Shown in pieces: positions 1-64,000 of a stretch of 64,000 nt of DNA. Location: assembly GCA_002155105.1 (NCBI GenBank), contig MUZD01000005.1:1-64000 (forward strand), given 5' to 3'. The DNA comes from Sedimentibacter sp. SX930. Lineage in GTDB: Bacteria > Bacillota > Bacilli > Lactobacillales > Aerococcaceae. The notes beneath the pieces were generated by a model that ran no database searches, was not told the origin of the DNA, and saw only the letters and a program-made list of their open reading frames with translations. The position numbers were made by a program, and so were the translations under genes. Numbering within the stretch: position 1 is the stretch's first letter; the number at the start of each line of letters is the position of its first letter.

Positions 1-97
1 AGTGGAAGCAAGCTTCCATAGAAAAGACCGTTCGACTTGCATGTATTAGGCACGCCGCCAGCGTTCGTCCTGAGCCAGGATCAAACTCTCATGTAAA
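1..97 (-). rRNA. rrs: 16S ribosomal RNA, 5' end only
   Basis: The reverse complement of 70-89 is the universal 27F primer site (AGAGTTTGATCCTGGCTCAG), and the conserved sequence that follows continues to the window edge. The mature 5' end is placed about 7 nt upstream of the primer site by analogy with other 16S genes, so it is accurate to a few bases. The gene runs leftward, away from the origin, and its remaining ~1.45 kb lies outside the window. The variable V1 helix begins near position 30. Confidence 0.96.
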
Positions 98-242
98 TGT
101 GGACTCTTGTACAGAAATCCTACATGTAAAAGCTGATAGCTCTTAATTTCTTGCTGACTTTATGTTTGCGATACTAAGTATCGTCTTCGTTTGCTTCGAC
201 CGAAGTCTAAGCTCCTTGCACATTTGGTTCGTTCATTCTTCA

Positions 243-324
243 TTCAGTTTTCAAAGGTCTAATGTGTTGCGCGCTCTCACGTGACAACTTCTATATAATA
301 ACACTTGCGGAACCAACTTGTCAA
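243..324 (-). promoter_or_regulatory. rrn promoter P2 and boxA-like leader
   Basis: On the minus strand a perfect -35 TTGACA (319-324) is followed after 18 nt by TATTAT (295-300). About 40 nt downstream lies CTTTGAAAACTGAA (about 243-258). This is the boxA-type antitermination motif common in Firmicute rRNA leaders. The 145-nt leader then runs to the 16S 5' end. The assignment rests on motif and position. Confidence 0.75.
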
Positions 325-396
325 CAACTTTTTCAAAAAATGTTATTTTTATGAATTGGTCTGAAAGTTCATACGGGCATCAACAGCCGTGGATAC

Positions 397-425
397 TTTT
401 TACGGTTATCCGTTTGGCCTGTCAA
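397..425 (-). promoter_or_regulatory. rrn promoter P1
   Basis: A second minus-strand promoter has TTGACA (420-425), a 17-nt spacer and TAAAAA (397-402, 4 of 6). It lies about 100 bp upstream of P2, the usual tandem layout of rRNA operons. Between P1 and the msrA terminator I see no gene. The short rightward reading frame across 318-524 runs through both promoters and is not credible. Confidence 0.6.
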
Positions 426-544
426 CGAATATCAATCATACCTGTGCTAGGGGTTTTTGGCAAGTCTTTTTTGATTATTTATATTTTTTTGTCGTATGCT
501 GAAAATAAAAAGGCTTCGGAATAAGCTAATCCTGCCATTCGCAG

Positions 545-592
545 TAAAAAAAGAAGAGCCATTCCAAAGAGATTTCTTCGGAATGGCTCTTC
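545..592 (-). terminator. Rho-independent terminator of msrA
   Basis: A 13-bp perfect stem (GAAGAGCCATTCC at 553-565 with its complement at 580-592) is followed on the minus strand by a run of seven U. It lies 37 bp after the msrA stop and separates msrA from the rrn promoters. Confidence 0.9.
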
Positions 593-628
593 TTTACTAT
601 TGTTTTCTTCGGAAAGTTTGAAAGCTTT

Positions 629-1162
629 CTACTCTTTCCAATGCGATTCGATATACGAATCTCTGCCTGAATGGGAACGATACCCATGATAATGCGCACT
701 GCTTTTTTTGTAGAAATCCTGATGATATTCTTCCGCAGCATAAAACGGTTGTGCCGGTTCGATGGAAGTCACGATTGGTTTAGTAAATTTCCCGCTGTCC
801 TGCAGTGCTTGTTTGGAAGCTTCCGCTATCTCTTTTTGTTCCGGTGAATGATAAAAAATAACCGGACGATAAGAAGCACCGCGATCTACGAACTGACCCA
901 TGGCATCAGTAGGATCTGTCTGCTGCCAGTACACCTCCACTAAATCTTTGTACGGGAACACAGCTGGATCGAATGTGATTTGTACGGCTTCCGTGTGCCC
1001 GGTTGTTCCGGCGCAAACTTCTTCATAGGTCGGATTCTCTTTGTGTCCGCCGGTATAGCCTGAAATAACTGATTCGATGCCCGGAAGGCTATCGAACGGC
1101 TTGACCATACACCAAAAACATCCTCCGGCAAAAGTAGCTTTTTCCAATCTTGGTTCTGTCAC
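629..1162 (-). CDS. msrA: peptide-methionine (S)-S-oxide reductase MsrA
   Basis: MsrA reduces the S-epimer of methionine sulfoxide in proteins and free methionine, using thioredoxin as electron donor in the cytoplasm. The signature GGCFWC sits at residues 13-18 with catalytic Cys15. The family motifs EEYHQDFY and a C-terminal Ser-Gly-Arg-Asp stretch are also visible. The reading frame is open upstream to 1210. I chose the GTG at 1162 because AAAGGA lies 9 nt before it, whereas the in-frame ATG at 1171 directly abuts that ribosome-binding site. This gives 177 residues, normal for a single-domain MsrA. The MsrB partner is not adjacent. The gene has its own strong terminator and is probably monocistronic, though read-through from serS 83 bp upstream is possible. 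Confidence 0.95.
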
Positions 1163-1245
1163 TTTTATCATTCCTTTCGTACGCATTTTCGTCTGAAATG
1201 ATTGTATCACATGACCGAAAGCTTACTCGCATATCTTGCTTGCGC

Positions 1246-2547
1246 TCAGCGTTTGTTGCTTGCGTTTTCTTTGGTTATTTTCGTGATGCCGCCCATGTAC
1301 GGAACAAGTGCATCAGGAATCGTGACGGAACCGTCTTCGTTTTGGTAATTCTCAAGTATCGCAGTTACAGTGCGGCCGACAGCCAGCCCTGATCCATTCA
1401 ACGTGTGCACAAATTCCAGTTTCCCTGTTTCTTCGTTGCGGTAACGGATTTTCGCGCGGCGGGCTTGGAATGCTTCAGTATTTGAACAAGAACTGATTTC
1501 CCGATAGGTATCTTGAGCTGGGATCCAGACTTCTATGTCATAAGTTTTGGCTGCGGAGAAGCCCATGTCACCCGTGCATAACGTGATGGTGCGGTGCGGC
1601 AAGTTCAAGCCTCTCAGTACAGCTTCAGCATCGTCCGTCATCTTTTCCAATTCTTCATAGGAAGTTTCCGGTTTGCTGAATTTCACCATCTCCACTTTAT
1701 GGAATTGGTGCATCCTAATCAGCCCTCTTGTGTCGCGCCCTGCACTTCCGGCTTCAGAACGGAAGGATGGACTCATCGCCGTGAAATAGACAGGCAGTTC
1801 AGCTTCATTCATGATTTCATCGCGGTAATAGTTCGTCAAAGGAACTTCCGCTGTAGGGATCAGCGTGAAATTGCGCTCATCCGTCAACTGGAAGACATCC
1901 TCTTTGAATTTAGGGAATTGTCCGGTACCGAACATGGAAGCTTCATTCGCCATGTAGGGAGGGATGATTTCCGTGTAGCCATGTTCTTCGGTATGCAGAT
2001 CCAGCATATAGTTGTAGCAAGCGCGTTCCAGGCGTGCTCCCAAGCCTTTATAGAAGACAAAACGGCTTCCGGTCACTTTAGCGCCACGTTCAAAGTCCAG
2101 GATATCCAATGCCTCGGCGATGTCATAATGGGCTTTGGGTTCGAAATCGAACGCACGCGGTGTCCCCCATCTTCTTACTTCCACGTTATCATCTTCATCC
2201 GCACCTACAGGAACGGATGCATGCGGCAAGTTAGGCAATCTTGTTGCGATGAAAGTCGTCTTCTCTTCGATTTCATTCAGTTCTTCATCCAGCGCTTTGA
2301 TTTTATCGCCGACTTCTTTCATTTCGGCAATCTTATCATCGGCATTCTCTTTGTTGCGTTTCAATTGCGCAATTTCTTGGGAAACGCCATTGCGGTATTG
2401 CTTCAGGTTTTCCGTCTCAACGATTTTCTCCCGTCGTTGCGCATCCAATTCCTTGAATGTCGCCAAGTCCTCTGTTTTGACCCCACGTGCAGCCAATTTC
2501 TCTGCAGTGTCTTCAAATCCATCCCTCAAAAATTTTACATCCAACAT
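1246..2547 (-). CDS. serS: seryl-tRNA synthetase
   Basis: This class II aminoacyl-tRNA synthetase charges tRNA-Ser with serine. The 433-residue protein has the expected order: an N-terminal tRNA-binding coiled-coil arm (about 30-105, rich in Lys/Glu heptads), then the catalytic core. Motif 2 is seen as [16 protein letters not shown], and motif 3 lies near the C-terminus around [14 protein letters not shown] is preceded by GAGGAGG at optimal spacing. The gene is controlled by the serine T-box leader immediately upstream, so expression rises when uncharged tRNA-Ser accumulates. Confidence 0.98.
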
Positions 2548-2581
2548 ATCGTTTCCTCCTCATTATCTGTACAAAAATAGC

Positions 2582-2856
2582 CACTCCATCCCTAGAACAA
2601 TCTGGGACGAAATGGCTTTAACGTTCGCGGTACCACCCAACTTCAGCCAATCCCAAATAGGTCTGGCTGCGCTTCATTGCGTTAACGGACGGATCCGGAA
2701 CAATTTAGTCAATTTCTTGTTTTCATTGTTCGCTTCATGTGGGGATTCAACAGGTGAAGGGTCAGTTCTCACCGAACCACTGACTCTCTGGGGCGCTTCA
2801 CATCATCTACTGGTCACATGCATGGCTTTCTCTATTCAATTAGGCTAAGCTTCGAT
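2582..2856 (-). promoter_or_regulatory. serine T-box riboswitch leader of serS
   Basis: The minus-strand leader of about 275 nt carries the T-box core GGGTGGTACCGCG (2626-2638), whose bulge pairs with the tRNA acceptor end. It also has an upstream stem I with the distal GGTGAGA loop (GTCAGT...ACTGAC stem) and a specifier region GAATCCCCACA, in which TCC (about 2743-2745) reads as a Ser codon. The antiterminator is followed by an intrinsic terminator: an AGCCAYT/AGTGGCT stem, then a U run near 2575. Uncharged tRNA-Ser should favour read-through into serS. The exact specifier frame is inferred from stem I geometry. Confidence 0.9.
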
Positions 2857-2862
2857 ACCCTC

Positions 2863-2891
2863 ATTTTACTGAACAAACCCTATGCTGTCAA
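2863..2891 (-). promoter_or_regulatory. serS T-box promoter
   Basis: A perfect -35 TTGACA (2886-2891), a 17-nt spacer and -10 TAAAAT (2863-2868, 5 of 6) place the transcription start near 2856, just before the T-box leader. Confidence 0.85.
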
Positions 2892-2930
2892 TAAAGCGGC
2901 AGGTCCAGATTAGCCTGCAGTTATTCCTGA

Positions 2931-4274
2931 TCAGTCAAAGAATCCTCCGACAAAATCGGATACCGTTTCCCAAGCTTTACCGAACAAGTCTGCGACAACG
3001 CGACCGCCGCGTACAAAAATATTGGCTTTCTCCACGCTGCTTGCCACTGCGACTTTGACATCCTCGGAAGTCGTTCCATCCAGATAGCCCAACTCGTCGC
3101 CTTCGACAGTCACAGCGACGGACCCGACTTCTGTTCCTTTTTCGATAGGCGCTTCAATCTCGCCATCCTCATTCAGGCTTTTTTCAGCCGGTGTGAAAAC
3201 AGTTGTGAGCGCCAGCTCTTCAGCGCCTTTTTCGGTAACAGTCACAAGGTCTTCGTTGTAGACTAGCCCGACCTCAGTTTGCTTCCCTTTGGCTACGGTA
3301 ATCGGCTCTTGCGTAGAAACGGCATCGCCTTTCGCCGCTACTGTCGTCTTCTCGAAGGTCGAGAAGGCATAGTCCATCAAACGATCGGTTTCCGTGAAAC
3401 GTTTGGTGCTCTCGTCAGCGCCGATTACCACGGTGATGATCCGCATTTCATCTTGCATTGCGGTACCAGTAAAGGATGCGCCGGATTCCAGCGTTGTTCC
3501 GGTCTTCAGACCGTCGACCCCTTCACGGTAATAAAACATACCAGGCAACATCACATTATAGCTGTGCATCATGATTTCGTCGGACGTTCCCGCTTGGAAA
3601 GCCAACTCCGAAATGGAAGTCGTTTCCAAAACTTCAGGGTAATCATCGATCAAATGATCCGCAACCATCGCGACGCCACGCGCTGTCATTTTATTGTAGC
3701 CGTCAGCTGGTGCACCGGGATATAGGTTATCTTCCGCGACATCGCTGTTCGACAAGCCGGTTGCATTATAGAGCTCGTAGTTTTCTACGCCCCACTCATC
3801 CAACTGAGCCTTCATCAGATCGACGAATTTCGCTTCCGAACCAGCCAACGCTTCCGCCAAAGCGATCGTCGATCCGTTTGCGGAATAGATCAATGCGGAT
3901 TGGTACAGCTCTTCCACAGAATAAGTGATGTCCTGACGCAAAGGTACATTCGAAAAATTGTAGTTCTGGCTGACTTCATAGACGTAATCACTGACGGTGA
4001 TTTGCTTGTCCCAAGTCAATTTTCCTGCTTCGATGGCTTCCAGTATCAAGTAGATGCTCAGCATCTTTGTCATTGAGGCTATGCCCAGAGCTTCTTCCCC
4101 GTTTTGGTTGACAAGCACTTTGTCAGTCTCGTCTTCTATCACGAAAGCGGCTTTCGCATCGACAGAAGGTTGTTCAGCAGCCAAAGCAACCGGTGCAGCA
4201 AACAAGCTGTTCGCCAATACAGAAGCAGCCGATAGTGTTCCCATAATCATTTTTCTGTTTTTTATAGTTATCAT
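2931..4274 (-). CDS. dacA: D-alanyl-D-alanine carboxypeptidase (class C low-molecular-weight PBP)
   Basis: This exported S11-family serine peptidase trims the terminal D-Ala from peptidoglycan pentapeptides. A signal peptide covers about residues 1-33, ending around ALAAEQ. The three catalytic motifs are intact: SMTK with Ser67/Lys70, SAN at 131-133 and KTG at 257-259. After the PBP5-C beta domain, a C-terminal amphipathic helix (about 425-447, ending FVGGFFD) should anchor the protein to the outer membrane face. The 447-residue length is normal. A GGAG lies about 12 nt before the ATG. It sits immediately downstream of the two-component system genes, but a terminator separates them. Confidence 0.96.
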   Translation of the reverse strand: MITIKNRKMIMGTLSAASVLANSLFAAPVALAAEQPSVDAKAAFVIEDETDKVLVNQNGEEALGIASMTKMLSIYLILEAIEAGKLTWDKQITVSDYVYEVSQNYNFSNVPLRQDITYSVEELYQSALIYSANGSTIALAEALAGSEAKFVDLMKAQLDEWGVENYELYNATGLSNSDVAEDNLYPGAPADGYNKMTARGVAMVADHLIDDYPEVLETTSISELAFQAGTSDEIMMHSYNVMLPGMFYYREGVDGLKTGTTLESGASFTGTAMQDEMRIITVVIGADESTKRFTETDRLMDYAFSTFEKTTVAAKGDAVSTQEPITVAKGKQTEVGLVYNEDLVTVTEKGAEELALTTVFTPAEKSLNEDGEIEAPIEKGTEVGSVAVTVEGDELGYLDGTTSEDVKVAVASSVEKANIFVRGGRVVADLFGKAWETVSDFVGGFFD

Positions 4275-4355
4275 TGTTTGTAGTTATCTCCAATCAGTCA
4301 TATCGTTCGGTTCACATACCCTTCTATGTTAGCGGAAATACTGTAAAAAGACAAC

Positions 4356-4391
4356 CAAAAAAAGGGACGTACACAGAAAGCGTACGTTCCT
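4356..4391 (-). terminator. terminator of the two-component operon
   Basis: A 9-bp stem (4364-4372 with 4382-4390, one G-U pair) is followed on the minus strand by a run of U. It lies immediately after, and touches, the histidine kinase stop codon, so dacA must have its own promoter in 4275-4355, which I could not pin down. Confidence 0.85.
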
Positions 4392-5530
4392 TATTCCTTG
4401 ACAGCCGGCGTCTGTTTCAAAGGGAGATGCAGCACGAATTTGGTTTCTGCCTCATCCGATTCCGCATAGATATATCCGCCATGCAGCGTTACGATGCTTT
4501 GGGCGATCGCCAACCCCAGACCGGTCCCGCCGGTCTCTTTCGAACGGGAATTTTCTACCCGATAGAAGCGCCCGAACAATTCCTGCAGCGATTCCTCAGG
4601 GATGCGCTCCCCGTTATTTTTCACGGCAACGATCACTTCAGAACCTATCTTTTCGGCTTCGATATGTACCCAAGTGCCGCCATGCGCATATTTCAGGGCA
4701 TTGGAAATCAGATTGTTGAAGACACGGGCCATTTTATCGACATCCATTTCAATCATCAACGGATCCGTCTTCATGATAACCTCAGTCTCCATATGGCGTT
4801 TGCGTGACTCCAGTTCATAATCCGCGACGATCTGCTCCAAAAAGTTCCCGATGTTGATCGTCTTCAACAGCAGCGGAGTCGTCGGTTGACGCACTTTCGT
4901 GTATTCGAAAAGATCATCGACAAGCACCTTCATCTGCAGCGCCTTTGTATAAGCGATATGGATATAACGCAAAGCATCTTCTTCGCTCGTGAATTGCTTA
5001 TCCTCTATCAATCCCAGGTAACCGATGATGGAAGTCAAGGGGGTCCGGATATCGTGACTGACGTTCGTGATTAATTCATCTTTCGATTGTTCGATTTTCC
5101 GTTCCTCTGCCATCGCTTGGACCGTACTTTCCACCAGCGTATTGATGCTGTCCACAACATCAACATAGCTACCGGCATTGTTCGCATCGATCCGATGATC
5201 GAAGTGCCCCGCTGCGATATAATGCAATTCGTCCAGAATATGCGTCAGCTGCATCTGCTTGTATCTCCTGGCCAAACGCCAGCCAGTGAAGATGGCCGCA
5301 AAAATCGCCGCGATCCATTGGAAAGCATCATCGTAAATGGTCAAAAATGCGTCAACCACCATCACGAATCGCCTTAAGGAAGGGATTTCACTCAAAATCG
5401 AGGGAGGGGTCGCTACCAGTCGGTTGAACATCAACTCCATCCCGATGTAGAGCAGATAGACGATGCCCAGCGTCAAGGCCCCTTCAAAAATGAGTTCACT
5501 CAGTTCTTTCTTCTTCAACTTATTAAACAA
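4391..5530 (-). CDS. membrane sensor histidine kinase, VanS/ResE-like
   Basis: This is the sensor of a two-component pair with the response regulator directly upstream. The 379-residue protein has two predicted membrane segments (about 14-34 and 68-86) enclosing only a ~33-residue extracellular loop. A HAMP-like linker (about 88-140), the H-box NVSHDIRTP with phospho-acceptor His159, the N-box FNNLISNALKY and G-box GGTGLGLAIA follow. The very short loop suggests it senses the membrane or a partner protein rather than binding a large ligand (inference). Translation appears to start at TTG (5528-5530) behind a strong GGGAGGG. The family resemblance is closest to VanS-type kinases, and the gene lies next to dacA, so a cell-wall signal is plausible but unproven. 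Confidence 0.9.
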   Translation of the reverse strand: MFNKLKKKELSELIFEGALTLGIVYLLYIGMELMFNRLVATPPSILSEIPSLRRFVMVVDAFLTIYDDAFQWIAAIFAAIFTGWRLARRYKQMQLTHILDELHYIAAGHFDHRIDANNAGSYVDVVDSINTLVESTVQAMAEERKIEQSKDELITNVSHDIRTPLTSIIGYLGLIEDKQFTSEEDALRYIHIAYTKALQMKVLVDDLFEYTKVRQPTTPLLLKTINIGNFLEQIVADYELESRKRHMETEVIMKTDPLMIEMDVDKMARVFNNLISNALKYAHGGTWVHIEAEKIGSEVIVAVKNNGERIPEESLQELFGRFYRVENSRSKETGGTGLGLAIAQSIVTLHGGYIYAESDEAETKFVLHLPLKQTPAVKE

Positions 5531-5586
5531 AGCTGCACCCTCCCGACTCAGCTGGTTTTTTCAGACTAGCCCTTATGCAGGCATGC

Positions 5587-6279
5587 CTATTCCCCAATCT
5601 TATAGCCTACACCCCATACTGTCTGGATGACTTTCTCGCCGCCTGTAGCCTCTTCAATTTTATCGCGAAGATGGCTCACATGCACCATAACAGTTTTGGC
5701 GGATACGATGCTTTCCTGTTGCCAAACGCGTTCAAAAATCTCATCGGCACTGAAGACGCGATTCGGATGACTTGCCAATAAATGCAGGATGCCGAATTCC
5801 AGCGCGGTCAACTGGATGCTCTTTCCGTTCAGCGTCTTTACTTCATGGGAATCTTTCTTGATGATCAGCGGACCTATTTCGATCGAGTCCACCTCTGCAG
5901 CATCCACCTGCATATTGGTCCGGCGCAAAAGCGATTTGATGCGGGCCATCACTTCCAGTGGGTTGAACGGCTTAGAAACATAGTCGTCCGCACCTGTCGT
6001 CAATCCTTGGATCTTATCCATATCCGTGGATTTTGCGCTCAGCATCAGAATCGGGATCGGATTGCTCTGTTCCCGCAGTTCCCTTACTACCGATATGCCG
6101 TCCTTCTTAGGCATCATAACATCCAAAATGATCAATTGGATATCCGCATTTTCCTCAAGCTTGCGGAAGGCATCCACGCCGTCATAGGCCTTTATCGGAT
6201 CGTACCCTTCATTTTTGCAGTAGATGCTTAATAAATCCACGATTTCCCTGTCGTCATCGACAATCAAAACTTTATTCAT
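5587..6279 (-). CDS. response regulator, OmpR/PhoB family, VanR-like
   Basis: The DNA-binding partner of the downstream kinase (56 bp apart). The receiver domain (1-115) has the acidic pair Asp8/Asp9, phosphorylation site Asp53 in ILDVMMPKKD and the conserved Lys near 104. A winged-helix effector domain (about 130-230) ends in a typical HVSHLRDKIE...VWGVGYKI stretch. ATG at 6279 is chosen because AAAGGG lies 9 nt upstream. A TTG seven codons earlier overlaps that site and is rejected. It gives 230 residues, the normal size. The target genes cannot be told from sequence; neighbouring dacA is a reasonable candidate. Confidence 0.94.
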   Translation of the reverse strand: MNKVLIVDDDREIVDLLSIYCKNEGYDPIKAYDGVDAFRKLEENADIQLIILDVMMPKKDGISVVRELREQSNPIPILMLSAKSTDMDKIQGLTTGADDYVSKPFNPLEVMARIKSLLRRTNMQVDAAEVDSIEIGPLIIKKDSHEVKTLNGKSIQLTALEFGILHLLASHPNRVFSADEIFERVWQQESIVSAKTVMVHVSHLRDKIEEATGGEKVIQTVWGVGYKIGE

Positions 6280-6412
6280 ATAGGACAACCCTTTCCCCAA
6301 AATATATATTTTCCCTCATCGTACCAAATTGTTCTAAATTTTTGCTTAAGGAAGCATAAAGAAATTCCGTTTTAATTATATCAGAAAGCTCCAGCAAACC
6401 GTGAACATAAGG

Positions 6413-6446
6413 AAAAAATGCCCGGGAACAGTGTCCCGGACATTTT
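6413..6446 (-). terminator. terminator of guaB
   Basis: A GC-rich stem (about ATGTCCGGG with CCCGGGCAT, heptanucleotide loop) is followed by a U run on the minus strand, 15 bp after the guaB stop. Confidence 0.92.
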
Positions 6447-6460
6447 GGTTTCTTGCATTT

Positions 6461-7981
<1,521 letters not shown>

Positions 7982-7990
7982 TTATCATCT

Positions 7991-8019
7991 AAAATACCAC
8001 CACCAACAACCTACGTCAA
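7991..8019 (-). promoter_or_regulatory. guaB promoter
   Basis: TTGACG (8014-8019), 17-nt spacer and TATTTT (7991-7996) on the minus strand, about 45 bp before the guaB start. No PurBox is seen close by. Confidence 0.65.
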
Positions 8020-8162
8020 GCGCAAAGCTCCCTTTATCATACAATTCTCATATACAAGCGTTTTTATCGAATGCTTTCGAAATGTAATCCCCGAAATATT
8101 CGGAATTAGCACTTGCGTTTGCATCCAGGGATTCATATACAGTTTTTTTCTGTCAATATACG

Positions 8163-8200
8163 AAAATAGCCGAGATACAAGTTTTATTTGCATCTCGGCC
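8163..8200 (-). terminator. terminator of the DUF1129 gene
   Basis: An 8-bp perfect stem (GCCGAGAT at 8169-8176 with its complement at 8192-8199) lies 18 bp after the stop codon. The U tract is short (UAUUUUC). Confidence 0.7.
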
Positions 8201-8217
8201 TCCAACCAATTGACGGC

Positions 8218-8904
8218 CTACAAAATGCCGCCCACGATATGATATTTTTTCTTCATGTATACTTTCGCAGCAAAACCTACACCCGCGATTCCAAGGTACA
8301 CCCATGCAGGCAAAGCGATATTGATGCTGGCTGGAATAAGCATCATGGAAACAGTCATGATGAGCATCCAAAGCAGCATAGCGGCCGTCGTCGCAAAGAT
8401 GTATTTCCCGAAGCCTTTTTCACCTTTTGGTGCATCCGGATTTGGTGTGTATTTGGAGATGATGAGCATGGCGATGCCGCCTACGATAAAGTTCAGGATC
8501 AAACTGATCAGACCCATTCCGATTACGTCTTCTCCACTGTTGGTCAGCAAGGATACGCCTGAAATCATCGCGAAAAGAGACCCCAGCAATAAGCCGCCAT
8601 CCAAAGCGATCAACCAATCAGTCGAACGCACTTTCACTTCATTGTCTGTCGGATTGACCAGGATGTTTGATGCGCACTCAGACACTGTGCCGTATAATTG
8701 GCGGGCAGTTTTACCGGTTTTTTGGGCGTCCAACAATTCCCGCATCATTTTGTTGTAGATTTCCTCCCTGCGTCCATCTTCCAGGTTTGCAGCTCTCAAG
8801 GTTCTGTCCAGCCCCAGCATGTATTGTTCATTTCTTTTTGTCAAACTCTGCCATAAGGCTTTGTTTTCGACCTTCATTTGTGCAACGCTCTTCGTTTCTT
8901 CCAA
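8218..8904 (-). CDS. DUF1129 family integral membrane protein
   Basis: A 228-residue protein with a charged cytosolic N-terminal part (1-95), which includes a helix rich in Lys/Glu, followed by four predicted membrane helices (about 97-120, 127-150, 168-191 and 196-216) and a short basic tail. This matches the DUF1129 family common in Lactobacillales, of unknown function, often found near ychF/parB. Translation probably starts at TTG (8902-8904) behind GGGAGG with 8-nt spacing. Its upstream region is occupied by a structured intergenic repeat. No catalytic motif is visible. Confidence 0.8.
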   Translation of the reverse strand: MEETKSVAQMKVENKALWQSLTKRNEQYMLGLDRTLRAANLEDGRREEIYNKMMRELLDAQKTGKTARQLYGTVSECASNILVNPTDNEVKVRSTDWLIALDGGLLLGSLFAMISGVSLLTNSGEDVIGMGLISLILNFIVGGIAMLIISKYTPNPDAPKGEKGFGKYIFATTAAMLLWMLIMTVSMMLIPASINIALPAWVYLGIAGVGFAAKVYMKKKYHIVGGIL

Positions 8905-9006
8905 TGGTAAATCCTCCCTTGATTACATGCGGTATCCTTGTCAAACGTGTTGTGAATCCTTATAGTTGAACTCTGAAATGCATATAGATTGTGCTTCACT
9001 AGTTTA

Positions 9007-9266
9007 GGTACCAGTAAAGCTAAAGACCTCAAACGTCGCACTGTGACGTTTGAGTGCCTAAGCTGACATTACGTCACGGCCAAACTGCGGCCGTTCTCGT
9101 AATGTCCGCTTAGTGCTCATCCCCTCCCGCATTTCATCGTATCCTTTAGTTGAGTTCTGATTCGCAGATACCGCTCCCGTTTCACACCCAGCGTAGTGAA
9201 CAAAAGAGGTTCACTTCGCTGGGTGCTCCAACGTCCGGGTATCTAAACGCGAATCATCACATCCTG
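9007..9266 (-). repeat. structured intergenic repeat, copy A (composite double unit)
   Basis: This 260-bp spacer begins directly at the ychF stop and contains two units of a repeat shared with 20104-20227 and 24495-24675. Unit 1 (about 9143-9266) has a long hairpin (CACCCAGCG...CGCTGGGTG) inside an outer pairing GATTCGC/GCGAATC. Unit 2 has CTAAG (9058-9062) pairing with CTTAG (9109-9113) around a GACATTACG/CGTAATGTC stem and an inner CGGCC/GGCCG hairpin. A third hairpin, CTCAAACGTC/GACGTTTGAG (9028-9054), is identical in copy C: 47 nt match exactly. No coding capacity is seen. It could act as a 3' RNA structure, a regulatory leader of the DUF1129 gene, or a non-autonomous mobile element. Confidence 0.85.
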
Positions 9267-10367
9267 TTATACGTTGAATCTGAATTCCATTACGTCGCCG
9301 TCTTGGACTACGTAGTCTTTTCCTTCAAGTCTGACTTTTCCTGCTTCTTTGGCTGCTTGCATGCTGCCGTAAGCCAACAGGTCAGCGTAGGAAACTGTTT
9401 CGGCGCGGATGAAGCCGCGTTCGAAGTCGGAATGGATGATACCGGCTGTCTGCGGTGCTTTCATCCCTAGTCTGAATGTCCAGGCACGGACTTCTTTTTC
9501 GCCTGCCGTGAAGTAAGTTCCCAGCCCAAGCAGCGTATAAGCTTTTTGGATCAGCTGATCAAGCCCGGATTGTTCGATGCCCAGCTCCGATAGGAATTCA
9601 GCTTTTTCTTCATCATCCAATTCAGCCACTTCTTCTTCGATACGGGCACAGACGGTAACAACCTCTGCGCCTTCTGTCGCTGCAAAATCACGGACAATTT
9701 GCACCATTTCATTGTCTCCGCCGGCTATTACGTCCTCTTCAGAGATGTTTGCGACATAGAGAACAGGTTTTGTCGTCAATAGGAACAGGCTTTTCACAAG
9801 CGGTTCTTCTTCAGGTGTGAATTCGATTGTGCGCGCGGATTTGCCTTCTTCCAAAGTCGTCTTGATTTTCTCCAGGATTTCCAGTTCGCGGACAGCATCC
9901 TTATCTTTCGTGCGGGCAATTTTGCTGATGCGTGTATAGCGTTTCTCGATGGATTCCAAATCCGCGAAGATCAGTTCCAAGTTGATGGTTTCGACATCAT
10001 CCAATGGATCCACTTTTCCGCTGACGTGTGTGATGTTGTCGTCTTCGAAACAACGGACAACATGACAGATGGCATCCACTTGACGGATGTTGGCCAAGAA
10101 TTTGTTCCCCAGACCTTCCCCTTTGCTGGCGCCTTTTACGATTCCGGCGATATCGGTGAATTCAAAAGTTGTTGGGACGGTTTTTTTTGGTTTCACTAAT
10201 TCTGTTAGTTTATTCAAACGTTCATCGGGAACTTCGACCACTCCGACATTTGGGTCGATCGTCGCGAATGGATAGTTTGCCGCTTCCACTCCCGCTTTAG
10301 TGATGGCGTTGAACAAAGTGGATTTACCGACGTTCGGTAATCCTACGATTCCTGCTGTTAATGACAT
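9267..10367 (-). CDS. ychF: redox-regulated ATPase/GTPase YchF (OLA1 family)
   Basis: YchF is a universally conserved Obg-related P-loop NTPase that prefers ATP and binds ribosomes. The 366-residue protein has G1 GLPNVGKS near residues 7-14, a coiled-coil insertion (about 130-170) and a C-terminal TGS domain (about 280-364) ending VMEFRFNV. All of these are typical. GAAAGAG lies upstream of the ATG at workable spacing. It follows the DUF951 gene by 51 bp and is probably co-transcribed with parA-parB-DUF951, a conserved arrangement in Lactobacillales. Confidence 0.97.
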   Translation of the reverse strand: MSLTAGIVGLPNVGKSTLFNAITKAGVEAANYPFATIDPNVGVVEVPDERLNKLTELVKPKKTVPTTFEFTDIAGIVKGASKGEGLGNKFLANIRQVDAICHVVRCFEDDNITHVSGKVDPLDDVETINLELIFADLESIEKRYTRISKIARTKDKDAVRELEILEKIKTTLEEGKSARTIEFTPEEEPLVKSLFLLTTKPVLYVANISEEDVIAGGDNEMVQIVRDFAATEGAEVVTVCARIEEEVAELDDEEKAEFLSELGIEQSGLDQLIQKAYTLLGLGTYFTAGEKEVRAWTFRLGMKAPQTAGIIHSDFERGFIRAETVSYADLLAYGSMQAAKEAGKVRLEGKDYVVQDGDVMEFRFNV

Positions 10368-10418
10368 TTCTTCACACTCTTTCCACTTAATATTGCTAAT
10401 ATTTATTCCTTCAAAGAC

Positions 10419-10631
10419 CTATTCGACAGTTTCTTCTGCCTTAGTCAGTACTTTTTTCATTTTTTTCTCGAATTCGCGGCGCGGCATCATGACCATCTGC
10501 CCGCATTTCAGGCATTTGATCCGGATGTCCATACCCATTCGGATGATTTCCCATGAGTTGTTTTTGCAGGGATGCGGTTTTTTCATTTCGACCACATCAT
10601 GCAATCCATAATCTTGTTGTACCAAGGCCAA
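10419..10631 (-). CDS. DUF951 family small zinc-ribbon-like protein
   Basis: A protein of about 70 residues with the family signature VVEMKKPHPCKNNSWEI and a CLKCG pair, suggesting a small metal-binding or nucleic-acid-binding fold. Function is unknown. The family is almost always encoded between parB and ychF in Firmicutes, as here (25 bp after parB, 51 bp before ychF). The start is uncertain: no ATG fits. A GTG at 10637 abuts the ribosome-binding site, so TTG at 10631 (AGAGG, 5-nt spacing) or TTG at 10625 is more likely. Confidence 0.85.
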   Translation of the reverse strand: MALVQQDYGLHDVVEMKKPHPCKNNSWEIIRMGMDIRIKCLKCGQMVMMPRREFEKKMKKVLTKAEETVE

Positions 10632-10662
10632 ATGCACCTCTTTCTGATGTCTTCGTCTATTC

Positions 10663-11556
10663 TTAATCGTCCAGGGAAATTTGCAGGATATCCAAAATCC
10701 GGGTCAGGTCGGCTGGAGAAAGGTATTCGATCTCGATCTTGCCTTTTTCGCCCTTGCTGGATATCTGTACGGATGTCCCGAATTTGTCCATCAAACGTTC
10801 TTCACTCTCTTTGATGTATACCGGTTTCGTTTCTTTTTTCTTCTTGTTTTTCTTTTTGGCGACATCACCTGGATTGTTCAGTTGTTGGACCAGCAATTCC
10901 AGATGACGGACAGTGATGCCCTCTTCGGCAGCACGTTTCGCCAATTCGCTGATCAACGATTCATCGTTCAAGCCCAAAAGTGTACGGGCTTGCCCCATGG
11001 AGACCAATCCCTCTTGCAGCATCCGTTTGACGTCCTGCGGCAGGTTCAACAGGCGCAGATGATTGGCGATGTACGGACGGCTCTTGCCTAATCTTTGAGC
11101 TACATCCACTTGCGTGAGATTCAGCTTGTTCATCAAGGTTTGATAGCCTTCCGCCTCTTCCAGCGGGGTCAGGTCTTCACGCTGCAGATTTTCCAAAATG
11201 GCGACTTCTATCATTGCCGTTTCGTCAAATTCACGGACGATTGCCGGGATTGTTGCTTTGCCGGCCAAACGGGAAGCGCGGACGCGGCGTTCGCCTGCAA
11301 TGATTTCATAGCCTTTCACGCTGGATTGGCGCAGGATGACCGGTTGGATGACGCCGTTCAGCATAATCGAGTCAGCCAGTTCCCGCAAAGTCGAGTCATC
11401 AAAGGTTTTTCGTGGCTGATAAGGATTGGGACGTATTTCGTCTAAAGGGATCTCCTGTACCTTCTCTGTCTTTTCATCGATCTTCTCGATATCTTCAAAG
11501 TTGCTGAAGAGCGCGTCGATGCCGCGTCCTAGCCCTTTGCTGTTTTTATTCGCCAT
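10663..11556 (-). CDS. parB: chromosome partitioning protein ParB (Spo0J)
   Basis: ParB binds parS sites, clamps onto DNA as a CTP-dependent sliding clamp, spreads, and loads SMC at the origin. The 297-residue protein has the N-terminal ParB/Srx-like CTPase domain (about 35-125) with the GERRVRASRLAG motif. A helix-turn-helix parS-binding domain (about 130-215, containing VAQRLGKSRPYIANHL) and a C-terminal dimerisation domain follow. A basic Lys-rich linker is seen near 230-240. It overlaps the parA 3' end by 11 bp, implying translational coupling. Several parS sites lie right of oriC in this window. Confidence 0.97.
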   Translation of the reverse strand: MANKNSKGLGRGIDALFSNFEDIEKIDEKTEKVQEIPLDEIRPNPYQPRKTFDDSTLRELADSIMLNGVIQPVILRQSSVKGYEIIAGERRVRASRLAGKATIPAIVREFDETAMIEVAILENLQREDLTPLEEAEGYQTLMNKLNLTQVDVAQRLGKSRPYIANHLRLLNLPQDVKRMLQEGLVSMGQARTLLGLNDESLISELAKRAAEEGITVRHLELLVQQLNNPGDVAKKKNKKKKETKPVYIKESEERLMDKFGTSVQISSKGEKGKIEIEYLSPADLTRILDILQISLDD

Positions 11557-12310
11557 CTGCTAACACTTCCTTTGCCAACTCAAGATAAACTTCCGCTCCT
11601 TTTGAACGGATATCATAGTCAACGATCGATTGTCCATAGCTTGGCGCTTCGGATAAGCGGACATTTCGTGGAATGATTGTCTTGTATACTTTTTCTTTGA
11701 AATATTTTTTGACCTCGTCAACGACCTCGAAGCCGAGATTCGTTCGGGCGTCCAGCATCGTCAATAAGACCCCTTCCAATTTCAGGTCCTTATTGAAATG
11801 CTTCTGAACCAAGCGGAAGGTGTTCAACAGTTGACTCAGCCCTTCCAAGGCATAGTACTCGCACTGGACCGGAATCAACACCGAATCGCTGGCGGTGAAA
11901 GCGTTGATCGTCAAATGCCCCAGTGATGGCGGGCAATCGATGAAAATGAAGTCGTATTCGTCACGCAACGACTGCACTGCGTCGTAAAGGCGCGCTTCAC
12001 GATGCGGCTGATTCGTCAATTCGATTTCAGCCCCTGCCAATTGGATGGTTGCAGGCACGACCCATAAATTTTCCCGCGAGGATTCTCTGATGACGTTCTC
12101 GATGGGCTCTTGGTTCACTAATACATCATATATATCTTTTTCAACATCTGCTTTTGAAATGCCGAGTCCGCTTGTGGCATTCCCTTGGGCATCACTATCT
12201 ATCAATAACACTTTTTTGCCTAAGTAGGCCAAAGAAGCTGCTAAATTGACGGTGGTCGTCGTTTTCCCGACGCCGCCTTTCTGATTTGCGACTGCAATAA
12301 TCCGTGCCAT
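11546..12310 (-). CDS. parA: chromosome partitioning ATPase ParA (Soj)
   Basis: ParA/Soj is a deviant Walker-A ATPase that works with ParB in origin segregation and, in Bacillus, modulates DnaA. The deviant Walker A KGGVGKTTTT is at 11-20, and Walker A' LLIDSDAQGNAT is near 35-46. FIDCPPSLG matches Walker B. The 254-residue length is typical of the chromosomal Soj type without an N-terminal HTH. It is the first gene of the operon parA-parB-DUF951-ychF. GGAGGAG lies upstream of the ATG. Confidence 0.97.
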   Translation of the reverse strand: MARIIAVANQKGGVGKTTTTVNLAASLAYLGKKVLLIDSDAQGNATSGLGISKADVEKDIYDVLVNQEPIENVIRESSRENLWVVPATIQLAGAEIELTNQPHREARLYDAVQSLRDEYDFIFIDCPPSLGHLTINAFTASDSVLIPVQCEYYALEGLSQLLNTFRLVQKHFNKDLKLEGVLLTMLDARTNLGFEVVDEVKKYFKEKVYKTIIPRNVRLSEAPSYGQSIVDYDIRSKGAEVYLELAKEVLADGE

Positions 12311-12570
12311 CTATTCTCCTCCACTTTCTGTCGTTCATTTGAAGCGGTTGTACCGCTATTCCACTTTTTTGCCTAAAAAAAGAGAAAAAACGATACCTGC
12401 GCCTTTTCTCCTACGCATTTCTTCAAAATGAATCATCATTTATCGCTCAGTATGTCTATTTATAAAAAAGGCTATAACTTTACCAGACTATTGTAACAAA
12501 AAAATTTAGAAAAATATAGGATAGATAGAACCGATGCCATAAAATCGCTTTACGATTGCATCTCAAACCC
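12311..12570 (-). promoter_or_regulatory. parA upstream region with promoter
   Basis: This stretch holds no gene. A minus-strand promoter candidate is TTGTTA (12494-12499), 17-nt spacer, TATAGC (12471-12476), which would give a ~150-nt leader. A purine/pyrimidine-rich hairpin (GAGAAAA with TTTTCTC) lies around 12380-12412. No parS site is present here, so I see no direct sign of ParB autoregulation. Confidence 0.45.
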
Positions 12571-12618
12571 AAAAAGCCCGGCCTGCCTGCAAAGAAGCAG
12601 ACGGTCGGGCCGTTCCTT
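12571..12618 (-). terminator. terminator of rsmG
   Basis: A long GC-rich imperfect stem (GCCCGGCC and TGC arms around AAAGAA, 12576-12613) is followed on the minus strand by UUUUU, 10 bp after the rsmG stop. Confidence 0.9.
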
Positions 12619-12625
12619 TTCCGAT

Positions 12626-13342
12626 TTACAATGGATTTTTGTTTGGTGTCCCGGCTTTTCTCGGGTAGGTCTTCGGTGTTTCCTTCGTTTTCTTGATCTT
12701 CACGATATGGCGTTCACCTGCACCATTCGGCAGTTCAAAAAAGATATCCTCTTCGAGTTTTCCGCCCAGAGTTGCGATGGCGCGCTCTGCATCGCGGAGC
12801 TCTTCTTCCGTGCTTGCTGCTTTCATCGCGACAAAAGTACCGCCTTTTTTCGCCAAAGGCAGACACAGTTCGCTCAGGACGCTCAAACGCGCGACCGCGC
12901 GCGCCGTCACCACATCGAACTGGGCGCGGAATTTCTTGTTCTGCCCAAAGGTTTCCGCACGATCATGGAAGCAGGAAACACCAGTCAAACCTAATTCGGC
13001 AACCAAAGTCTCCAGGAAGGTGATCCGTTTGTTCAATGAGTCCACGATCGTCACCTGCAATCTCGGGAAGGCGATCTTGAGGGGAATGCTCGGGAAACCG
13101 GCGCCGGCGCCGACATCGCAAAGCGTGACTTCTTCTTCAGTGAAATCCATATGGAATCCCAATGAAATGGAGTCATAGAAATGCTTCAGATAGACTTCGT
13201 CCGGATCGGTGATGGCCGTCAGGTTGATTTTTTCGTTCCATTCGCGCAATAGGCGCAAATAGGTTGCGTATTGTTCGAGTTGCGTTTCATTCAAAAGGAT
13301 CCCTTTTTCGGCAAGGGCCTCGGCAAATTGTTCTGGATTCAT
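12626..13342 (-). CDS. rsmG: 16S rRNA (guanine527-N7)-methyltransferase RsmG (GidB)
   Basis: RsmG methylates N7 of G527 in the 530 loop of 16S rRNA with SAM. The class I methyltransferase fold is marked by the SAM-binding [18 protein letters not shown] (about 73-90). The 238 residues include a short basic C-terminal tail (about 215-238, PKTYPRKAG). AAAGGAAA precedes the ATG. In most Firmicutes it lies in the mnmE-mnmG-rsmG-parA group. Here parA is directly downstream, but mnmG is separated from it by the thi operon, suggesting an insertion or rearrangement in this ancestral cluster. Confidence 0.97.
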
Positions 13343-13431
13343 AGGTGTTTCCTTTCATCATTGGCTTCGTCTGTTTTTCTACCTCTCTACTTTATCCTGA
13401 AAGAGCGGTCTGTACAAGGGCTAAATCAACA

Positions 13432-13466
13432 TTAAAGCCGCCGTCCCGAATAAAGGACAGCGGTTT
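13432..13466 (-). terminator. terminator after HAD phosphatase gene
   Basis: A stem CCGCTGTCC/GGACGGCGG (13437-13462, one mismatch) with a 7-nt loop lies 22 bp past the stop. U-rich sequence is better on the plus side than on the minus side, so efficiency for the minus transcript is uncertain. Confidence 0.55.
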
Positions 13467-13487
13467 TTCAAATCTATTAAAATCTAT

Positions 13488-14150
13488 TTAAGCATCAAGC
13501 AGACTTGCGATGATGATTTCCAGTCCCACAAAACAGTTGGCGATGCGATCGGGATTTTCCGCGCGCAAGGTTTGGGCGGAACTCCCTCCCCAGGTGATGC
13601 CGACGGTCTTTATGCCAGCCATTTTGCCCATCTGCATATCATAGATGGTATCACCGATCATCACGGTTTCTTCTTTCGCCATCGGGATTTTCTCCCAAGC
13701 GGTGAAGATGCCTTCCGGATTCGGTTTGTGCTGGTCCATGTTTTCCAATCCGATGACCACTTCCATCAGGTCCAACAGATCCACTGCAGCAAGACTGCGC
13801 AACAGCGCCTTGGTTGCCTTGTTGGAAATCACACCCAGATGATGCCCGTTCCCTTTCAGTTCCATTAAGGACTCCCGCGATAAATCGTATGGTTCCAACA
13901 GCATATTTTCATATTTTTCGTATTTGTCCCAAAAGACTTCCATCAGCTTGTCCAGCTCGACCGGAGAGAGTGCGTACTGCTTCAGATAGCCGGTAAACTT
14001 CACAAAATGGGGCTTCCCTCTATCCTCACGCAGTTGCTCAAGGGTTGGAGCGGGATAGCCGAATTGTTCAAATGTATCCATTGTAGCCATTTCGCTAATT
14101 TTGCATGTTTCCGCCAAGGTACCGTCAAAATCGAATAATAGTAATCCCAT
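13488..14150 (-). CDS. HAD family hydrolase, Gph/PpaX-like phosphatase
   Basis: A 220-residue haloacid-dehalogenase phosphatase. Motif I DFDGTLAET is at the N-terminus with the nucleophile Asp and the acid/base Asp two residues on. Motif II is VISNKATK, motif III HKPNPEG and motif IV MIGDTIYDMQMG. A helical cap domain (about 15-80) is type C1. The family includes phosphoglycolate phosphatases and pyrophosphatase PpaX, and the substrate cannot be told. I chose ATG at 14150 because it follows GGGAAG and gives the family N-terminus MGLLLFDFDGT. Upstream in-frame codons add a non-homologous extension. A TATAAT at 14256-14261 (minus strand) with a weak -35 is a possible promoter. Confidence 0.88.
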   Translation of the reverse strand: MGLLLFDFDGTLAETCKISEMATMDTFEQFGYPAPTLEQLREDRGKPHFVKFTGYLKQYALSPVELDKLMEVFWDKYEKYENMLLEPYDLSRESLMELKGNGHHLGVISNKATKALLRSLAAVDLLDLMEVVIGLENMDQHKPNPEGIFTAWEKIPMAKEETVMIGDTIYDMQMGKMAGIKTVGITWGGSSAQTLRAENPDRIANCFVGLEIIIASLLDA

Positions 14151-14499
14151 CTTCCATCTTCCCTTCGATCGCAAATATGAACCGGATGCAGACAACAGCG
14201 GTGCAACCCGCTATTACGCAAGGACTCAAAATTCCGAATGTTCACTATACTCAAAATTATAGCAAACAAAAACGACAGAATAATGAGGTTTTATTTAGAA
14301 TTTGGAAAGAATTCCCTAGTTTTCACTATCTCAAACCACCAATTACCGAACGTTAGGAGATGAGCGGTTTGTTAATGTACTGAATTTCGCCATCCAGCTC
14401 TTGCCCGTTGCGGTCTCCATCTTTGAACAGGGGCAATTGACGGAACATCAAAATTTGCGTATGCTTTTGAGTAAAATTAGAAAGAGAGTTGGAAGCGAC
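14151..14499. other. divergent intergenic region between HAD and GIY-YIG genes
   Basis: The 349-bp spacer holds divergent promoters but no gene that I can support. On the minus strand TATAAT (14256-14261) faces the HAD gene. On the plus strand a TTGACG/TATGCT promoter (14437-14465) faces the GIY-YIG gene. A PurBox-like string (ATTACCGAACGTT, 14342-14354) is probably coincidental. Confidence 0.4.
14437..14465 (+). promoter_or_regulatory. promoter of GIY-YIG gene
   Basis: TTGACG (14437-14442), a 17-nt spacer and TATGCT (14460-14465) lie about 35 bp before the proposed ATG at 14500. Confidence 0.55.
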
Positions 14500-14856
14500 A
14501 TGGCACACAAAAAAGAACTGCGGCGACAATTTGAAGAGGTGCTGATCGAAGCTGGCGTCTACGAAGTAAAGAACACGGAAAACCAAAAGAGTTTCATCGG
14601 CAAAACCCCGAACCTGAAGACTTTGAACGGTATGAAACACATTTTGAACATGGGGGCGAACAACAATAAAGAACTCCAAGCCGATTGGAAACACTTCGGG
14701 CAGGACGCCTTCACCTTTACGATTTTGGAAGTGCTTGAGAAGAGCGAAGACCTTTCCTTCAATGAGAAGAAGGCCTTGGAACAATTGGAAGAAAAATGGC
14801 TGAGCGACAAGCAACCTTTCGGGGAACACGGTTATAACCGCAGGCCTAAAGCCTAA
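14500..14856 (+). CDS. GIY-YIG nuclease-fold family protein
   Basis: A 118-residue single-domain protein. The GIY half-motif appears as GVYEV and the second half as FIGKT. The following NLKTLNGMKHILNMG...NKELQADWKHFG...FTFTILEVLE pattern matches small stand-alone GIY-YIG proteins of Lactobacillales. The YIG tyrosine is replaced by Phe, and Met-Lys-His stands where the catalytic Arg is often found, so nuclease activity is uncertain. ATG at 14500 with GGAAG upstream is preferred; the frame is open to 14401. It is one of only three rightward genes on the left replichore, head-on to replication, flanked by its own promoter and a bidirectional terminator. Confidence 0.75.
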   Translation: MAHKKELRRQFEEVLIEAGVYEVKNTENQKSFIGKTPNLKTLNGMKHILNMGANNNKELQADWKHFGQDAFTFTILEVLEKSEDLSFNEKKALEQLEEKWLSDKQPFGEHGYNRRPKA

Positions 14857-14895
14857 AAAAGAAAACAAGCGCACTCGCGCCTGTTTTCTTTTTTA
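14854..14895. terminator. bidirectional terminator between GIY-YIG gene and thiD
   Basis: An A-rich/U-rich near-perfect palindrome (AAAAAAGAAAACA-GCGC with GCGC-TGTTTTCTTTTTT, tetraloop ACTC) lies between convergent stop codons and works on either strand. Confidence 0.92.
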
Positions 14896-15675
14896 GTTGA
14901 TGCGGTAAGCATGATTGAGCGGCCCGCTGCCTTTGCCCAGATCCAGTCCGTTGCGGAGCGCGCCGGTGATGTAGGCTTTGGCTTGGCGGATGCTCTCTTC
15001 CATTCCGTGGCCTAAAGCCAGATTAGAAGCTATGGCTGAGGAAAGCGTGCAGCCGGTGCCGTGCGTATTCGGGTTTTCGATCCGCTCCGACTCGAACCAG
15101 CTGACTTTTCCATCCCTAAAGAGCAAATCGTCGGCGCTGTCCTTCAGATGGCCACCTTTCAGGAGCACGCTGGTGCCTGTTTCTGAGGCGATACGGTCCG
15201 CTGCAGCCAACATATCCGCCTTCGTCTCGATTTTGACACCGCTCAGTACCTCTCCTTCAGGAACATTTGGGGTGATCACATCAGCCAACGGCAACAGCAG
15301 AGTCCGCAAAGCTTGGCTGGCATCGTCCTGCATCAGGCTGCTGCCGCTGGTGGCCACCATGACCGGGTCCACGACGATATTTTCCGCTTTGTATTCGATC
15401 AGCTTCTCCGCGATGACTTTGATGATTGCGGCATTCGACACCATGCCGATCTTCACCGCATCCGGCCGGATATCCTTGAAGACGCAATCCATCTGCTGCG
15501 CCACAAATTCAGGCGTCACTTCCATGATTCCGGCCACACCTGTCGTGTTCTGTGCCGTCAGCGCTGTGATCACGCTCATCCCATAGACTTTATGCGCCAT
15601 CATCGTCTTCAGGTCCGCTTGAATCCCAGCTCCGCCGCTGCTGTCCGAACCGGCAATCGTCAATACTGTTTTCAT
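14893..15675 (-). CDS. thiD: hydroxymethylpyrimidine/phosphomethylpyrimidine kinase ThiD
   Basis: ThiD phosphorylates HMP to HMP-P and then HMP-PP, the pyrimidine half of thiamine, in the cytoplasm. The ribokinase-family N-terminus TIAGSDSSGGAGIQAD, a KGGH motif and the C-terminal catalytic region NTHGTGCTLSSAIA are all present. About 260 residues is normal. Starts at 15675 (MKTVLTIAG) or 15687 (overlapping the upstream HAD stop) are both possible. The first gives better spacing from GGAAAGG. It is the last gene of the TPP-riboswitch operon thiM-thiE-HAD-thiD. Confidence 0.95.
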   Translation of the reverse strand: MKTVLTIAGSDSSGGAGIQADLKTMMAHKVYGMSVITALTAQNTTGVAGIMEVTPEFVAQQMDCVFKDIRPDAVKIGMVSNAAIIKVIAEKLIEYKAENIVVDPVMVATSGSSLMQDDASQALRTLLLPLADVITPNVPEGEVLSGVKIETKADMLAAADRIASETGTSVLLKGGHLKDSADDLLFRDGKVSWFESERIENPNTHGTGCTLSSAIASNLALGHGMEESIRQAKAYITGALRNGLDLGKGSGPLNHAYRIN

Positions 15676-15683
15676 ATTTTTAC

Positions 15684-16325
15684 TCATCCTTTCCAATCCG
15701 AAAATGAATAGATATACTGCTCCGTCAACACTTCGATGCGCTCCCTATCTTGTGCGGCACTCTCATCATAGACGCCGACCACCCGGAATCCGGCTGCTGT
15801 TGCAGTTTCGATGGCATGCAGGGCATCCTCAAAGACGACGGTCTTCGTGATTGGAGCCCCAAGCTGTTCGAACGCCCGTTGGTAAATGCGCGGATTGTCT
15901 TTACCCGTCTTTATTTCACTGCTTGTCAGGATGGTGCTGAAATATTTCCGGATATCCAATCGTTCCAAAGCGCTCTCAGCCAAATCCCTTTCGGTCGCGG
16001 TGGCGATGCACATCTTCACATTCTGCTCCTGCAATGTCTGCAGATATTCCGCTACACCGGCTTTAAGCGGGACTTCATAACGATAAAGATCCGCAAGCAG
16101 CGTTTCGATTTCCCCAATGATCGTCTCTTCATCTTCGTGCAATCCGTAGGCCCCTCGAAAATGTTGTGCGGCTTGGGGCAGGCTCATCGTCTTCAACGCA
16201 TCCTGCAGGCCCGGAGTCGGCTGCAGCTTTTTCTGAAGCAAGTAATTTTCTCCCAATCCTTGCCAAATCGGCATGGAATCCAGCAGCGTCCCGTCCAGAT
16301 CGAAGATGGCTGCTTCCATTTTCAT
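15684..16325 (-). CDS. HAD family phosphatase in the thiamine operon
   Basis: A 213-residue beta-phosphoglucomutase-like HAD phosphatase. Motif I is DLDGTLLDS near residues 9-17, motif II ATATER, motif III the Lys in KTGKDNPRIYQRA and motif IV FEDALHAIETATAAG. ATG overlaps the thiE stop as ATGA, and the gene ends 8 bp before the preferred thiD start, so it is translationally coupled inside the operon. Because ThiE makes thiamine monophosphate and many Firmicutes activate thiamine through a pyrophosphokinase, a TMP phosphatase role is attractive. Salvage-related dephosphorylation of HMP-P is an alternative. Both are inferences from context, and the family alone does not fix the substrate. Confidence 0.85.
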   Translation of the reverse strand: MKMEAAIFDLDGTLLDSMPIWQGLGENYLLQKKLQPTPGLQDALKTMSLPQAAQHFRGAYGLHEDEETIIGEIETLLADLYRYEVPLKAGVAEYLQTLQEQNVKMCIATATERDLAESALERLDIRKYFSTILTSSEIKTGKDNPRIYQRAFEQLGAPITKTVVFEDALHAIETATAAGFRVVGVYDESAAQDRERIEVLTEQYIYSFSDWKG

Positions 16326-16963
16326 GGCTGCACCATCGCTTCGGCTAACGGGCGCAGTCTCTTCACTGCCGCGGTTATGTCAGGCTGCGCAAAGATGGCG
16401 GATACGACGGCAACCCCATCGATGCCGCTGCCCTTCAGATTGGGGATGTTCCCTTCAGAGATGCCTCCGATTCCCACAACCGGTATGCTCACCGCCCTGC
16501 AGATCTGCTGCAGCGTTTCGATCGACAGCGTATTGACATCCAGCTTCGTCGATGTACTGTAGATGGCACCGACGCCCAGATAATCGGCCCCGTTCCGTTC
16601 CGCCGCCAACGCCTCTTCGACGGAATGGGCGGAAACGCCAAGGATTTTCCCCTCGCCGATCCGGCTGCGGACATCTCCCGCCTGCATATCGCTCTGCCCC
16701 ACGTGGACGCCATCCGCATCCAGCGCCAAGGCTACATCGACAGCATCATTGATGATGAAGGGAACGCGGTGGCGTTTGGCCACGGCCTGCAGTTCCTTGC
16801 CCAGGGAGACAAAGGCGTCGAAATCCAGTTCCTTCTCCCGCAACTGCACGACGGTAACGCCCGCCTGGATGGCTTCTTCAAGCTGTTCCGCCAAAGACGC
16901 ATTGCCCAGCCATTGGCGATCGGTCACCGCGTAAAGCAGCAAATCATTCTTATCTACTCTCAA
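16322..16963 (-). CDS. thiE: thiamine-phosphate synthase ThiE
   Basis: ThiE condenses HMP-PP with THZ-P to thiamine monophosphate. The TIM-barrel protein shows VTVVQLREKE, VPFIINDAVDVALALDADGVHVGQ and the C-terminal phosphate-binding PVVGIGGI, all diagnostic. No ATG fits. A TTG at 16963 lies 8 nt after AAGGGGG and gives 213 residues, the family's usual length. It overlaps the thiM 3' end by 14 bp. Upstream in-frame sequence to 17050 lies wholly inside thiM and is not homologous. It is coupled to thiM on one side and to the HAD gene on the other. Confidence 0.95.
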   Translation of the reverse strand: MRVDKNDLLLYAVTDRQWLGNASLAEQLEEAIQAGVTVVQLREKELDFDAFVSLGKELQAVAKRHRVPFIINDAVDVALALDADGVHVGQSDMQAGDVRSRIGEGKILGVSAHSVEEALAAERNGADYLGVGAIYSTSTKLDVNTLSIETLQQICRAVSIPVVGIGGISEGNIPNLKGSGIDGVAVVSAIFAQPDITAAVKRLRPLAEAMVQP

Positions 16964-17774
16964 TTTTAGCGCCCCCTTCCAGTATTTCGGCCGACATGTT
17001 GCTGATTTCATCGATGATGTAGCTGCGGTAGGATGAAGTCCCAGCCGCATTGCGGATCATCCTTTCGTAAGCCAGCTCGCCGCTGACTCCCATCAGGCAT
17101 ACCGCTGCCGCGGTCGCATCCAGTGACTGCTCCGGGTTCGCTCCGCAATAGGCGGCGATCAATCCCGACAGCATGCAGCCGGTTCCGGAAACATTCGCCA
17201 TCTGCGGATGCCCGTTGCGGATGATGTAGGCTTTGTTCCGATCCGCGACGATATCGATCGCGCCGGTGATCGCGACTACCGCATCATTCCGGTCGGCCAA
17301 ACGTTTGGCGAAAGCGACAGTTGCTTCGAGCGTCTCCTCGGTCACGGAATCGCTGATGTCGGCATCGACGCCTTTCGTCGTGCCGCTGCCGGAATGGATT
17401 GTCTTCATTTCCGAAATGTTCCCTTTGATCACGGTGAAGGCAATGTCCTCCAGCAATCTGAATGTCGCTTCGGTCCTGAAAGGGGATGCCCCCGCGCCTA
17501 CCGGATCCAAAACGACGGGATGGGAGAGCACATTGGCTTGGCGCCCCGCCAGCAACATGGACTCGACGGCTCGGCTGTTCAGTGTTCCGATGTTCAGATT
17601 CAAAGCGGTGCAGATGCTTGTGATGTCCGCGACCTCCTCGGGAGCATCCGCCATGATCGGGGAGCATCCGGCAGCCAAGAGGACATTGGCGACATCATTG
17701 ACGGTGACATAATTGGTGATGCAGTGGACCAGCGGGGTCCGTTGCTGGACATTTTCGAATAGCGTTTTGAACAT
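16950..17774 (-). CDS. thiM: hydroxyethylthiazole kinase ThiM
   Basis: ThiM phosphorylates the thiazole alcohol to THZ-P, a salvage step. The 274-residue ribokinase-like protein has PLVHCITNYVTVNDVAN at the N-terminus, VLDPVGAGAS in the middle and NVSGTGCMLS carrying the catalytic Cys region. Thiazole synthesis genes (thiG, thiS) are not in the window, so the operon fits salvage of thiazole and HMP rather than de novo synthesis. GGAGGT lies upstream of the ATG. It is the first gene after the TPP riboswitch. Confidence 0.96.
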   Translation of the reverse strand: MFKTLFENVQQRTPLVHCITNYVTVNDVANVLLAAGCSPIMADAPEEVADITSICTALNLNIGTLNSRAVESMLLAGRQANVLSHPVVLDPVGAGASPFRTEATFRLLEDIAFTVIKGNISEMKTIHSGSGTTKGVDADISDSVTEETLEATVAFAKRLADRNDAVVAITGAIDIVADRNKAYIIRNGHPQMANVSGTGCMLSGLIAAYCGANPEQSLDATAAAVCLMGVSGELAYERMIRNAAGTSSYRSYIIDEISNMSAEILEGGAKIESR

Positions 17775-17803
17775 GGGTTACCTCCAAATAGTTTTTTTGA
17801 TGC

Positions 17804-17848
17804 GACAAAAAAAGCGGGAAATGTCCGAATAGGCATTTCCCGCTGAAT
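17804..17848 (-). terminator. riboswitch-controlled terminator of the thi operon
   Basis: A GC-rich stem (GCGGGAAAT, 17814-17822, with its complement at 17835-17843) followed by seven U on the minus strand lies between the TPP aptamer and the thiM ribosome-binding site. It is the likely expression platform, ending transcription when TPP is bound. Confidence 0.85.
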
Positions 17849-17863
17849 AGAATCATTCAATGT

Positions 17864-17950
17864 TATTTCCCTACGTTGGCATTATCCAAATCAGGTAATA
17901 GGTCGAAGTTGATTACTTCCTCTCAGCCTGCTGACACAAGCTCCCTTTTT
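17864..17950 (-). promoter_or_regulatory. TPP riboswitch (THI element)
   Basis: The minus strand reads GGGAGC...CAGGCTGAGAGGAAG...GACC...ACCTGATTTGGATAATGCCAACGTAGGGAA. It includes every conserved core segment of the TPP aptamer in order (P1 closing GGGA/UCCC, CUGAGA in J3-2, ACCUGAUNUGGAUAAUGCC.GCGUAGGGAA in the pyrophosphate sensor arm). It controls thiM-thiE-HAD-thiD, with repression expected at high TPP. Confidence 0.97.
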
Positions 17951-17970
17951 TCGTATGCAGTTATGACCTC

Positions 17971-17999
17971 ATCTTAGCATATGCGCCATCGTTACTCAA
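17971..17999 (-). promoter_or_regulatory. thi operon promoter
   Basis: TTGAGT (17994-17999), a 17-nt spacer and TAAGAT (17971-17976) place the start near 17964, about 15 nt before the aptamer. Confidence 0.65.
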
Positions 18000-18049
18000 G
18001 GAGGATTTTTGATGATGCCGTTTCATAAAAGGGCAACCCTCGGTGATCG

Positions 18050-18088
18050 AAAAAAGCCGCTGCCTGTTCATTGCAGGCAACGGCTTTA
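18050..18088 (-). terminator. terminator of mnmG
   Basis: A stem of GCCG and GCCTG blocks (about 18056-18084) with a run of six U on the minus strand lies about 80 bp downstream of the mnmG stop. Confidence 0.85.
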
Positions 18089-18165
18089 TCATGACTCTTT
18101 CGATTTCAATCGCTTAATAAGCTTATCTCCGACTATCTAAAATGCCTCGCAGTGCTTCCTTATCA

Positions 18166-20061
18166 TCACTCCGAGATTTTTGCGATCTTTCCTTGGGTCA
18201 CGTAGACCATCAAAACGGAAATATCGGCTGGGTTGACGCCGCTGATCCGGCTTGCTTGTGCGATCGTTTCAGGTTGGATCTTCTTCAGGTTTTGTTTGGC
18301 TTCGTTCGCGATTCCGTTGATCGCATCATAATCGATGTTCGCAGGGATGCGTTTTTCTTCCATTTTCTTCAGTTTGTCCACTTTTTCGGCGGCTTTCTTG
18401 ATGTAGCCTGCATATTTGATCTGAACTTCCACTTGTTTGATGACCTCTTTCGGCAAGGCTTCTTCAAGCGGTGCAAAAGCAATCAGACCTTCATATTTCA
18501 GTTCCGGACGCTTCAAAATATCCGCAAACAAAATGCCGTCCTTCAGCGGAGCTGATTTTTGTTCCGCAAGAAAAGCCTGCAGTTCTTCAGTCGGTTTCAG
18601 GCGGGTGCTTTCGAGGCGGGCGATTTCCTTTTCGACAGCCTGTTTTTTCTCCAAGAATGTCTCATAGCGTTCTTCCGTCACCAAACCGATTTCGCGGCTC
18701 ATTTCGGTCAAACGGAAGTCAGCATTATCATGGCGAAGCAACAGACGGTACTCGGCGCGGGAAGTCAGCAAGCGATAAGGCTCCATTGTTCCTTTTGTGA
18801 CCAGATCATCGATCATGACGCCGATGTAGCCATCGCTGCGTTTCAGGATCATTGGTTCTTTCCCTTGTACAGCCAAAGCGGCATTGATGCCGGCAACGAT
18901 GCCTTGTCCGGCAGCTTCTTCATAACCGGATGTGCCGTTCGTTTGGCCGGCAGTAAACAGATTCTTCACCAGTTTTGTCTCCAAGGAAAGACGCAACTGA
19001 TGCGGTTTTACGACATCGTATTCGATGGCATAGCCTGTCCGCATCATTTGGGCATTTTCCATCCCAGGTACGGAACGGATCAAATCAAGCTGAACATCTT
19101 CCGGCAATGAGGTGGACAAGCCCTGCACATAGACTTCTTCGTTTTCGCGGCCTTCAGGCTCAAGGAAGAGCTGATGGCGCGGTTTGTCGCTGAAACGGAC
19201 GATTTTATCTTCGATTGATGGGCAATAACGTGCCCCTACGCCTTCCACGATACCCGTGAACATAGGCGCGCGGTGGAGATTGTCGCGGATTATCTCGTGG
19301 CTTTCCGGACTCGTATAAGTCAGCCAGCAGGATAATTGATCTTTCAGATAGTCTTCATCTTTGGAAAGGAAGCTGAAATGATTCGGCTCGACGTCACCGG
19401 GCTGTTCCTCAGTTTTGGAATAATCGATGGTCGAAGCCATCACCCGCGGCGGCGTTCCGGTCTTGAAGCGCGCCAATTCAAATCCCAGATCAAGCAGATT
19501 TTCGGATAATTTGATGGACGGCTGCGAGTTGTTCGGTCCGGAAGAGTAAACCAAGTCCCCGATGATGATTTTTCCTCGGGAAGAAGTTCCGGCTGTGATG
19601 ACGACGGCCCCAGCGCGGTAAACAGCGCCTGTATGCGTCACTACGCCCTTGACTTCACCGTCTTCTACGATCAATTCTTCAACGATGGCTTGCTTCAGCA
19701 GCAAGTTCTCTTGTTTTTCGATGGTGTGCTTCATATGATGGGCATAGTCATCCTTATCCGCTTGTGCGCGCAACGCTTGGACTGCAGGACCCTTCCCTGT
19801 GTTCAGCATGCGCATTTGGATATACGTCTTGTCGATGTTGCGTCCCATCTCGCCGCCCAATGCATCGATTTCTCTCACGACGACACCTTTTGCAGGTCCG
19901 CCGATGGATGGGTTGCAGGGCATAAAGGCAACCATGTTCAAATCGATGGTAACCAGCATCGTGCTGCATCCCATACGCGCAGCGGCAAGCGCCGCTTCGG
20001 ATCCGGCATGTCCGGCTCCTACAACAATCACATCAAAACTTCCAGCTTCAAATCTGTTCAT
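18166..20061 (-). CDS. mnmG: tRNA uridine-5-carboxymethylaminomethyl modification enzyme MnmG (GidA)
   Basis: MnmG is the FAD- and NADH-dependent partner of MnmE that installs the cmnm5 group on wobble U34 of certain tRNAs. The N-terminal Rossmann motif [19 protein letters not shown] (about 13-31), the conserved [10 protein letters not shown]-like stretch, the PRY-like [10 protein letters not shown] and a helical C-terminal domain that contacts MnmE are visible. The 631 residues are full length. It follows mnmE, but a 166-bp spacer mostly filled by repeat copy B separates the two genes. Confidence 0.98.
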
Positions 20062-20103
20062 TTTTCCATTCCTTTCATTTATGCTATCTATTTGTTCCTA
20101 ACC

Positions 20104-20227
20104 TTTTAGTTGAACTCTGAATCCCAGAACTCTCCGCCTAAGTTGCTCACCACACACGGACAAAAAGCGTCCGCTTTGTGGTGAGCCTCTTAGTGCTCGA
20201 TTTCTACCCGGGATTCATCGTATCCTG
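20104..20227 (-). repeat. structured intergenic repeat, copy B (single complete unit)
   Basis: This unit starts right at the mnmE stop codon. Outer pairing is GAATCCC (20119-20125) with GGGATTC (20210-20216). CCTAAG (20137-20142) pairs with CTTAG (20189-20193). A 10-bp stem GCTCACCACA/TGTGGTGAGC (20145-20154 and 20177-20186) encloses an inner GGAC-AAAAAGC-GTCC hairpin. Copies A and C keep the outer blocks and the CTAAG/CTTAG pair but have quite different central stems that still pair perfectly. On the minus strand the unit reads from CAGGATACGATGAATCC to GAGTTCAACTAAAAGG. It probably acts at the RNA level between mnmE and mnmG, or is a MITE-like element. Confidence 0.85.
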
Positions 20228-21619
20228 TTATTTCCCTAAGCAGAACTGTGTGAAGAGTTGGGTGAGTAGTTCGTCTTGGACGCTGTCACCGGTGATTTCT
20301 CCGAGCAGGTCCCAGCAACGAGTAAAGTCGATCTGGACGAGGTCGATCGGCATGCCCGATTCGATGCCGCTCAGCACTTCATCCAGCGAATCCATCGCAT
20401 CGTTCAAGAGCGCGATGTGGCGGACATTAGATACATAGGTAGCATCCTTCTCGCCGGTTTCCCCTGAGAAGAACATCTTCGTGATCTGTTTTTCCAGTTG
20501 ATCCAATCCACTTTCACTCAGCATCGATGTTTCGATGACTCTTTCAGGATCGCTCCAAGGCTCCAAATCAGCTGTCGTCATGTTCGCTTCCAGATCCATT
20601 TTGTTCATCAGGATAATGCGGTTCATGTCCTTCGTATCTTCCAGAAGCTGCTTGTCCTCTTCCGTCAGCCCTTCGTTCTGGTTGATCAGCAACAGAATCA
20701 GATCGGCTTCAGCCAAAGCTTTCCGGCTGCGTTCGACGCCGATTTTTTCCACGACGTCATCCGTTTCGCGGATGCCGGCTGTATCGATCAGCTTCAAGGG
20801 AACGCCTCTAACGTTTACGTATTCCTCAATCGTATCGCGGGTTGTGCCGGCGATGTCGGTCACGATGGCTTTCTCTTCGCGCAACAGGCGGTTCAGCAAA
20901 CTGGATTTCCCTACGTTCGGGCGGCCGATGATGGCTGTCTGTAACCCTTCACGCAGGATCTTTCCTTGCTTGGCGGTATCCAACAAGTGCTGGATGTGTC
21001 CGCGCACTTCAATGGTACGTTCCTTCAACAGCTTCGTCGTCACTTCCTCGACGTCATCGTATTCCGGGTAGTCGATATTCACTTCGACTTCAGCCAATGT
21101 GTTCAGGATAATCTGACGGATATCCCGGATCATACCGGACAATTTGCCGTCCAACTGATGCAGGGCCACATTCATCGCACGATCCGTTTTGGCACGGATC
21201 AAATCCATGACCGCTTCGGCCTGCGACAAATCGATCCGGCCGTTCAGGAAGGCGCGCTTCGTAAATTCCCCGGGCTCCGCCATGCGGGCGCCGTTCTGGA
21301 GAATTGTCTGCAGAATCCGGTTGACGCTCACGACACCACCATGGCAGTTGATTTCCACGACATCTTCGCGGGTGAACGTCTTCGGTCCATGCATGACGGA
21401 CACCATGACCTCGTCGATCATGTCGCCTGTGCGCGGATCATAAAGGTGACCGTAATTGATGGTGTGTGTGGCGACATCGGCCAAGTGCTTCGTACCGGAT
21501 CGGTATAAGGCATCGGCTATCTGGATTGCTTGATCTCCGCTCAAACGTACGATTCCGATGGCCCCTTCTCCAGGCGGCGTCGAAATGGCGGCGATGGTAT
21601 CAAATTCATTTGTAATCAT
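20228..21619 (-). CDS. mnmE: tRNA modification GTPase MnmE (TrmE)
   Basis: MnmE binds a formyl-folate and uses GTP-driven domain movement to modify U34 of tRNA together with MnmG. The 463-residue protein has an N-terminal folate-binding domain (1-118), a helical domain and an inserted G domain. P-loop GRPNVGKSS is at 232-240, DTAG is near 277 and the NKMD motif is near 335. The C-terminal CxGK is seen as CLGK, whose Cys is the conserved catalytic-site residue. Initiation is at ATG behind AAAGGACG-type sequence. Confidence 0.98.
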
Positions 21620-21651
21620 TCATTGTCGTCCTTTCTTGGTTGTTTCAGCGT

Positions 21652-21706
21652 ACAAAAAAAGCGCCCACTCCTCCCCTTCGTTCAAGCGGGAGGAAAAGCA
21701 CTTTGA
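21652..21706 (-). terminator. terminator upstream of mnmE
   Basis: An imperfect stem built on CCTCCC/GGGGAGG and GC-rich flanks is followed by seven U on the minus strand. It ends the transcript of the small membrane-protein gene and isolates mnmE. Confidence 0.75.
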
Positions 21707-21808
21707 CTGCAGTTCACTTTGGATATTCTTTTCAGCTTACTTTAAATAGATTTCTAGCCGATTATACAAGCAATGCGGGCGCAATGCAAGCATTTAATCA
21801 ACGGCTGT

Positions 21809-22018
21809 TTATTTCATCATGAGGTAGGCCGTACTCAACAAACCTCCGACCACCAACAGGCTGATGATGTTACGGATGTATTTTTTCCTGTCTACCTGGA
21901 CACGCAATTGGATATGCATCAAATCCATCAGACCCAATACAATGATCATCACCACACCCACAAATCCTACGATTAAAGTGATCATCGATGCGATGAACAA
22001 CAACTCACTGATATTCAC
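21809..22018 (-). CDS. small two-helix membrane protein, unknown function
   Basis: A 69-residue protein with two predicted membrane segments (about 4-34 and 50-68) separated by a short, strongly basic loop (VQVDRKKYIRN). I do not recognise a family. A GTG start at 22018 is chosen because GAGGAGG lies 6 nt upstream. Upstream in-frame codons to 22066 run through that site. It has its own terminator. The orientation rule (basic loop inside) predicts both ends outside. Possible roles such as an assembly factor or stress peptide are guesses. Confidence 0.65.
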   Translation of the reverse strand: MNISELLFIASMITLIVGFVGVVMIIVLGLMDLMHIQLRVQVDRKKYIRNIISLLVVGGLLSTAYLMMK

Positions 22019-22124
22019 GGAAATCCTCCTCAAATAGTACGCTCGACTTCTAAAATAGTATAGCATAGCGTTTTGAGGAAGTGCTGCTTACCCGCCGGAT
22101 TTATTTTGTCCATTTTATTACGGA

Positions 22125-23114
22125 TCAGCCGATCTGCAAGGCGATTTTCCCCGTCTGTTCGGCATTTTCCAGCCGTTGGAATGCCTCCATGAACTCCTCT
22201 GCCGGATAAACGGCATCCACTACCGGATGGAGATCATGGTCCTCGACAAAACGGATCATCGCTTCATACTCTTCGAAGCTGCCCATCGTCGAACCTTTAA
22301 GCGTGTACTGTCCGTAAAAGAATTTCCGCAGATCGAAGGTGACCAGATCGCCCGTCGATGAGCCGAAAGTCACGATTGTGCCTCCTCTGCGGACCGCATC
22401 CAGCGATTTATCGAAAGTGGCTGCTCCGACTGACTCAATCACGACATCCACTTTTCCGCCGATTCCTTCGACCCAATCCTCATCGTGCAGCAAGCCTTTT
22501 TCGGCTCCGTGCTGCAGCGCCATTCCCAATTTTTCTTGGGAACGGGAAGTGACGTACACTATCGCTCCAGCTGCCTTGGCGAATTGCAGCAGATAGTTGG
22601 CTACTCCGCCGCCGATGCCTGGGATCAGGACTTTCATGCCTTCCGATACTCCGCCTTTTGTGAATAGGGCGCGGTAAGCTGTCAAAGCGGACAGGGACAA
22701 AACGCCTGCTTCTTCCCAAGACAGATGGGCCGGTTTATGGACAGCATTCTCTTCGGAAACAACGATTTCCTCCGCCATCGCCCCCTGCTCCGAACTCCCG
22801 AGGATCGTGAAGGTTTCCGGAGCCGTGTCGCTGTTCTTGCGCCACCCGCTGCCGGGATAAAGCATCACTTCATCACCGATTTTGAAACGCGTCACCTCTG
22901 CTCCGACAGCCACAACGACACCGGCAGCATCCGATCCGATGACAACCGGATGCTTCTCATGGACTTGGCTTAAGGCAAAAAGGTCGCGATGATTCAGTCC
23001 CGCCGCTTTGACCTTTATTTTGATCTCGGAAGGTCCAGCCGGCTGTTCCGCACGGTCTTCCCATTTCAAACCTTCCAGTCCGACTTTTCCGCTGTGAATC
23101 AATGTTTTCACCAT
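22125..23114 (-). CDS. zinc-binding-dehydrogenase-like oxidoreductase (MDR superfamily, quinone reductase type)
   Basis: A 329-residue NAD(P)H-dependent medium-chain reductase related to Bacillus YogA. The GroES-like N-terminal domain includes GLNHRDLFAL and HPVVIGSDAAGVVVAVG. The Rossmann domain shows a glycine-rich VLIPGIGGGVANYLLQFA (about 165-182). The structural-zinc cysteine cluster of true alcohol dehydrogenases is absent, so it is probably zinc-free and reduces quinones or enoyl-type carbonyls. The substrate is unknown. ATG at 23114 with GAGGAG 9 nt upstream is chosen over an upstream GTG that abuts that site. Confidence 0.88.
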   Translation of the reverse strand: MVKTLIHSGKVGLEGLKWEDRAEQPAGPSEIKIKVKAAGLNHRDLFALSQVHEKHPVVIGSDAAGVVVAVGAEVTRFKIGDEVMLYPGSGWRKNSDTAPETFTILGSSEQGAMAEEIVVSEENAVHKPAHLSWEEAGVLSLSALTAYRALFTKGGVSEGMKVLIPGIGGGVANYLLQFAKAAGAIVYVTSRSQEKLGMALQHGAEKGLLHDEDWVEGIGGKVDVVIESVGAATFDKSLDAVRRGGTIVTFGSSTGDLVTFDLRKFFYGQYTLKGSTMGSFEEYEAMIRFVEDHDLHPVVDAVYPAEEFMEAFQRLENAEQTGKIALQIG

Positions 23115-23174
23115 ATCGATCACTCCTCAAATGGATATCTCTGTTAGATTCAGTATAACTTTTCGGGACGGAAA

Positions 23175-23208
23175 TACAAAGAGGGAGACCGAAGTCTCCC
23201 CCTCATCT
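23175..23208 (-). terminator. terminator of the purine operon after purD
   Basis: A strong stem (GAGGGAGACC at 23181-23190 with complement at about 23193-23204) and a U-rich tail lie just after the purD stop and end the purine transcript. Confidence 0.8.
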
Positions 23209-23210
23209 TG

Positions 23211-24485
23211 CTATTTTTCGGTAAAACGGATCGCTTTTGCTCCGATGTCGGAACGATAGAACGTATGCGCGATTGGATTTGCACTCAGGTAACGGTAAGC
23301 TTTGTCTTGCGCGGCTTGGAGCGTTTCGCCTTGGCCAGCAACCAACAGGATGCGACCGCCGTTTGACAATAGCCCTTGTTCGCCAGCCTTCACGCCTGCT
23401 GCATAGACGATGCAGTCCGCATTTTCCGTATCCAGATCAGGCAACGGGATGTCTTTCATCGGCGCTTCCGGATATCCTTCAGCGGCAACAACAACTCCTA
23501 AAGTGTAACGATCGGTATACATTTCGATGACCGGATCTTTTCCGTTCAGGATGTCATCGATGACTTGCGCCAAATCGGATGCCATCTGGTTCATGATGAC
23601 CTGCGTTTCTGGATCGCCGAAACGGGCATTGAATTCGATGACGCGCAACCCTTTGGCGGTGATCATCAAGCCGGCATAGACAACTCCCTTGAACGGGATG
23701 CCTTCAGCAACCATCGCCTCTACAGTCGGTTTTACGACCGTATCCAGCACTTCTTGAATCATAGCTTCGGATACTTGCGGTACTGGCGAGTAAGCGCCCA
23801 TGCCGCCCGTATTAGGGCCTTTGTCGCCATCATAGGCGCGTTTGTGGTCTTGTGCGACGCCTGAATAGTAATACTTCGCACCATTCGCCAGCGCGAACAA
23901 CGAGAATTCTTCCCCTTCAAGGTACTCTTCGATGACGACTTTCGGTTTGCCGGCTGCATATTTGCCTTGCAGGAGCATGTCGTTCAGCGCATCCAGAGCT
24001 TCCGTCATCGTCATCGCGACAACGACGCCTTTTCCTGCTGCCAGACCGTCCGCCTTGATGACGATCGGAACACCATTGGCTTCCACGTAAGCAACAGCTG
24101 CTTCATAGTCTTCGAATGTCTCATAGGCTGCAGTTGGGATGCCGTATTTTTTCATCAGATCTTTTGCGAATTGTTTCGAACATTCCAGGTCGGCCGCTTT
24201 TTTGCTAGGTCCGAAGACTTTCAGGCCAGCCGCTTCAAATACATCAGTTACCCCTTCAAATAAAGGTATTTCCGGTCCGACGAAAGTCCAAGCGATGTTG
24301 TTGTCTTTGACGAATTGAACCAATCCTTGATGGTCGTTTTCCGCAATGTCGACTAACGTGATGCCGTCCTGGGCCATCCCTGGGTTGCCTTTGGCGCAGT
24401 AAACAATCTCCACCAACGGGCTTTGAGTTAATTTTTTAGCGATGGCATGCTCGCGTCCGCCACTACCGATTACAAGAAGTTTCAT
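23211..24485 (-). CDS. purD: phosphoribosylamine-glycine ligase PurD (GARS)
   Basis: PurD joins glycine to phosphoribosylamine with ATP to give GAR, the second step of IMP synthesis. The 424-residue ATP-grasp enzyme shows the N-terminal VIGSGGREHAIAKKL, the grasp loop KADGLAAGKGVVVA and the signature RFGDPETQ. TTGGAGGAT precedes the ATG. It is the last gene of the long purine cluster. It is separated from purH by 190 bp containing repeat copy C, which may influence its relative expression. Confidence 0.98.
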   Translation of the reverse strand: MKLLVIGSGGREHAIAKKLTQSPLVEIVYCAKGNPGMAQDGITLVDIAENDHQGLVQFVKDNNIAWTFVGPEIPLFEGVTDVFEAAGLKVFGPSKKAADLECSKQFAKDLMKKYGIPTAAYETFEDYEAAVAYVEANGVPIVIKADGLAAGKGVVVAMTMTEALDALNDMLLQGKYAAGKPKVVIEEYLEGEEFSLFALANGAKYYYSGVAQDHKRAYDGDKGPNTGGMGAYSPVPQVSEAMIQEVLDTVVKPTVEAMVAEGIPFKGVVYAGLMITAKGLRVIEFNARFGDPETQVIMNQMASDLAQVIDDILNGKDPVIEMYTDRYTLGVVVAAEGYPEAPMKDIPLPDLDTENADCIVYAAGVKAGEQGLLSNGGRILLVAGQGETLQAAQDKAYRYLSANPIAHTFYRSDIGAKAIRFTEK

Positions 24486-24494
24486 CTGTTAGAT

Positions 24495-24675
24495 CCTCCA
24501 ACCTTTTATATGAAGCTTGATATTAGTGCCAGTACTCAAAATGCTAAAGACCTCAAACGTCGCACTGTGACGTTTGAGTGCCTAAGCTGTCAACTGCACA
24601 CGGGCAAAAAGCGCCCGCTTTGCAGTTGACTTCTTAGTGCTCGATTTCTACCATGGGATTCATCTCATCTTGTTT
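24495..24675 (-). repeat. structured intergenic repeat, copy C
   Basis: It lies exactly between the purH stop and the purD ribosome-binding site. It carries the CTCAAACGTC/GACGTTTGAG hairpin (24552-24578), identical in copy A within a 47-nt exact match (24543-24589 versus 9019-9065). CCTAAG/CTTAG pairing (24581-24586 and 24633-24637) surrounds a 10-bp stem GTCAACTGCA/TGCAGTTGAC (24589-24598 and 24621-24630) with inner GGGC-AAAAAGC-GCCC. The outer GAATCCC arm is present only on the purH side. Minus-strand polarity matches copies A and B. Confidence 0.85.
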
Positions 24676-26217
24676 TTAGTGTCTGAAGTGTCTTACGCTT
24701 GTTTTCAGCATCGTGATGCCGTATTTGTTTGCCATTTCAATCGAATCTTGGTCCTTGATGCTGCCGCCTGGTTGAACAATCGCTTTGATGCCGTGTTTGG
24801 CAGCATATTCCACGCTGTCGTTCATCGGGAAGAAAGCGTCACTCGCCAATACAGCGCCTTCGATGGCGTTGGCCGCTTCAGCTTGCTCGATTGCGATTTT
24901 TACGGATCCGACACGGTTCATCTGGCCTGCGCCGATGCCGACTGTCTGTTTGCTGTTTGCCAATACGATGGCATTGCTCTTCACGTGTTTAACGACTTTC
25001 CAGGCGAAATCCATTGCTTTCATTTCGTCTTCAGTCGGTTGACGTTCGGTCATGACTTCCCAATTAGCAGGTACGTCTTCTGTGTTGATGTCTTGCGTCT
25101 GTTCCAGCATGCCGCCCAACACGGAGACAAATTCTTTTCCGCCTGCTTTTGCGGCAGAGAAGTCCAAGGTCATGATGCGGACATTCTTTTTCTTCGTCAG
25201 GATAGCTAGAGCCTCTTCCGTATAGCTTGGCGCCAGAACGATTTCCAGGAACATGCTGTTCAGTTTTTCGGCAGTCGCCACATCCAAAGGACGGTTCGCA
25301 ACCACAATGCCACCGAAGATGGAGACAGGATCAGCTGCATAACAACGATCGAAGGCTGCATCGATGTCGTCTGCGATGCCGACGCCGCATGGATTCATGT
25401 GCTTGACGGCAACTACAGCGGGCTCGTCGAATTCGCGGGCGATACGGATGGCCGCATCAGCGTCTTTGATGTTGTTGTAGGACAATTCTTTTCCGTGCAA
25501 TTGGATTGCGCTTGCGATCGAGAACGGCACAGCCAATGGTTCTTGGTAGAAAGTCGCGGTTTGGTGGCCGTTTTCTCCGTAACGCAGGCTCTGTTTCAGA
25601 TCATAAGTCACTGTCAATTTTTCAGGTTCGGTTTCGCCGACCACATTAGTCAAATATTGCGCGATCAAAGCATCATAGCTGGCTGTATGACGGAACACTT
25701 TTGCAGCCAAAGCTTGGCGCGTCTCGAAAGTCGTTTCGCCTGCAGCTTCCAATTCGGCAAGGACGTTTGCATAGTCGATCGGATCGGTCAAAACAGTCAC
25801 GCTTGCGTAGTTCTTAGCCGCGCTGCGGAGCATGCTTGGGCCGCCGATGTCGATGTTTTCGATGGCATCAGCCAAAGTCACATCGTTTTTGCTGATCGTT
25901 TCTTTGAATGGGTAAAGGTTGACGACAACGAAATCGATCGGTGCAATATTGTGCTCTTTCATGGCTTGCATATGGTCCGCAAGATCACGTCTGCCCAAAA
26001 GTCCGCCATGGATCAGTGGATGCAACGTTTTTACGCGGCCGTCCATCATTTCAGGAAAGCCGGTTACATCCTCTACGGAAATAGTCGGTACGCCTGCCTC
26101 TTCCAAAGCCTTCTTCGTTCCGCCAGTTGAGATGATTTCGATTCCTTTTGCTGCTAGTGCCTGCGCAAATGCTACAACGCCTGTTTTATCTGAAACACTG
26201 ATCAATGCTCTTGTCAC
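24676..26217 (-). CDS. purH: bifunctional AICAR transformylase/IMP cyclohydrolase PurH
   Basis: PurH catalyses the last two steps to IMP. The N-terminal MGS-like cyclohydrolase domain (1-about 200, [10 protein letters not shown]) is followed by the formyl-transferase domain with the catalytic KHMNPCGVG (about 263-271). The C-terminal [16 protein letters not shown] is also typical. The 513 residues are full length. The start is GTG behind AAGGAG. A nested hairpin lies just before the ribosome-binding site (26258-26307). Confidence 0.98.
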
Positions 26218-26257
26218 TGTGTGTCACTCCTTAAATTTATGATGGATTAATGCGGTT

Positions 26258-26307
26258 TTAACAAAAGGAAGGACTTCCGCAAGCGCGGAGTCCTCATCCA
26301 TTTTGTT
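26258..26307 (-). other. nested hairpin in the purH leader
   Basis: TAACAAAA (26258-26265) pairs with TTTTGTTA (26300-26307) around an inner GGACTTCCGC/GCGGAGTCC stem (26270-26279 with 26284-26292). It sits about 30 nt upstream of the purH ribosome-binding site on the transcript. It could be an mRNA-stability or processing element. It lacks a U run directly after it on the minus strand, so it is not a standard terminator. Confidence 0.6.
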
Positions 26308-26356
26308 AGCCTATAGGAATTTATAAAATTGTTTTCAACATAAAAGCGCATCACCG

Positions 26357-26515
26357 TAGGTGTTCCACACATTTGCAAAATGTTTCATGCACCTAATAAT
26401 GATGGCTAGCTTCACGGGTTAGCCCTTCGGAAATTAGATAAATCGTACCTATTGCGCTCTACGATGCTCAGTCGGCACGATTTCCTAAATTTCTTTCAGG
26501 GCTGAACGAACCCGT
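26357..26515 (-). other. large structured intergenic element between purN and purH
   Basis: Two hairpins fill this spacer. The first pairs AGGTGT (26358-26363) with GCACCT (26389-26394) around ACATTT/AAATGT. The second is about 100 nt long: ACGGGTT, AGCCCT, GAAATTAG and AAATCGT (26414-26446) pair in order with ACGATTT, CTAAATTTC, AGGGCT and AACCCGT (26477-26515). No reading frame is credible. It begins 11 bp after the purN stop, a placement like that of the A/B/C repeats, but its sequence is different. Confidence 0.6.
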
Positions 26516-26525
26516 TCAGCTTTTC

Positions 26526-27098
26526 TTAGCCTTTATTCTTTTGTGCCAGTTGCTGGATCACTTGCGGGAAGATCCGGTGCTCCACTTGATGGATACGGGT
26601 CTCCAAAGTCTCCAGCGTATCCTCCGGAAGGATCGCCACTTTTTCTTGGGCGATGATTGGGCCGGTATCGACCCCTTCATCAACGAAATGGACAGTGACG
26701 CCGGTCTCCGGAACGCCTGCTTCGAAAGCGTCCTGGATGCCATGCCGACCCGGGAAATCCGGCAGCAAGGACGGGTGGATGTTGACGATGCGATCGGCAT
26801 AGGCCGATAGCAAAGTCGGTCCAACGATCCGCATATAGCCGGCCAAGACAACCAAGTCGACCTTCTCCTCAGCCAAATGCTTCAAAATTTCATTTTCGTA
26901 GGCGACCCGATCCTCGAAGCCTTTCGGCGTAAAGGAGATCACCGGGATATTGTATTGTTTGGCGCGCTCGATCGCATATGCTTTCGGCTTGTCGCAGAAC
27001 AGGAAAGCGATCGTCGCATCCACTTCGCCTGACGCGATGGCTTCGGCGATGGCTTGAAAATTCGAGCCGTTTCCTGAAGCAAAGACAGCTATCCTCAT
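26526..27098 (-). CDS. purN: phosphoribosylglycinamide formyltransferase PurN
   Basis: PurN transfers a formyl group from 10-formyl-THF to GAR. The 190-residue protein has the N-terminal [15 protein letters not shown] and the catalytic Asn-His-Asp set within [15 protein letters not shown] plus a following Asp in [13 protein letters not shown] overlaps the purM stop by 4 bp (ATGA), so it is coupled to purM. It ends before a 308-bp structured spacer that separates it from purH. Confidence 0.98.
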
Positions 27099-28144
27099 GC
27101 TTGAGCCTCTTTCAGGATAACCTCTTTTTCTGATGTTTTTGCAGCCACAGATCCGATCACGTAGGCTTTTTCATCGTTCTCAGTCAGAACGCCCAGTACT
27201 TCCGTCAAGTTTTCGGGAGCGACCGCCAGCACCATGCCAATGCCCATGTTGAAGATTTCGTACATTTCAAGAGCCGGAATCTTGCCGATTTTTTCCATCA
27301 CTTGGAAGATCGGCAAGACAGGCCAGCTGCCTAATTGGATTTCCGCTTGGACGTTCTCAGGAAGCATGCGCGGCACGTTTTCGACGAAGCCGCCGCCTGT
27401 GATGTGGGCAACGCCATGCAACAGCTGTTTTTTGATCAACGGCAATAGGGCATTCACGTAGATTCTTGTAGGCGTCAATAAAACGTCGCCCAATTCTTGG
27501 TCTTCGATGCCTTCCACTTTGTCGGCCAATTTGTAGTCATTGTCCTTGAAGAAGATTTTGCGCACCAAAGAGTAGCCATTCGAATGGATGCCTGATGAAG
27601 GCAACCCAACCAACACATCGCCTTCTTTGATCAAGGCAGGTGTCAACAAAGCATCTTTTTCCGCAATCCCTACCGTAAATCCAGCCAGATCGAAATCTTC
27701 CGGATCGTACATATCGGGCATTTCAGCTGTTTCTCCACCGATCAGGGCAGCTCCGGCTTGGACGCAGCCTTCAGCTACGCCAGCAACGATCTGCTCCAGT
27801 TTTTCCGGACGGTTTTTGCCGACAGCTACATAATCCAAGAAATAAAGAGGTTCTGCGCCTTGCGCTACGACATCGTTGACGCACATTGCGACACAATCGA
27901 TCCCGATCGTATCGAATTTTCCGGCTTCGATGGCAAGCATCAGCTTCGTGCCGACACCGTCCGTACCCGATACAAGCACAGGTTTTTTGTAGTTCAATTC
28001 AGAAAGGTCAAAGTTTCCGCCGAATCCGCCGACTTCGCCAAAAACGCCTGGACGTTTCGTGCGGTCGATGTGTTTCTTGATGCGGCTTACTGTTTCATAA
28101 CCGGCTGTGACATCCACACCCGCTTTTGCATATGCGTTTTCCAT
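27095..28144 (-). CDS. purM: phosphoribosylformylglycinamidine cyclo-ligase PurM
   Basis: PurM closes the imidazole ring, turning FGAM into AIR with ATP. The PurM/PurL fold is marked by [15 protein letters not shown], the metal/ATP site [11 protein letters not shown] and [17 protein letters not shown] (28144) lies within the purF TGA overlap and follows GGGAGG. An in-frame TTG just before it is ignored. The 349 residues are typical. Confidence 0.98.
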
Positions 28145-29604
28145 CAAACTTGTCCTCCCTTTAGATTCTCTTTTTGGATAGCTGTCATATTGTTCACGTA
28201 ATCCGCTTCATAGTCATAGAGCCCAGTCGGGTAGTCCCCGTTGAAGCTGTCCATGCACAAGCCTGAATACGGCATATCAAATTTCAATCCGATTGAATCG
28301 ATCAGACCCTCTTGGCTAAGGAAAGACAAGCTGTCTGCACCGATGTATTCACAGATTTCATCTACGGTCATTTTAGCGGCGATCAGTTCGGCTGACTTGC
28401 TGATGTCGATGCCGTAAAAACTTGGGTAGATTAAAGGCGGGGAAGAGATGCGGACATGCACTTCTTTGGCTCCCGCTTCTTTCAATAAAGTCACGATGCG
28501 TTTACTGGTCGTCCCGCGCACGATGGAATCATCCACCATGACGACGCTCTTGCCTTGGACAACACCTTTTACGGCGGACAACTTCATTTTTACGCCCAAT
28601 TCGCGCAGCTCCTGCGTCGGTTGGATGAACGTACGTCCGACATATTGGTTCTTGATCAGTCCCATTTCGTAAGGCGTTCCGCTTTCTTCCGCGAATCCGC
28701 TCGCTGCGGACAAGGAAGAGTTGGGCACACCGATGACGATGTCGGCAGTCACTGCAGGTGCTTCGATGGCCAAACGCGTTCCCATCCGCTTGCGCGCAGT
28801 ATGCACATTCACGCCGGCAATATTGGAATCCGGACGCGCGAAGTAGATATACTCCATCGCAGCGATGGAGATGGTTGTATCGTCGGTATATTTTTCGATC
28901 GTCAAGCCGTTGTCGTCAATGATCGCCAGTTCGCCGGCGTTGACGTTGCGGACAAAATCAGCGCCGATCGTATCGATGGCACACGTTTCGCTGGCCATCA
29001 CATACGCGCCATTCGGCAATTGGCCGATGACAAGCGGACGGAATGAATTCGGATCGACGGCACCGAACATTTTCTCTTCAGTCAAAAGGATATAAGTGAA
29101 GCCGCCTTTGACCTGATTCAAGCTCTCTTTGATCTTTTCGATCAAGCTGTCTTTCTGGCTGCGTCTGATCAGATGCATCAGAACTTCCGTATCCGAAGTC
29201 GAATGGAAGATGGCGCCATTTTCCTCAAGATTGCGGCGTAATGATTTGGCATTCACCAAGTTGCCGTTGTGGCAAATGGCGATGTCCATATCATAGAAAT
29301 GGTACAAAAACGGCTGCACATTTTCGATGCTGTTCTGTCCGGAAGTGGAGTAACGCACATGACCGATGGCACGGTTTCCGGTCAACCTCTGCAGATCATT
29401 TCCGTCTTTGAAGACTTCGCTGATCAGTCCCAGATTGCGGTGAACCAACAGTTTTCCTTCATCACATGAAACTATCCCTGCACCCTCTTGTCCGCGGTGC
29501 TGCAAGCTGTGCAAACCGAAGTAAGTCAACTGGCTGGCATTGTCGTCTCCCCAAATGCCGAATACGCCACATTCTTCGTTTAAGCTTTTTGTTTCAGCAA
29601 GCAT
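28144..29604 (-). CDS. purF: amidophosphoribosyltransferase PurF
   Basis: PurF makes phosphoribosylamine from PRPP and glutamine, the committed step of purine synthesis. It is translated with an 11-residue propeptide ([11 protein letters not shown]) that is removed to expose the Ntn nucleophile Cys12 of CGVFGIWG. The glutaminase half is followed by the PRT domain with [17 protein letters not shown] binding PRPP. The Bacillus-type enzyme often has an Fe-S cluster. Cys residues suitable for it are not obvious to me without alignment. ATG at 29604 follows GGGAGGAGG with 7-nt spacing and overlaps the purL end by 25 bp. Confidence 0.97.
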
Positions 29605-31808
29605 GGAATAGCCTCCTCCCATTTCGTTTGTACTTCTTTCACGTCTAAAGTGATTGTTTCGTTCTCGGCAGCGATTTTTGCGACAGCGTCAGCAGTCACT
29701 GTTCCGATTTGTGCAGCAGCTGATCCGAAGATCGCTTCCACAGCGGCAACATTTTCAGGTTTCACGGTCAGGATGAAGCGTGATTGCGTTTCGCTGAACA
29801 ACAACGTTTTATCCATTGCAACCGTTACGTCAAAACCTAGGCCAGTGTCAAAGACGCTCTCCATCAAGCCGACAGCCAAGCCGCCTTCTGATAAGTCATG
29901 CGCGCTTGCGATCAGACCAGCTTTGATTGCTTTCAGCACATTCGCTTGGTTCTCTTTTTCGACAGCCAAGTCAAAGTCCATCAGTTTTCCTTCGATTTTG
30001 CCCAATTCCATTTTTTGCAGTTCGGAACCGTTGAAGTCCGCTTTTGTAGCGCCGATCAGGACAATGCGGTCGCCTGCAGTTTTGAAGGCTTGCGTAGTGA
30101 TGTGCGCAAGATCCTCGATCAAGCCGACCATACCGATCATCGGTGTCGGATAAACAGCCACGCCGTCGGTTTCATTGTAAAGGGAAACGTTCCCTGAGAT
30201 GACAGGCGTATCCAATTGGCGGCAAGCTTCAGAGATGCCGTCTGCGGAAGTGCTTAATTCCCAGAAAATTTCTGGCTTATCAGGATTTCCGTAGTTCAAG
30301 CAGTCTGTGATCGCCAATGGTTTTCCGCCGCTGGCAACGATATTGCGGGCAGCTTCAGCGACAGCGATCTGTCCGCCGATTTCTGGATTCAAATACAGGT
30401 AACGGCCGTTGCAGTCCGTTGTCATTGCGATCGCTTTTTTGGTGCCGCGGACGCGGACAACTGCAGCATCGCTTCCTGGGCCTACGACCGTGCTGGTGCG
30501 GACCATGGAATCATATGTATCATAGACGCTCTTCTTGGAAGCCAGCGTCGCTTGTTGCAATAAAGCCACTAATGTATCCTGCGCTGATGTGAAGACAGGT
30601 TTGTAGTCTTCCATAGCTGCGAATTCAGCGATGCGGGCAGGCACTGCAGTCGGTTTGTAGTAGACCGGTGCATCTTCAGCCAAAGCATCAACCGGAAGTT
30701 CAGCCACCACTTTGCCTGCATGGGATAGACGATACATGCCATCATCGGTAACTTCACCGATCACGACTGCATCCAATTCATATTTTTTGAACAGGTCGAC
30801 GATGCGTTGCTCTTCGCCCTTCTTGATGCACAAAAGCATACGCTCCTGCGACTCGGAAAGCATCATTTCGTAAGGTGTCATTTCTGTTTCGCGCTGCGGA
30901 ACATCATCAAGGTTCAACAGCAAGCCGCTGCCTGCTTTTGAAGCCATTTCCGAGCTGGAAGAGACCAAACCGGCAGCACCCATATCCTGGATACCGATCA
31001 AAGCGTCGGAGTAGTCATAAATGCATTCCAAACAAGCTTCCATCAATAATTTTTCCATGAATGGGTCGCCTACTTGGACAGCCGAACGTTGCGCTTCTTC
31101 CTCTTCCTTGAATTCTTCGGAAGCGAAAGTGGCGCCATGGATACCATCGCGGCCTGTTTTTGCACCCACGTACATGATCGAGTTACCGACTCCGGCAGCT
31201 TGACCTTTTTGCATATCTTTTTGATCGATCAAGCCGACGCACATTGCGTTGACTAACGGATTGCCTCTGTAGCAAGGGTCGAAGACCGTTTCACCGCCGA
31301 CAGTCGGGATGCCGATACAGTTGCCGTAACCGCTGATGCCGGCAACGACTTCTTCGAAGATGTGTTTCGTACGCTCATTGTCCAATTCGCCGAAACGCAA
31401 AGAGTCCAGGATCGCAATTGGGCGTGCGCCCATGCTGAAGATGTCACGGATGATTCCGCCGACACCGGTAGCTGCGCCTTCATAAGGCTCGATAGCTGAT
31501 GGGTGGTTGTGGCTTTCCGCTTTGAAAACGACAGCTTGGCCGTCGCCGATATCCACGATACCAGCGCCTTCACCAGGTCCTTGCAATACTTGCGGGCCGG
31601 TAGTAGGGAATTTTCTCAGGACTGGTTTTGAATTTTTATAAGAACAGTGTTCGCTCCACATAACGGCAAACAGGCCAGCTTCAGTATAATTCGGCAAACG
31701 ATGCAAAATTTTATCGCAGATTGTGCCGTACTCTTCGTCTGTCAGACCCCATTCACGATAAATTTTGGATTCTTTTACTTGTTCTGGCGTTGGTTCTAAA
31801 AATGCCAT
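29580..31808 (-). CDS. purL: phosphoribosylformylglycinamidine synthase subunit PurL
   Basis: PurL is the ATP-dependent synthetase subunit that converts FGAR to FGAM with ammonia from PurQ and help from PurS. The 742 residues identify the small bacterial (not fused) type. Visible motifs are [15 protein letters not shown], the ATP/metal region [17 protein letters not shown] and the second PurM-like half with [11 protein letters not shown] and [15 protein letters not shown] overlaps the purQ stop (TAATG). Confidence 0.98.
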
Positions 31809-32488
31809 TATTTGTTCAGCTCCTTCTTATAATTTTCAACCATGGATTGGAACAGGCGCAGGCCGTCCGCTGATCCCAGTAAAGCTTCGACAGCACGCTC
31901 CGGGTGAGGCATCATGCCTAGGACGTTGCCTTTTTTGTTGATGATGCCGGCGATGTCTTCGATGCTGCCGTTCGGGTTGCCGTTGGCATAAGTGAATACG
32001 ATTTGGTTGTTGGCTTTCAGGTCCGCCAAAGTCTCTGCATCGCAGAAGTAGTTTCCTTCACCATGTGCGATCGGAACAGAGATGATTTCTCCTTCTTTAT
32101 AGAGGGAAGTGAATTGCGTATCGGCATTCACGACTTTCAGATCCTGCGGTTTGCAGACGAACTTCAAAGTATCATTGCGGCGCAAAGCACCAGGCAATAA
32201 GCCGGCTTCAGCCAAAATCTGGAATCCGTTGCAAGTGCCGAATACTGGCTTGCCTTCTTCAGCGAAACGGACAACTTCGCTCATGATGTTTGCAAAGCGG
32301 GCAATCGCACCTGTACGCAAGTAGTCGCCATAAGTGAATCCGCCGGGCAATAGGACAGCATCGAAACCTTCAAGGCTTGTTTCATAATGTTGCACATACT
32401 CTGCATCTTCTCCAAGAATATCTTTAATGGCTGCATACATATCTAAATCACAGTTAGATCCAGGAAAAACGATGACAGCGAATTTCAT
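31808..32488 (-). CDS. purQ: phosphoribosylformylglycinamidine synthase glutaminase subunit PurQ
   Basis: PurQ releases ammonia from glutamine for PurL. The class I amidotransferase triad is present: nucleophile Cys86 in [11 protein letters not shown] and the C-terminal His/Glu pair in [10 protein letters not shown]. The 226 residues are normal. Start and stop overlap purS and purL by TAATG, so the purS-purQ-purL subunits are tightly coupled, as expected for a stoichiometric complex. Confidence 0.98.
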
Positions 32489-32739
32489 TAAGCTTCAACC
32501 TCCTGGATTTCATAACGGTAAGTTTCCATAACCACGTTTGCAAGCAACTTGTCGCAGATCTCTTCGATGACTTGTTCAACGTTCTCTTCATCTTTGGAGA
32601 CTTGGATTTCAAAATATTTTCCGATGCGGATATCTTCGATTGTTGGGTAGCCCATACGGTGGACGGCACCCTTCACGGCTTCCCCTTGCGGATCCAATAC
32701 TGAGTCTTTATACGTTACATACACGGTTACTTTATACAT
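32488..32739 (-). CDS. purS: phosphoribosylformylglycinamidine synthase subunit PurS
   Basis: This 83-residue structural subunit bridges PurL and PurQ and helps channel ammonia. The sequence [18 protein letters not shown], then [10 protein letters not shown] and IGKYFEIQV, is typical. ATG at 32739 lies 8 nt after GAGGA. A TTG two codons earlier is rejected. It overlaps purQ by TAATG. Confidence 0.97.
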
Positions 32740-32809
32740 GTCCAAATTCCTCGCTTTTGTTTTTTTATTTTTTTGTTTTTTGTTTATTCGTTAGTTGCAT
32801 TCGGATGGC

Positions 32810-33520
32810 TTACATTTTGTTCAGGCGGTCCAGCACTTCCACGTAGACAGGGATCAGATCTCCCAAGTCACGGCGGTAGATGTCTTTATCCAAGTGTTCG
32901 TTCGTTTCGATATCCCAAAGGCGGCATGTATCAGGTGAGATTTCATCAGCCAGGATGATTTCTCCCTCAGCAGTCTTGCCGAATTCGATTTTGAAATCGA
33001 TCAGGCGGATGCCGATTGCTTTGAACATCTCGATCAAGGCTGCATTGATCTTCAACGCTTGCTTCTTGATTTCCGCAACTTCTTCTTCAGTTGCCGCTCC
33101 CAGAACTTGTACATGGGCATCATTGATGAAAGGATCGTTGAGCGCATCGTCTTTGTAGTAGAACTCCAAAACAGGGAACGGCAAGTCGATGCCTTCCTCC
33201 ATGCCGAAGCGTTTCGCGAAGCTTCCTGCGGATACATTACGGACAACCACTTCCAATGGGAACATATTGACTCTTTTTACTGATTGTTCGGTTTCTGATA
33301 GTTCTTGGATGTAATGGCTTGCGATACCCTTTTCAGCCAGATACTCGAAGATGCGGCCGGTGATCTGGTTGTTGAGTCTGCCTTTGCCCTCGATAGTGTC
33401 CTTCTTTACGCCGTTTAATGCGGTAGCCTGATTTAGGTATTCTGCCCAAAGGACATTCTCCTGATCTGTAGCGTACATCTTTTTAGCTTTCCCAGTATAA
33501 AGCAATTCTTTTCTTTCCAT
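32810..33520 (-). CDS. purC: phosphoribosylaminoimidazole-succinocarboxamide synthase PurC
   Basis: PurC joins aspartate to CAIR with ATP. The 236-residue protein shows LLYTGKAKKMYATD (ATP-binding strand), the signature EVVVRNVSAGSFAKR and LIDFKIEFG...ADEISPDTCRLWD. It is the first gene of the purC-S-Q-L-F-M-N-(H-D) transcript. A 70-bp A/T-rich spacer precedes purS. Expression probably responds to PurR through the PurBox in its leader. Confidence 0.98.
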   Translation of the reverse strand: MERKELLYTGKAKKMYATDQENVLWAEYLNQATALNGVKKDTIEGKGRLNNQITGRIFEYLAEKGIASHYIQELSETEQSVKRVNMFPLEVVVRNVSAGSFAKRFGMEEGIDLPFPVLEFYYKDDALNDPFINDAHVQVLGAATEEEVAEIKKQALKINAALIEMFKAIGIRLIDFKIEFGKTAEGEIILADEISPDTCRLWDIETNEHLDKDIYRRDLGDLIPVYVEVLDRLNKM

Positions 33521-33537
33521 CGTTCCCGTCCCTTTCT

Positions 33538-33550
33538 AAATCCGAACATT
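33538..33550 (+). promoter_or_regulatory. PurBox in the purC leader
   Basis: AAATCCGAACATT matches exactly the AWWWCCGAACWWT PurBox described for PurR of Lactococcus. It lies about 27-39 nt downstream of the predicted purC transcription start. That position would suit repression or roadblock better than activation (inference). Confidence 0.7.
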
Positions 33551-33582
33551 AATTTGTATAACTACCTGATTCATTCGTTTAT

Positions 33583-33610
33583 ATTGTATCATCTGCCACC
33601 CGCTTGTCAA
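33583..33610 (-). promoter_or_regulatory. purC operon promoter
   Basis: A perfect TTGACA (33605-33610), a 16-nt spacer and TACAAT (33583-33588) on the minus strand. Transcription should start near 33577. Confidence 0.8.
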
Positions 33611-33678
33611 TGGAATTTTCATGAAAATTGAAATAAATTCCGGTTTTTCTTCACTGTTTTCAAGGCATCCGGTGTACA

Positions 33679-33709
33679 GAAAAAGGCCGGAACCGTAGTC
33701 CCAGCCTTT
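33679..33709 (-). terminator. terminator of purE-purK-purB
   Basis: An AAAGGC/GCCTTT-based stem with loop and a U tract on the minus strand lies 4-34 bp after the purB stop. It separates purEKB from the purC transcript. Confidence 0.85.
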
Positions 33710-33712
33710 CCA

Positions 33713-35011
33713 TCAGTCGCCTAATCCGAGTCTTTCGAATACTTCGTCGACGTGACTCAAGTGATAGTTATAGTTGAAGGCATCAGCGATGTCTTCTTTC
33801 GTTAATTTTGCCATAATGGCTTCATCCGCTTCCACCAGTGGACGGAAATCGGTCTGATTATCCCATGAAAGGGCAGTCTTCGGCTGTACCAAGTCATAAG
33901 CTTCTTCACGGCTCATGCCTTTGTCGATCAATTTCAACAGAACGCGTTGGCTATAGATCAAGCCGAAAGTTGCATTCATGTTGCGGAGCATATTCTCAGG
34001 GAACACGGTCAAGTTCTTGATGATGTTCGCAAAACGGTTCAATTGGTAGTTCAACAATGTCGTTGCGTCCGGAAGGATGATCCGTTCCGCTGAAGAGTGG
34101 GAAATATCGCGTTCATGCCATAAGCCCACATTCTCGTAAGCAGTGACCATGTATCCGCGGATGACGCGGGCAAGGCCTACCATATTTTCGGAACCGATCG
34201 GATTGCGTTTGTGCGGCATAGCCGAAGAACCTTTTTGGCCCTTCGCGAAGAATTCTTCCACTTCACGGGTTTCCGATTTCTGCAATCCACGGATTTCTGT
34301 AGCGAAGCGCTCGATGCTTGTCGCAATCAAAGCGATCGTTGCCATATATTCGGCATGCAGATCACGCGGCAGAACCTGTGTCGAAATTTCTTGCGGTCTT
34401 GTGCCTAATTTTTCGCAGACGTACTCCTCGACGAATGGCGGGATGTTTGCGAAAGTACCAACAGCCCCGCTGATTTTTCCGGCTTCAACGCCTTTAGCCG
34501 CATGTTCAAAACGCTCGATGTTGCGTTTCATTTCCGAATACATAGTAGCCAGTTTCAGTCCGAATGTCGTAGGTTCCGCATGTACACCATGCGTACGGCC
34601 CATGCAGACAGTCTTTTTGTGTTCTTTCGCTTTTTCGCCGATGATTTCCAGCATGTTCTGCAGATCCTTGCGCAGGATATCATTGGCTTGTTTCAATTGG
34701 TAACCGTAGGCAGTATCGACCACATCGGTACTCGTAAGGCCATAGTGGACCCATTTTCTTTCTTCTCCCAAAGATTCGGAAACGGCGCGTGTGAACGCCA
34801 CTACGTCATGTCTGGTCTCTTTTTCGATTTCAAGGATACGATCGATGTCAAATGTCGCATTCGCGCGGATTTTAGCAACGTCTTCCGCAGGAATTTCGCC
34901 TAGGGCAGCCCAAGCTTCATCAGCCAGGATTTCTACCTCCAACCAGCATTTGTAACGATTGTATTCGGACCAAACTTCAGCCATCTCAGGGCGTGTATAA
35001 CGTGTAATCAT
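33713..35011 (-). CDS. purB: adenylosuccinate lyase PurB
   Basis: PurB splits SAICAR to AICAR and adenylosuccinate to AMP, releasing fumarate. The fumarase/aspartase superfamily signature [15 protein letters not shown] (about 263-277, with catalytic Ser) and [16 protein letters not shown] are intact. The 432 residues match the Firmicute type. GGAGGA 10 nt before the ATG is embedded in the end of purK, so the genes are coupled. Confidence 0.98.
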
Positions 35012-35012
35012 T

Positions 35013-36155
35013 TTAAATTGTTCCTCCGTTCCAGATTTGGGTATTGTCTATTTCTGTTAAGGTTGCTTCTTGATCATCCGTCAAAATGGTGATATGTCCC
35101 ATTTTTCTGTCTGTGCGTGATTCCGCTTTACCGTAGTAATGGAAAAACCAATCCGCTTTTTCTTCCCGCAGCGCGATTGTCCCTTCCATATGCTGTCCCA
35201 GGATATTGACCATGATGGCAGGCGACAATTGCCGCGCTGTCGGCATCGGCAATCCGGCGACTGCTTGGATATGGGCATCAAATTGGGAAACGTTCATTGC
35301 TTCGATTGTGTAATGGCCCGAATTATGCGGACGCGGCGCCAACTCATTGATGAAGATCGTGTCGTCCGCTGCCAGGAACATTTCGATGCCAAGCGTACCC
35401 ACCAATTGAAGCGCATCGGCAATCTGGTGGGCCGCTTTGTTTGCTTTTTCGGCTACCGCAGCTGTGACGCGGGCAGGCACGATCGATTCGTGCAGAATAT
35501 TATTGATGTGGATATTTTCGGAAACCGGGAATACTGTAGCTTCGCCTTTTTGGTTGCGTACAATCATGACCGAAAGCTCTTTGGTGAAAGGAACCCAAGC
35601 CTCCAAAACGCAGATGCTGTCCGCCGCCAACTTCTTGGCTTCTTCTTTATCCGCTTCCGATTTCAGGACAACCTGCCCCTTACCATCATACCCGAAACGG
35701 GTCGTTTTTAAAACACTCGGATAGCCGATTTTGGCGATGGCCGCATCCAGTTGTTCCGCATTTTCAACTACTGCGAATTGCGCAATCGATACCCCGGCGG
35801 ATTGAAGGAATTCCTTCTCCTTGATGCGGTCTTGCGTAATCGTCAAAATTCCGCTGCCTTGCGGAATGCTGGACAGTGTTTCCACTTCCTGCAGCGCTGC
35901 CGCATCGATGTTCTCAAATTCGAATGTCACGACATCGGATTTTTCGGCCAATTCACGCAATGCCACCGCGTCAGCGTATGCCGCCTGGATGTGCCAATCC
36001 GCTACTTGGGCTGCCGGGCAATTTTCGCCCGGATCCAAAATCCCGACGGTGAATCCCATCCGCTTTGCGGACTGTGCCAGCATGCGCCCCAATTGTCCCC
36101 CGCCGATGATGCCGATTACGTCATTTGGTTTCAGTACTTTATACAAGGTCTTCAC
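35013..36155 (-). CDS. purK: N5-carboxyaminoimidazole ribonucleotide synthetase PurK
   Basis: PurK carboxylates AIR with bicarbonate and ATP to N5-CAIR. The ATP-grasp protein of 380 residues begins with [17 protein letters not shown] and carries [12 protein letters not shown] and [20 protein letters not shown] (36153-36155) appears to be the start, with GGAAAG upstream. It overlaps the purE 3' end by 17 bp. Confidence 0.97.
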
Positions 36156-36627
36156 TGCTTTCCAATACTTTTTGTTTTAAATCTTCGCGTCTCTTTTCCA
36201 ATTGATCGGCCAAATCTTGATTTTCGATCGAAAGGATTTGCACCGCAAGCAGTCCGGCATTGATTGCCCCTGCTTTGCCGATGGCTACCGTCGCAACCGG
36301 AACACCGCCGGGCATCTGGACGATGGACAACAAAGAATCCATACCGCTCAATGCGCGCGATTGGACTGGAACACCGATGACCGGAAGCGTCGTTTTCGCA
36401 GCAATCATACCCGGAAGGTGCGCTGCGCCGCCTGCGCCAGCAATGATGACTTTCGTTCCCACAGCCCGTGCCTGTTCAGCAAAGGTGAACATCAGATCCG
36501 GTGTCCGGTGAGCCGAAACGACCTTCTTTTCATAAGCGATTCCGAATTCATCCAGTATCAAGCAAGCTTCTTTCATAGTTTCCCAGTCAGAAGTACTACC
36601 CATTACGACAGAAACAATCGTATTCAT
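36139..36627 (-). CDS. purE: N5-carboxyaminoimidazole ribonucleotide mutase PurE
   Basis: PurE class I moves the carboxyl group of N5-CAIR to give CAIR. The 162-residue protein starts [21 protein letters not shown] and contains SAHRTPD with the catalytic His and [14 protein letters not shown] at 36627 is 8 nt after GGGGG. The frame extends upstream to 36675 without homology. It is the first gene of purE-purK-purB. Confidence 0.98.
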
Positions 36628-36660
36628 CCATTTTTCCCCCATTATCAATTTTTCATTTTT

Positions 36661-36727
36661 AATATAGCACATCATCTCTCATTATTCCAAACGTTTTTGG
36701 TAACAATTGGTGTTTTCGTTCGGAAAT
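36661..36727 (-). promoter_or_regulatory. purE promoter with upstream PurBox-like site
   Basis: A minus-strand promoter candidate TTGGAA (36685-36690), 18-nt spacer, TATATT (36661-36666) lies about 35 bp before purE. Upstream of it, ATTTCCGAACGAA (within 36714-36727) matches the PurBox at 11 of 13 positions. The upstream placement differs from that at purC. No purine riboswitch core is seen. Confidence 0.5.
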
Positions 36728-37000
36728 AATCTGTTTTGATTCAAATCCGGAGAACCGACGCCTGCATTTCGCATCAAAAAAACGCCTGCTTTTTTATTCA
36801 AAAATCAACTCTTTTTCACCATAAATGGCAATAATATGATAAAATTACGATGTGCAAACCCTTCCAAAATAAAAATATACTGATTTTCTTTTTATTTCTG
36901 TTCTTATCCTATAGAATAAAATGGAATAATATTATTAAACATGATTTTTTCAACTTACTTATTTAATTTCCAACAAACCCATCTGCTCACAGGAGGAACG

Positions 37001-37723
37001 ATGATTATGAATAAATTCTTCGATATCTATATGGATTTGAGAAAAAAAATTGAGCATGCGGAATTCGAAACCGGATCCTTGTTGCCGAGCGAAAAGACGC
37101 TATCGGACCATTACAAGGTTTCACGGGAAACGATCAGAAAGGCTTTGGCGCTTTTGCTGGAAGGTGGCTACATTCAGAAGAAGCAGGGCAAAGGTTCCAT
37201 CGTGCTGGACATCAGACGGTTCAATTTCCCAGTTTCCGGACTGACCAGCTTCAAAGAGCTGCAGGATTCCCAACAAATCCCGAATGAAACGATCGTCATC
37301 AAGAATAAGCTCGAGACCATTCCGGAATTCCTTGCCGAAGATCTGAAAGTCGATCCCGACCGAGAAGTGATTTCCCTTATCCGGCTGCGCAAGATTGCCG
37401 GGGAAGTCGTCATCATGGATAAAGACTACCTCTTCCATGACATCATCGAGCAAATCCCTTCCGAAGCTGCCGAAAATTCCATCTACGCGTACTTGGAGAA
37501 TGAATTGGGCCTGAATATCGCTTATGCCAAAAAGGAATTCGTCGTAGAGGCAGCTACACGGGAAGATCACAAGCTGATGGATCTGAAGGATGACACACAC
37601 GTCGTCGTCGTCAAGAGTGAAGTCTATCTGGAAGACACCCGTCTGTTCCAATATACCGAGTCGCGCCATCGTCTGGATCGTTTCCGTTTCGTCGAATTCG
37701 CCCGCAGAAAACACAGCCTATAA
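37001..37723 (+). CDS. treR: trehalose operon repressor TreR (GntR family)
   Basis: TreR represses trehalose genes and is induced by trehalose-6-phosphate. The 240-residue protein has an N-terminal GntR winged helix (about 5-70; LLPSEKTLSDHYKVSRETIRKAL shown in part as SEKTLSDHYKVSRETIRKA) and a C-terminal UTRA effector domain (about 90-235). It aligns by eye with Bacillus TreR from MIMNKFFDIY onward. ATG at 37001 or 37007 both follow AGGAGG. Frame upstream to 36941 is ignored. It is transcribed opposite to, and 3 kb from, its likely targets treB-treC, which carry two matching operators. Confidence 0.9.
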   Translation: MIMNKFFDIYMDLRKKIEHAEFETGSLLPSEKTLSDHYKVSRETIRKALALLLEGGYIQKKQGKGSIVLDIRRFNFPVSGLTSFKELQDSQQIPNETIVIKNKLETIPEFLAEDLKVDPDREVISLIRLRKIAGEVVIMDKDYLFHDIIEQIPSEAAENSIYAYLENELGLNIAYAKKEFVVEAATREDHKLMDLKDDTHVVVVKSEVYLEDTRLFQYTESRHRLDRFRFVEFARRKHSL

Positions 37724-37760
37724 AAAAAAGATGAAGCCAAGCCGGCTTCATCTTTTTTTG
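37723..37760. terminator. bidirectional terminator between treR and the GerMN gene
   Basis: AAAAAAGATGAAGCC pairs with GGCTTCATCTTTTTT around a 5-nt loop between two convergent stops. Confidence 0.93.
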
Positions 37761-37776
37761 CTTATGTAAGGGCTGG

Positions 37777-38907
37777 TCACTCGTTGACATTCGTATAATC
37801 AACGGTGAAATAGGCACCCTCGGCCATCAATATATGTCCTGATTCATATGGGTTTCCCGCCACAGTAAGGTAGACTTCCTGCACGCCGTAATATTCCCCG
37901 ATTGTATTGACGACACCTTGCAAAATCAGTGATTCCGCCGATGTCCCGGCATTCATCTCAGAAACGAATTCCTGCGAGAAGTCCACATAGACACGCCCAT
38001 CGTCACTCAAGGACAAGCTGTTGATGGAGACATTCGGTCCGATCAGACTTCCCCCTGGCGCATCCGGCACGTTCTTCAGCGCCTCCGCCAAAATGGTGCG
38101 GGTAACGTCATTGGTTGCATAGGATAAGGCAATACTTGTTGCATCCAATCCCATCAGTTCGGTGTCCGGATAAAAGACGCGCAACTGTTGCGTTTCCGGA
38201 ACGTTCTCGTTGCGTGCTTCCAGACTGGAAGAGACAACCATGTCATCCCCAAGATCCGTCACCCGTTTCACCAAGCCCATGTCCTTTACGTAGTAATCCT
38301 TGGTAGTGGAAGCTTCATAAGTCGTCGTCACTTCAAGCGCTTCAAAATTGCCCATCGGTGTTTCGATCTGTGCAGTCAGATTCGTGATTTCGGAAGGGAC
38401 TCCGCTCGCATTCATCCAACTGTTGCCGACTTCCAAAGGCTCCTTCAACAGAATATCCAACTGGTTTGCCGCATCACCGCTTGCTGTTTTTTCAAGCATG
38501 TTTTCCCTGAAGTAGGTTTCCGGACGCGTGAATACTTCTCTGAGTTCCCCGTCAGCCAGTTCCAATACCGTCACGATCTGAGTGCCGCCGTTGTTGGAAG
38601 TAATCTGCATCCGGTTGCCTTCGATGTATTGCGGATAGACCGTGAAGGAAGCGTACTCGTTCCCTTCACCCAAATATTTTGTGAATACGGATGCGCTGAA
38701 TGGATAATAAGCCTCGATTGTCGTTGCATCTGCAGGTTCCGAAGAGGATGAGGAAGCCGATCCGCTGTCTGAAGAACTGGATACGGAAGAGGACACACTG
38801 CTGACAGCCGAAGAATCGGATGAGGCATCGGATCCTCCAAAGAGGCTGCAAGAAGCTAATAGGGGTACCAACAACGCTATCATCAGATTCGAAACTTTCT
38901 TTCTCAT
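37777..38907 (-). CDS. GerMN domain lipoprotein
   Basis: A 376-residue exported lipoprotein. The lipobox LLASC places the lipidated Cys near residue 20, followed by a low-complexity Ser-rich linker (about 25-65). A middle domain of unknown type (70-230) and a C-terminal GerMN domain (about 233-372, LRVFYPDTELMGL...VYVDFSQEF...) complete it. GerMN domains occur in the germination protein GerM and in many non-spore-forming Firmicutes, probably binding cell-wall or protein ligands at the membrane surface. ATG at 38907 follows AAGGTGG. An upstream in-frame GTG overlaps that site. Its function is not established. Confidence 0.88.
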   Translation of the reverse strand: MRKKVSNLMIALLVPLLASCSLFGGSDASSDSSAVSSVSSSVSSSSDSGSASSSSSEPADATTIEAYYPFSASVFTKYLGEGNEYASFTVYPQYIEGNRMQITSNNGGTQIVTVLELADGELREVFTRPETYFRENMLEKTASGDAANQLDILLKEPLEVGNSWMNASGVPSEITNLTAQIETPMGNFEALEVTTTYEASTTKDYYVKDMGLVKRVTDLGDDMVVSSSLEARNENVPETQQLRVFYPDTELMGLDATSIALSYATNDVTRTILAEALKNVPDAPGGSLIGPNVSINSLSLSDDGRVYVDFSQEFVSEMNAGTSAESLILQGVVNTIGEYYGVQEVYLTVAGNPYESGHILMAEGAYFTVDYTNVNE

Positions 38908-39000
38908 GTTTTTTCCCACCTTCTGCCTTAGTTGTCTTCATTATATCACAACCGCTTTCTAAGGCATTGCCCTAACTATCGCTGCAACGCACGAATGCTG

Positions 39001-39030
39001 TGGCACTAAGCAACTCCTTTCAAGTATAAT
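39001..39030 (+). promoter_or_regulatory. promoter of the DUF438 gene
   Basis: A perfect -10 TATAAT (39025-39030) stands 59 bp before the ATG. The -35 is weak (TGGCAC at 39001-39006, 18-nt spacer), suggesting dependence on an activator or low basal activity. Confidence 0.45.
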
Positions 39031-39088
39031 GAAGCCAGCACGAAACTAAAAGAAACATTTCACAATTTAAAATAGAGGTGGAAAACTT

Positions 39089-40591
39089 ATGAAAGAAATC
39101 AGTTTGAACGATACAGTCTACAACCTGGTGAAGCAATACCCTGAAATCAGGGAAATCATCATCAGTCTGGGCTTCGAACCATTGCGCAGCGACAAGATGC
39201 TGAATACCGCCGGCCGAATCATGACCATCGGGAAGGCTCTCAAACGCAACGATGTGCCGGAGGAGGCATTCGTCGAAACGCTGGCAAAAAACGGCTTCAG
39301 CGTGAAGGAATTGGCGCCGGCAGCAGTTGCTCCAAGCGAACCGGCAGAGCCCGCCGCTCCAACCGGCGGAATTGCCCGTATGGGTTCAGCGGAATTCCAG
39401 GAGCGCCAGGACATCCTGCAGAGCCTCATCCTGCGCTTGCATAAAGGAGAGGATTGGGATGCGGTGCAAGCCGACTTCAAGAAGCATTTCACGGGCGTCA
39501 GCGCCTATGAGATTTCCGTCATGGAGCAAGGCTTGATGGGCAAAGGGATAGATGCCGAAGACATCCAACGCCTCTGCAACGTGCATGCATCACTCTTCGG
39601 CGGATCCATCGAAGCGGTCTACACCACTTCAGCGGAACAGCAGCATGCCGGGCATCCGATCCAAGTTATGAAACTCGAAAATTTGGCCATCGAAAACACG
39701 CTGGAAAAGGTCAGCAAATTACTGGCCGTTTACCTCGAAACGCAGGAATCGACCCTGAAGGCAGGCATCCAGAAACAATTGGCGCTGCTCGGCGAATTCG
39801 ACAAGCATTATGCCCGCAAAGAATACGCCATTTTCCCGATCATGGAGAACAAAGGCATCACAGCCCCGCCGAAAGTCATGTGGGGTGTCGATGACGATAT
39901 CCGCGCCATGTATAAGGACTTCAAAACCCTTCTGCAAAACGAGGACTTTGCCGCGATTCCCAAAGCATTCTCCGACCTGAAATACGAAATGACGGAGATG
40001 ATTACGAAGGAAGAAGACATCCTCCTGCCGATGATCATCGACATCTTCAATGAGGACCACTGGCTGCAGATAGCCAAGGAGTCCGAAGAGATCGGCTACT
40101 GCATCGTCAAACCGGAAGCAAAATGGGTGCCGGAACGTTCCATTCCCGAGGATGTTTCACATGAAACACTGACGACTGAAGCGAATCCTTACATTAATTT
40201 CCAAACCGGGCACCTGACGCCGCATCAATTGGAAAAGATGCTGAACAACATCCCTTTGGAATTGACTTTTGTGGATGCCGACAACATCGTGCGCTACTAC
40301 AATGACAACGGCGAAGAAAAATTCTTCAAGCGCACCAGCAGCGCAATCGGCCGCGACGTCATGAACTGTCATCCGCCGAAGAGCCTGCCGATCGTCACGA
40401 AACTGCTCGCCGACCTGAAATCGGGCGCGAAAGAAAGCGAATCGATGTGGTTCCGCGCGATGGGCAAATTCATCATGGTCACCTACCGCGCCGTCAGGGA
40501 TGACGACGGCAGCTATATGGGAACCCTTGAATATGTCCAGGACATCCAACCGATCATCGATCTTGACGGCGAAAAGCGGACACTGTCCTAA
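39089..40591 (+). CDS. DUF1858/DUF438/hemerythrin/PAS multidomain protein
   Basis: A 500-residue cytosolic protein with four modules: DUF1858 (about 2-70), a Pro/Ala linker (75-95), DUF438 (about 103-172), a hemerythrin-like HHE domain (about 186-325) and a PAS domain (about 375-495). The HHE part shows metal-ligand candidates His189 in GHP, His240-Tyr-Ala-Arg-Lys-Glu245 and Glu308/Glu309. Such proteins probably bind a di-iron centre and sense or handle O2, NO or redox state. PAS often binds heme or flavin. No kinase or DNA-binding output is present. GAGGTGG precedes the ATG. It is transcribed head-on to replication and a parS-like sequence lies inside it. Confidence 0.88.
   Translation: MKEISLNDTVYNLVKQYPEIREIIISLGFEPLRSDKMLNTAGRIMTIGKALKRNDVPEEAFVETLAKNGFSVKELAPAAVAPSEPAEPAAPTGGIARMGSAEFQERQDILQSLILRLHKGEDWDAVQADFKKHFTGVSAYEISVMEQGLMGKGIDAEDIQRLCNVHASLFGGSIEAVYTTSAEQQHAGHPIQVMKLENLAIENTLEKVSKLLAVYLETQESTLKAGIQKQLALLGEFDKHYARKEYAIFPIMENKGITAPPKVMWGVDDDIRAMYKDFKTLLQNEDFAAIPKAFSDLKYEMTEMITKEEDILLPMIIDIFNEDHWLQIAKESEEIGYCIVKPEAKWVPERSIPEDVSHETLTTEANPYINFQTGHLTPHQLEKMLNNIPLELTFVDADNIVRYYNDNGEEKFFKRTSSAIGRDVMNCHPPKSLPIVTKLLADLKSGAKESESMWFRAMGKFIMVTYRAVRDDDGSYMGTLEYVQDIQPIIDLDGEKRTLS
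40153..40168. promoter_or_regulatory. parS-like site inside the DUF438 gene
   Basis: TGTTTCACATGAAACA matches the ParB consensus TGTTNCACGTGAAACA at all but one centre base (A for G). It lies about 8 kb left of the origin, the only candidate on that side of the window. A single centre mismatch may weaken ParB binding. Confidence 0.5.
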
Positions 40592-40617
40592 ACCGCCGTT
40601 CCGGAAATGTCTACCAA

Positions 40618-40668
40618 AAATAAACAAATGCACGCTGTCCCTTTTTGGGGCAGCGTGCATTTGTTTCG
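40618..40668. terminator. bidirectional terminator between DUF438 gene and treC
   Basis: A 14-bp stem (ACAAATGCACGCTG with complement, 40624-40664) with U-rich tails on both strands sits between convergent stops. Confidence 0.92.
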
Positions 40669-40687
40669 TCATCACGTAACTTGCTGT

Positions 40688-42343
40688 TTATTTTATTATC
40701 CTGAAAGCGATGGTTTCGTACGGCTTCAGCGTGAAGGACGACGCAAGCTGTCTCTCCCCGTAGTTGCCGGCCAGGAAACTGCGGGCCTTATTTGCCCATT
40801 CTTCCGGTACGCTGATCGTGTACTCGCCGGCATAAAAATGGTTCAGGACAAGCACTTTTTCCTCCCCGTTCTCCCGGATATAGGCGAACACTTCGGGGTC
40901 ATCCAACAGGATACCCTCGTAGGAACCGTCCACAATGACCGGATGCTCTTTACGGATACGGATCAACTCCTGGTAGTAACGGAAAATTTTGCCCTCAGCG
41001 AGTTCTTTTTCGACATTCACTTCCGGATAATTGGCCGCCACCTGCAGCCAAGGTTCCCCTGTCGTAAAGCCGGCGTGCGGGCTGCTGTCCCATTGCATCG
41101 GCGTCCGGCTGTTGTCGCGGGATTTTTGTTTGATGATGCGCATGGCCTCCGGATGCGTCAACCCGGCAAGTTTCAGATCGCGGTAGGCATTGTGCGACTC
41201 GATATCCCGATAAACGCTGATGTCGTCATAATCCGGATTCGTCATGCCGATTTCCTCGCCCTGGTAGATGTAAGGCGTGCCCCTCAGCAGATGGATCGTT
41301 TGCGCCAGCATAGAAGCTGTTTCGAAAGGATAACGGATCGGATCGCCGAATCGGCTGTTGGCGCGCGGCTGATCATGATTGTTCCAGAACAATGCGTTCC
41401 AGCCGTTCCCGTCAGACATTCCTGCCTGCCACTCATTCAGAATCCGCTTCAGTTCAAGAAAATCGAAGGGATGATCCGTCCATTTTTCACCATCCTTGTA
41501 GTCGACCTTCAGATGGTGGAAGCTGAAGATCATCGACAATTCGTTCCTGTCCGGATTCGAATAAAGGATCCCGTTTTCGACAGTGGTCGAAGACATCTCG
41601 CCGACCGTGATGATGTCCTCCAGCGTGCCGAAAGATGCCTGGTTCAGCTCGTGGATGTAGTCATGGACGATCGGACGATCCGTGTAGAGGCTCTTTTCGT
41701 TGCTTCCTTGGCTGTCCACCAACGCGACATCCTTGCCGATGAGGTTCAATACATCGAATCGGAAGCCTTTGATTCCCTTTTCCAGCCAGAAATTGACGAC
41801 TTCCTGCAGTTCCTCGCGCACTTTCGGGTTGCGCCAGTTCAGATCCGCTTGCGTGACATCAAAGAGATGCAGATAGTACTTGCCGGTGTCTCCGAAAGGT
41901 GCCCACGCCTCCCCGCCGAATTTCGAACCCCAATTGGTCGGCAGGCTGCCGTCTGCTTTCGGATCGCGGATGATGTAATAATCCTGGTACGCTTCGTCAC
42001 CGGCCAATGCCTTCTGGAACCACTCATGCGTAATCGACGTATGGTTGAACACCATGTCGAACATGATTTCGATGCCGTGCTGCTTCAGCTTCCGGATCAG
42101 TTCTTCAAAGTCTGCCATCGTGCCGAAAACAGGATCGATGGCATAATAATCAGTGATGTCATATCCATTGTCCATTTGCGGGGATACGAAAATCGGATTC
42201 ATCCAGATCATATCGATGCCCAGTTCAGCCAAATAAGGCACTTTGCTGATGATCCCTTGGATATCACCGATGCCGTTGCCGTCGGAGTCCTTGAATGATT
42301 TTGGATAAAGCTGATAGATCACTTTTTTTTGAAAGTCTTTCAT
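40688..42343 (-). CDS. treC: trehalose-6-phosphate hydrolase TreC (GH13)
   Basis: TreC hydrolyses trehalose-6-phosphate delivered by TreB to glucose and glucose-6-phosphate. The 551-residue alpha-amylase-family enzyme has a (beta/alpha)8 barrel with nucleophile Asp197 (GFRFDVLNLIG), acid/base Glu249 (ITVGEMSS) and transition-state Asp324 (FWNNHDQPRANSRFG). ATG at 42343 lies 7 nt after AGGAGG. Oligo-1,6-glucosidase is the alternative within the family, but coupling to treB supports TreC. Confidence 0.95.
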   Translation of the reverse strand: MKDFQKKVIYQLYPKSFKDSDGNGIGDIQGIISKVPYLAELGIDMIWMNPIFVSPQMDNGYDITDYYAIDPVFGTMADFEELIRKLKQHGIEIMFDMVFNHTSITHEWFQKALAGDEAYQDYYIIRDPKADGSLPTNWGSKFGGEAWAPFGDTGKYYLHLFDVTQADLNWRNPKVREELQEVVNFWLEKGIKGFRFDVLNLIGKDVALVDSQGSNEKSLYTDRPIVHDYIHELNQASFGTLEDIITVGEMSSTTVENGILYSNPDRNELSMIFSFHHLKVDYKDGEKWTDHPFDFLELKRILNEWQAGMSDGNGWNALFWNNHDQPRANSRFGDPIRYPFETASMLAQTIHLLRGTPYIYQGEEIGMTNPDYDDISVYRDIESHNAYRDLKLAGLTHPEAMRIIKQKSRDNSRTPMQWDSSPHAGFTTGEPWLQVAANYPEVNVEKELAEGKIFRYYQELIRIRKEHPVIVDGSYEGILLDDPEVFAYIRENGEEKVLVLNHFYAGEYTISVPEEWANKARSFLAGNYGERQLASSFTLKPYETIAFRIIK

Positions 42344-42376
42344 TGTAAAGCCTCCTGTCTTCTCACTATGACTGAA

Positions 42377-42406
42377 GGCAAAAAGCTTCACTAACAGCTT
42401 TTTGCC
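42377..42406 (-). terminator. intercistronic hairpin between treB and treC
   Basis: A perfect 10-bp stem (GGCAAAAAGC, 42377-42386, with 42397-42406) lies in the 79-bp spacer. There is no long U run after it on the minus strand, so it may be a partial terminator or an mRNA-stability element that sets the treB:treC ratio. Confidence 0.55.
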
Positions 42407-42422
42407 TCCAGTAATTCACTTT

Positions 42423-43868
42423 TTATTTTTGCGTTTGGATAACCGGTGCGTCCTCGACTTCGCCTTTGGGAACGAAAAGTTGTTTCTTTTCGAACACAAT
42501 CGTCAACAGGAACGGCACGACGATCGCGATGGCCATACATACGATGAACATCGCCATCGAATCGGTCTGGATGCTGAGGAAACCAGGAATCCCGCCGACT
42601 CCGATACTGTTCGCCATAACGTTGAAGGTTGTAGCGACCAAACCGGCGATACCGGATCCGATCATGGCAGCAACGAACGGATAGATGTATTTGATGTTGA
42701 TCCCGAACATGGCCGGCTCGGTTACGCCCAAGTAGCAGGAAATGGCGGCCGGGATGGAAACCTGTTCCTCTTTTTCATTCCCTCTGTGCAGGAAGATGAT
42801 CGCCATTACTGCCGAGCCTTGTGCGATATTCGAAAGAGCGATCATCGGCCACAAGTTCGTTCCGCCGAAATCGGCGATCAGCTGCAGGTCGATGGCATTG
42901 GACATATGGTGAAGCCCCGTGATGACGAGCGGCGAATAGAGCGTACCGAAGAACAGACCGAACAGCCATCTGAAGTCCCCTGTCAATCCGGCATAGACGA
43001 CTTCGGAAACCCATTGTCCGATGGTCCAACCGATAGGCCCCAACACTGTATGCGCGATGATGACAGTAGGAACCAAGGCCAACAGAGGAACAACAATCAT
43101 CGAAATGTACTGCGGAACCCATTTACGCAGCCAGATCTCCAAGTAGGCCAACACAAACCCAGCCAACATGGCCGGAATGACTTGCGCTTGATAACCGATC
43201 TTGTTGATCGTGAAAGCACCGAAATCCCAGAATGGAATTTCTTGCGCGCCAGCGACACCATAGGCATTCAATAATTGCGGTGATACCAGTGTGATCCCGA
43301 GAACGATACCCAGAATTTGCGTAGTGCCCATCTTTTTCGTGATGCTCCAAGTGATGCCGACTGGCAAGAAGTGGAAAATCGCTTCACCGATCAGCCAAAG
43401 GAAATCATTGATGCCTGTCCAGAACTGCGAATTGGAAACGATCGTGCCATTGGCGAAATTGATCCCTTCAAGCACGTTGCGGAACCCGAGGATAAGCCCC
43501 CCCACTACGATTGCCGGAATCAGCGGCGTAAAGATTTCCGCCAGCACTGCCATGGCACGCTGCACAACATTTTGATTCTGCTTGGCTGCCGCTTTTGCCT
43601 CATCTTTTGAGACACCCTCTTTGCCGGATACCTTCGCAAACTCGTTATAAAATTGTGGCACTTCATTACCGATGATGACCTGAAATTGTCCTGCTTGGGT
43701 GAAGGTTCCTTTTACTGCGGGTATGTCTTCGATCTTCTTGATGTTGGCGGCAGCCGGATCATTCAGAACGAACCGCATCCGCGTGGCACAGTGACTGACT
43801 GCAGAAATATTATCGGGGCCACCGATATATTCCAGCAAATCCTTTGCGTCTTTGTTCAAATCTACCAT
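42423..43868 (-). CDS. treB: PTS trehalose-specific EIIBC permease TreB
   Basis: TreB imports trehalose and phosphorylates it to trehalose-6-phosphate. The EIIB domain (1-about 85) has phosphorylation site Cys27 in SHCATRMRF. The EIIC glucose-superfamily domain (about 100-465) has around ten membrane segments and the GITEP-like motif seen as GVTEPAMFGI. There is no fused EIIA, so a separate EIIA-Glc is required. The 481 residues are typical. The gene is preceded by two TreR-type operators and a cre-like box, so TreR and CcpA control is likely. Confidence 0.96.
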   Translation of the reverse strand: MVDLNKDAKDLLEYIGGPDNISAVSHCATRMRFVLNDPAAANIKKIEDIPAVKGTFTQAGQFQVIIGNEVPQFYNEFAKVSGKEGVSKDEAKAAAKQNQNVVQRAMAVLAEIFTPLIPAIVVGGLILGFRNVLEGINFANGTIVSNSQFWTGINDFLWLIGEAIFHFLPVGITWSITKKMGTTQILGIVLGITLVSPQLLNAYGVAGAQEIPFWDFGAFTINKIGYQAQVIPAMLAGFVLAYLEIWLRKWVPQYISMIVVPLLALVPTVIIAHTVLGPIGWTIGQWVSEVVYAGLTGDFRWLFGLFFGTLYSPLVITGLHHMSNAIDLQLIADFGGTNLWPMIALSNIAQGSAVMAIIFLHRGNEKEEQVSIPAAISCYLGVTEPAMFGINIKYIYPFVAAMIGSGIAGLVATTFNVMANSIGVGGIPGFLSIQTDSMAMFIVCMAIAIVVPFLLTIVFEKKQLFVPKGEVEDAPVIQTQK

Positions 43869-43883
43869 TTTTTCTCCTCCTCA

Positions 43884-43899
43884 ACTTGTATATACATGT
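43884..43899. promoter_or_regulatory. tre operator 1
   Basis: ACTTGTATATACATGT is a near-perfect palindrome (one mismatch) resembling TreR operators of Bacillus. It sits between the promoter and the treB start, where bound TreR would block transcription. Confidence 0.7.
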
Positions 43900-43912
43900 T
43901 CCTGACATTTAT

Positions 43913-43950
43913 ATTTTACCTCGAAACATCTTATAATGCAAACGTTTTCC
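43913..43950 (-). promoter_or_regulatory. treB promoter with overlapping cre-like site
   Basis: TTTGCA (43937-43942), an 18-nt spacer and TAAAAT (43913-43918) form the minus-strand promoter. ATGCAAACGTTTTCC (43936-43950) matches the cre consensus WTGNAANCGNWNNCW at 14 of 15 positions and covers the -35, suggesting CcpA-mediated catabolite repression. Confidence 0.6.
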
Positions 43951-43965
43951 ATTCGCTGCACCTTT

Positions 43966-43981
43966 ACTTGTATAGACAAGT
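43966..43981. promoter_or_regulatory. tre operator 2
   Basis: ACTTGTATAGACAAGT is the second near-palindrome with the same half-site, upstream of the -35. The two operators are centred about 82 bp apart, near eight helical turns, which would permit looping by TreR dimers (inference). Confidence 0.7.
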
Positions 43982-44032
43982 TATCGATTTTCCGCATTTT
44001 ATAAAGCGTTAACAAGCTGGACAACACAATCA

Positions 44033-44083
44033 AAAAAAAAAACGGCTACAGGATCGGATGGCCCATTCCCTTGCCGTTTCTCT
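44033..44083 (-). terminator. terminator of the MDR reductase gene
   Basis: AAACGGC (about 44079-44085) pairs with GCCGTTT next to a run of ten U on the minus strand, with a long partly paired loop. It lies 18 bp past the stop. Confidence 0.65.
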
Positions 44084-44100
44084 TGATTATGCCAAGCCGA

Positions 44101-45108
44101 TCATATCCCTTGCTTCACTTTCACCAACGTACGCCCGTGCATCTTTCCGTCCATGATCTTCCTGAAAGCTGCCGGCAAATCTTCCAATGCGATTTCCTGT
44201 TCGGCCAGCAACTCCAGATTTTCCGGCTTCAGATTGCTTGCCATCCGCTCCCAAAGCTTGATGCGTTCAGCGTACGGATGGTTCACTGAATCGATCCCAA
44301 CAAGTTTGACGCCCCTCAGGATGAACGGCAGTACGGTCGCCTCGAATGCGATTCCGCCGGCATTTCCGCTCAAAGCCATACAGCCGCCGTAGTGCAGCTG
44401 CGCCAGCAAATCAGACAGCATCGGACCGCCGACCGGATCGACGATCGCCGCCCAACGCTGCTGCGCCAATGGCCGCTTCTTCTCCAGCGCCACTTCATCA
44501 GGATGAAGAACCGCTTCAGCACCCAGTCCCTTCAGGTAATCCATACAGTCCGCTTTTTTGCGGGACACAGCTTCGACCGTATACCCTAGACGCTTCAACA
44601 TAGCGATCGCCATCCCGCCGACACCGCCGGAAGCCCCAGTCACCAAAACCGTACCCGTTTGAGGCTGGATGCCTTGTTTATCCAAAGCATCCACTGATTC
44701 CGCCGCTGTGTAACCGGCCGTTCCGATGATCATTGCTTCCCTTAAACTCAATCCTTCCGGCAACGGAACGACCCAGGCTGCTGGAACCCGGGCATATTGA
44801 CTGAATCCGCCGAAATGATTCACCCCTAAACCGTAGCCAGTCACGATTACCTTATCCCCTGCCCGGAAAGCTGGATCGAGCGATTCCACGACCACGCCGC
44901 TCAGATCGATCCCCAAAATCATGGGATAATTGCGGATGACCCCGCTTTTCGGATTGGTTCCGGCCAGCCCGTCCTTGTAGTTGACGCTCGAATAATGCAC
45001 TTCGATCAGCACCTCCCCTTCAGGCAAGTCCTCTTTCTTGAATGTTCTGACCGTCGTTTCCACTTTCCCATCTATATTTTCCGCCCATAAAGCCTTGAAC
45101 TCTTCCAT
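44101..45108 (-). CDS. acryloyl-CoA reductase-like oxidoreductase (YhdH/YhfP family)
   Basis: A 335-residue zinc-independent MDR protein. The start MEEFKALWAENIDGKV, SSVNYKDGLAGT, GIDLSGVVVES and the Rossmann VLVTGASGGVGGMAIAMLKRLGY fit the YhdH/YhfP/AcuI family of NADPH-dependent acrylyl-CoA or quinone-type reductases. Physiological substrate is unknown, possibly detoxification of reactive enones. ATG at 45108 follows GAGGGG. The frame is open upstream to 45264 across the jag terminator and is not used. Confidence 0.88.
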   Translation of the reverse strand: MEEFKALWAENIDGKVETTVRTFKKEDLPEGEVLIEVHYSSVNYKDGLAGTNPKSGVIRNYPMILGIDLSGVVVESLDPAFRAGDKVIVTGYGLGVNHFGGFSQYARVPAAWVVPLPEGLSLREAMIIGTAGYTAAESVDALDKQGIQPQTGTVLVTGASGGVGGMAIAMLKRLGYTVEAVSRKKADCMDYLKGLGAEAVLHPDEVALEKKRPLAQQRWAAIVDPVGGPMLSDLLAQLHYGGCMALSGNAGGIAFEATVLPFILRGVKLVGIDSVNHPYAERIKLWERMASNLKPENLELLAEQEIALEDLPAAFRKIMDGKMHGRTLVKVKQGI

Positions 45109-45207
45109 ACTACCCCTCGTTTCCGTTTGTATTATCTTCAGTTTAGTCCATCTTCCCATAATTTGCGACCTCTGCTGAATACTAGGCAGCAAGAAAAGCG
45201 GCAAGAC

Positions 45208-45255
45208 AAAAAAAACTTCACCGGGAATCGAGCTGATCCCTGGTGAAGTTTTTTG
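45208..45255 (-). terminator. terminator of the rpmH-rnpA-yidC-jag cluster
   Basis: AAACTTCACC pairs with GGTGAAGTTT (45213-45250), with U/A tails on both sides, 10 bp after the jag stop. Confidence 0.9.
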
Positions 45256-45264
45256 GATGTACAC

Positions 45265-46089
45265 TTATTCCGCTATCTCAACAACCAAATAACGATGCGG
45301 CTCTTTGCCCTCGGAATGGGTTTTGATGCGTTTATTCTGGCTCAAACGCGCATGGATCTGTTTTCTTTCAAAAGCAGGCAGCGGCTCAAGGAAAACGGGC
45401 TGTTTCGTTTTGATGACGCGTTCCGCAGTACGATCGGCGATGCTTTCCAATACGGCAGCTCTGCGCTCACGGTAGTCACCGACATTAACGATTACGGACA
45501 AGCGGCGACGCACATAGCGTTGCACCAGCGCTTGCGCCAATATCTGGAGAGCATTGACGATTTTTCCGAATTTGCCGATCAATAAGCCTGGCTTTTCGCT
45601 TTCCATTTGGAAAATCAGCATATTGTTCTTCTCTTCGACCGTTACGATCGCAGGCGCCCCATATGCTTCAGATACCGAAGTAAGATACTCGGTTACTGCG
45701 GCAATCGCTTCATCGCGACCGGATTCTTCATCATAATCTTCATATTCTTCGGCTTCTTCATCCTCATCGGAAGAAATCACTGTATCGATTTCAGGTTGAT
45801 CAGCCAATATCTTTTCCGCAGTTTCCGGATAATCCTCTTCAAGATCTTCTACGATATCTTCGACTGTCTCTTCGATTTCAGCTAACTGGATATCGCCTGC
45901 TTCATCAAAGTCCCTGATTTCTTTGAGCGTGATTTCCACGACTGCCTCTTTTTGGCCGAATCCAAAAATCCCTTTTTTACCTTCAGAGATTACGACGATA
46001 TCGGCTTCATGGCTGTCTACGCCCAACAAATCCAGACCTTTGCGAATCGCTTTATCAACGGTCGTATCTTTCGCAATTACTTTATCCAT
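45265..46089 (-). CDS. jag: RNA-binding protein KhpB/Jag (Jag-N, KH, R3H)
   Basis: KhpB (EloR/Jag) is an RNA-binding regulator of cell elongation and division in streptococci, working with KhpA. The 274-residue protein has the Jag-N domain (about 8-52, with GKKGIFGFGQKEA), a very acidic linker (about 60-120), a type II KH domain (about 125-205, GLLIGKFGKIVNALQ) and R3H (about 208-272, with Arg-x3-His spacing in the PAFERKQIHARL region). It lies 35 bp downstream of yidC in the usual cluster. Confidence 0.96.
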   Translation of the reverse strand: MDKVIAKDTTVDKAIRKGLDLLGVDSHEADIVVISEGKKGIFGFGQKEAVVEITLKEIRDFDEAGDIQLAEIEETVEDIVEDLEEDYPETAEKILADQPEIDTVISSDEDEEAEEYEDYDEESGRDEAIAAVTEYLTSVSEAYGAPAIVTVEEKNNMLIFQMESEKPGLLIGKFGKIVNALQILAQALVQRYVRRRLSVIVNVGDYRERRAAVLESIADRTAERVIKTKQPVFLEPLPAFERKQIHARLSQNKRIKTHSEGKEPHRYLVVEIAE

Positions 46090-46124
46090 AATAGAATGTC
46101 ATCCTTTCCTACTTCAAAGTATAA

Positions 46125-46955
46125 CTAGTTTTTCTTTTTCTTTTTAGGATTTTGAGCTTTCTTCAATGCTTTTTCGCGCGCTTTTGTTTCTGCTTCCGCT
46201 TGTTCGCGCTCGCGGATGGCCTTGTATGGGTTGTTCAGCATCAGCGTCTGCCCGACTGAGAAGGCATTACTTGCTACCCAATACAATGACAAGGCGCTCG
46301 GGAAGTTGATACCCATCATCAAAATCATGATCGGCATCGTGTACGTCATCGATTTGGTCGCGGGATTCGCATCCGTCTGTGACATCATCGTCAACTTGCT
46401 TGTAGCATAAGTCAGGATGGCGGCCACTACCGGCAAAATGAAGAATGGATCGCGTTCTCCTAAGTTCATCCATAGGAAGCTGCCGCTCTTCAAAATTTCA
46501 GTCCGGCTGATTGCTTGGTACAACGCCATCAGGACAGGCATCTGAACCAAAACAGGCAGGCAGCCCATATAAGGATTCACATCGTTATCGGCATACAGTT
46601 TGGAAACTTCTTTCTGCAGATGTTCCTGCGTTTCCCGATCTTTAGAGGCATATTTTGCCTGCAACGCTTTTATCTGCGGTTGAACAGCCGACATTTTTTT
46701 CGTGCTCTTCGTCTGGAAATGATTGAGCGGCAACAGGATAACCCGGATGATGATCGTGAAGGCAATAATTCCCAGACCATAATTACTGAAAAATAGATTG
46801 GACAACCACACGATCATGTTGGAAAAATTAAAGACAACATAACGGTCCCAAAAACCGGTGCTATCCGAGGTGATAGGCTCTGTCCCACATGCTGATAGAA
46901 CCATCATAACAGCAAATAAGCTGAGTGTAAAAAGTAATCGCTTACGCTTTGACAA
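46125..46955 (-). CDS. yidC: membrane protein insertase YidC (Oxa1 family)
   Basis: YidC inserts membrane proteins with or without Sec. The 276-residue Gram-positive type has a lipoprotein signal with lipobox VLSAC (Cys23) and five mature membrane segments. The conserved FxxKSTxKM-like cytosolic loop QTKSTKKMSAVQPQIKALQ and a basic C-terminal tail ending in a Lys run (KNPKKKKKN part) also match. It is in the conserved rnpA-yidC-jag order, 31 bp after rnpA. Confidence 0.97.
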   Translation of the reverse strand: MSKRKRLLFTLSLFAVMMVLSACGTEPITSDSTGFWDRYVVFNFSNMIVWLSNLFFSNYGLGIIAFTIIIRVILLPLNHFQTKSTKKMSAVQPQIKALQAKYASKDRETQEHLQKEVSKLYADNDVNPYMGCLPVLVQMPVLMALYQAISRTEILKSGSFLWMNLGERDPFFILPVVAAILTYATSKLTMMSQTDANPATKSMTYTMPIMILMMGINFPSALSLYWVASNAFSVGQTLMLNNPYKAIREREQAEAETKAREKALKKAQNPKKKKKN

Positions 46956-46986
46956 GAGAACTCCTCCTTAATAGGAATAATATAGT

Positions 46987-47331
46987 TTATTTTTTTTTCA
47001 AAAGGTTGGAAAGCTTAAGGACATGGGTCAGACTCTTTTTGACCTCCGCAGCCGACATTTCAGCAACCGGTTTACGCGCGATCACGATGAAGTCAATGTC
47101 CTGAACCAAATCTGCCTTCAATTCCGTGAGTGCCTGGCGGATTTTTCTTTTGACGGCATTCCGCACGACGGCATTGCCGATTTTTTTGCCCACGGACAAA
47201 CCGACCCGAAAATGCGGTTGCCCCTTTTTATCGAGCACATAGATCACGAATTGGCGGTTCGCTTTGGACACACCATTATGAAATACTTTCTGAAATTCTT
47301 TTTCTTTCTTAACACGAAAAGATTTCCTCAT
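46987..47331 (-). CDS. rnpA: ribonuclease P protein component RnpA
   Basis: RnpA is the protein cofactor of RNase P, which matures tRNA 5' ends. The 114-residue basic protein has the [13 protein letters not shown] start and the signature central helix [24 protein letters not shown] (part shown), the RNA-binding RNR motif being [13 protein letters not shown]. The 226-bp gap from rpmH is longer than usual and contains the rpmH terminator. Confidence 0.97.
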
Positions 47332-47527
47332 GTTCTTCCCTCAAATCTGCAATCATAACATGCAAAAAAAAATCTCCCCCAAATGGAGAAAAACAGAAAA
47401 ATTTCTCTCTCCGTTATCATCACAAATATGAACCCACTCCCTAGGCATCTCTGCTGTCGGTTCTGTTGGACACATTTGTCATACTCTCCATTTAAGAAAG
47501 ACATTTTTGCACTTTTCGAAATACTTA

Positions 47528-47560
47528 AAAAAAAAGACCACTGAAACGGTCAGTGATCTA
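47528..47560 (-). terminator. terminator of rpmH
   Basis: CACTG and GTC blocks pair around ACCGTTT (about 47535-47557) and are followed by nine U on the minus strand. The stem overlaps the rpmH stop. Some read-through must feed rnpA unless it has its own promoter in 47340-47520. Confidence 0.8.
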
Positions 47561-47692
47561 TGCAGAGATAACTTTTCTGCCTTTAGCGCGTCTTCTTGCT
47601 AATACTCTACGGCCGTTTTTTGTGCTCATACGTTTACGGAAACCATGAACGGATTGACGGTGACGTTTTTTAGGTTGGTATGTTCTTTTCAT
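47558..47692 (-). CDS. rpmH: 50S ribosomal protein L34
   Basis: A 44-residue, highly basic protein starting [18 protein letters not shown] and ending [11 protein letters not shown], an almost invariant sequence. ATG (47690-47692) is preceded by AGGAGGTG. It is the origin-proximal gene of the leftward cluster and marks the left edge of oriC. Confidence 0.97.
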
Positions 47693-47762
47693 TGATCTTT
47701 ACACCTCCTGATAAACTATCTTTCAAATAGGTTATATTTCACTGTTTAGACAGTCCATTAAC

Positions 47763-47792
47763 ATTATAAAGAGACAGAATGTGACCTGTCAA
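47763..47792 (-). promoter_or_regulatory. rpmH promoter
   Basis: Perfect -35 TTGACA (47787-47792), 18-nt spacer and perfect -10 TATAAT (47763-47768), the strongest promoter in the window, as expected for a ribosomal protein gene. Confidence 0.88.
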
Positions 47793-47896
47793 GTAAAATT
47801 GGTTCATTTTATTGAACTCACTGAGATATAATAGCACAAAACATTGAAAGATAAAATACCTTTCTTGAAAAAAAATTATTTCTCATCAAAATAAAA

Positions 47897-48209
47897 TTAT
47901 CCACAACCTTTTTTTTAATGCACAATGCCACGGGATAACTTCTGCAATCGCCCTGATTGCTCACACCTTCGACCCGGTTTATCCACATTCCTACAGCGTG
48001 TGCATTTCTACCGAAATCCCACCCGCAAAACCTGTGGAAAAGTGTATCAAACGTTGTAACAATGCATGTTTTAAAAACATTCCATCCCACAACCGACCGT
48101 GGACAACTGCTTCGTCAACAAAGATTGTCCACACCCTTCCCGAACCTGTGGACAACTATTTATACACCGGTTAATTGTTTTATTCACAGCTGAAAAGAGT
48201 TGTGGAAAA
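47897..48209. other. oriC, left DnaA-box cluster
   Basis: The spacer between rpmH and dnaA holds at least eight DnaA boxes. Perfect TTATCCACA is at 47897-47905 and 47979-47987, TTATTCACA at 48180-48188, and TTGTCCACA at 48125-48133 and on the minus strand at 48147-48155. TTTTCCACA occurs on the minus strand at 48033-48041 and 48201-48209, and a weaker TTGTCCACG at 48098-48106. The strand switch of gene orientation occurs here. This corresponds to the incAB-type boxes of Bacillus. Confidence 0.93.
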
Positions 48210-48223
48210 CTTTTTGATATAAT
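48201..48223 (+). promoter_or_regulatory. dnaA promoter with overlapping DnaA box
   Basis: An extended -10 (TGA-TATAAT, 48215-48223) with no good -35 is preceded by a DnaA box at 48201-48209 in the -35 region, which fits DnaA autoregulation. Confidence 0.6.
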
Positions 48224-48262
48224 GCTAAAATAAAAAGGACTCACTAAAAGGAGGTGTCCCAT

Positions 48263-49594
48263 TTGGATGACATCTATTCATTATGGCGTTATCTGCAAGA
48301 AAAATTTCAAGAATCACTGTCCAAAGTCAGCTACGATACTTGGATAGACAGCGCAGTCCCGGTCCGACTGACTGATACGAATATCATCATCGAAGTTCCC
48401 TCTTCTTTACATAAAGATTATTGGCAAAATAATTTGATGAGCAGAATTGTTGAAGGCATCTACGAATTTAGCGGCAAAGAACTGACTCCCATTTTTATGA
48501 TCAAGAACGAGGAAATGCCCGATATCGCAAAACCGACCATAAAACGCACCAACAACAATCGTCTCTTCAAGGATGCCCAACTGAACAGCAAGTATACCTT
48601 TGACACCTTTGTTATCGGAAAAGGAAACCAGATGGCTCACGCTGCCGCCCTCGTCGTGGCGGAGGAACCCGGCACAATCTACAACCCGCTCTTCTTCTAT
48701 GGAGGCGTCGGCTTAGGCAAGACCCATTTGATGCACGCCATCGGCCATCAAATGCTGCAACTGCGGCCAACCGCACGGGTAAAATACGTCAGCAGCGAAA
48801 CGTTCGCCAATGATTTCATCAATTCCATCCAGAATCGGACGCAGGAGCAATTCCGCAATGAATACCGCAGCGTCGACTTATTGATGGTCGATGATATCCA
48901 ATTTTTTGCCGACAAAGAAGGAACGCAGGAAGAGTTCTTCCATACTTTCAATGCGCTTTACGATGAACGCAAACAAATCGTGCTGACGAGCGATCGCTTG
49001 CCGAACGAGATCCCGAAACTGCAGGAACGGCTCGTCTCGCGTTTTGCTTGGGGCTTATCGGTTGATATCACACCGCCAGATCTGGAGACACGCATCGCCA
49101 TTCTGCGCAAAAAAGCCAACAGCGAGCGCTTGGAGATCCCGGATGATACCCTCAGCTACATCGCTGGGCAGATAGATTCCAACATCAGGGAACTGGAAGG
49201 TGCGCTCGTACGGGTTCAAGCCTATTCAGCGATACAAGGGACCGACATCACCACCAGTTTGGCAGCGGACGCCCTGAAGAGCATCATGCCTTCCGAAAAA
49301 CCAAAAGCTTTATCCATCTACGCCATCCAGCAAGCGGTAGGGAAATATTACCATGTGACCGTCGAGGAATTGAAAGGCAAGAAGCGCACCAAAGGGATCG
49401 TGGTGCCAAGACAAATCGCCATGTATCTTTCCCGAGTGATGACGGATAATTCCTTGCCGAAAATCGGTTCCGAATTCGGCGGCAAGGATCACACGACTGT
49501 CATCCACGCGCACGACAAGATTGCCCTTTCCGTAAAAAAAGACCCTGTTCTGCAACGCGAAATCGAGACGATCCAAAATAGTCTGAAAAAATGA
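48263..49594 (+). CDS. dnaA: chromosomal replication initiator protein DnaA
   Basis: DnaA binds boxes at oriC and melts the DNA. The N-terminal DnaB/partner domain (1-about 80), linker, and AAA+ domain follow in order: Walker A GGVGLGKT at about 147-154, Walker [11 protein letters not shown]. The C-terminal DNA-binding domain carries the signature [14 protein letters not shown] at 48263 is the likely start because GGAGG lies 8 nt upstream, giving [11 protein letters not shown]. The GTG at 48254 overlaps the ribosome-binding site. A TTG start would keep DnaA synthesis low. Length is then 443 residues. Confidence 0.98.
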
Positions 49595-49607
49595 TCCTCT
49601 CGCGCAT

Positions 49608-49740
49608 TGTGGATAAGCCAATAAATAAGACGCCATTTACGAACACGTTATCCACAGGTGGAAAACGATTGGTTTTATCAGCTTATTTCACTTATCCACA
49701 GTATAAACAGGCCCTACTACTATTACTAATATTATTTAAT
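49608..49740. other. oriC, right part: DnaA boxes and DnaA-trio unwinding element
   Basis: Perfect boxes lie at 49608-49616 (minus), 49648-49656 and 49692-49700. The last is followed by a GC patch (CAGGCC) and then CTACTACTATTACTAATATTA (49714-49734), the DnaA-trio repeat known from Bacillus, with A/T-rich DNA beyond. This is the likely strand-opening site. Confidence 0.9.
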
Positions 49741-49771
49741 TTATATGAATAACCATCGGAGGTCCCTTATT

Positions 49772-50923
49772 ATGAAATTTTCCATTAATCGTCAGGTTTT
49801 GATCAAACACTTATCTGACGTACAAAGAGCTATTTCCAGCAGAACGACAATCCCTATTTTGACAGGTGTAAAAATCAGCGCTGATGAAAATGGAATCGTA
49901 TTGAGCGGAAGCGACTCGGATATTTCCATCGAGACGCTTATCCCTGTGTCGGAAGAGAATAATCAGATCGAAATCCACACACAAGGCGGCATTGTCCTGC
50001 CTGCTCGTTTCTTCAGTGAAATCGTCAAAAAATTAGCTGATGAAAAAATCACGATTGAAGTCAAAGATCATTTCCAGACAAACATCACTTCCGCAAAAGC
50101 ATCTTTCACCATAAACGGAATAGATGTAAACAACTATCCGAATTTCCCGGTCATCGATTCTAATGAAGTCATCACCTTGCCGACTGCTTTATTCAAACAA
50201 GTGATCCAGCACACGGTAATCGCAACGTCGACACAGGAAAGCCGTCCGATCTTGACTGGGGTGAACATGACCATCCAAGATGGGAAATTGACAGCTGTCG
50301 CTACGGACAGCCATCGTTTAAGTCAGCGCGTCATCTCGATCGCGGCTCCGGACTCACAGCTGGAAAAAACCTACAATGTCATCATTCCCGGAAAAAGCTT
50401 GGTGGAACTCTCACGGATCGTTGAGAATCAAGCGACCATCGAAATGATGATCACGGAGAACCAAGTCCTTTTCAAAGCCGAAAATGTTTATTTCTACTCG
50501 CGCTTGCTGGAAGGCTACTACCCGGATACAAACCGCTTGATTCCAGCCAGCTCCAGCACTCAGATTGTCCTGAATGCCTATGATTTGCTGCAGGCTACCG
50601 ACCGTGCCTCCCTGCTTTCGCATGAAGGAAAAAACAACGTCGTCAAACTGTCCATCGACGCAAACAAAGTCGAGTTATCAGGAAACTCTCCTGAGGTCGG
50701 CAATGTGGAAGAATCCTTGGCTTATGAGTCCGCCAGTGGAGATCCGCTGATCATTTCCTTCAATCCTGATTACATGAAGGATGCGCTGCGCACATTCGGC
50801 CAACAGGATGTCCAAGTCAATTTCACTTCTGCTGTACGCCCATTCACAGTCGTGCCGGCAGATCGTGAAGACGATAACGATAATTCGTTCATCCAATTGA
50901 TCACGCCTGTAAGGACTTATTGA
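49772..50923 (+). CDS. dnaN: DNA polymerase III beta sliding clamp DnaN
   Basis: DnaN is the ring-shaped processivity clamp. The roughly 383-residue protein begins MKFSINRQVLIKHLSDVQRA and ends with the clamp C-terminus ITPVRTY. Three repeated clamp domains are implied by length. ATG at 49772 follows CGGAGGTCC. An in-frame ATG at 49745 lies before that site and is rejected. It is followed by a strong terminator. Confidence 0.98.
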   Translation: MKFSINRQVLIKHLSDVQRAISSRTTIPILTGVKISADENGIVLSGSDSDISIETLIPVSEENNQIEIHTQGGIVLPARFFSEIVKKLADEKITIEVKDHFQTNITSAKASFTINGIDVNNYPNFPVIDSNEVITLPTALFKQVIQHTVIATSTQESRPILTGVNMTIQDGKLTAVATDSHRLSQRVISIAAPDSQLEKTYNVIIPGKSLVELSRIVENQATIEMMITENQVLFKAENVYFYSRLLEGYYPDTNRLIPASSSTQIVLNAYDLLQATDRASLLSHEGKNNVVKLSIDANKVELSGNSPEVGNVEESLAYESASGDPLIISFNPDYMKDALRTFGQQDVQVNFTSAVRPFTVVPADREDDNDNSFIQLITPVRTY

Positions 50924-50936
50924 TCCGATTGGTAAA

Positions 50937-50982
50937 ATCCAAAAAGCAAGGAGACGATCCGATCGTTTTCTTGCTTTTTGCT
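50937..50982 (+). terminator. terminator of dnaA-dnaN
   Basis: AAAAAGCAAG and ACGAT blocks pair with ATCGT and CTTGCTTTTTG (50941-50980), a bidirectional-looking hairpin 14 bp after the dnaN stop. Confidence 0.9.
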
Positions 50983-51185
50983 TATCCAAAAATGAAAATG
51001 CTCGGACCAGCCGTTTTTCCCATAGGAAGAAAGTCTGCATGTGCTGCATTTGTTCGGCTAAAGATAAAATGACTGAAAAACGCGAATTTTAAATTTATAA
51101 GCCTATAGGCGCTTTCGTTTACATATAGCTAATTTGTATTGTTTTCGGAAAAAATTGAAATAAGGGCCTTTTTTTTCGCGAAAAT

Positions 51186-51262
51186 TTGAAATTGATCAAA
51201 AAAAATAGTATAATAAACATATTAATGAGCGTTGTTGCGTGGATTTTATTTTCCACGCTTAT
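51186..51262 (+). promoter_or_regulatory. yaaA-recF-gyrBA promoter and leader hairpin
   Basis: TTGAAA (51186-51191), 17-nt spacer, perfect TATAAT (51209-51214). The transcript soon meets a 7-bp stem GCGTGGA/TCCACGC (51237-51258) followed by TTATTTTATT, which looks like a weak terminator or attenuator. The rest of the 50983-51185 spacer is A/T-rich with no gene. Confidence 0.65.
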
Positions 51263-51277
51263 TTTATTGGAAAATAG

Positions 51278-51549
51278 GTGAATTTCTTGAAAAATATTGT
51301 GAATATTGATGCAGAGTTCATTACTCTTGGTCAACTACTGAAACATGTTAATCTGATTTCCAGCGGCGGAATGGCCAAATGGTTCCTTTCAGAATATGTG
51401 GTTTACGTAGATAACGAAAAAGAAGACCGCAGAGGCCGCAAATTGTTTCCCGGTACGATGATCGACATCCCGGGTGAAGGCACTTTCTTCATCCAGTCAA
51501 CAAAATCGGATAAAGAAGAGGCTGAGCAAGACAACAGTGAGTCCGAAGC

Positions 51550-51553
<4 letters not shown>
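51278..51553 (+). CDS. yaaA: S4-domain RNA-binding protein YaaA (RlbA)
   Basis: A small S4-fold protein always encoded between dnaN and recF in Firmicutes, probably ribosome- or RNA-binding. EFITLGQLLKHVNLISSGGMAKWFL and the following VYVDNEKEDRRGRKL show the S4 alpha-L motif. An acidic tail (about 78-91) is unusual. The start is either GTG at 51278 or TTG at 51287 (AGGTG 6 nt upstream). It overlaps recF by 4 bp. Confidence 0.92.
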
Positions 51554-54613
<3,060 letters not shown>

Positions 54614-54631
54614 AAGGGGGTTGGAAATTAA

Positions 54632-57259
54632 ATGTCTGATGAAATTGAAAAAATAAATGATCAAGCCATGGAACAAAGGGAATTAAGCCATGAAATGGAA
54701 ACTTCATTCCTGGAATATGCCATGAGCGTTATCGTAGCCAGGGCTTTGCCTGACGTCCGTGACGGACTCAAGCCGGTCCATCGCCGTATTCTGTACGGTA
54801 TGAGCGAATTGGGCGTTACGCCTGATAAAGCACACAAAAAATCCGCACGTATCGTCGGGGACGTAATGGGTAAGTACCATCCCCACGGTGACAGTGCCAT
54901 CTATGAATCCATGGTGCGTATGTCCCAGGATTTCAGTTACCGTTATCCGTTGGTCGATGGACACGGAAACTTCGGCTCAATCGATGGAGACAGCGCCGCA
55001 GCGATGCGTTACACCGAAGCGCGGATGTCAAAAATCGCCTTGGAGATGTTGCGTGACCTCAACAAGGATACCGTCGATTACCACGATAACTATGACGGTT
55101 CCGAAAGTGAACCCGATGTATTGCCGGCCCGCTTCCCTAACCTGCTGGTGAATGGAGCTTCCGGTATCGCTGTTGGGATGGCGACAAATATCCCACCGCA
55201 CAACCTGACGGAAGTCATTTCCGCCCTGCATATCCTGATGAATGATCCGGATGCGACGACTGCCGAATTGATGGAGGCCGTTCCTGGCCCCGATTTCCCT
55301 ACAGGCGGTATCGTCATGGGCAAATCAGGCATCAGAAAAGCCTATGAAACGGGCAAAGGCTCAATCATTGTCCGCGGACGTGTAGAGGTCGAAATCCTGA
55401 AAAACGGCAAAGAACGCATCATCATTTCGGAATTGCCTTACATGGTCAACAAAGCGAAATTGGTCGAACGGATTGCTGAACTGGCCCGCGATAAACGGAT
55501 CGAAGGCATAACCGACTTGGCGGATGAATCCGACCGCGACGGCATGCGTGTTGTCATCGATGTCCGCAAGGATGTCAGTGCCGGCGTCATTCTGAATAAT
55601 CTCTATAAATTGACGCCGCTCCAATCATCTTTCGGCTTCAATATGTTGGCGATCGTAAAAGGCATCCCTAAAGTGCTGGGACTCAAGCAGATTCTGGTCC
55701 ATTACCTGGAACACCAAGAAGAAGTCATCCGCAGAAGAGCCGCATTCGATAAACGAAAAGCGGAAGCCCGTGCGCATATCTTGGCCGGTTTGCGGATCGC
55801 TTTGGATCATATCGATGAAATCGTAGCGATTCTGCGCGGTTCAACCAATGGCGATGCGGCCAAACAAATCTTCATCGACAAATACGGTCTTTCCGACAAA
55901 CAAGCGCAAGCCATTTTGGATATGCGTTTGGTGCGTCTGACCGGTTTGGAAAGAGAAAAAGTTGAAGCAGAGTATGATGCGCTGATGGCTTTGATTGCTG
56001 ATCTGGCTGATATTTTAGCGAATGAGCAGCGTGTCTTCGACATCATCTATACGGAACTGCTTGAAATCCAAGAAAAATTCGGCGACAAACGTCGTACGGA
56101 ACTTTTGGTCGGAGAAGTATTGTCGCTTGAGGATGAAGACTTGATCGAAGAGGAAGACATCGTCCTGACTTTGACCCACAACGGTTACATCAAACGTTTG
56201 CCGAACAGCGAATTCAGAGCCCAAAAACGCGGCGGACGCGGTGTCCAAGGCATGGGCATCCATGATGATGATTTCATCGAAACGCTGATTTCGGCATCGA
56301 CGCACGATGTGTTGCTGTACTTCTCGAACCAAGGGAAAGTATACAAAACAAAAGGCTATGAAGTGCCTGAATACGGCCGCCAGGCAAAAGGTTTGCCGAT
56401 CATCAACTTGCTGAACTTGGATGCCAACGAGAAAATCCAAGCCATCATCAATGTCAAAGGTGGCCCGCAAGACGGGGATTACTTGTTCTTCACGACACGG
56501 ATGGGTACCGTCAAACGGACATCCGCCACTGAATTCCAAAATATCCGTCAAAGCGGTCTGCGCGCAATCAACCTGAAGGATGAGGATGAGCTGATCAAAG
56601 TATCCTTGACTGACGGCAACCAGAACATCATCATCGGAACGCACTTCGGCTATTCCGTAAGCTTTGATGAAAAGGACGTCCGCGATATGGGGAGGACCGC
56701 CACCGGTGTCCGAGGCGTGAAACTGAGAGAAAACGATTATGTTGTCGGCATGGATGTGCTGAAACACGAGTCGGAAGTTCTGATCATCACGGAAAATGGT
56801 TACGGCAAACGTACGGCAGCCGATGAGTATGCCATCAAAGGACGCGGCGGCAAAGGGGTCAAAACAGCCAACATCACTGAGAAAAACGGTAAATTGGTAG
56901 GGTTGACGACTGTCTCCGGCGATGAAGACATCATGATCATCACGGACAAAGGCGTCATGATCCGTTTCCACGCGGATGCCATTTCCCAAACTGGCCGTGC
57001 CACTCTGGGCGTACGCTTGATCAAGCTTGATGGCGAAGCCATTGTATCGACAATGGCAAAAGTTGAGCGCGAAGAGGATGAAGAAGTTGTGGCACCTCTG
57101 AATGAGGAAGTGGGCTCAGAAGGCGAAAACAGCGCCTTAGAAGCAGCTGATGCTACCGAACAGGCAAATACACCAGATGCAGCGGAAACATCCGAAATGG
57201 CCGATAAATTGAGCGATTTCGCGGATGAACTGTTGGATGAAGAAGATTCGGAAGAATAA
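54632..57259 (+). CDS. gyrA: DNA gyrase subunit A
   Basis: GyrA cuts and rejoins DNA. Catalytic Tyr127 lies in RYTEARMSK. The quinolone-determining positions appear wild type, with Ser88 and Glu92 in HGDSAIYE. The C-terminal beta-pinwheel contains the GyrA box QKRGGRG. The last about 65 residues are strongly acidic (many Glu/Asp, ending LLDEEDSEE), longer than in Bacillus. Such tails are known to tune supercoiling in some gyrases. AAGGGGG precedes the ATG. It is followed by a strong terminator. Confidence 0.99.
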
Positions 57260-57284
57260 AACTTCGATACAAAAGCTAATACCG

Positions 57285-57330
57285 CTAAAACGGAGGAAAC
57301 CGTCCCAGGACAGTTTCCTCCGTTTTTTTT
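57285..57330 (+). terminator. terminator of gyrB-gyrA
   Basis: A 13-bp stem (AAACGGAGGAAAC at about 57288-57300 with its complement at 57313-57325) followed by eight U. Confidence 0.95.
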
Positions 57331-57360
57331 GCCATCTTTGAATGAGGCTGAAAAAAAGGC

Positions 57361-57389
57361 TTGCCATAAAAAATGAAATATGGTACAAT
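57361..57389 (+). promoter_or_regulatory. rpsF-ssb-rpsR promoter
   Basis: TTGCCA (57361-57366), 17-nt spacer, TACAAT (57384-57389). Confidence 0.75.
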
Positions 57390-57420
57390 CTTTAGATGTG
57401 AGTAATCCTGAAAAGGTACT

Positions 57421-57462
57421 CTCCTTGCTCTTACAAAAGTAAGGGCCAAAGTCCACAAGGAG
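57421..57462 (+). promoter_or_regulatory. putative S6:S18 autoregulatory leader hairpin
   Basis: CTCCTTG (57421-57427) pairs with CAAGGAG (57456-57462), which contains the rpsF Shine-Dalgarno sequence. A second small stem CTTAC/GTAAG (57430-57443) and an internal bulge lie inside. The position and fold agree with the bacterial S6:S18 leader motif, in which the S6-S18 dimer represses its own operon. The family assignment is by eye. Confidence 0.65.
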
Positions 57463-57473
57463 GTGACAGTCAA

Positions 57474-57767
57474 ATGAGCAATTACGAAATCAACTACATT
57501 ATCCGTCCTAACATCGAAGAAGAAGCTAAAGCAGAATTGATCGCACGTTTCGATTCTATTTTAACTGATAATGGCGCTGAAGTTATTGAATCAAAAGACT
57601 GGGCGAAACGCCGTTTAGCTTATGAAATCAAAGATTTTCGTGAAGGTATCTACCATATCGTGAAAATTTCTGCTTCAGATGCTAAAGCAATCGACGAATT
57701 CGACCGTCTAGCAAAGATCAATAGCGATATCATTCGCCACATCGTTGTTAAAGTAGAAACTAAGTAA
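57474..57767 (+). CDS. rpsF: 30S ribosomal protein S6
   Basis: A 97-residue S6 starting [20 protein letters not shown] with the conserved [25 protein letters not shown] precedes the ATG. First gene of rpsF-ssb-rpsR. A parS site begins 2 bp after its stop. Confidence 0.98.
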
Positions 57768-57769
57768 AG

Positions 57770-57785
57770 TGTTCCACGTGAAACA
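57770..57785. promoter_or_regulatory. parS site between rpsF and ssb
   Basis: TGTTCCACGTGAAACA fits the ParB consensus TGTTNCACGTGAAACA exactly. It lies in the 38-bp spacer just before the ssb ribosome-binding site, about 8 kb right of the unwinding element. Confidence 0.92.
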
Positions 57786-57805
57786 TTTTGAAAGGAGTAA
57801 GATGA

Positions 57806-58357
57806 ATGATTAATAATGTTGTCTTAGTCGGCAGACTTACAAAAGATGTTGATTTACGCTATACATCCAGCGGCACAGCAGTCGGAACCTTCGCTCTTGC
57901 AGTAAACAGACAGTTTACTAACCAAGCAGGAGAAAGAGAAGCTGACTTCATCAATTGTGTCATTTGGAGAAAATCTGCAGAGAATTTCGCGAATTTCACT
58001 CGTAAAGGCTCTTTAGTCGGTATCACTGGCCGAATCCAAACAAGGAATTATGATAATCAACAAGGACAGCGCGTATACGTGACTGAAGTCGTTGCAGATA
58101 ATTTCACATTGTTGGAATCGAAAACAACTACCGAACAAAGACCGAGAGAGACTGGCGCAGCTTCTTCAAATCAAGCAGCTCCGAGTGCAAACTTCGGATC
58201 AAGCAAATCTTTTGAATCTAACCAAAACCAAGGACAGTATAATAATCAATACTCTTCTCCGAAACAAAACGGTTTTTCTGATTTTAACTCAACTGCTGAT
58301 CCGTTTTCATCAAACGGAGAATCAATTGACATTTCAGATGATGATTTACCGTTCTAG
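57806..58357 (+). CDS. ssb: single-stranded DNA-binding protein
   Basis: SSB covers ssDNA in replication and repair. The OB fold (1-about 110, [20 protein letters not shown]) is followed by a Gln/Asn/Ser-rich flexible linker and the acidic protein-interaction tip DISDDDLPF. The 183 residues are typical. AAAGGAG lies upstream of the ATG. Confidence 0.98.
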
Positions 58358-58400
58358 TCTTTAGGACAGAACGGTTAGTTTAGGAAAAGGAGGAATTGAC

Positions 58401-58643
58401 ATGGCATTTCAACGTAACAGCAGAGGCGGACGCAAACGTAAGAAAGTTTGTTATTTCTGTGCTAACCACATTGATCATGTAGATTACAAAGAGACTGATT
58501 TATTGAAACGTTATATATCTGAAAAAGGTAAAATTTTACCTCGTCGTGTAACAGGTACATGCGCTAAACATCAAAGAACTTTGACTGTATCTATCAAACG
58601 TTCTCGTATCATGGCTCTTATGCCATTTACATTAGCAGAATAA
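58401..58643 (+). CDS. rpsR: 30S ribosomal protein S18
   Basis: An 80-residue S18 with [18 protein letters not shown] and [12 protein letters not shown]. The CxxC plus downstream Cys/His suggest the zinc-binding (C+) form. AAAAGGAGG precedes the ATG. Last gene before the long gene-free region. Confidence 0.98.
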
Positions 58644-58647
58644 TATT

Positions 58648-58681
58648 AAGGGAGTCGCTTCCAGGAGCGCTCCTTTTTTTG
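58648..58681 (+). terminator. terminator of rpsF-ssb-rpsR
   Basis: GGAG-CGCT pairs with AGCG-CTCC (58651-58673, one bulged base) followed by seven U. Confidence 0.93.
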
Positions 58682-59176
58682 TACCCAAAAACAGTTGCTG
58701 GATATGGACACGCATTGCATCTTAGCACCTACCCCCTCTTCCTGATACAAATTTTTTTGAAGTGCCCTATCCGCTTCTATCGAACGAGCGTATGGTCAGA
58801 TAAAGCAAACTGCTTGATGCATCGTTCTGAGAGGCTCCGCCCAAGCACTAAATCAGCCAAGTAGACACTATATTTATCTATCAGGGTGAGCCGGATCATT
58901 CCGATAACACTATCCCTCAATACATGGGACACTCCATTTAAACGCCCCACCCTCCGCTTCTTACTGACAGAAATACTCCAAAGTATTTTTCATAAGCGCT
59001 GGTTCCCTCTACCTGGGTATTCTCCATCGATAGATATAAGGATAGGCACTAGAATGCTCTGATCGGGCCATTATATCCCTGTGAGAACGAACCATCCTAA
59101 GTCATGGGTAAATACTTCTAATAAGAATGCAGATGCTGTCAGAGGCTCAAATTTCGCTGATTTCAATAAAAGAAAA

Positions 59177-59224
59177 ACAAACGGCGATACAATGTTCCAC
59201 GTGGAACATTGTATCGCCGTTTGT
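59177..59224. repeat. 48-bp perfect palindrome centred on parS
   Basis: Each 24-nt arm (59177-59200 and 59201-59224) is the exact reverse complement of the other with no loop. The centre TGTTCCACGTGGAACA (59193-59208) is a fully symmetric parS variant. On the minus strand the palindrome is followed by a U-rich run (TTTTTCTTTTATT), so it could also end leftward transcripts. It can form a cruciform. Confidence 0.9.
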
Positions 59225-60261
59225 GATGCTGAATAACTTCTGGATTGCTCCAATATATTTTCCTTAGTGGGTATTGCTCTCAAAAATTGAAAGTGGGAAT
59301 CCCCAAAAAGTATCACCTGCGGATCTAGGCCATCTCCTGATGCGTATGCTTCATTCATAAATAATATATTTCTGAAACAGGCAGAACTGGATTGTTTGGG
59401 ATTGGCTACAGTTTTCAATCCAGCAAACAATAAGACATCCCCTTCTATCCCCCGTACTGTAGTAGTTACCCGATACGTAACAACACATATCAGCGACATA
59501 CCTCCCCTGTTTTCTTAAGGGCTATAAAACAGATAGTGATGCCCCACGAAATCAGACTCATTCAATTGAATATATTGCAGATGAACTAAGGACTTGGCAT
59601 CATGAGATACCCATCCGTCTGTGCGTGAAAAGTTGCCGATATTACATTTATAGCTATCGAAATTATTAATAGATGCATAGGATCAGGTCCCGGATTGAAA
59701 AAAATATACATGGCATCAAAAAATGAAAACAAATTGGCACTATTCAAATAGGGTCATCCTTACTGTTGAAGGTTTTCGTTTAAGCTGTATATTCCTAAGG
59801 TGCAGCTGAATTGAAATGATGGATATTCTGAAGTTATTCATCAATGACACATGGCCAAAGTCGCTGGCTTGTGCCGCCACCCATTGATTTACGGCGGATG
59901 ACTTCACCCTTGCTGCAACGGACCTGCCGAAGCGATGATCGCTCGAATTAAGCGCCATTTTTTTTGCGGTTTCCATCAAGTGTCTGGGTGAGTTATGCTC
60001 ACATAACGATTTTTTCCTGGAAATTTAGACTTAGGGCTTTACGGTTTTTTGGTGTTTGGTCGGTTGAATTGTCTCGCTTCACCAGCTACATCCCCGTAAT
60101 GTTTGGGCTAATTGCGATGAATCAAAATTAAAGTTAGGTGCTGGAAGAGCAATAGGCTTTTTTTTGCATACTATATTGATGGGATGGATTTCATCGAGGT
60201 AGTTGATCTCACTGGCATGTGATGTAGGTTGTACACAGGCTGATTATATTTGTATTTTCTA

Positions 60262-60770
60262 TTATCCACAAAAGGATATGAAGATTATTTCAGGACTGAC
60301 TGTACATTAAAAAACAAGATGTGGAAAACTATTCCCTGCTCTTTTATCCACAGAAGGATCTCATCAAGATCAACGGACTTCTGTTATGAATTTGCAAACG
60401 GGCAGGAATGACTAATTGCTGGATATATAGGGTGACTTTTTCAAAATCCGGTAATTTTCATTAAAATGATAGAAAATTCATCCAAAATAAAGGACATTAT
60501 TTCATAAATACACTAATCAAACAAATGTTCAGACGAATATATAGGAATCAGCGTAATCACACCGACTTATGCACAGGATGTCCACAGGTATTCGACAGCG
60601 CCAAAGCTGTCATAAATAATAGCAAGTTAATAAGTTATCAACAAAGTTATTTTATAGCGGAAATCCTATTATAGCAAGGTTAGAACATACTATTCGATGG
60701 AGTTATGCACAGGCAAACGTCGAATAATGTGCATAACTGCAAAGGGTGGGGATAGTTCGAGTTATCCACA
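60262..60770. other. second DnaA-box cluster
   Basis: Six boxes matching TTATNCACA occur within 510 bp: TTATCCACA at 60262-60270, 60344-60352 and 60762-60770, and TTATGCACA at 60567-60575, 60703-60711 and, on the minus strand, 60728-60736. A TTTTCCACA lies on the minus strand at 60320-60328, and a partial ATGTCCACA near 60578. Chance would give far less than one. No DnaA-trio follows any box, so titration or regulation of DnaA is more likely than a second strand-opening site. Confidence 0.8.
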
Positions 60771-61051
60771 AAAAAATGTGCTGCTAAAAAATACGAAAAC
60801 TGAAAAAAATAGACAGGATGAAAATCAATTTTCAAGCAAGAAAATTGATTCTGCAGATTTTATGAAAAAATAGAAGAACATCGTATAGCTAGATTATTCA
60901 AATAATTAGTGAAATAGTAATAGAAGTCATTAGAAAAATCATTTTTCGTAAAAAGGGTTGTTGGAATAATAGATTGAAAGAAAGCGAGTTTAAGATGAAA
61001 AAATAGTAAGAGAAGGGATCAAATCGAAAAGACAGCATAATCGAACAAAAA

Positions 61052-61067
61052 AGTTCCACGTGGAACA
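61052..61067. promoter_or_regulatory. parS-like site
   Basis: AGTTCCACGTGGAACA differs from the symmetric parS variant at the first base only. Confidence 0.75.
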
Positions 61068-61127
61068 TAGATTAAGAAAAATGGAATATACACAGGAGTT
61101 TTAAAAATAGAAGGGGTAATCAAAAAA

Positions 61128-61143
61128 TGTTCCACGTGGAACT
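61128..61143. promoter_or_regulatory. parS-like site
   Basis: TGTTCCACGTGGAACT differs from the symmetric parS variant at the last base only. Its centre is 76 bp from that of the previous site. Confidence 0.75.
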
Positions 61144-61487
61144 ATTGAAGATAGTAGAGGTAATTGCAACTGAGTGAAAACTATAATAATAATTACATTT
61201 AGATCGGGAATGGTTACTATTTTGAGAGATTAATTTCCACGGTACCTAAATCCGTTTGCGGATAAGTACACATCTAAATGCAGCTATGCTTTGAAAAAAT
61301 ATCCAGCACTTTAGTTCAATTTGGCAGATGGTGTATGAAGGCTGGATAGGCGGGAACGTTTGTACACCTATTCTAGAGCACATATTTATTTTGAGGAAAT
61401 TATACGTTTAAACGCCGAAAACATTACGATGACCGGGTTATGCTCAGAAAGTCCGCTATCCAGAATACGAACTTTATTCAGGAGAAA

Positions 61488-61503
61488 TGTTTCACGTGAA
61501 ACA
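61488..61503. promoter_or_regulatory. parS site upstream of gdpP
   Basis: TGTTTCACGTGAAACA is the exact consensus parS and a perfect palindrome, 115 bp before the gdpP start. Confidence 0.95.
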
Positions 61504-61618
61504 ATCAATTTGGCGTTGAGATGTCAACTAATCCCGTCAGAAAGGGCATTATAGCTATTATTATCTGAATATGTTAAAATGTACGAGTGCAAAATGTAGG
61601 TTCAGTAAAGGAGCTATC

Positions 61619-63637
61619 ATGAAAATAAAGGAAAAGTTAAAGAATCTTCCTCACTTCATAAAGGCTGACAAGATTAAGGTTCCTTTCCTGATTATCGTGT
61701 TCTTATTGCTGGTGATCGTTGTTTTGACGTTCATTGCAGATTGGAAAATCGGAATTGGAATTACGCTCTTATGCGTTGGAATTGTTGGGTTCATCAGTTA
61801 TTCTTCGGAGTATTTGATTGATGAGACAAATCAATACATATCTGACTTATCTTATCGAATCAAAAAAGGTGAACAAGAGGCTTTAATTAAAATGCCTATT
61901 GGGATACTTCTATATAATAAGCAAGAAGAAATCCAATGGATGAACCCATATTTAATAAAGTATTTTGGCAAGAAAGATACACTGGGCAGAAAGCTGAAAG
62001 TGGTTGATGAAGAATTATATCAGCTTTTTAAAGAATCGCAGGATTATGTGATACGCCGTGTGAAATGGGGAGATCATTATTTTGATATGATCATTCAAGA
62101 GGATATTGGCGTCATTTATTTGATGGATATAACAGAATATGCCAAAATTGAAGAGAAGTACAAAGACGAAAAATTTGTTTTTGGGAATATCATTGTCGAC
62201 AATTATGATGAGGCTGTTCAATCCATGAACGATCGTAAGCGATCGAATGTAAACAACTATCTGACGAATCAACTCACAAATTGGGCAAACATGAATAATG
62301 TCTTTCTGAAACGAGTAGATGATGACCGCTTTATAGCATTGACCAATATGCGTGCATTAAAGAAAATCGAAGAAAACAATTTTGATATCATAAATCAAAT
62401 AAGGGAAAGAACCTACAAGCAAAATTTTCCGTTGACATTGAGCATGGGTTTCTCATATGAGAAAACTTTTGAGCAAACCAATTTTAAAGAAGTCGCTAAA
62501 ATGGCGCAGTCGAATATTGATTTAGCCTTGGCAAGAGGTGGCGATCAGGTTGTTGTGCGGGCCGAAAATGAAGATGCCCGTTTCTATGGTGGTAAAACTA
62601 ACCCAATGGAAAAACGGACCCGTATCCGTGCGAGAATGATCAGCCAGGCTTTGGAAGAGCTTATTATCCATGCCGATAAAGTGATCATCATGGGTCATAG
62701 TTATCCGGATATGGACGTTATCGGTTCCTGTTTAGGAATCCGCCGCATTTCTCAGATGAACAATCGGGAAGCCTGGATAGTATTGGATCCGCAACAATTT
62801 TCCAATGATGTGAACCGGATCATGCAGGAGATAGACAAAGATCCTTTGATTGCGAAGCGAATCATTTCGCCTGAACAAGCAATGGCATTGGTGACGCCAC
62901 AGACGCTGATCGTGATGGTTGATGTCCATCGCCCATCCATGACTCCGGCACCTGGGCTGTTGAATCTGTCCAAAAAAATTGTTGTTTTGGATCATCACAG
63001 ACGCGGACAAGAATTTCCGAAAGATTCTGTTTTGGTTTATATGGAACCTTATGCGTCCTCCACATCGGAATTGATCGCTGAATTGTTCGAATATCAATCC
63101 AATGAGATGGATGCTATCAATAAGATAGAAGCAACTGCTATGTTGGCGGGGATTATCGTCGATACCCGCAACTTCAGTTTGAGAACCGGATCAAGGACTT
63201 TTGATGCTGCCAGTTATCTGCAATCTAATGGAGCCGATACCGTACTGATCCAGAAATCACTGAAAGAGGACTTGGATACTTATCTGTTGCGAAGCCATTT
63301 GTTGCAGACAATGGAATTTGTGAATGGTAACCTGGCGATCGTCCATGGGGAAGATGAAAAAATCTATGACACGGTCGTAGCTGCTCAAACAGCCGACACG
63401 ATGTTGTCGATGGAAGCGGTAGATGCTTCATTTGTCGTCACAAAACGCCAAGACGGCAGAGTCGGAATCAGCGCCAGAAGTCTGGGTCAATACAATGTGC
63501 AGACAGTCATGGAAAAATTAGGTGGCGGCGGACATTTATCCAATGCAGCCACTCAGATTGAGAATACGACAGTCCATGAAGTCGTTGAGAAACTGAAAGC
63601 AGTCATAAATCCAGAAAAAATCAAGGAAGGGGAATAA
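61619..63637 (+). CDS. gdpP: cyclic-di-AMP phosphodiesterase GdpP
   Basis: GdpP is a membrane-bound enzyme that hydrolyses c-di-AMP to pApA, affecting potassium and osmolyte control and beta-lactam tolerance. The 672-residue protein has two membrane helices (about 20-40 and 43-62), a degenerate PAS domain (about 80-175), a degenerate GGDEF domain (about 180-310), then DHH/DHHA1. Visible DHH parts are GHSYPDMD (359-366), VDVHRPS, LDHH (457-460) and GGGGHLSNAA. ATG at 61619 follows AAAGGAG. The open frame to 61571 is upstream of that site and rejected. Confidence 0.97.
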   Translation: MKIKEKLKNLPHFIKADKIKVPFLIIVFLLLVIVVLTFIADWKIGIGITLLCVGIVGFISYSSEYLIDETNQYISDLSYRIKKGEQEALIKMPIGILLYNKQEEIQWMNPYLIKYFGKKDTLGRKLKVVDEELYQLFKESQDYVIRRVKWGDHYFDMIIQEDIGVIYLMDITEYAKIEEKYKDEKFVFGNIIVDNYDEAVQSMNDRKRSNVNNYLTNQLTNWANMNNVFLKRVDDDRFIALTNMRALKKIEENNFDIINQIRERTYKQNFPLTLSMGFSYEKTFEQTNFKEVAKMAQSNIDLALARGGDQVVVRAENEDARFYGGKTNPMEKRTRIRARMISQALEELIIHADKVIIMGHSYPDMDVIGSCLGIRRISQMNNREAWIVLDPQQFSNDVNRIMQEIDKDPLIAKRIISPEQAMALVTPQTLIVMVDVHRPSMTPAPGLLNLSKKIVVLDHHRRGQEFPKDSVLVYMEPYASSTSELIAELFEYQSNEMDAINKIEATAMLAGIIVDTRNFSLRTGSRTFDAASYLQSNGADTVLIQKSLKEDLDTYLLRSHLLQTMEFVNGNLAIVHGEDEKIYDTVVAAQTADTMLSMEAVDASFVVTKRQDGRVGISARSLGQYNVQTVMEKLGGGGHLSNAATQIENTTVHEVVEKLKAVINPEKIKEGE

Positions 63638-63640
63638 TAA

Positions 63641-64000
63641 ATGAAAGTTGTTTTTTTAGAGGACGTTAAAGGTAAAGGTAAAAAAGGGGAAGTCAAAGAT
63701 GTTGCGGATGGCTACGCTAATTTCCTGATCAAAAACCGCAAGGCTGAAGAAGCGAATGCCGCCACTATTTCCGCATTGAAAGGCCAAAAGAAGGCTGAAG
63801 AGAAGAAGCAGGCAGAGGAGTTAGCAGCAGCCCAAGAATTAAAAGCACTGCTGGAGAATGATGAATCAATCATCAAATTGTCCGCAAAAATTGGCGAAGA
63901 TGGTCGATTGTTCGGTTCCATAACAACGAAACAGGTTGCTGAAGCGTTGCAAAAGCAACATAATGTTAAATTGGATAAACGAAAAATTGAATTAGAAAAT
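63641..64000 (+). CDS. rplI: 50S ribosomal protein L9, 3' end cut by the window
   Basis: The first 120 codons are present, starting [21 protein letters not shown] with the conserved GYANFLIKN and the long connecting helix rich in Ala/Glu/Lys. ATG lies 3 bp after the gdpP stop and follows AAGGAAGGGG, so it is coupled to gdpP, the usual arrangement. The replicative helicase gene dnaB/dnaC is expected next. Confidence 0.97.

Follow-up and report, generated by a model that had tools for sequence, protein, structure and literature searches.

A gene-free rpsR-gdpP spacer near oriC in Trichococcus combines clustered parS sites with a DnaA-box cluster

How the start of replication is coupled to segregation is an old open question in bacteria. 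In Caulobacter crescentus, the parS locus contains DnaA boxes, and the binding of DnaA was demonstrated and linked to centromere movement (Mera et al. 2014, as described in the review PMC6399470). On chromosome II of Vibrio cholerae, the rctA/parS2 region with its 39-mers has inhibitory initiator-binding sites beside parS, and spreading of ParB2 covers one inhibitory site and competes with the initiator, according to PMC3688505 and PMC6399470. These two loci are precedents for initiator sites at a centromere. In Bacillus subtilis, six DnaA-box clusters are located outside oriC, and their joint deletion leads to early initiation (Okumura 2012, as described in PMC5295017 and PMC13220808). The datA and DARS regions of Escherichia coli, of up to about 1 kb, have several DnaA boxes away from oriC; IHF (and Fis) are required by datA and DARS2 (PMC5295017).

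We analysed the rpsR-gdpP spacer of a Trichococcus genome in a window of 64,000 nucleotides, which is the whole stretch of DNA under study. The spacer resembles Caulobacter parS as a centromere-like chromosomal region near the origin with sites for the initiator DnaA. However, Caulobacter belongs to an unrelated phylum, and the Trichococcus locus is a multi-parS gene-free zone in Lactobacillales at which DnaA binding is predicted. If DnaA and ParB do meet at the spacer, the Caulobacter link between DnaA and the centromere would have an equivalent in a Gram-positive bacterium. V. cholerae chromosome II is similar in having initiator-binding sites beside parS, but in the sources cited its initiator is RctB, not DnaA, and the site is on a secondary chromosome, near its own origin and parAB2. 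B. subtilis likewise has DnaA-box clusters outside oriC in a Firmicute, but, as far as PMC5295017 and PMC13220808 describe them, these are not placed within a parS array. The likeness to E. coli datA/DARS is in the box cluster alone, and the datA-like character suggested in the preliminary description is supported as far as this cluster goes; B. subtilis is without IHF (PMC13220808). Origin-near parS arrays bound by ParB/Spo0J, as described in PMC6399470, share with Trichococcus the parS consensus, a single ParB and sites around oriC, whereas in Trichococcus the sites are concentrated in one gene-free spacer and one parS sits at the tip of a terminator-like hairpin with covarying arms. Neither a rpsR-gdpP spacer with parS and DnaA boxes nor a parS inside a terminator or at the tip of a covarying hairpin was described among the matches listed from the open-licence literature (titles and abstract openings).

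Pfam confirmed both genes that flank the spacer, rpsR (last position 58643) and gdpP (first position 61619). The preliminary description had reported nearly 3 kb without genes between them, and the 2975-bp spacer indeed contained no credible gene. The longest ORF in the spacer encodes 142 aa, and among 12 Trichococcus spacers a position-matched ORF was present only in the window and in the conspecific genome G009. Four spacer ORFs including this one gave no Pfam match. As no ORF was shared beyond the conspecific either, a protein-coding spacer was rejected. Rfam analysis of 58300-61800 gave only a sub-threshold match to SNORD2 (E 0.64), which was also rejected. Counting ORFs of at least 150 aa, a size that leaves out rpsR, the spacer site is the largest gap in 104 kb (3.2 kb; next largest, 1.3 kb), and it is still the largest when the 142-aa ORF is counted (2.1 kb; next, 0.9 kb). 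A short spacer had been described as usual for Firmicutes; this applies to all 21 spacers of families f2, f3 and f6 (93-672 bp), but within the family to which the window belongs, long spacers occur in several genera. The features are listed in Table 1.

Table 1. Features of the spacer and of related loci in the window.
Feature	Position	Strand	Basis
Whole element: rpsR-gdpP spacer without genes	58644..61618	.	gene ends, ORF and Pfam search, gap ranking
rpsR intrinsic terminator-like hairpin with T-tract	58648..58680	+	terminator scan, fold
Perfect 48-bp palindrome, parS 59193 at its centre	59177..59224	.	palindrome search, fold, covariation
parS (distal) TGTTCCACGTGGAACA, 1 mismatch	59193..59208	.	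parS scan; centre of 48-bp palindrome
DnaA box TTATCCACA	60262..60270	+	exact match; conserved
DnaA box TTATCCACA	60344..60352	+	exact match; conserved
DnaA box TTATGCACA	60567..60575	+	exact match; conserved
DnaA box TTATGCACA, left half of convergent pair; lowest conservation among the six	60703..60711	+	exact match
DnaA box TTATGCACA, right half of convergent pair	60728..60736	-	exact match; conservation scored
DnaA box TTATCCACA	60762..60770	+	exact match; conserved
Conserved AT-rich island, no exact box, 43% invariant columns	60864..60923	.	Trichococcus spacer comparison
parS-like AGTTCCACGTGGAACA, 2 mismatches	61052..61067	.	parS scan
parS-like TGTTCCACGTGGAACT, 2 mismatches	61128..61143	.	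parS scan
Perfect parS TGTTTCACGTGAAACA, 0 mismatches	61488..61503	.	parS scan; 131 bp before gdpP
Promoter-like TTAACA-18-TATAAT, aimed leftward into spacer	61548..61577	-	promoter scan
parS in rpsF-ssb gap, same parS cluster as spacer sites	57770..57785	.	parS scan
oriC: boxes on both sides of dnaA; box and DnaA-trio at 49692-49726	47897..49740	+	box and trio scans
ParB, sole ParB_N match of assembly	10663..11556	-	profile search
ParA/Soj-type ATPase adjoining parB	11546..12310	-	ParA-type NCBIfam models, matches below cut-offs

Six exact TTATNCACA DnaA boxes were found at 60262-60770, in the number and at the positions claimed earlier (six in 510 bp). The expected number was 0.16, and the maximum in 200 Markov sequences was 2. 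The whole window had 12 exact boxes against 1.7 expected, and the six outside the spacer were at oriC. The convergent pair 60703/60728 is spaced by 25 bp from start to start. In the 12 Trichococcus spacers, the box columns were 0.948 identical to the window, compared with 0.710 for the other columns of 60150-60999, and this value was equalled in none of 100,000 resamplings. These results support a genuine DnaA-box cluster under selection within Trichococcus, which DnaA would be expected to bind. Like the non-oriC clusters of the B. subtilis type, it consists of intergenic consensus boxes above chance and away from the unwinding site. A further tight six-box cluster outside oriC is located 3' of htrA, about 0.32-0.37 Mb from dnaA, and no parS was found near it in scans of G009 and G012 with up to one mismatch. 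In the one-contig genome G012, the tight box clusters were those at oriC, in the rpsR-gdpP spacer and 3' of htrA. Regulation of gdpP by DnaA was judged unlikely, because the spacer boxes are 857-1357 bp upstream of the gdpP start.

The four parS or parS-like sites reported earlier within 2.3 kb were recovered (59193-61488, spanning 2.31 kb), together with two outside the spacer that had been missed, at 57770 and 40153. When up to two mismatches were allowed, six two-sided parS and no seventh were found in the 37-contig assembly; all six fall within 21.4 kb around oriC, and four of them are in the spacer. The two remaining matches in the assembly were one-sided and isolated, and a reversed-pattern control gave five. 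At up to one mismatch, the proportion of parS located in the rpsR-gdpP spacer was 7/7 in G019, 5/6 in G030, 2/3 in G064 and 2/4 in both G009 and G012. A site placed similarly to that at 61488 is the most widespread one in relatives. The ParB protein scored above the cut-off of TIGR00180 and below that of the Noc model. Thus, several 16-bp palindromic parS are clustered near oriC and a cognate chromosomal ParB is encoded. The centromere-like character proposed in the preliminary description is well supported, because the parS are concentrated and conserved in the spacer and a single ParB_N protein is encoded.

Boxes and parS had been proposed to share one cis-region, and this arrangement recurs in relatives. 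At least one box, always with parS, was present in 35 of 57 family spacers examined (12/12 Trichococcus, 15/37 other family loci and 8/8 extra g3 loci), 30 of them with at least three boxes. Exact boxes were missing from the other 22, from 28/28 stretches of f2, f3, f6 and f9, and from 2/3 of f7. The spacers of f2, f3 and f6 had boxes in 0/21 and retained parS in 18, and the f9 genomes encode ParB in 7/7, yet have no parS in the rpsR-gdpP spacer region. The box counts in g5 (2), G062 (1) and G064 (1) were within the range of 200 Markov sequences. Outside g17, box-bearing spacers mostly had 3-9 parS, with G017 (2) and T. flocculiformis (1-2) as exceptions, and the 22 box-free family spacers had 0-2 each. 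In g17, spacers of 398-1316 bp combine 1-4 boxes and one or two parS, and the association is therefore not strict. Many relatives have a single parS, so that ParB as such does not require an array. The spacing between boxes and parS is not fixed either, because the boxes are 0.86-1.36 kb from gdpP in the window, whereas g3, g4 and g5 have them on the rpsR side. In four g3 genomes, rpsR is 6.9-12 kb off or outside the stretch, and a 2.6-3 kb block with boxes and parS is kept beside gdpP. In T. flocculiformis, the distal half of the spacer holds a DDE-transposase ORF, and both the hairpin with the distal parS and the site at 61052 are missing; parts of the spacer are therefore dispensable. Within Trichococcus, the comparison proposed earlier showed that the spacer remains long and the boxes are kept, and no decayed gene was found. 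The term lineage-specific was too narrow, because the GyrA tree agrees with a single gain common to the family, followed by two losses. The composite element is present in some related genera and missing from others, which provides a natural experiment, and the Trichococcus locus is compact, gene-free and deletable, with type strains existing.

The 48-bp palindrome around parS 59193 is terminator-like, with a T-tract on the minus strand. Its arms co-vary across 10 species, the pairing being kept by double changes, and in all ten the left arm is flanked by the corresponding A-rich tract. A stable hairpin with compensatory changes and a T-tract, as in an intrinsic terminator, is thus present at 59177-59224. 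The other three parS of the spacer have arms of 7-8 bp in the window, and those in other species except palustris have 7-14 bp. Seven terminator-like sites were found in the spacer against 2.2 expected, three of which are registers of the parS hairpin. The fold of 58646-58680 at the end of rpsR gave -14.8 kcal/mol (z -3.6). Inverted repeats in general have been tied to terminators in an inverted-repeat survey (PMC13155455), in which a text search gave no mention of parS. The promoter-like site at 61548-61577 keeps its position in 12/12 Trichococcus spacers. As a set, the promoter-like sites were dropped, because 11 were found against 10.5 expected by chance. The parS-tipped hairpin would probably end leftward transcription through the zone, and such a transcript might start at the promoter-like site conserved upstream of gdpP.

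Our preferred reading, which we hold to be reasonably probable, is that the spacer is a centromere close to the origin, serving as a ParB loading zone, into which a cluster of DnaA boxes separate from oriC is built. Anatomy, conservation, parS concentration, the covarying hairpin and the failure to find an unwinding motif were computed, and from these we infer binding and every functional step. The single ParB would load at several parS in the gene-free zone, slide outwards and recruit SMC. DnaA would be expected to bind the boxes without opening DNA, because no known unwinding motif adjoins them. The cluster would keep DnaA close to the origin and serve for titration or timing, or else for signalling to the centromere through DnaA; the boxes may act in DnaA titration, as a segregation signal or through displacement of DnaA by ParB. 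ParB clamps or Soj in the same zone may alter DnaA occupancy and couple initiation to segregation, and in this way the spacer may control both jointly. Most of the segregation sites of the chromosome and a DnaA-box cluster share one 3-kb stretch, which may link copying and separation. A more far-reaching and rather doubtful version is a composite replication-segregation switch of Lactobacillales, ancestral to an entire family. ParB clamps loading at the surrounding parS, or alternatively a leftward RNA made and then stopped at parS-tipped hairpins, would displace or release DnaA from the boxes, and the state of the centromere would set the DnaA supply at oriC 11 kb away. The parS sequence would be bound by ParB and would also form the tip of a terminator shielding the ParB zone.

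The two components may instead be independent neighbours, namely a parS array of the usual kind found near origins and a common titrating box cluster of the B. subtilis type, both favoured near oriC; we regard this as possible, if somewhat unlikely. The htrA-side cluster without nearby parS and the variable box-parS spacing agree with it, as does the early initiation after joint deletion of the B. subtilis clusters (PMC5295017 and PMC13220808). However, every box-bearing family spacer has parS, and larger parS sets mostly accompany boxes, with g17 departing from the pattern. That the spacer is a decayed gene, or neutral DNA in which the motifs arose by chance, is hardly credible. Few columns are invariant in the left half (0-13% per 60-bp bin in 58704-60143), where T. 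flocculiformis tolerates an insertion, but box number and conservation are far above chance, the palindrome arms are maintained by double changes, Pfam gave no match, and g4, g5 and four g3 genomes, whose spacers measure 2.2-2.8 kb, had no ORF of at least 80 aa there.

That DNA unwinds in the spacer, which would make it another origin of replication or the far part of a tripartite oriC, is highly improbable. The DnaA-trio unwinding motif consists of a DnaA box, a GC-rich gap and DnaA trios in tandem, and this combination was present at 49692 and was not found in the spacer. As in a non-oriC box cluster, a trio with a box at most 40 nt upstream was found in 0/20 family spacers above 250 bp (five had a box-less run), against 16/32 dnaA-dnaN gaps, window included, a positive control showing that the scan can miss motifs. 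The boxes do lie within AT-rich DNA (GC 0.338 in 60151-61618), and there is a minus-strand trio-like run near 60930, which was rejected as an unwinding element because no box adjoins it. A second local minimum of the cumulative GC skew is seen at 59.0-60.0 kb, and the sense GC3 skew changes from negative (dnaA, dnaN, gyrB, gyrA, ssb) to positive (gdpP, rplI, dnaC); however, the deepest minimum in 40-64 kb is at 50-51.5 kb, recF inside the negative block has positive skew, dnaA skew is negative also in short-spacer genera, and g4 with 7 boxes has positive gyrA skew. Skew was set aside as a test of the replication start, being inconsistent across genera and confounded with GC3. Finally, the palindrome at 59193 could have been kept perfect by replication template switching and not because a terminator or a structure related to ParB is selected for, which we consider unlikely. 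Quasi-palindrome correction would yield near-perfect arms differing in sequence between species, and such arms are seen here; the promoter-like sites are at chance level, and the transcript to be terminated is a prediction. The same process would, however, act on the other spacer parS, yet their arms are short (palustris excepted), the terminator-like sites, three of which represent one hairpin, exceed chance, and the A-rich tract stays beside the left arm in all ten species.

The window belongs to a Trichococcus genome; its GdpP and the one of Trichococcus sp. K1Tr are 100% identical. The genes in its right-hand part are arranged in the order dnaA-dnaN-recF-gyrB-gyrA-rpsF-ssb-rpsR-[spacer]-gdpP. 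DnaA was named by NCBIfam and the RecF-type ATPase, GyrB, GyrA, SSB, S18 and GdpP by Pfam, and the genes taken to be dnaN and rpsF were assigned by place. A gene-free locus with six DnaA boxes and four parS sites had been proposed between rpsR and gdpP in the preliminary description, and both parts of this proposal were borne out: the spacer of 2975 bp contains no credible gene, and all ten sites are present. The largest gap of the 104 kb examined falls within this spacer. The six exact boxes compare with 0.16 expected in a Markov sequence. When one mismatch is allowed, boxes are densest in two 500-bp bins of the window, one at oriC and one in the spacer, with 6 boxes each. The spacer is best read as a putative zone of ParB loading near the origin, into which a DnaA cluster outside oriC is built. 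ParB slides on DNA, SMC is loaded and Soj acts, and this background knowledge is applied here to the spacer. Precedents are described for Caulobacter, in which DnaA acts at the centromere (PMC6399470), for Vibrio chromosome II with RctB and ParB2 (PMC6399470, PMC3688505), and for B. subtilis, which has DnaA-box clusters (PMC5295017, PMC13220808). PMC5295017 regards the regulatory part of these clusters in B. subtilis as minor.

Coordinates of the features in the window and of the second box cluster
Feature	Position	Remark
ParB gene	10663-11556	only ParB_N match in the assembly
ORF	39089-40591	DUF438/hemerythrin/PAS protein
parS-like site	40153-40168	inside the preceding ORF
Dense box bin, oriC	48001-48500	
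dnaA to ssb, compared for skew	48254-58357	
Box with DnaA trios	49692	dnaA-dnaN gap
parS	57770	
Spacer	58644-61618	rpsR-gdpP
parS of spacer	59193, 61052, 61128, 61488	
Exact boxes of spacer	60262-60770	six
Dense box bin, spacer	60501-61000	
Convergent box pair	60703-60736	starts 25 bp apart
AT-rich island	60864-60923	
Promoter-like site	61548-61577 (-)	TTAACA-18-TATAAT
Second box cluster	G000:C29:131792-132112 (L086 9793-10113)	own assembly, six exact boxes

Among the 13 Trichococcus genomes searched, gdpP was found in 12, the miss being G005, which is 63% complete. In the comparison with relatives suggested earlier, the long spacer and the boxes are kept in all 12 members of the genus, which include the window and its conspecific. 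The spacers measure 2714-3095 bp in ten genomes, 4344 bp in palustris and 3182 bp in flocculiformis, where the spacer ends at a contig end before rpsR. Identity to the window across the aligned columns is 49-79% (99% in the conspecific), and each spacer carries 4-6 exact boxes. Four parS (up to 3 mismatches) are present in 11 of the 12, with one extra, one-sided site in the MAG DJKA47; patagoniensis has three at up to 2 mismatches, and flocculiformis has two at up to 3, one of them at up to 2. The mean identity of the 54 box columns is 0.948, and that of the remaining 796 columns in 60150-60999 is 0.710; in 100,000 draws, six 9-mers picked at random never reached the conservation of the boxes. 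Therefore, shared ancestry and chance do not explain the boxes. It is the six-box set that is remarkable as a whole; the box at 60703 alone is not, as 13.5% of the 9-mers there are equally conserved. The distal spacer half of T. flocculiformis contains a DDE-transposase ORF of 465 aa (L021 409-1803), and this species lacks both the hairpin with the distal parS and the parS of the 61052 type. The AT-rich island contains no exact box or parS, has 43% invariant columns among the 12 spacers, and is adjoined by a trio-like run on the minus strand.

The family search covered 76 genomes, and 40 loci were fetched beyond Trichococcus, with both rpsR and gdpP found in 37 (misses G035, G014 and G051). 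At least one exact box was present in 15 of these 37 spacers, namely in all six of genus g17, one of four of g14, in g4 and g5, and in all six of g3; ten of these 15 spacers hold at least three, and the counts of G062 and G064 (one each) and g5 (two) are within the maximum of 200 Markov sequences. parS (up to 2 mismatches) was found in 36 of the 37, all except G060. The 22 spacers without a box range from 114 to 551 bp and carry 0-2 parS. The g17 spacers (398-1316 bp) combine boxes with one or two parS, so the boxes do not need a large parS array. Eight further g3 loci, three of which do not reach rpsR, each carry 3-7 boxes together with 2-9 parS. Of the 57 family spacers in total, 35 contain one box or more, 30 contain at least three, and 56 contain parS. 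In four g3 genomes (G022, G030, G028 and G031), rpsR lies at a distance of 6.9-12 kb or outside the stretch, and the boxes and parS stay within 2.6-3 kb of gdpP; in G022 and G030 this block of boxes and parS is gene-free, as judged from the six longest ORFs listed.

From other families of the order, 32 loci were fetched, and one f4 locus that gave no genes was dropped. No exact box was found in the 21 spacers of f2, f3 and f6 (93-672 bp), and parS was found in 18; thus, the common state is a parS some 50-210 bp ahead of gdpP. Neither boxes nor parS were found at the seven f9 loci, two of which lack rpsR and were scanned as 1500 bp upstream of gdpP. All seven f9 genomes encode ParB, and therefore a ParB does not by itself call for parS at this place. 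No parS was found at the three f7 loci, one without rpsR. One of these genomes, G109, has four boxes directly 3' of rpsR, 2215-1972 bp before gdpP (L112), without parS there, which may represent an independent or older cluster at the same place. When mapped on a quick tree of GyrA with 65 rows, the presence of at least one box required 3 changes versus 18.0 for shuffled labels, with 0 of 500 shuffles as low. This pattern fits one gain at the family base (branch support 97) and two losses.

The two-sided parS of the assembly (up to 2 mismatches) are the four of the spacer and those at 57770 and 40153; the remaining matches to the pattern are two, one-sided and isolated, compared with five for the reversed-pattern control. 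The single ParB exceeds the cut-off of the general ParB model and falls short of the Noc one. At up to 1 mismatch, the spacer holds 7/7 parS in G019, 5/6 in G030 and 2/3 in G064, and 2/4 in both G009 (the conspecific) and G012, Trichococcus genomes in one contig. The two remaining sites of each of these are counterparts of the one in the rpsF-ssb gap and of one to the left of dnaA. The parS-like site inside the ORF reads TGTTTCACATGAAACA, and G009 and G012 have a like site at a like distance.

The alternative that the spacer is itself an origin draws on the strand skew of the window, which hints at a switch inside it. The gene-wise skew pattern recurs in short-spacer genera, and fails in g4. 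The DnaA-trio motif was found in 21 of 32 dnaA-dnaN gaps and, with a box within 40 nt upstream, in 16 of 32, including that of the window. Among 20 family spacers longer than 250 bp, the window being the one Trichococcus, a trio-like run occurred in five, and a box adjoined it in 0 of the 5. The scan misses 11 of the 32 control gaps, among them those of box-bearing g4 and G057, so the lack of box-trio pairing is strong but not complete evidence against an origin in the spacer. Sense GC3 skew is negative in dnaA, dnaN, gyrB, gyrA and ssb and positive in recF, gdpP, rplI and dnaC; that of dnaA is negative in most loci compared.

Within the putative ParB loading zone, ten of eleven species have a palindrome that is centred on the distal parS and has arms of 17-28 bp, flocculiformis being without it; the K1Tr and ilyis palindromes have one mismatch inside the arms. 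Arms of 7-8 bp flank the three remaining spacer parS of the window, which serve as a control. Three further extended parS occur in palustris (arms 14, 25 and 19), and single long-armed cases in g17, g5, g4 and g3. For the 22 pairs compared among 10 sequences, pairing holds in 90% of cells versus 73.1% shuffled, 12 pairs versus 6.3 are changed on both sides, and the covariation score is 0.476 versus 0.119, each value reached by 0 of 500 shuffles; related rows can beat shuffles without structure, but hardly on the two of these measures that count pairs or types. Slid versions pair at 35-47%. On the minus strand the hairpin folds at -38.4 kcal/mol (z -10.9) and is followed by a T-tract; two other parS give z about -1. 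The promoter-like site points leftward into the parS zone, away from gdpP, matches at 11 of 12 positions, a score reached by 0.2% of shuffled 110-mers, and lies at the same place in 12/12 Trichococcus spacers. In the other genera scanned, the match on the same strand was never above 10. Together, the hairpin, T-tract and conserved site predict a leftward non-coding RNA that would run through the parS zone and terminate at the hairpin. Taken as a set, the promoter-like sites of the spacer are about as many as chance would give (11 versus 10.5 expected), and this one sits in a block conserved for gdpP as well.

The assembly has 105 exact boxes (reversed-pattern control, 50), and among the 100 listed there is a second tight cluster, six boxes that span about 320 bp. 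It is flanked on one side by a cation-uptake pair of TrkH/TrkA type and on the other by the 3' end of an HtrA-type protease gene, which is followed by a gene for a metallo-beta-lactamase-fold (WalJ-like) protein. This htrA-side cluster is kept in G009 (6 boxes) and G012 (5), at a distance of about 0.32-0.37 Mb from dnaA. G012 has 100 boxes (control, 58), and its tight clusters, of five boxes each, are those of oriC, the spacer and the htrA side. A convergent pair with starts 25 bp apart is found in 10 of the 12 Trichococcus spacers (23 bp in palustris, none in pasteurii), at 24-26 bp in 5/6 g17 spacers and at 24 bp in 3/3 htrA-side clusters, most g17 pairs and one htrA-side case being counted with one mismatch. 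The oriC pair of the window is at 21 bp, and g3 tends to 9-11. This spacing, noticed after the fact, is possibly that of a module of clusters outside oriC.
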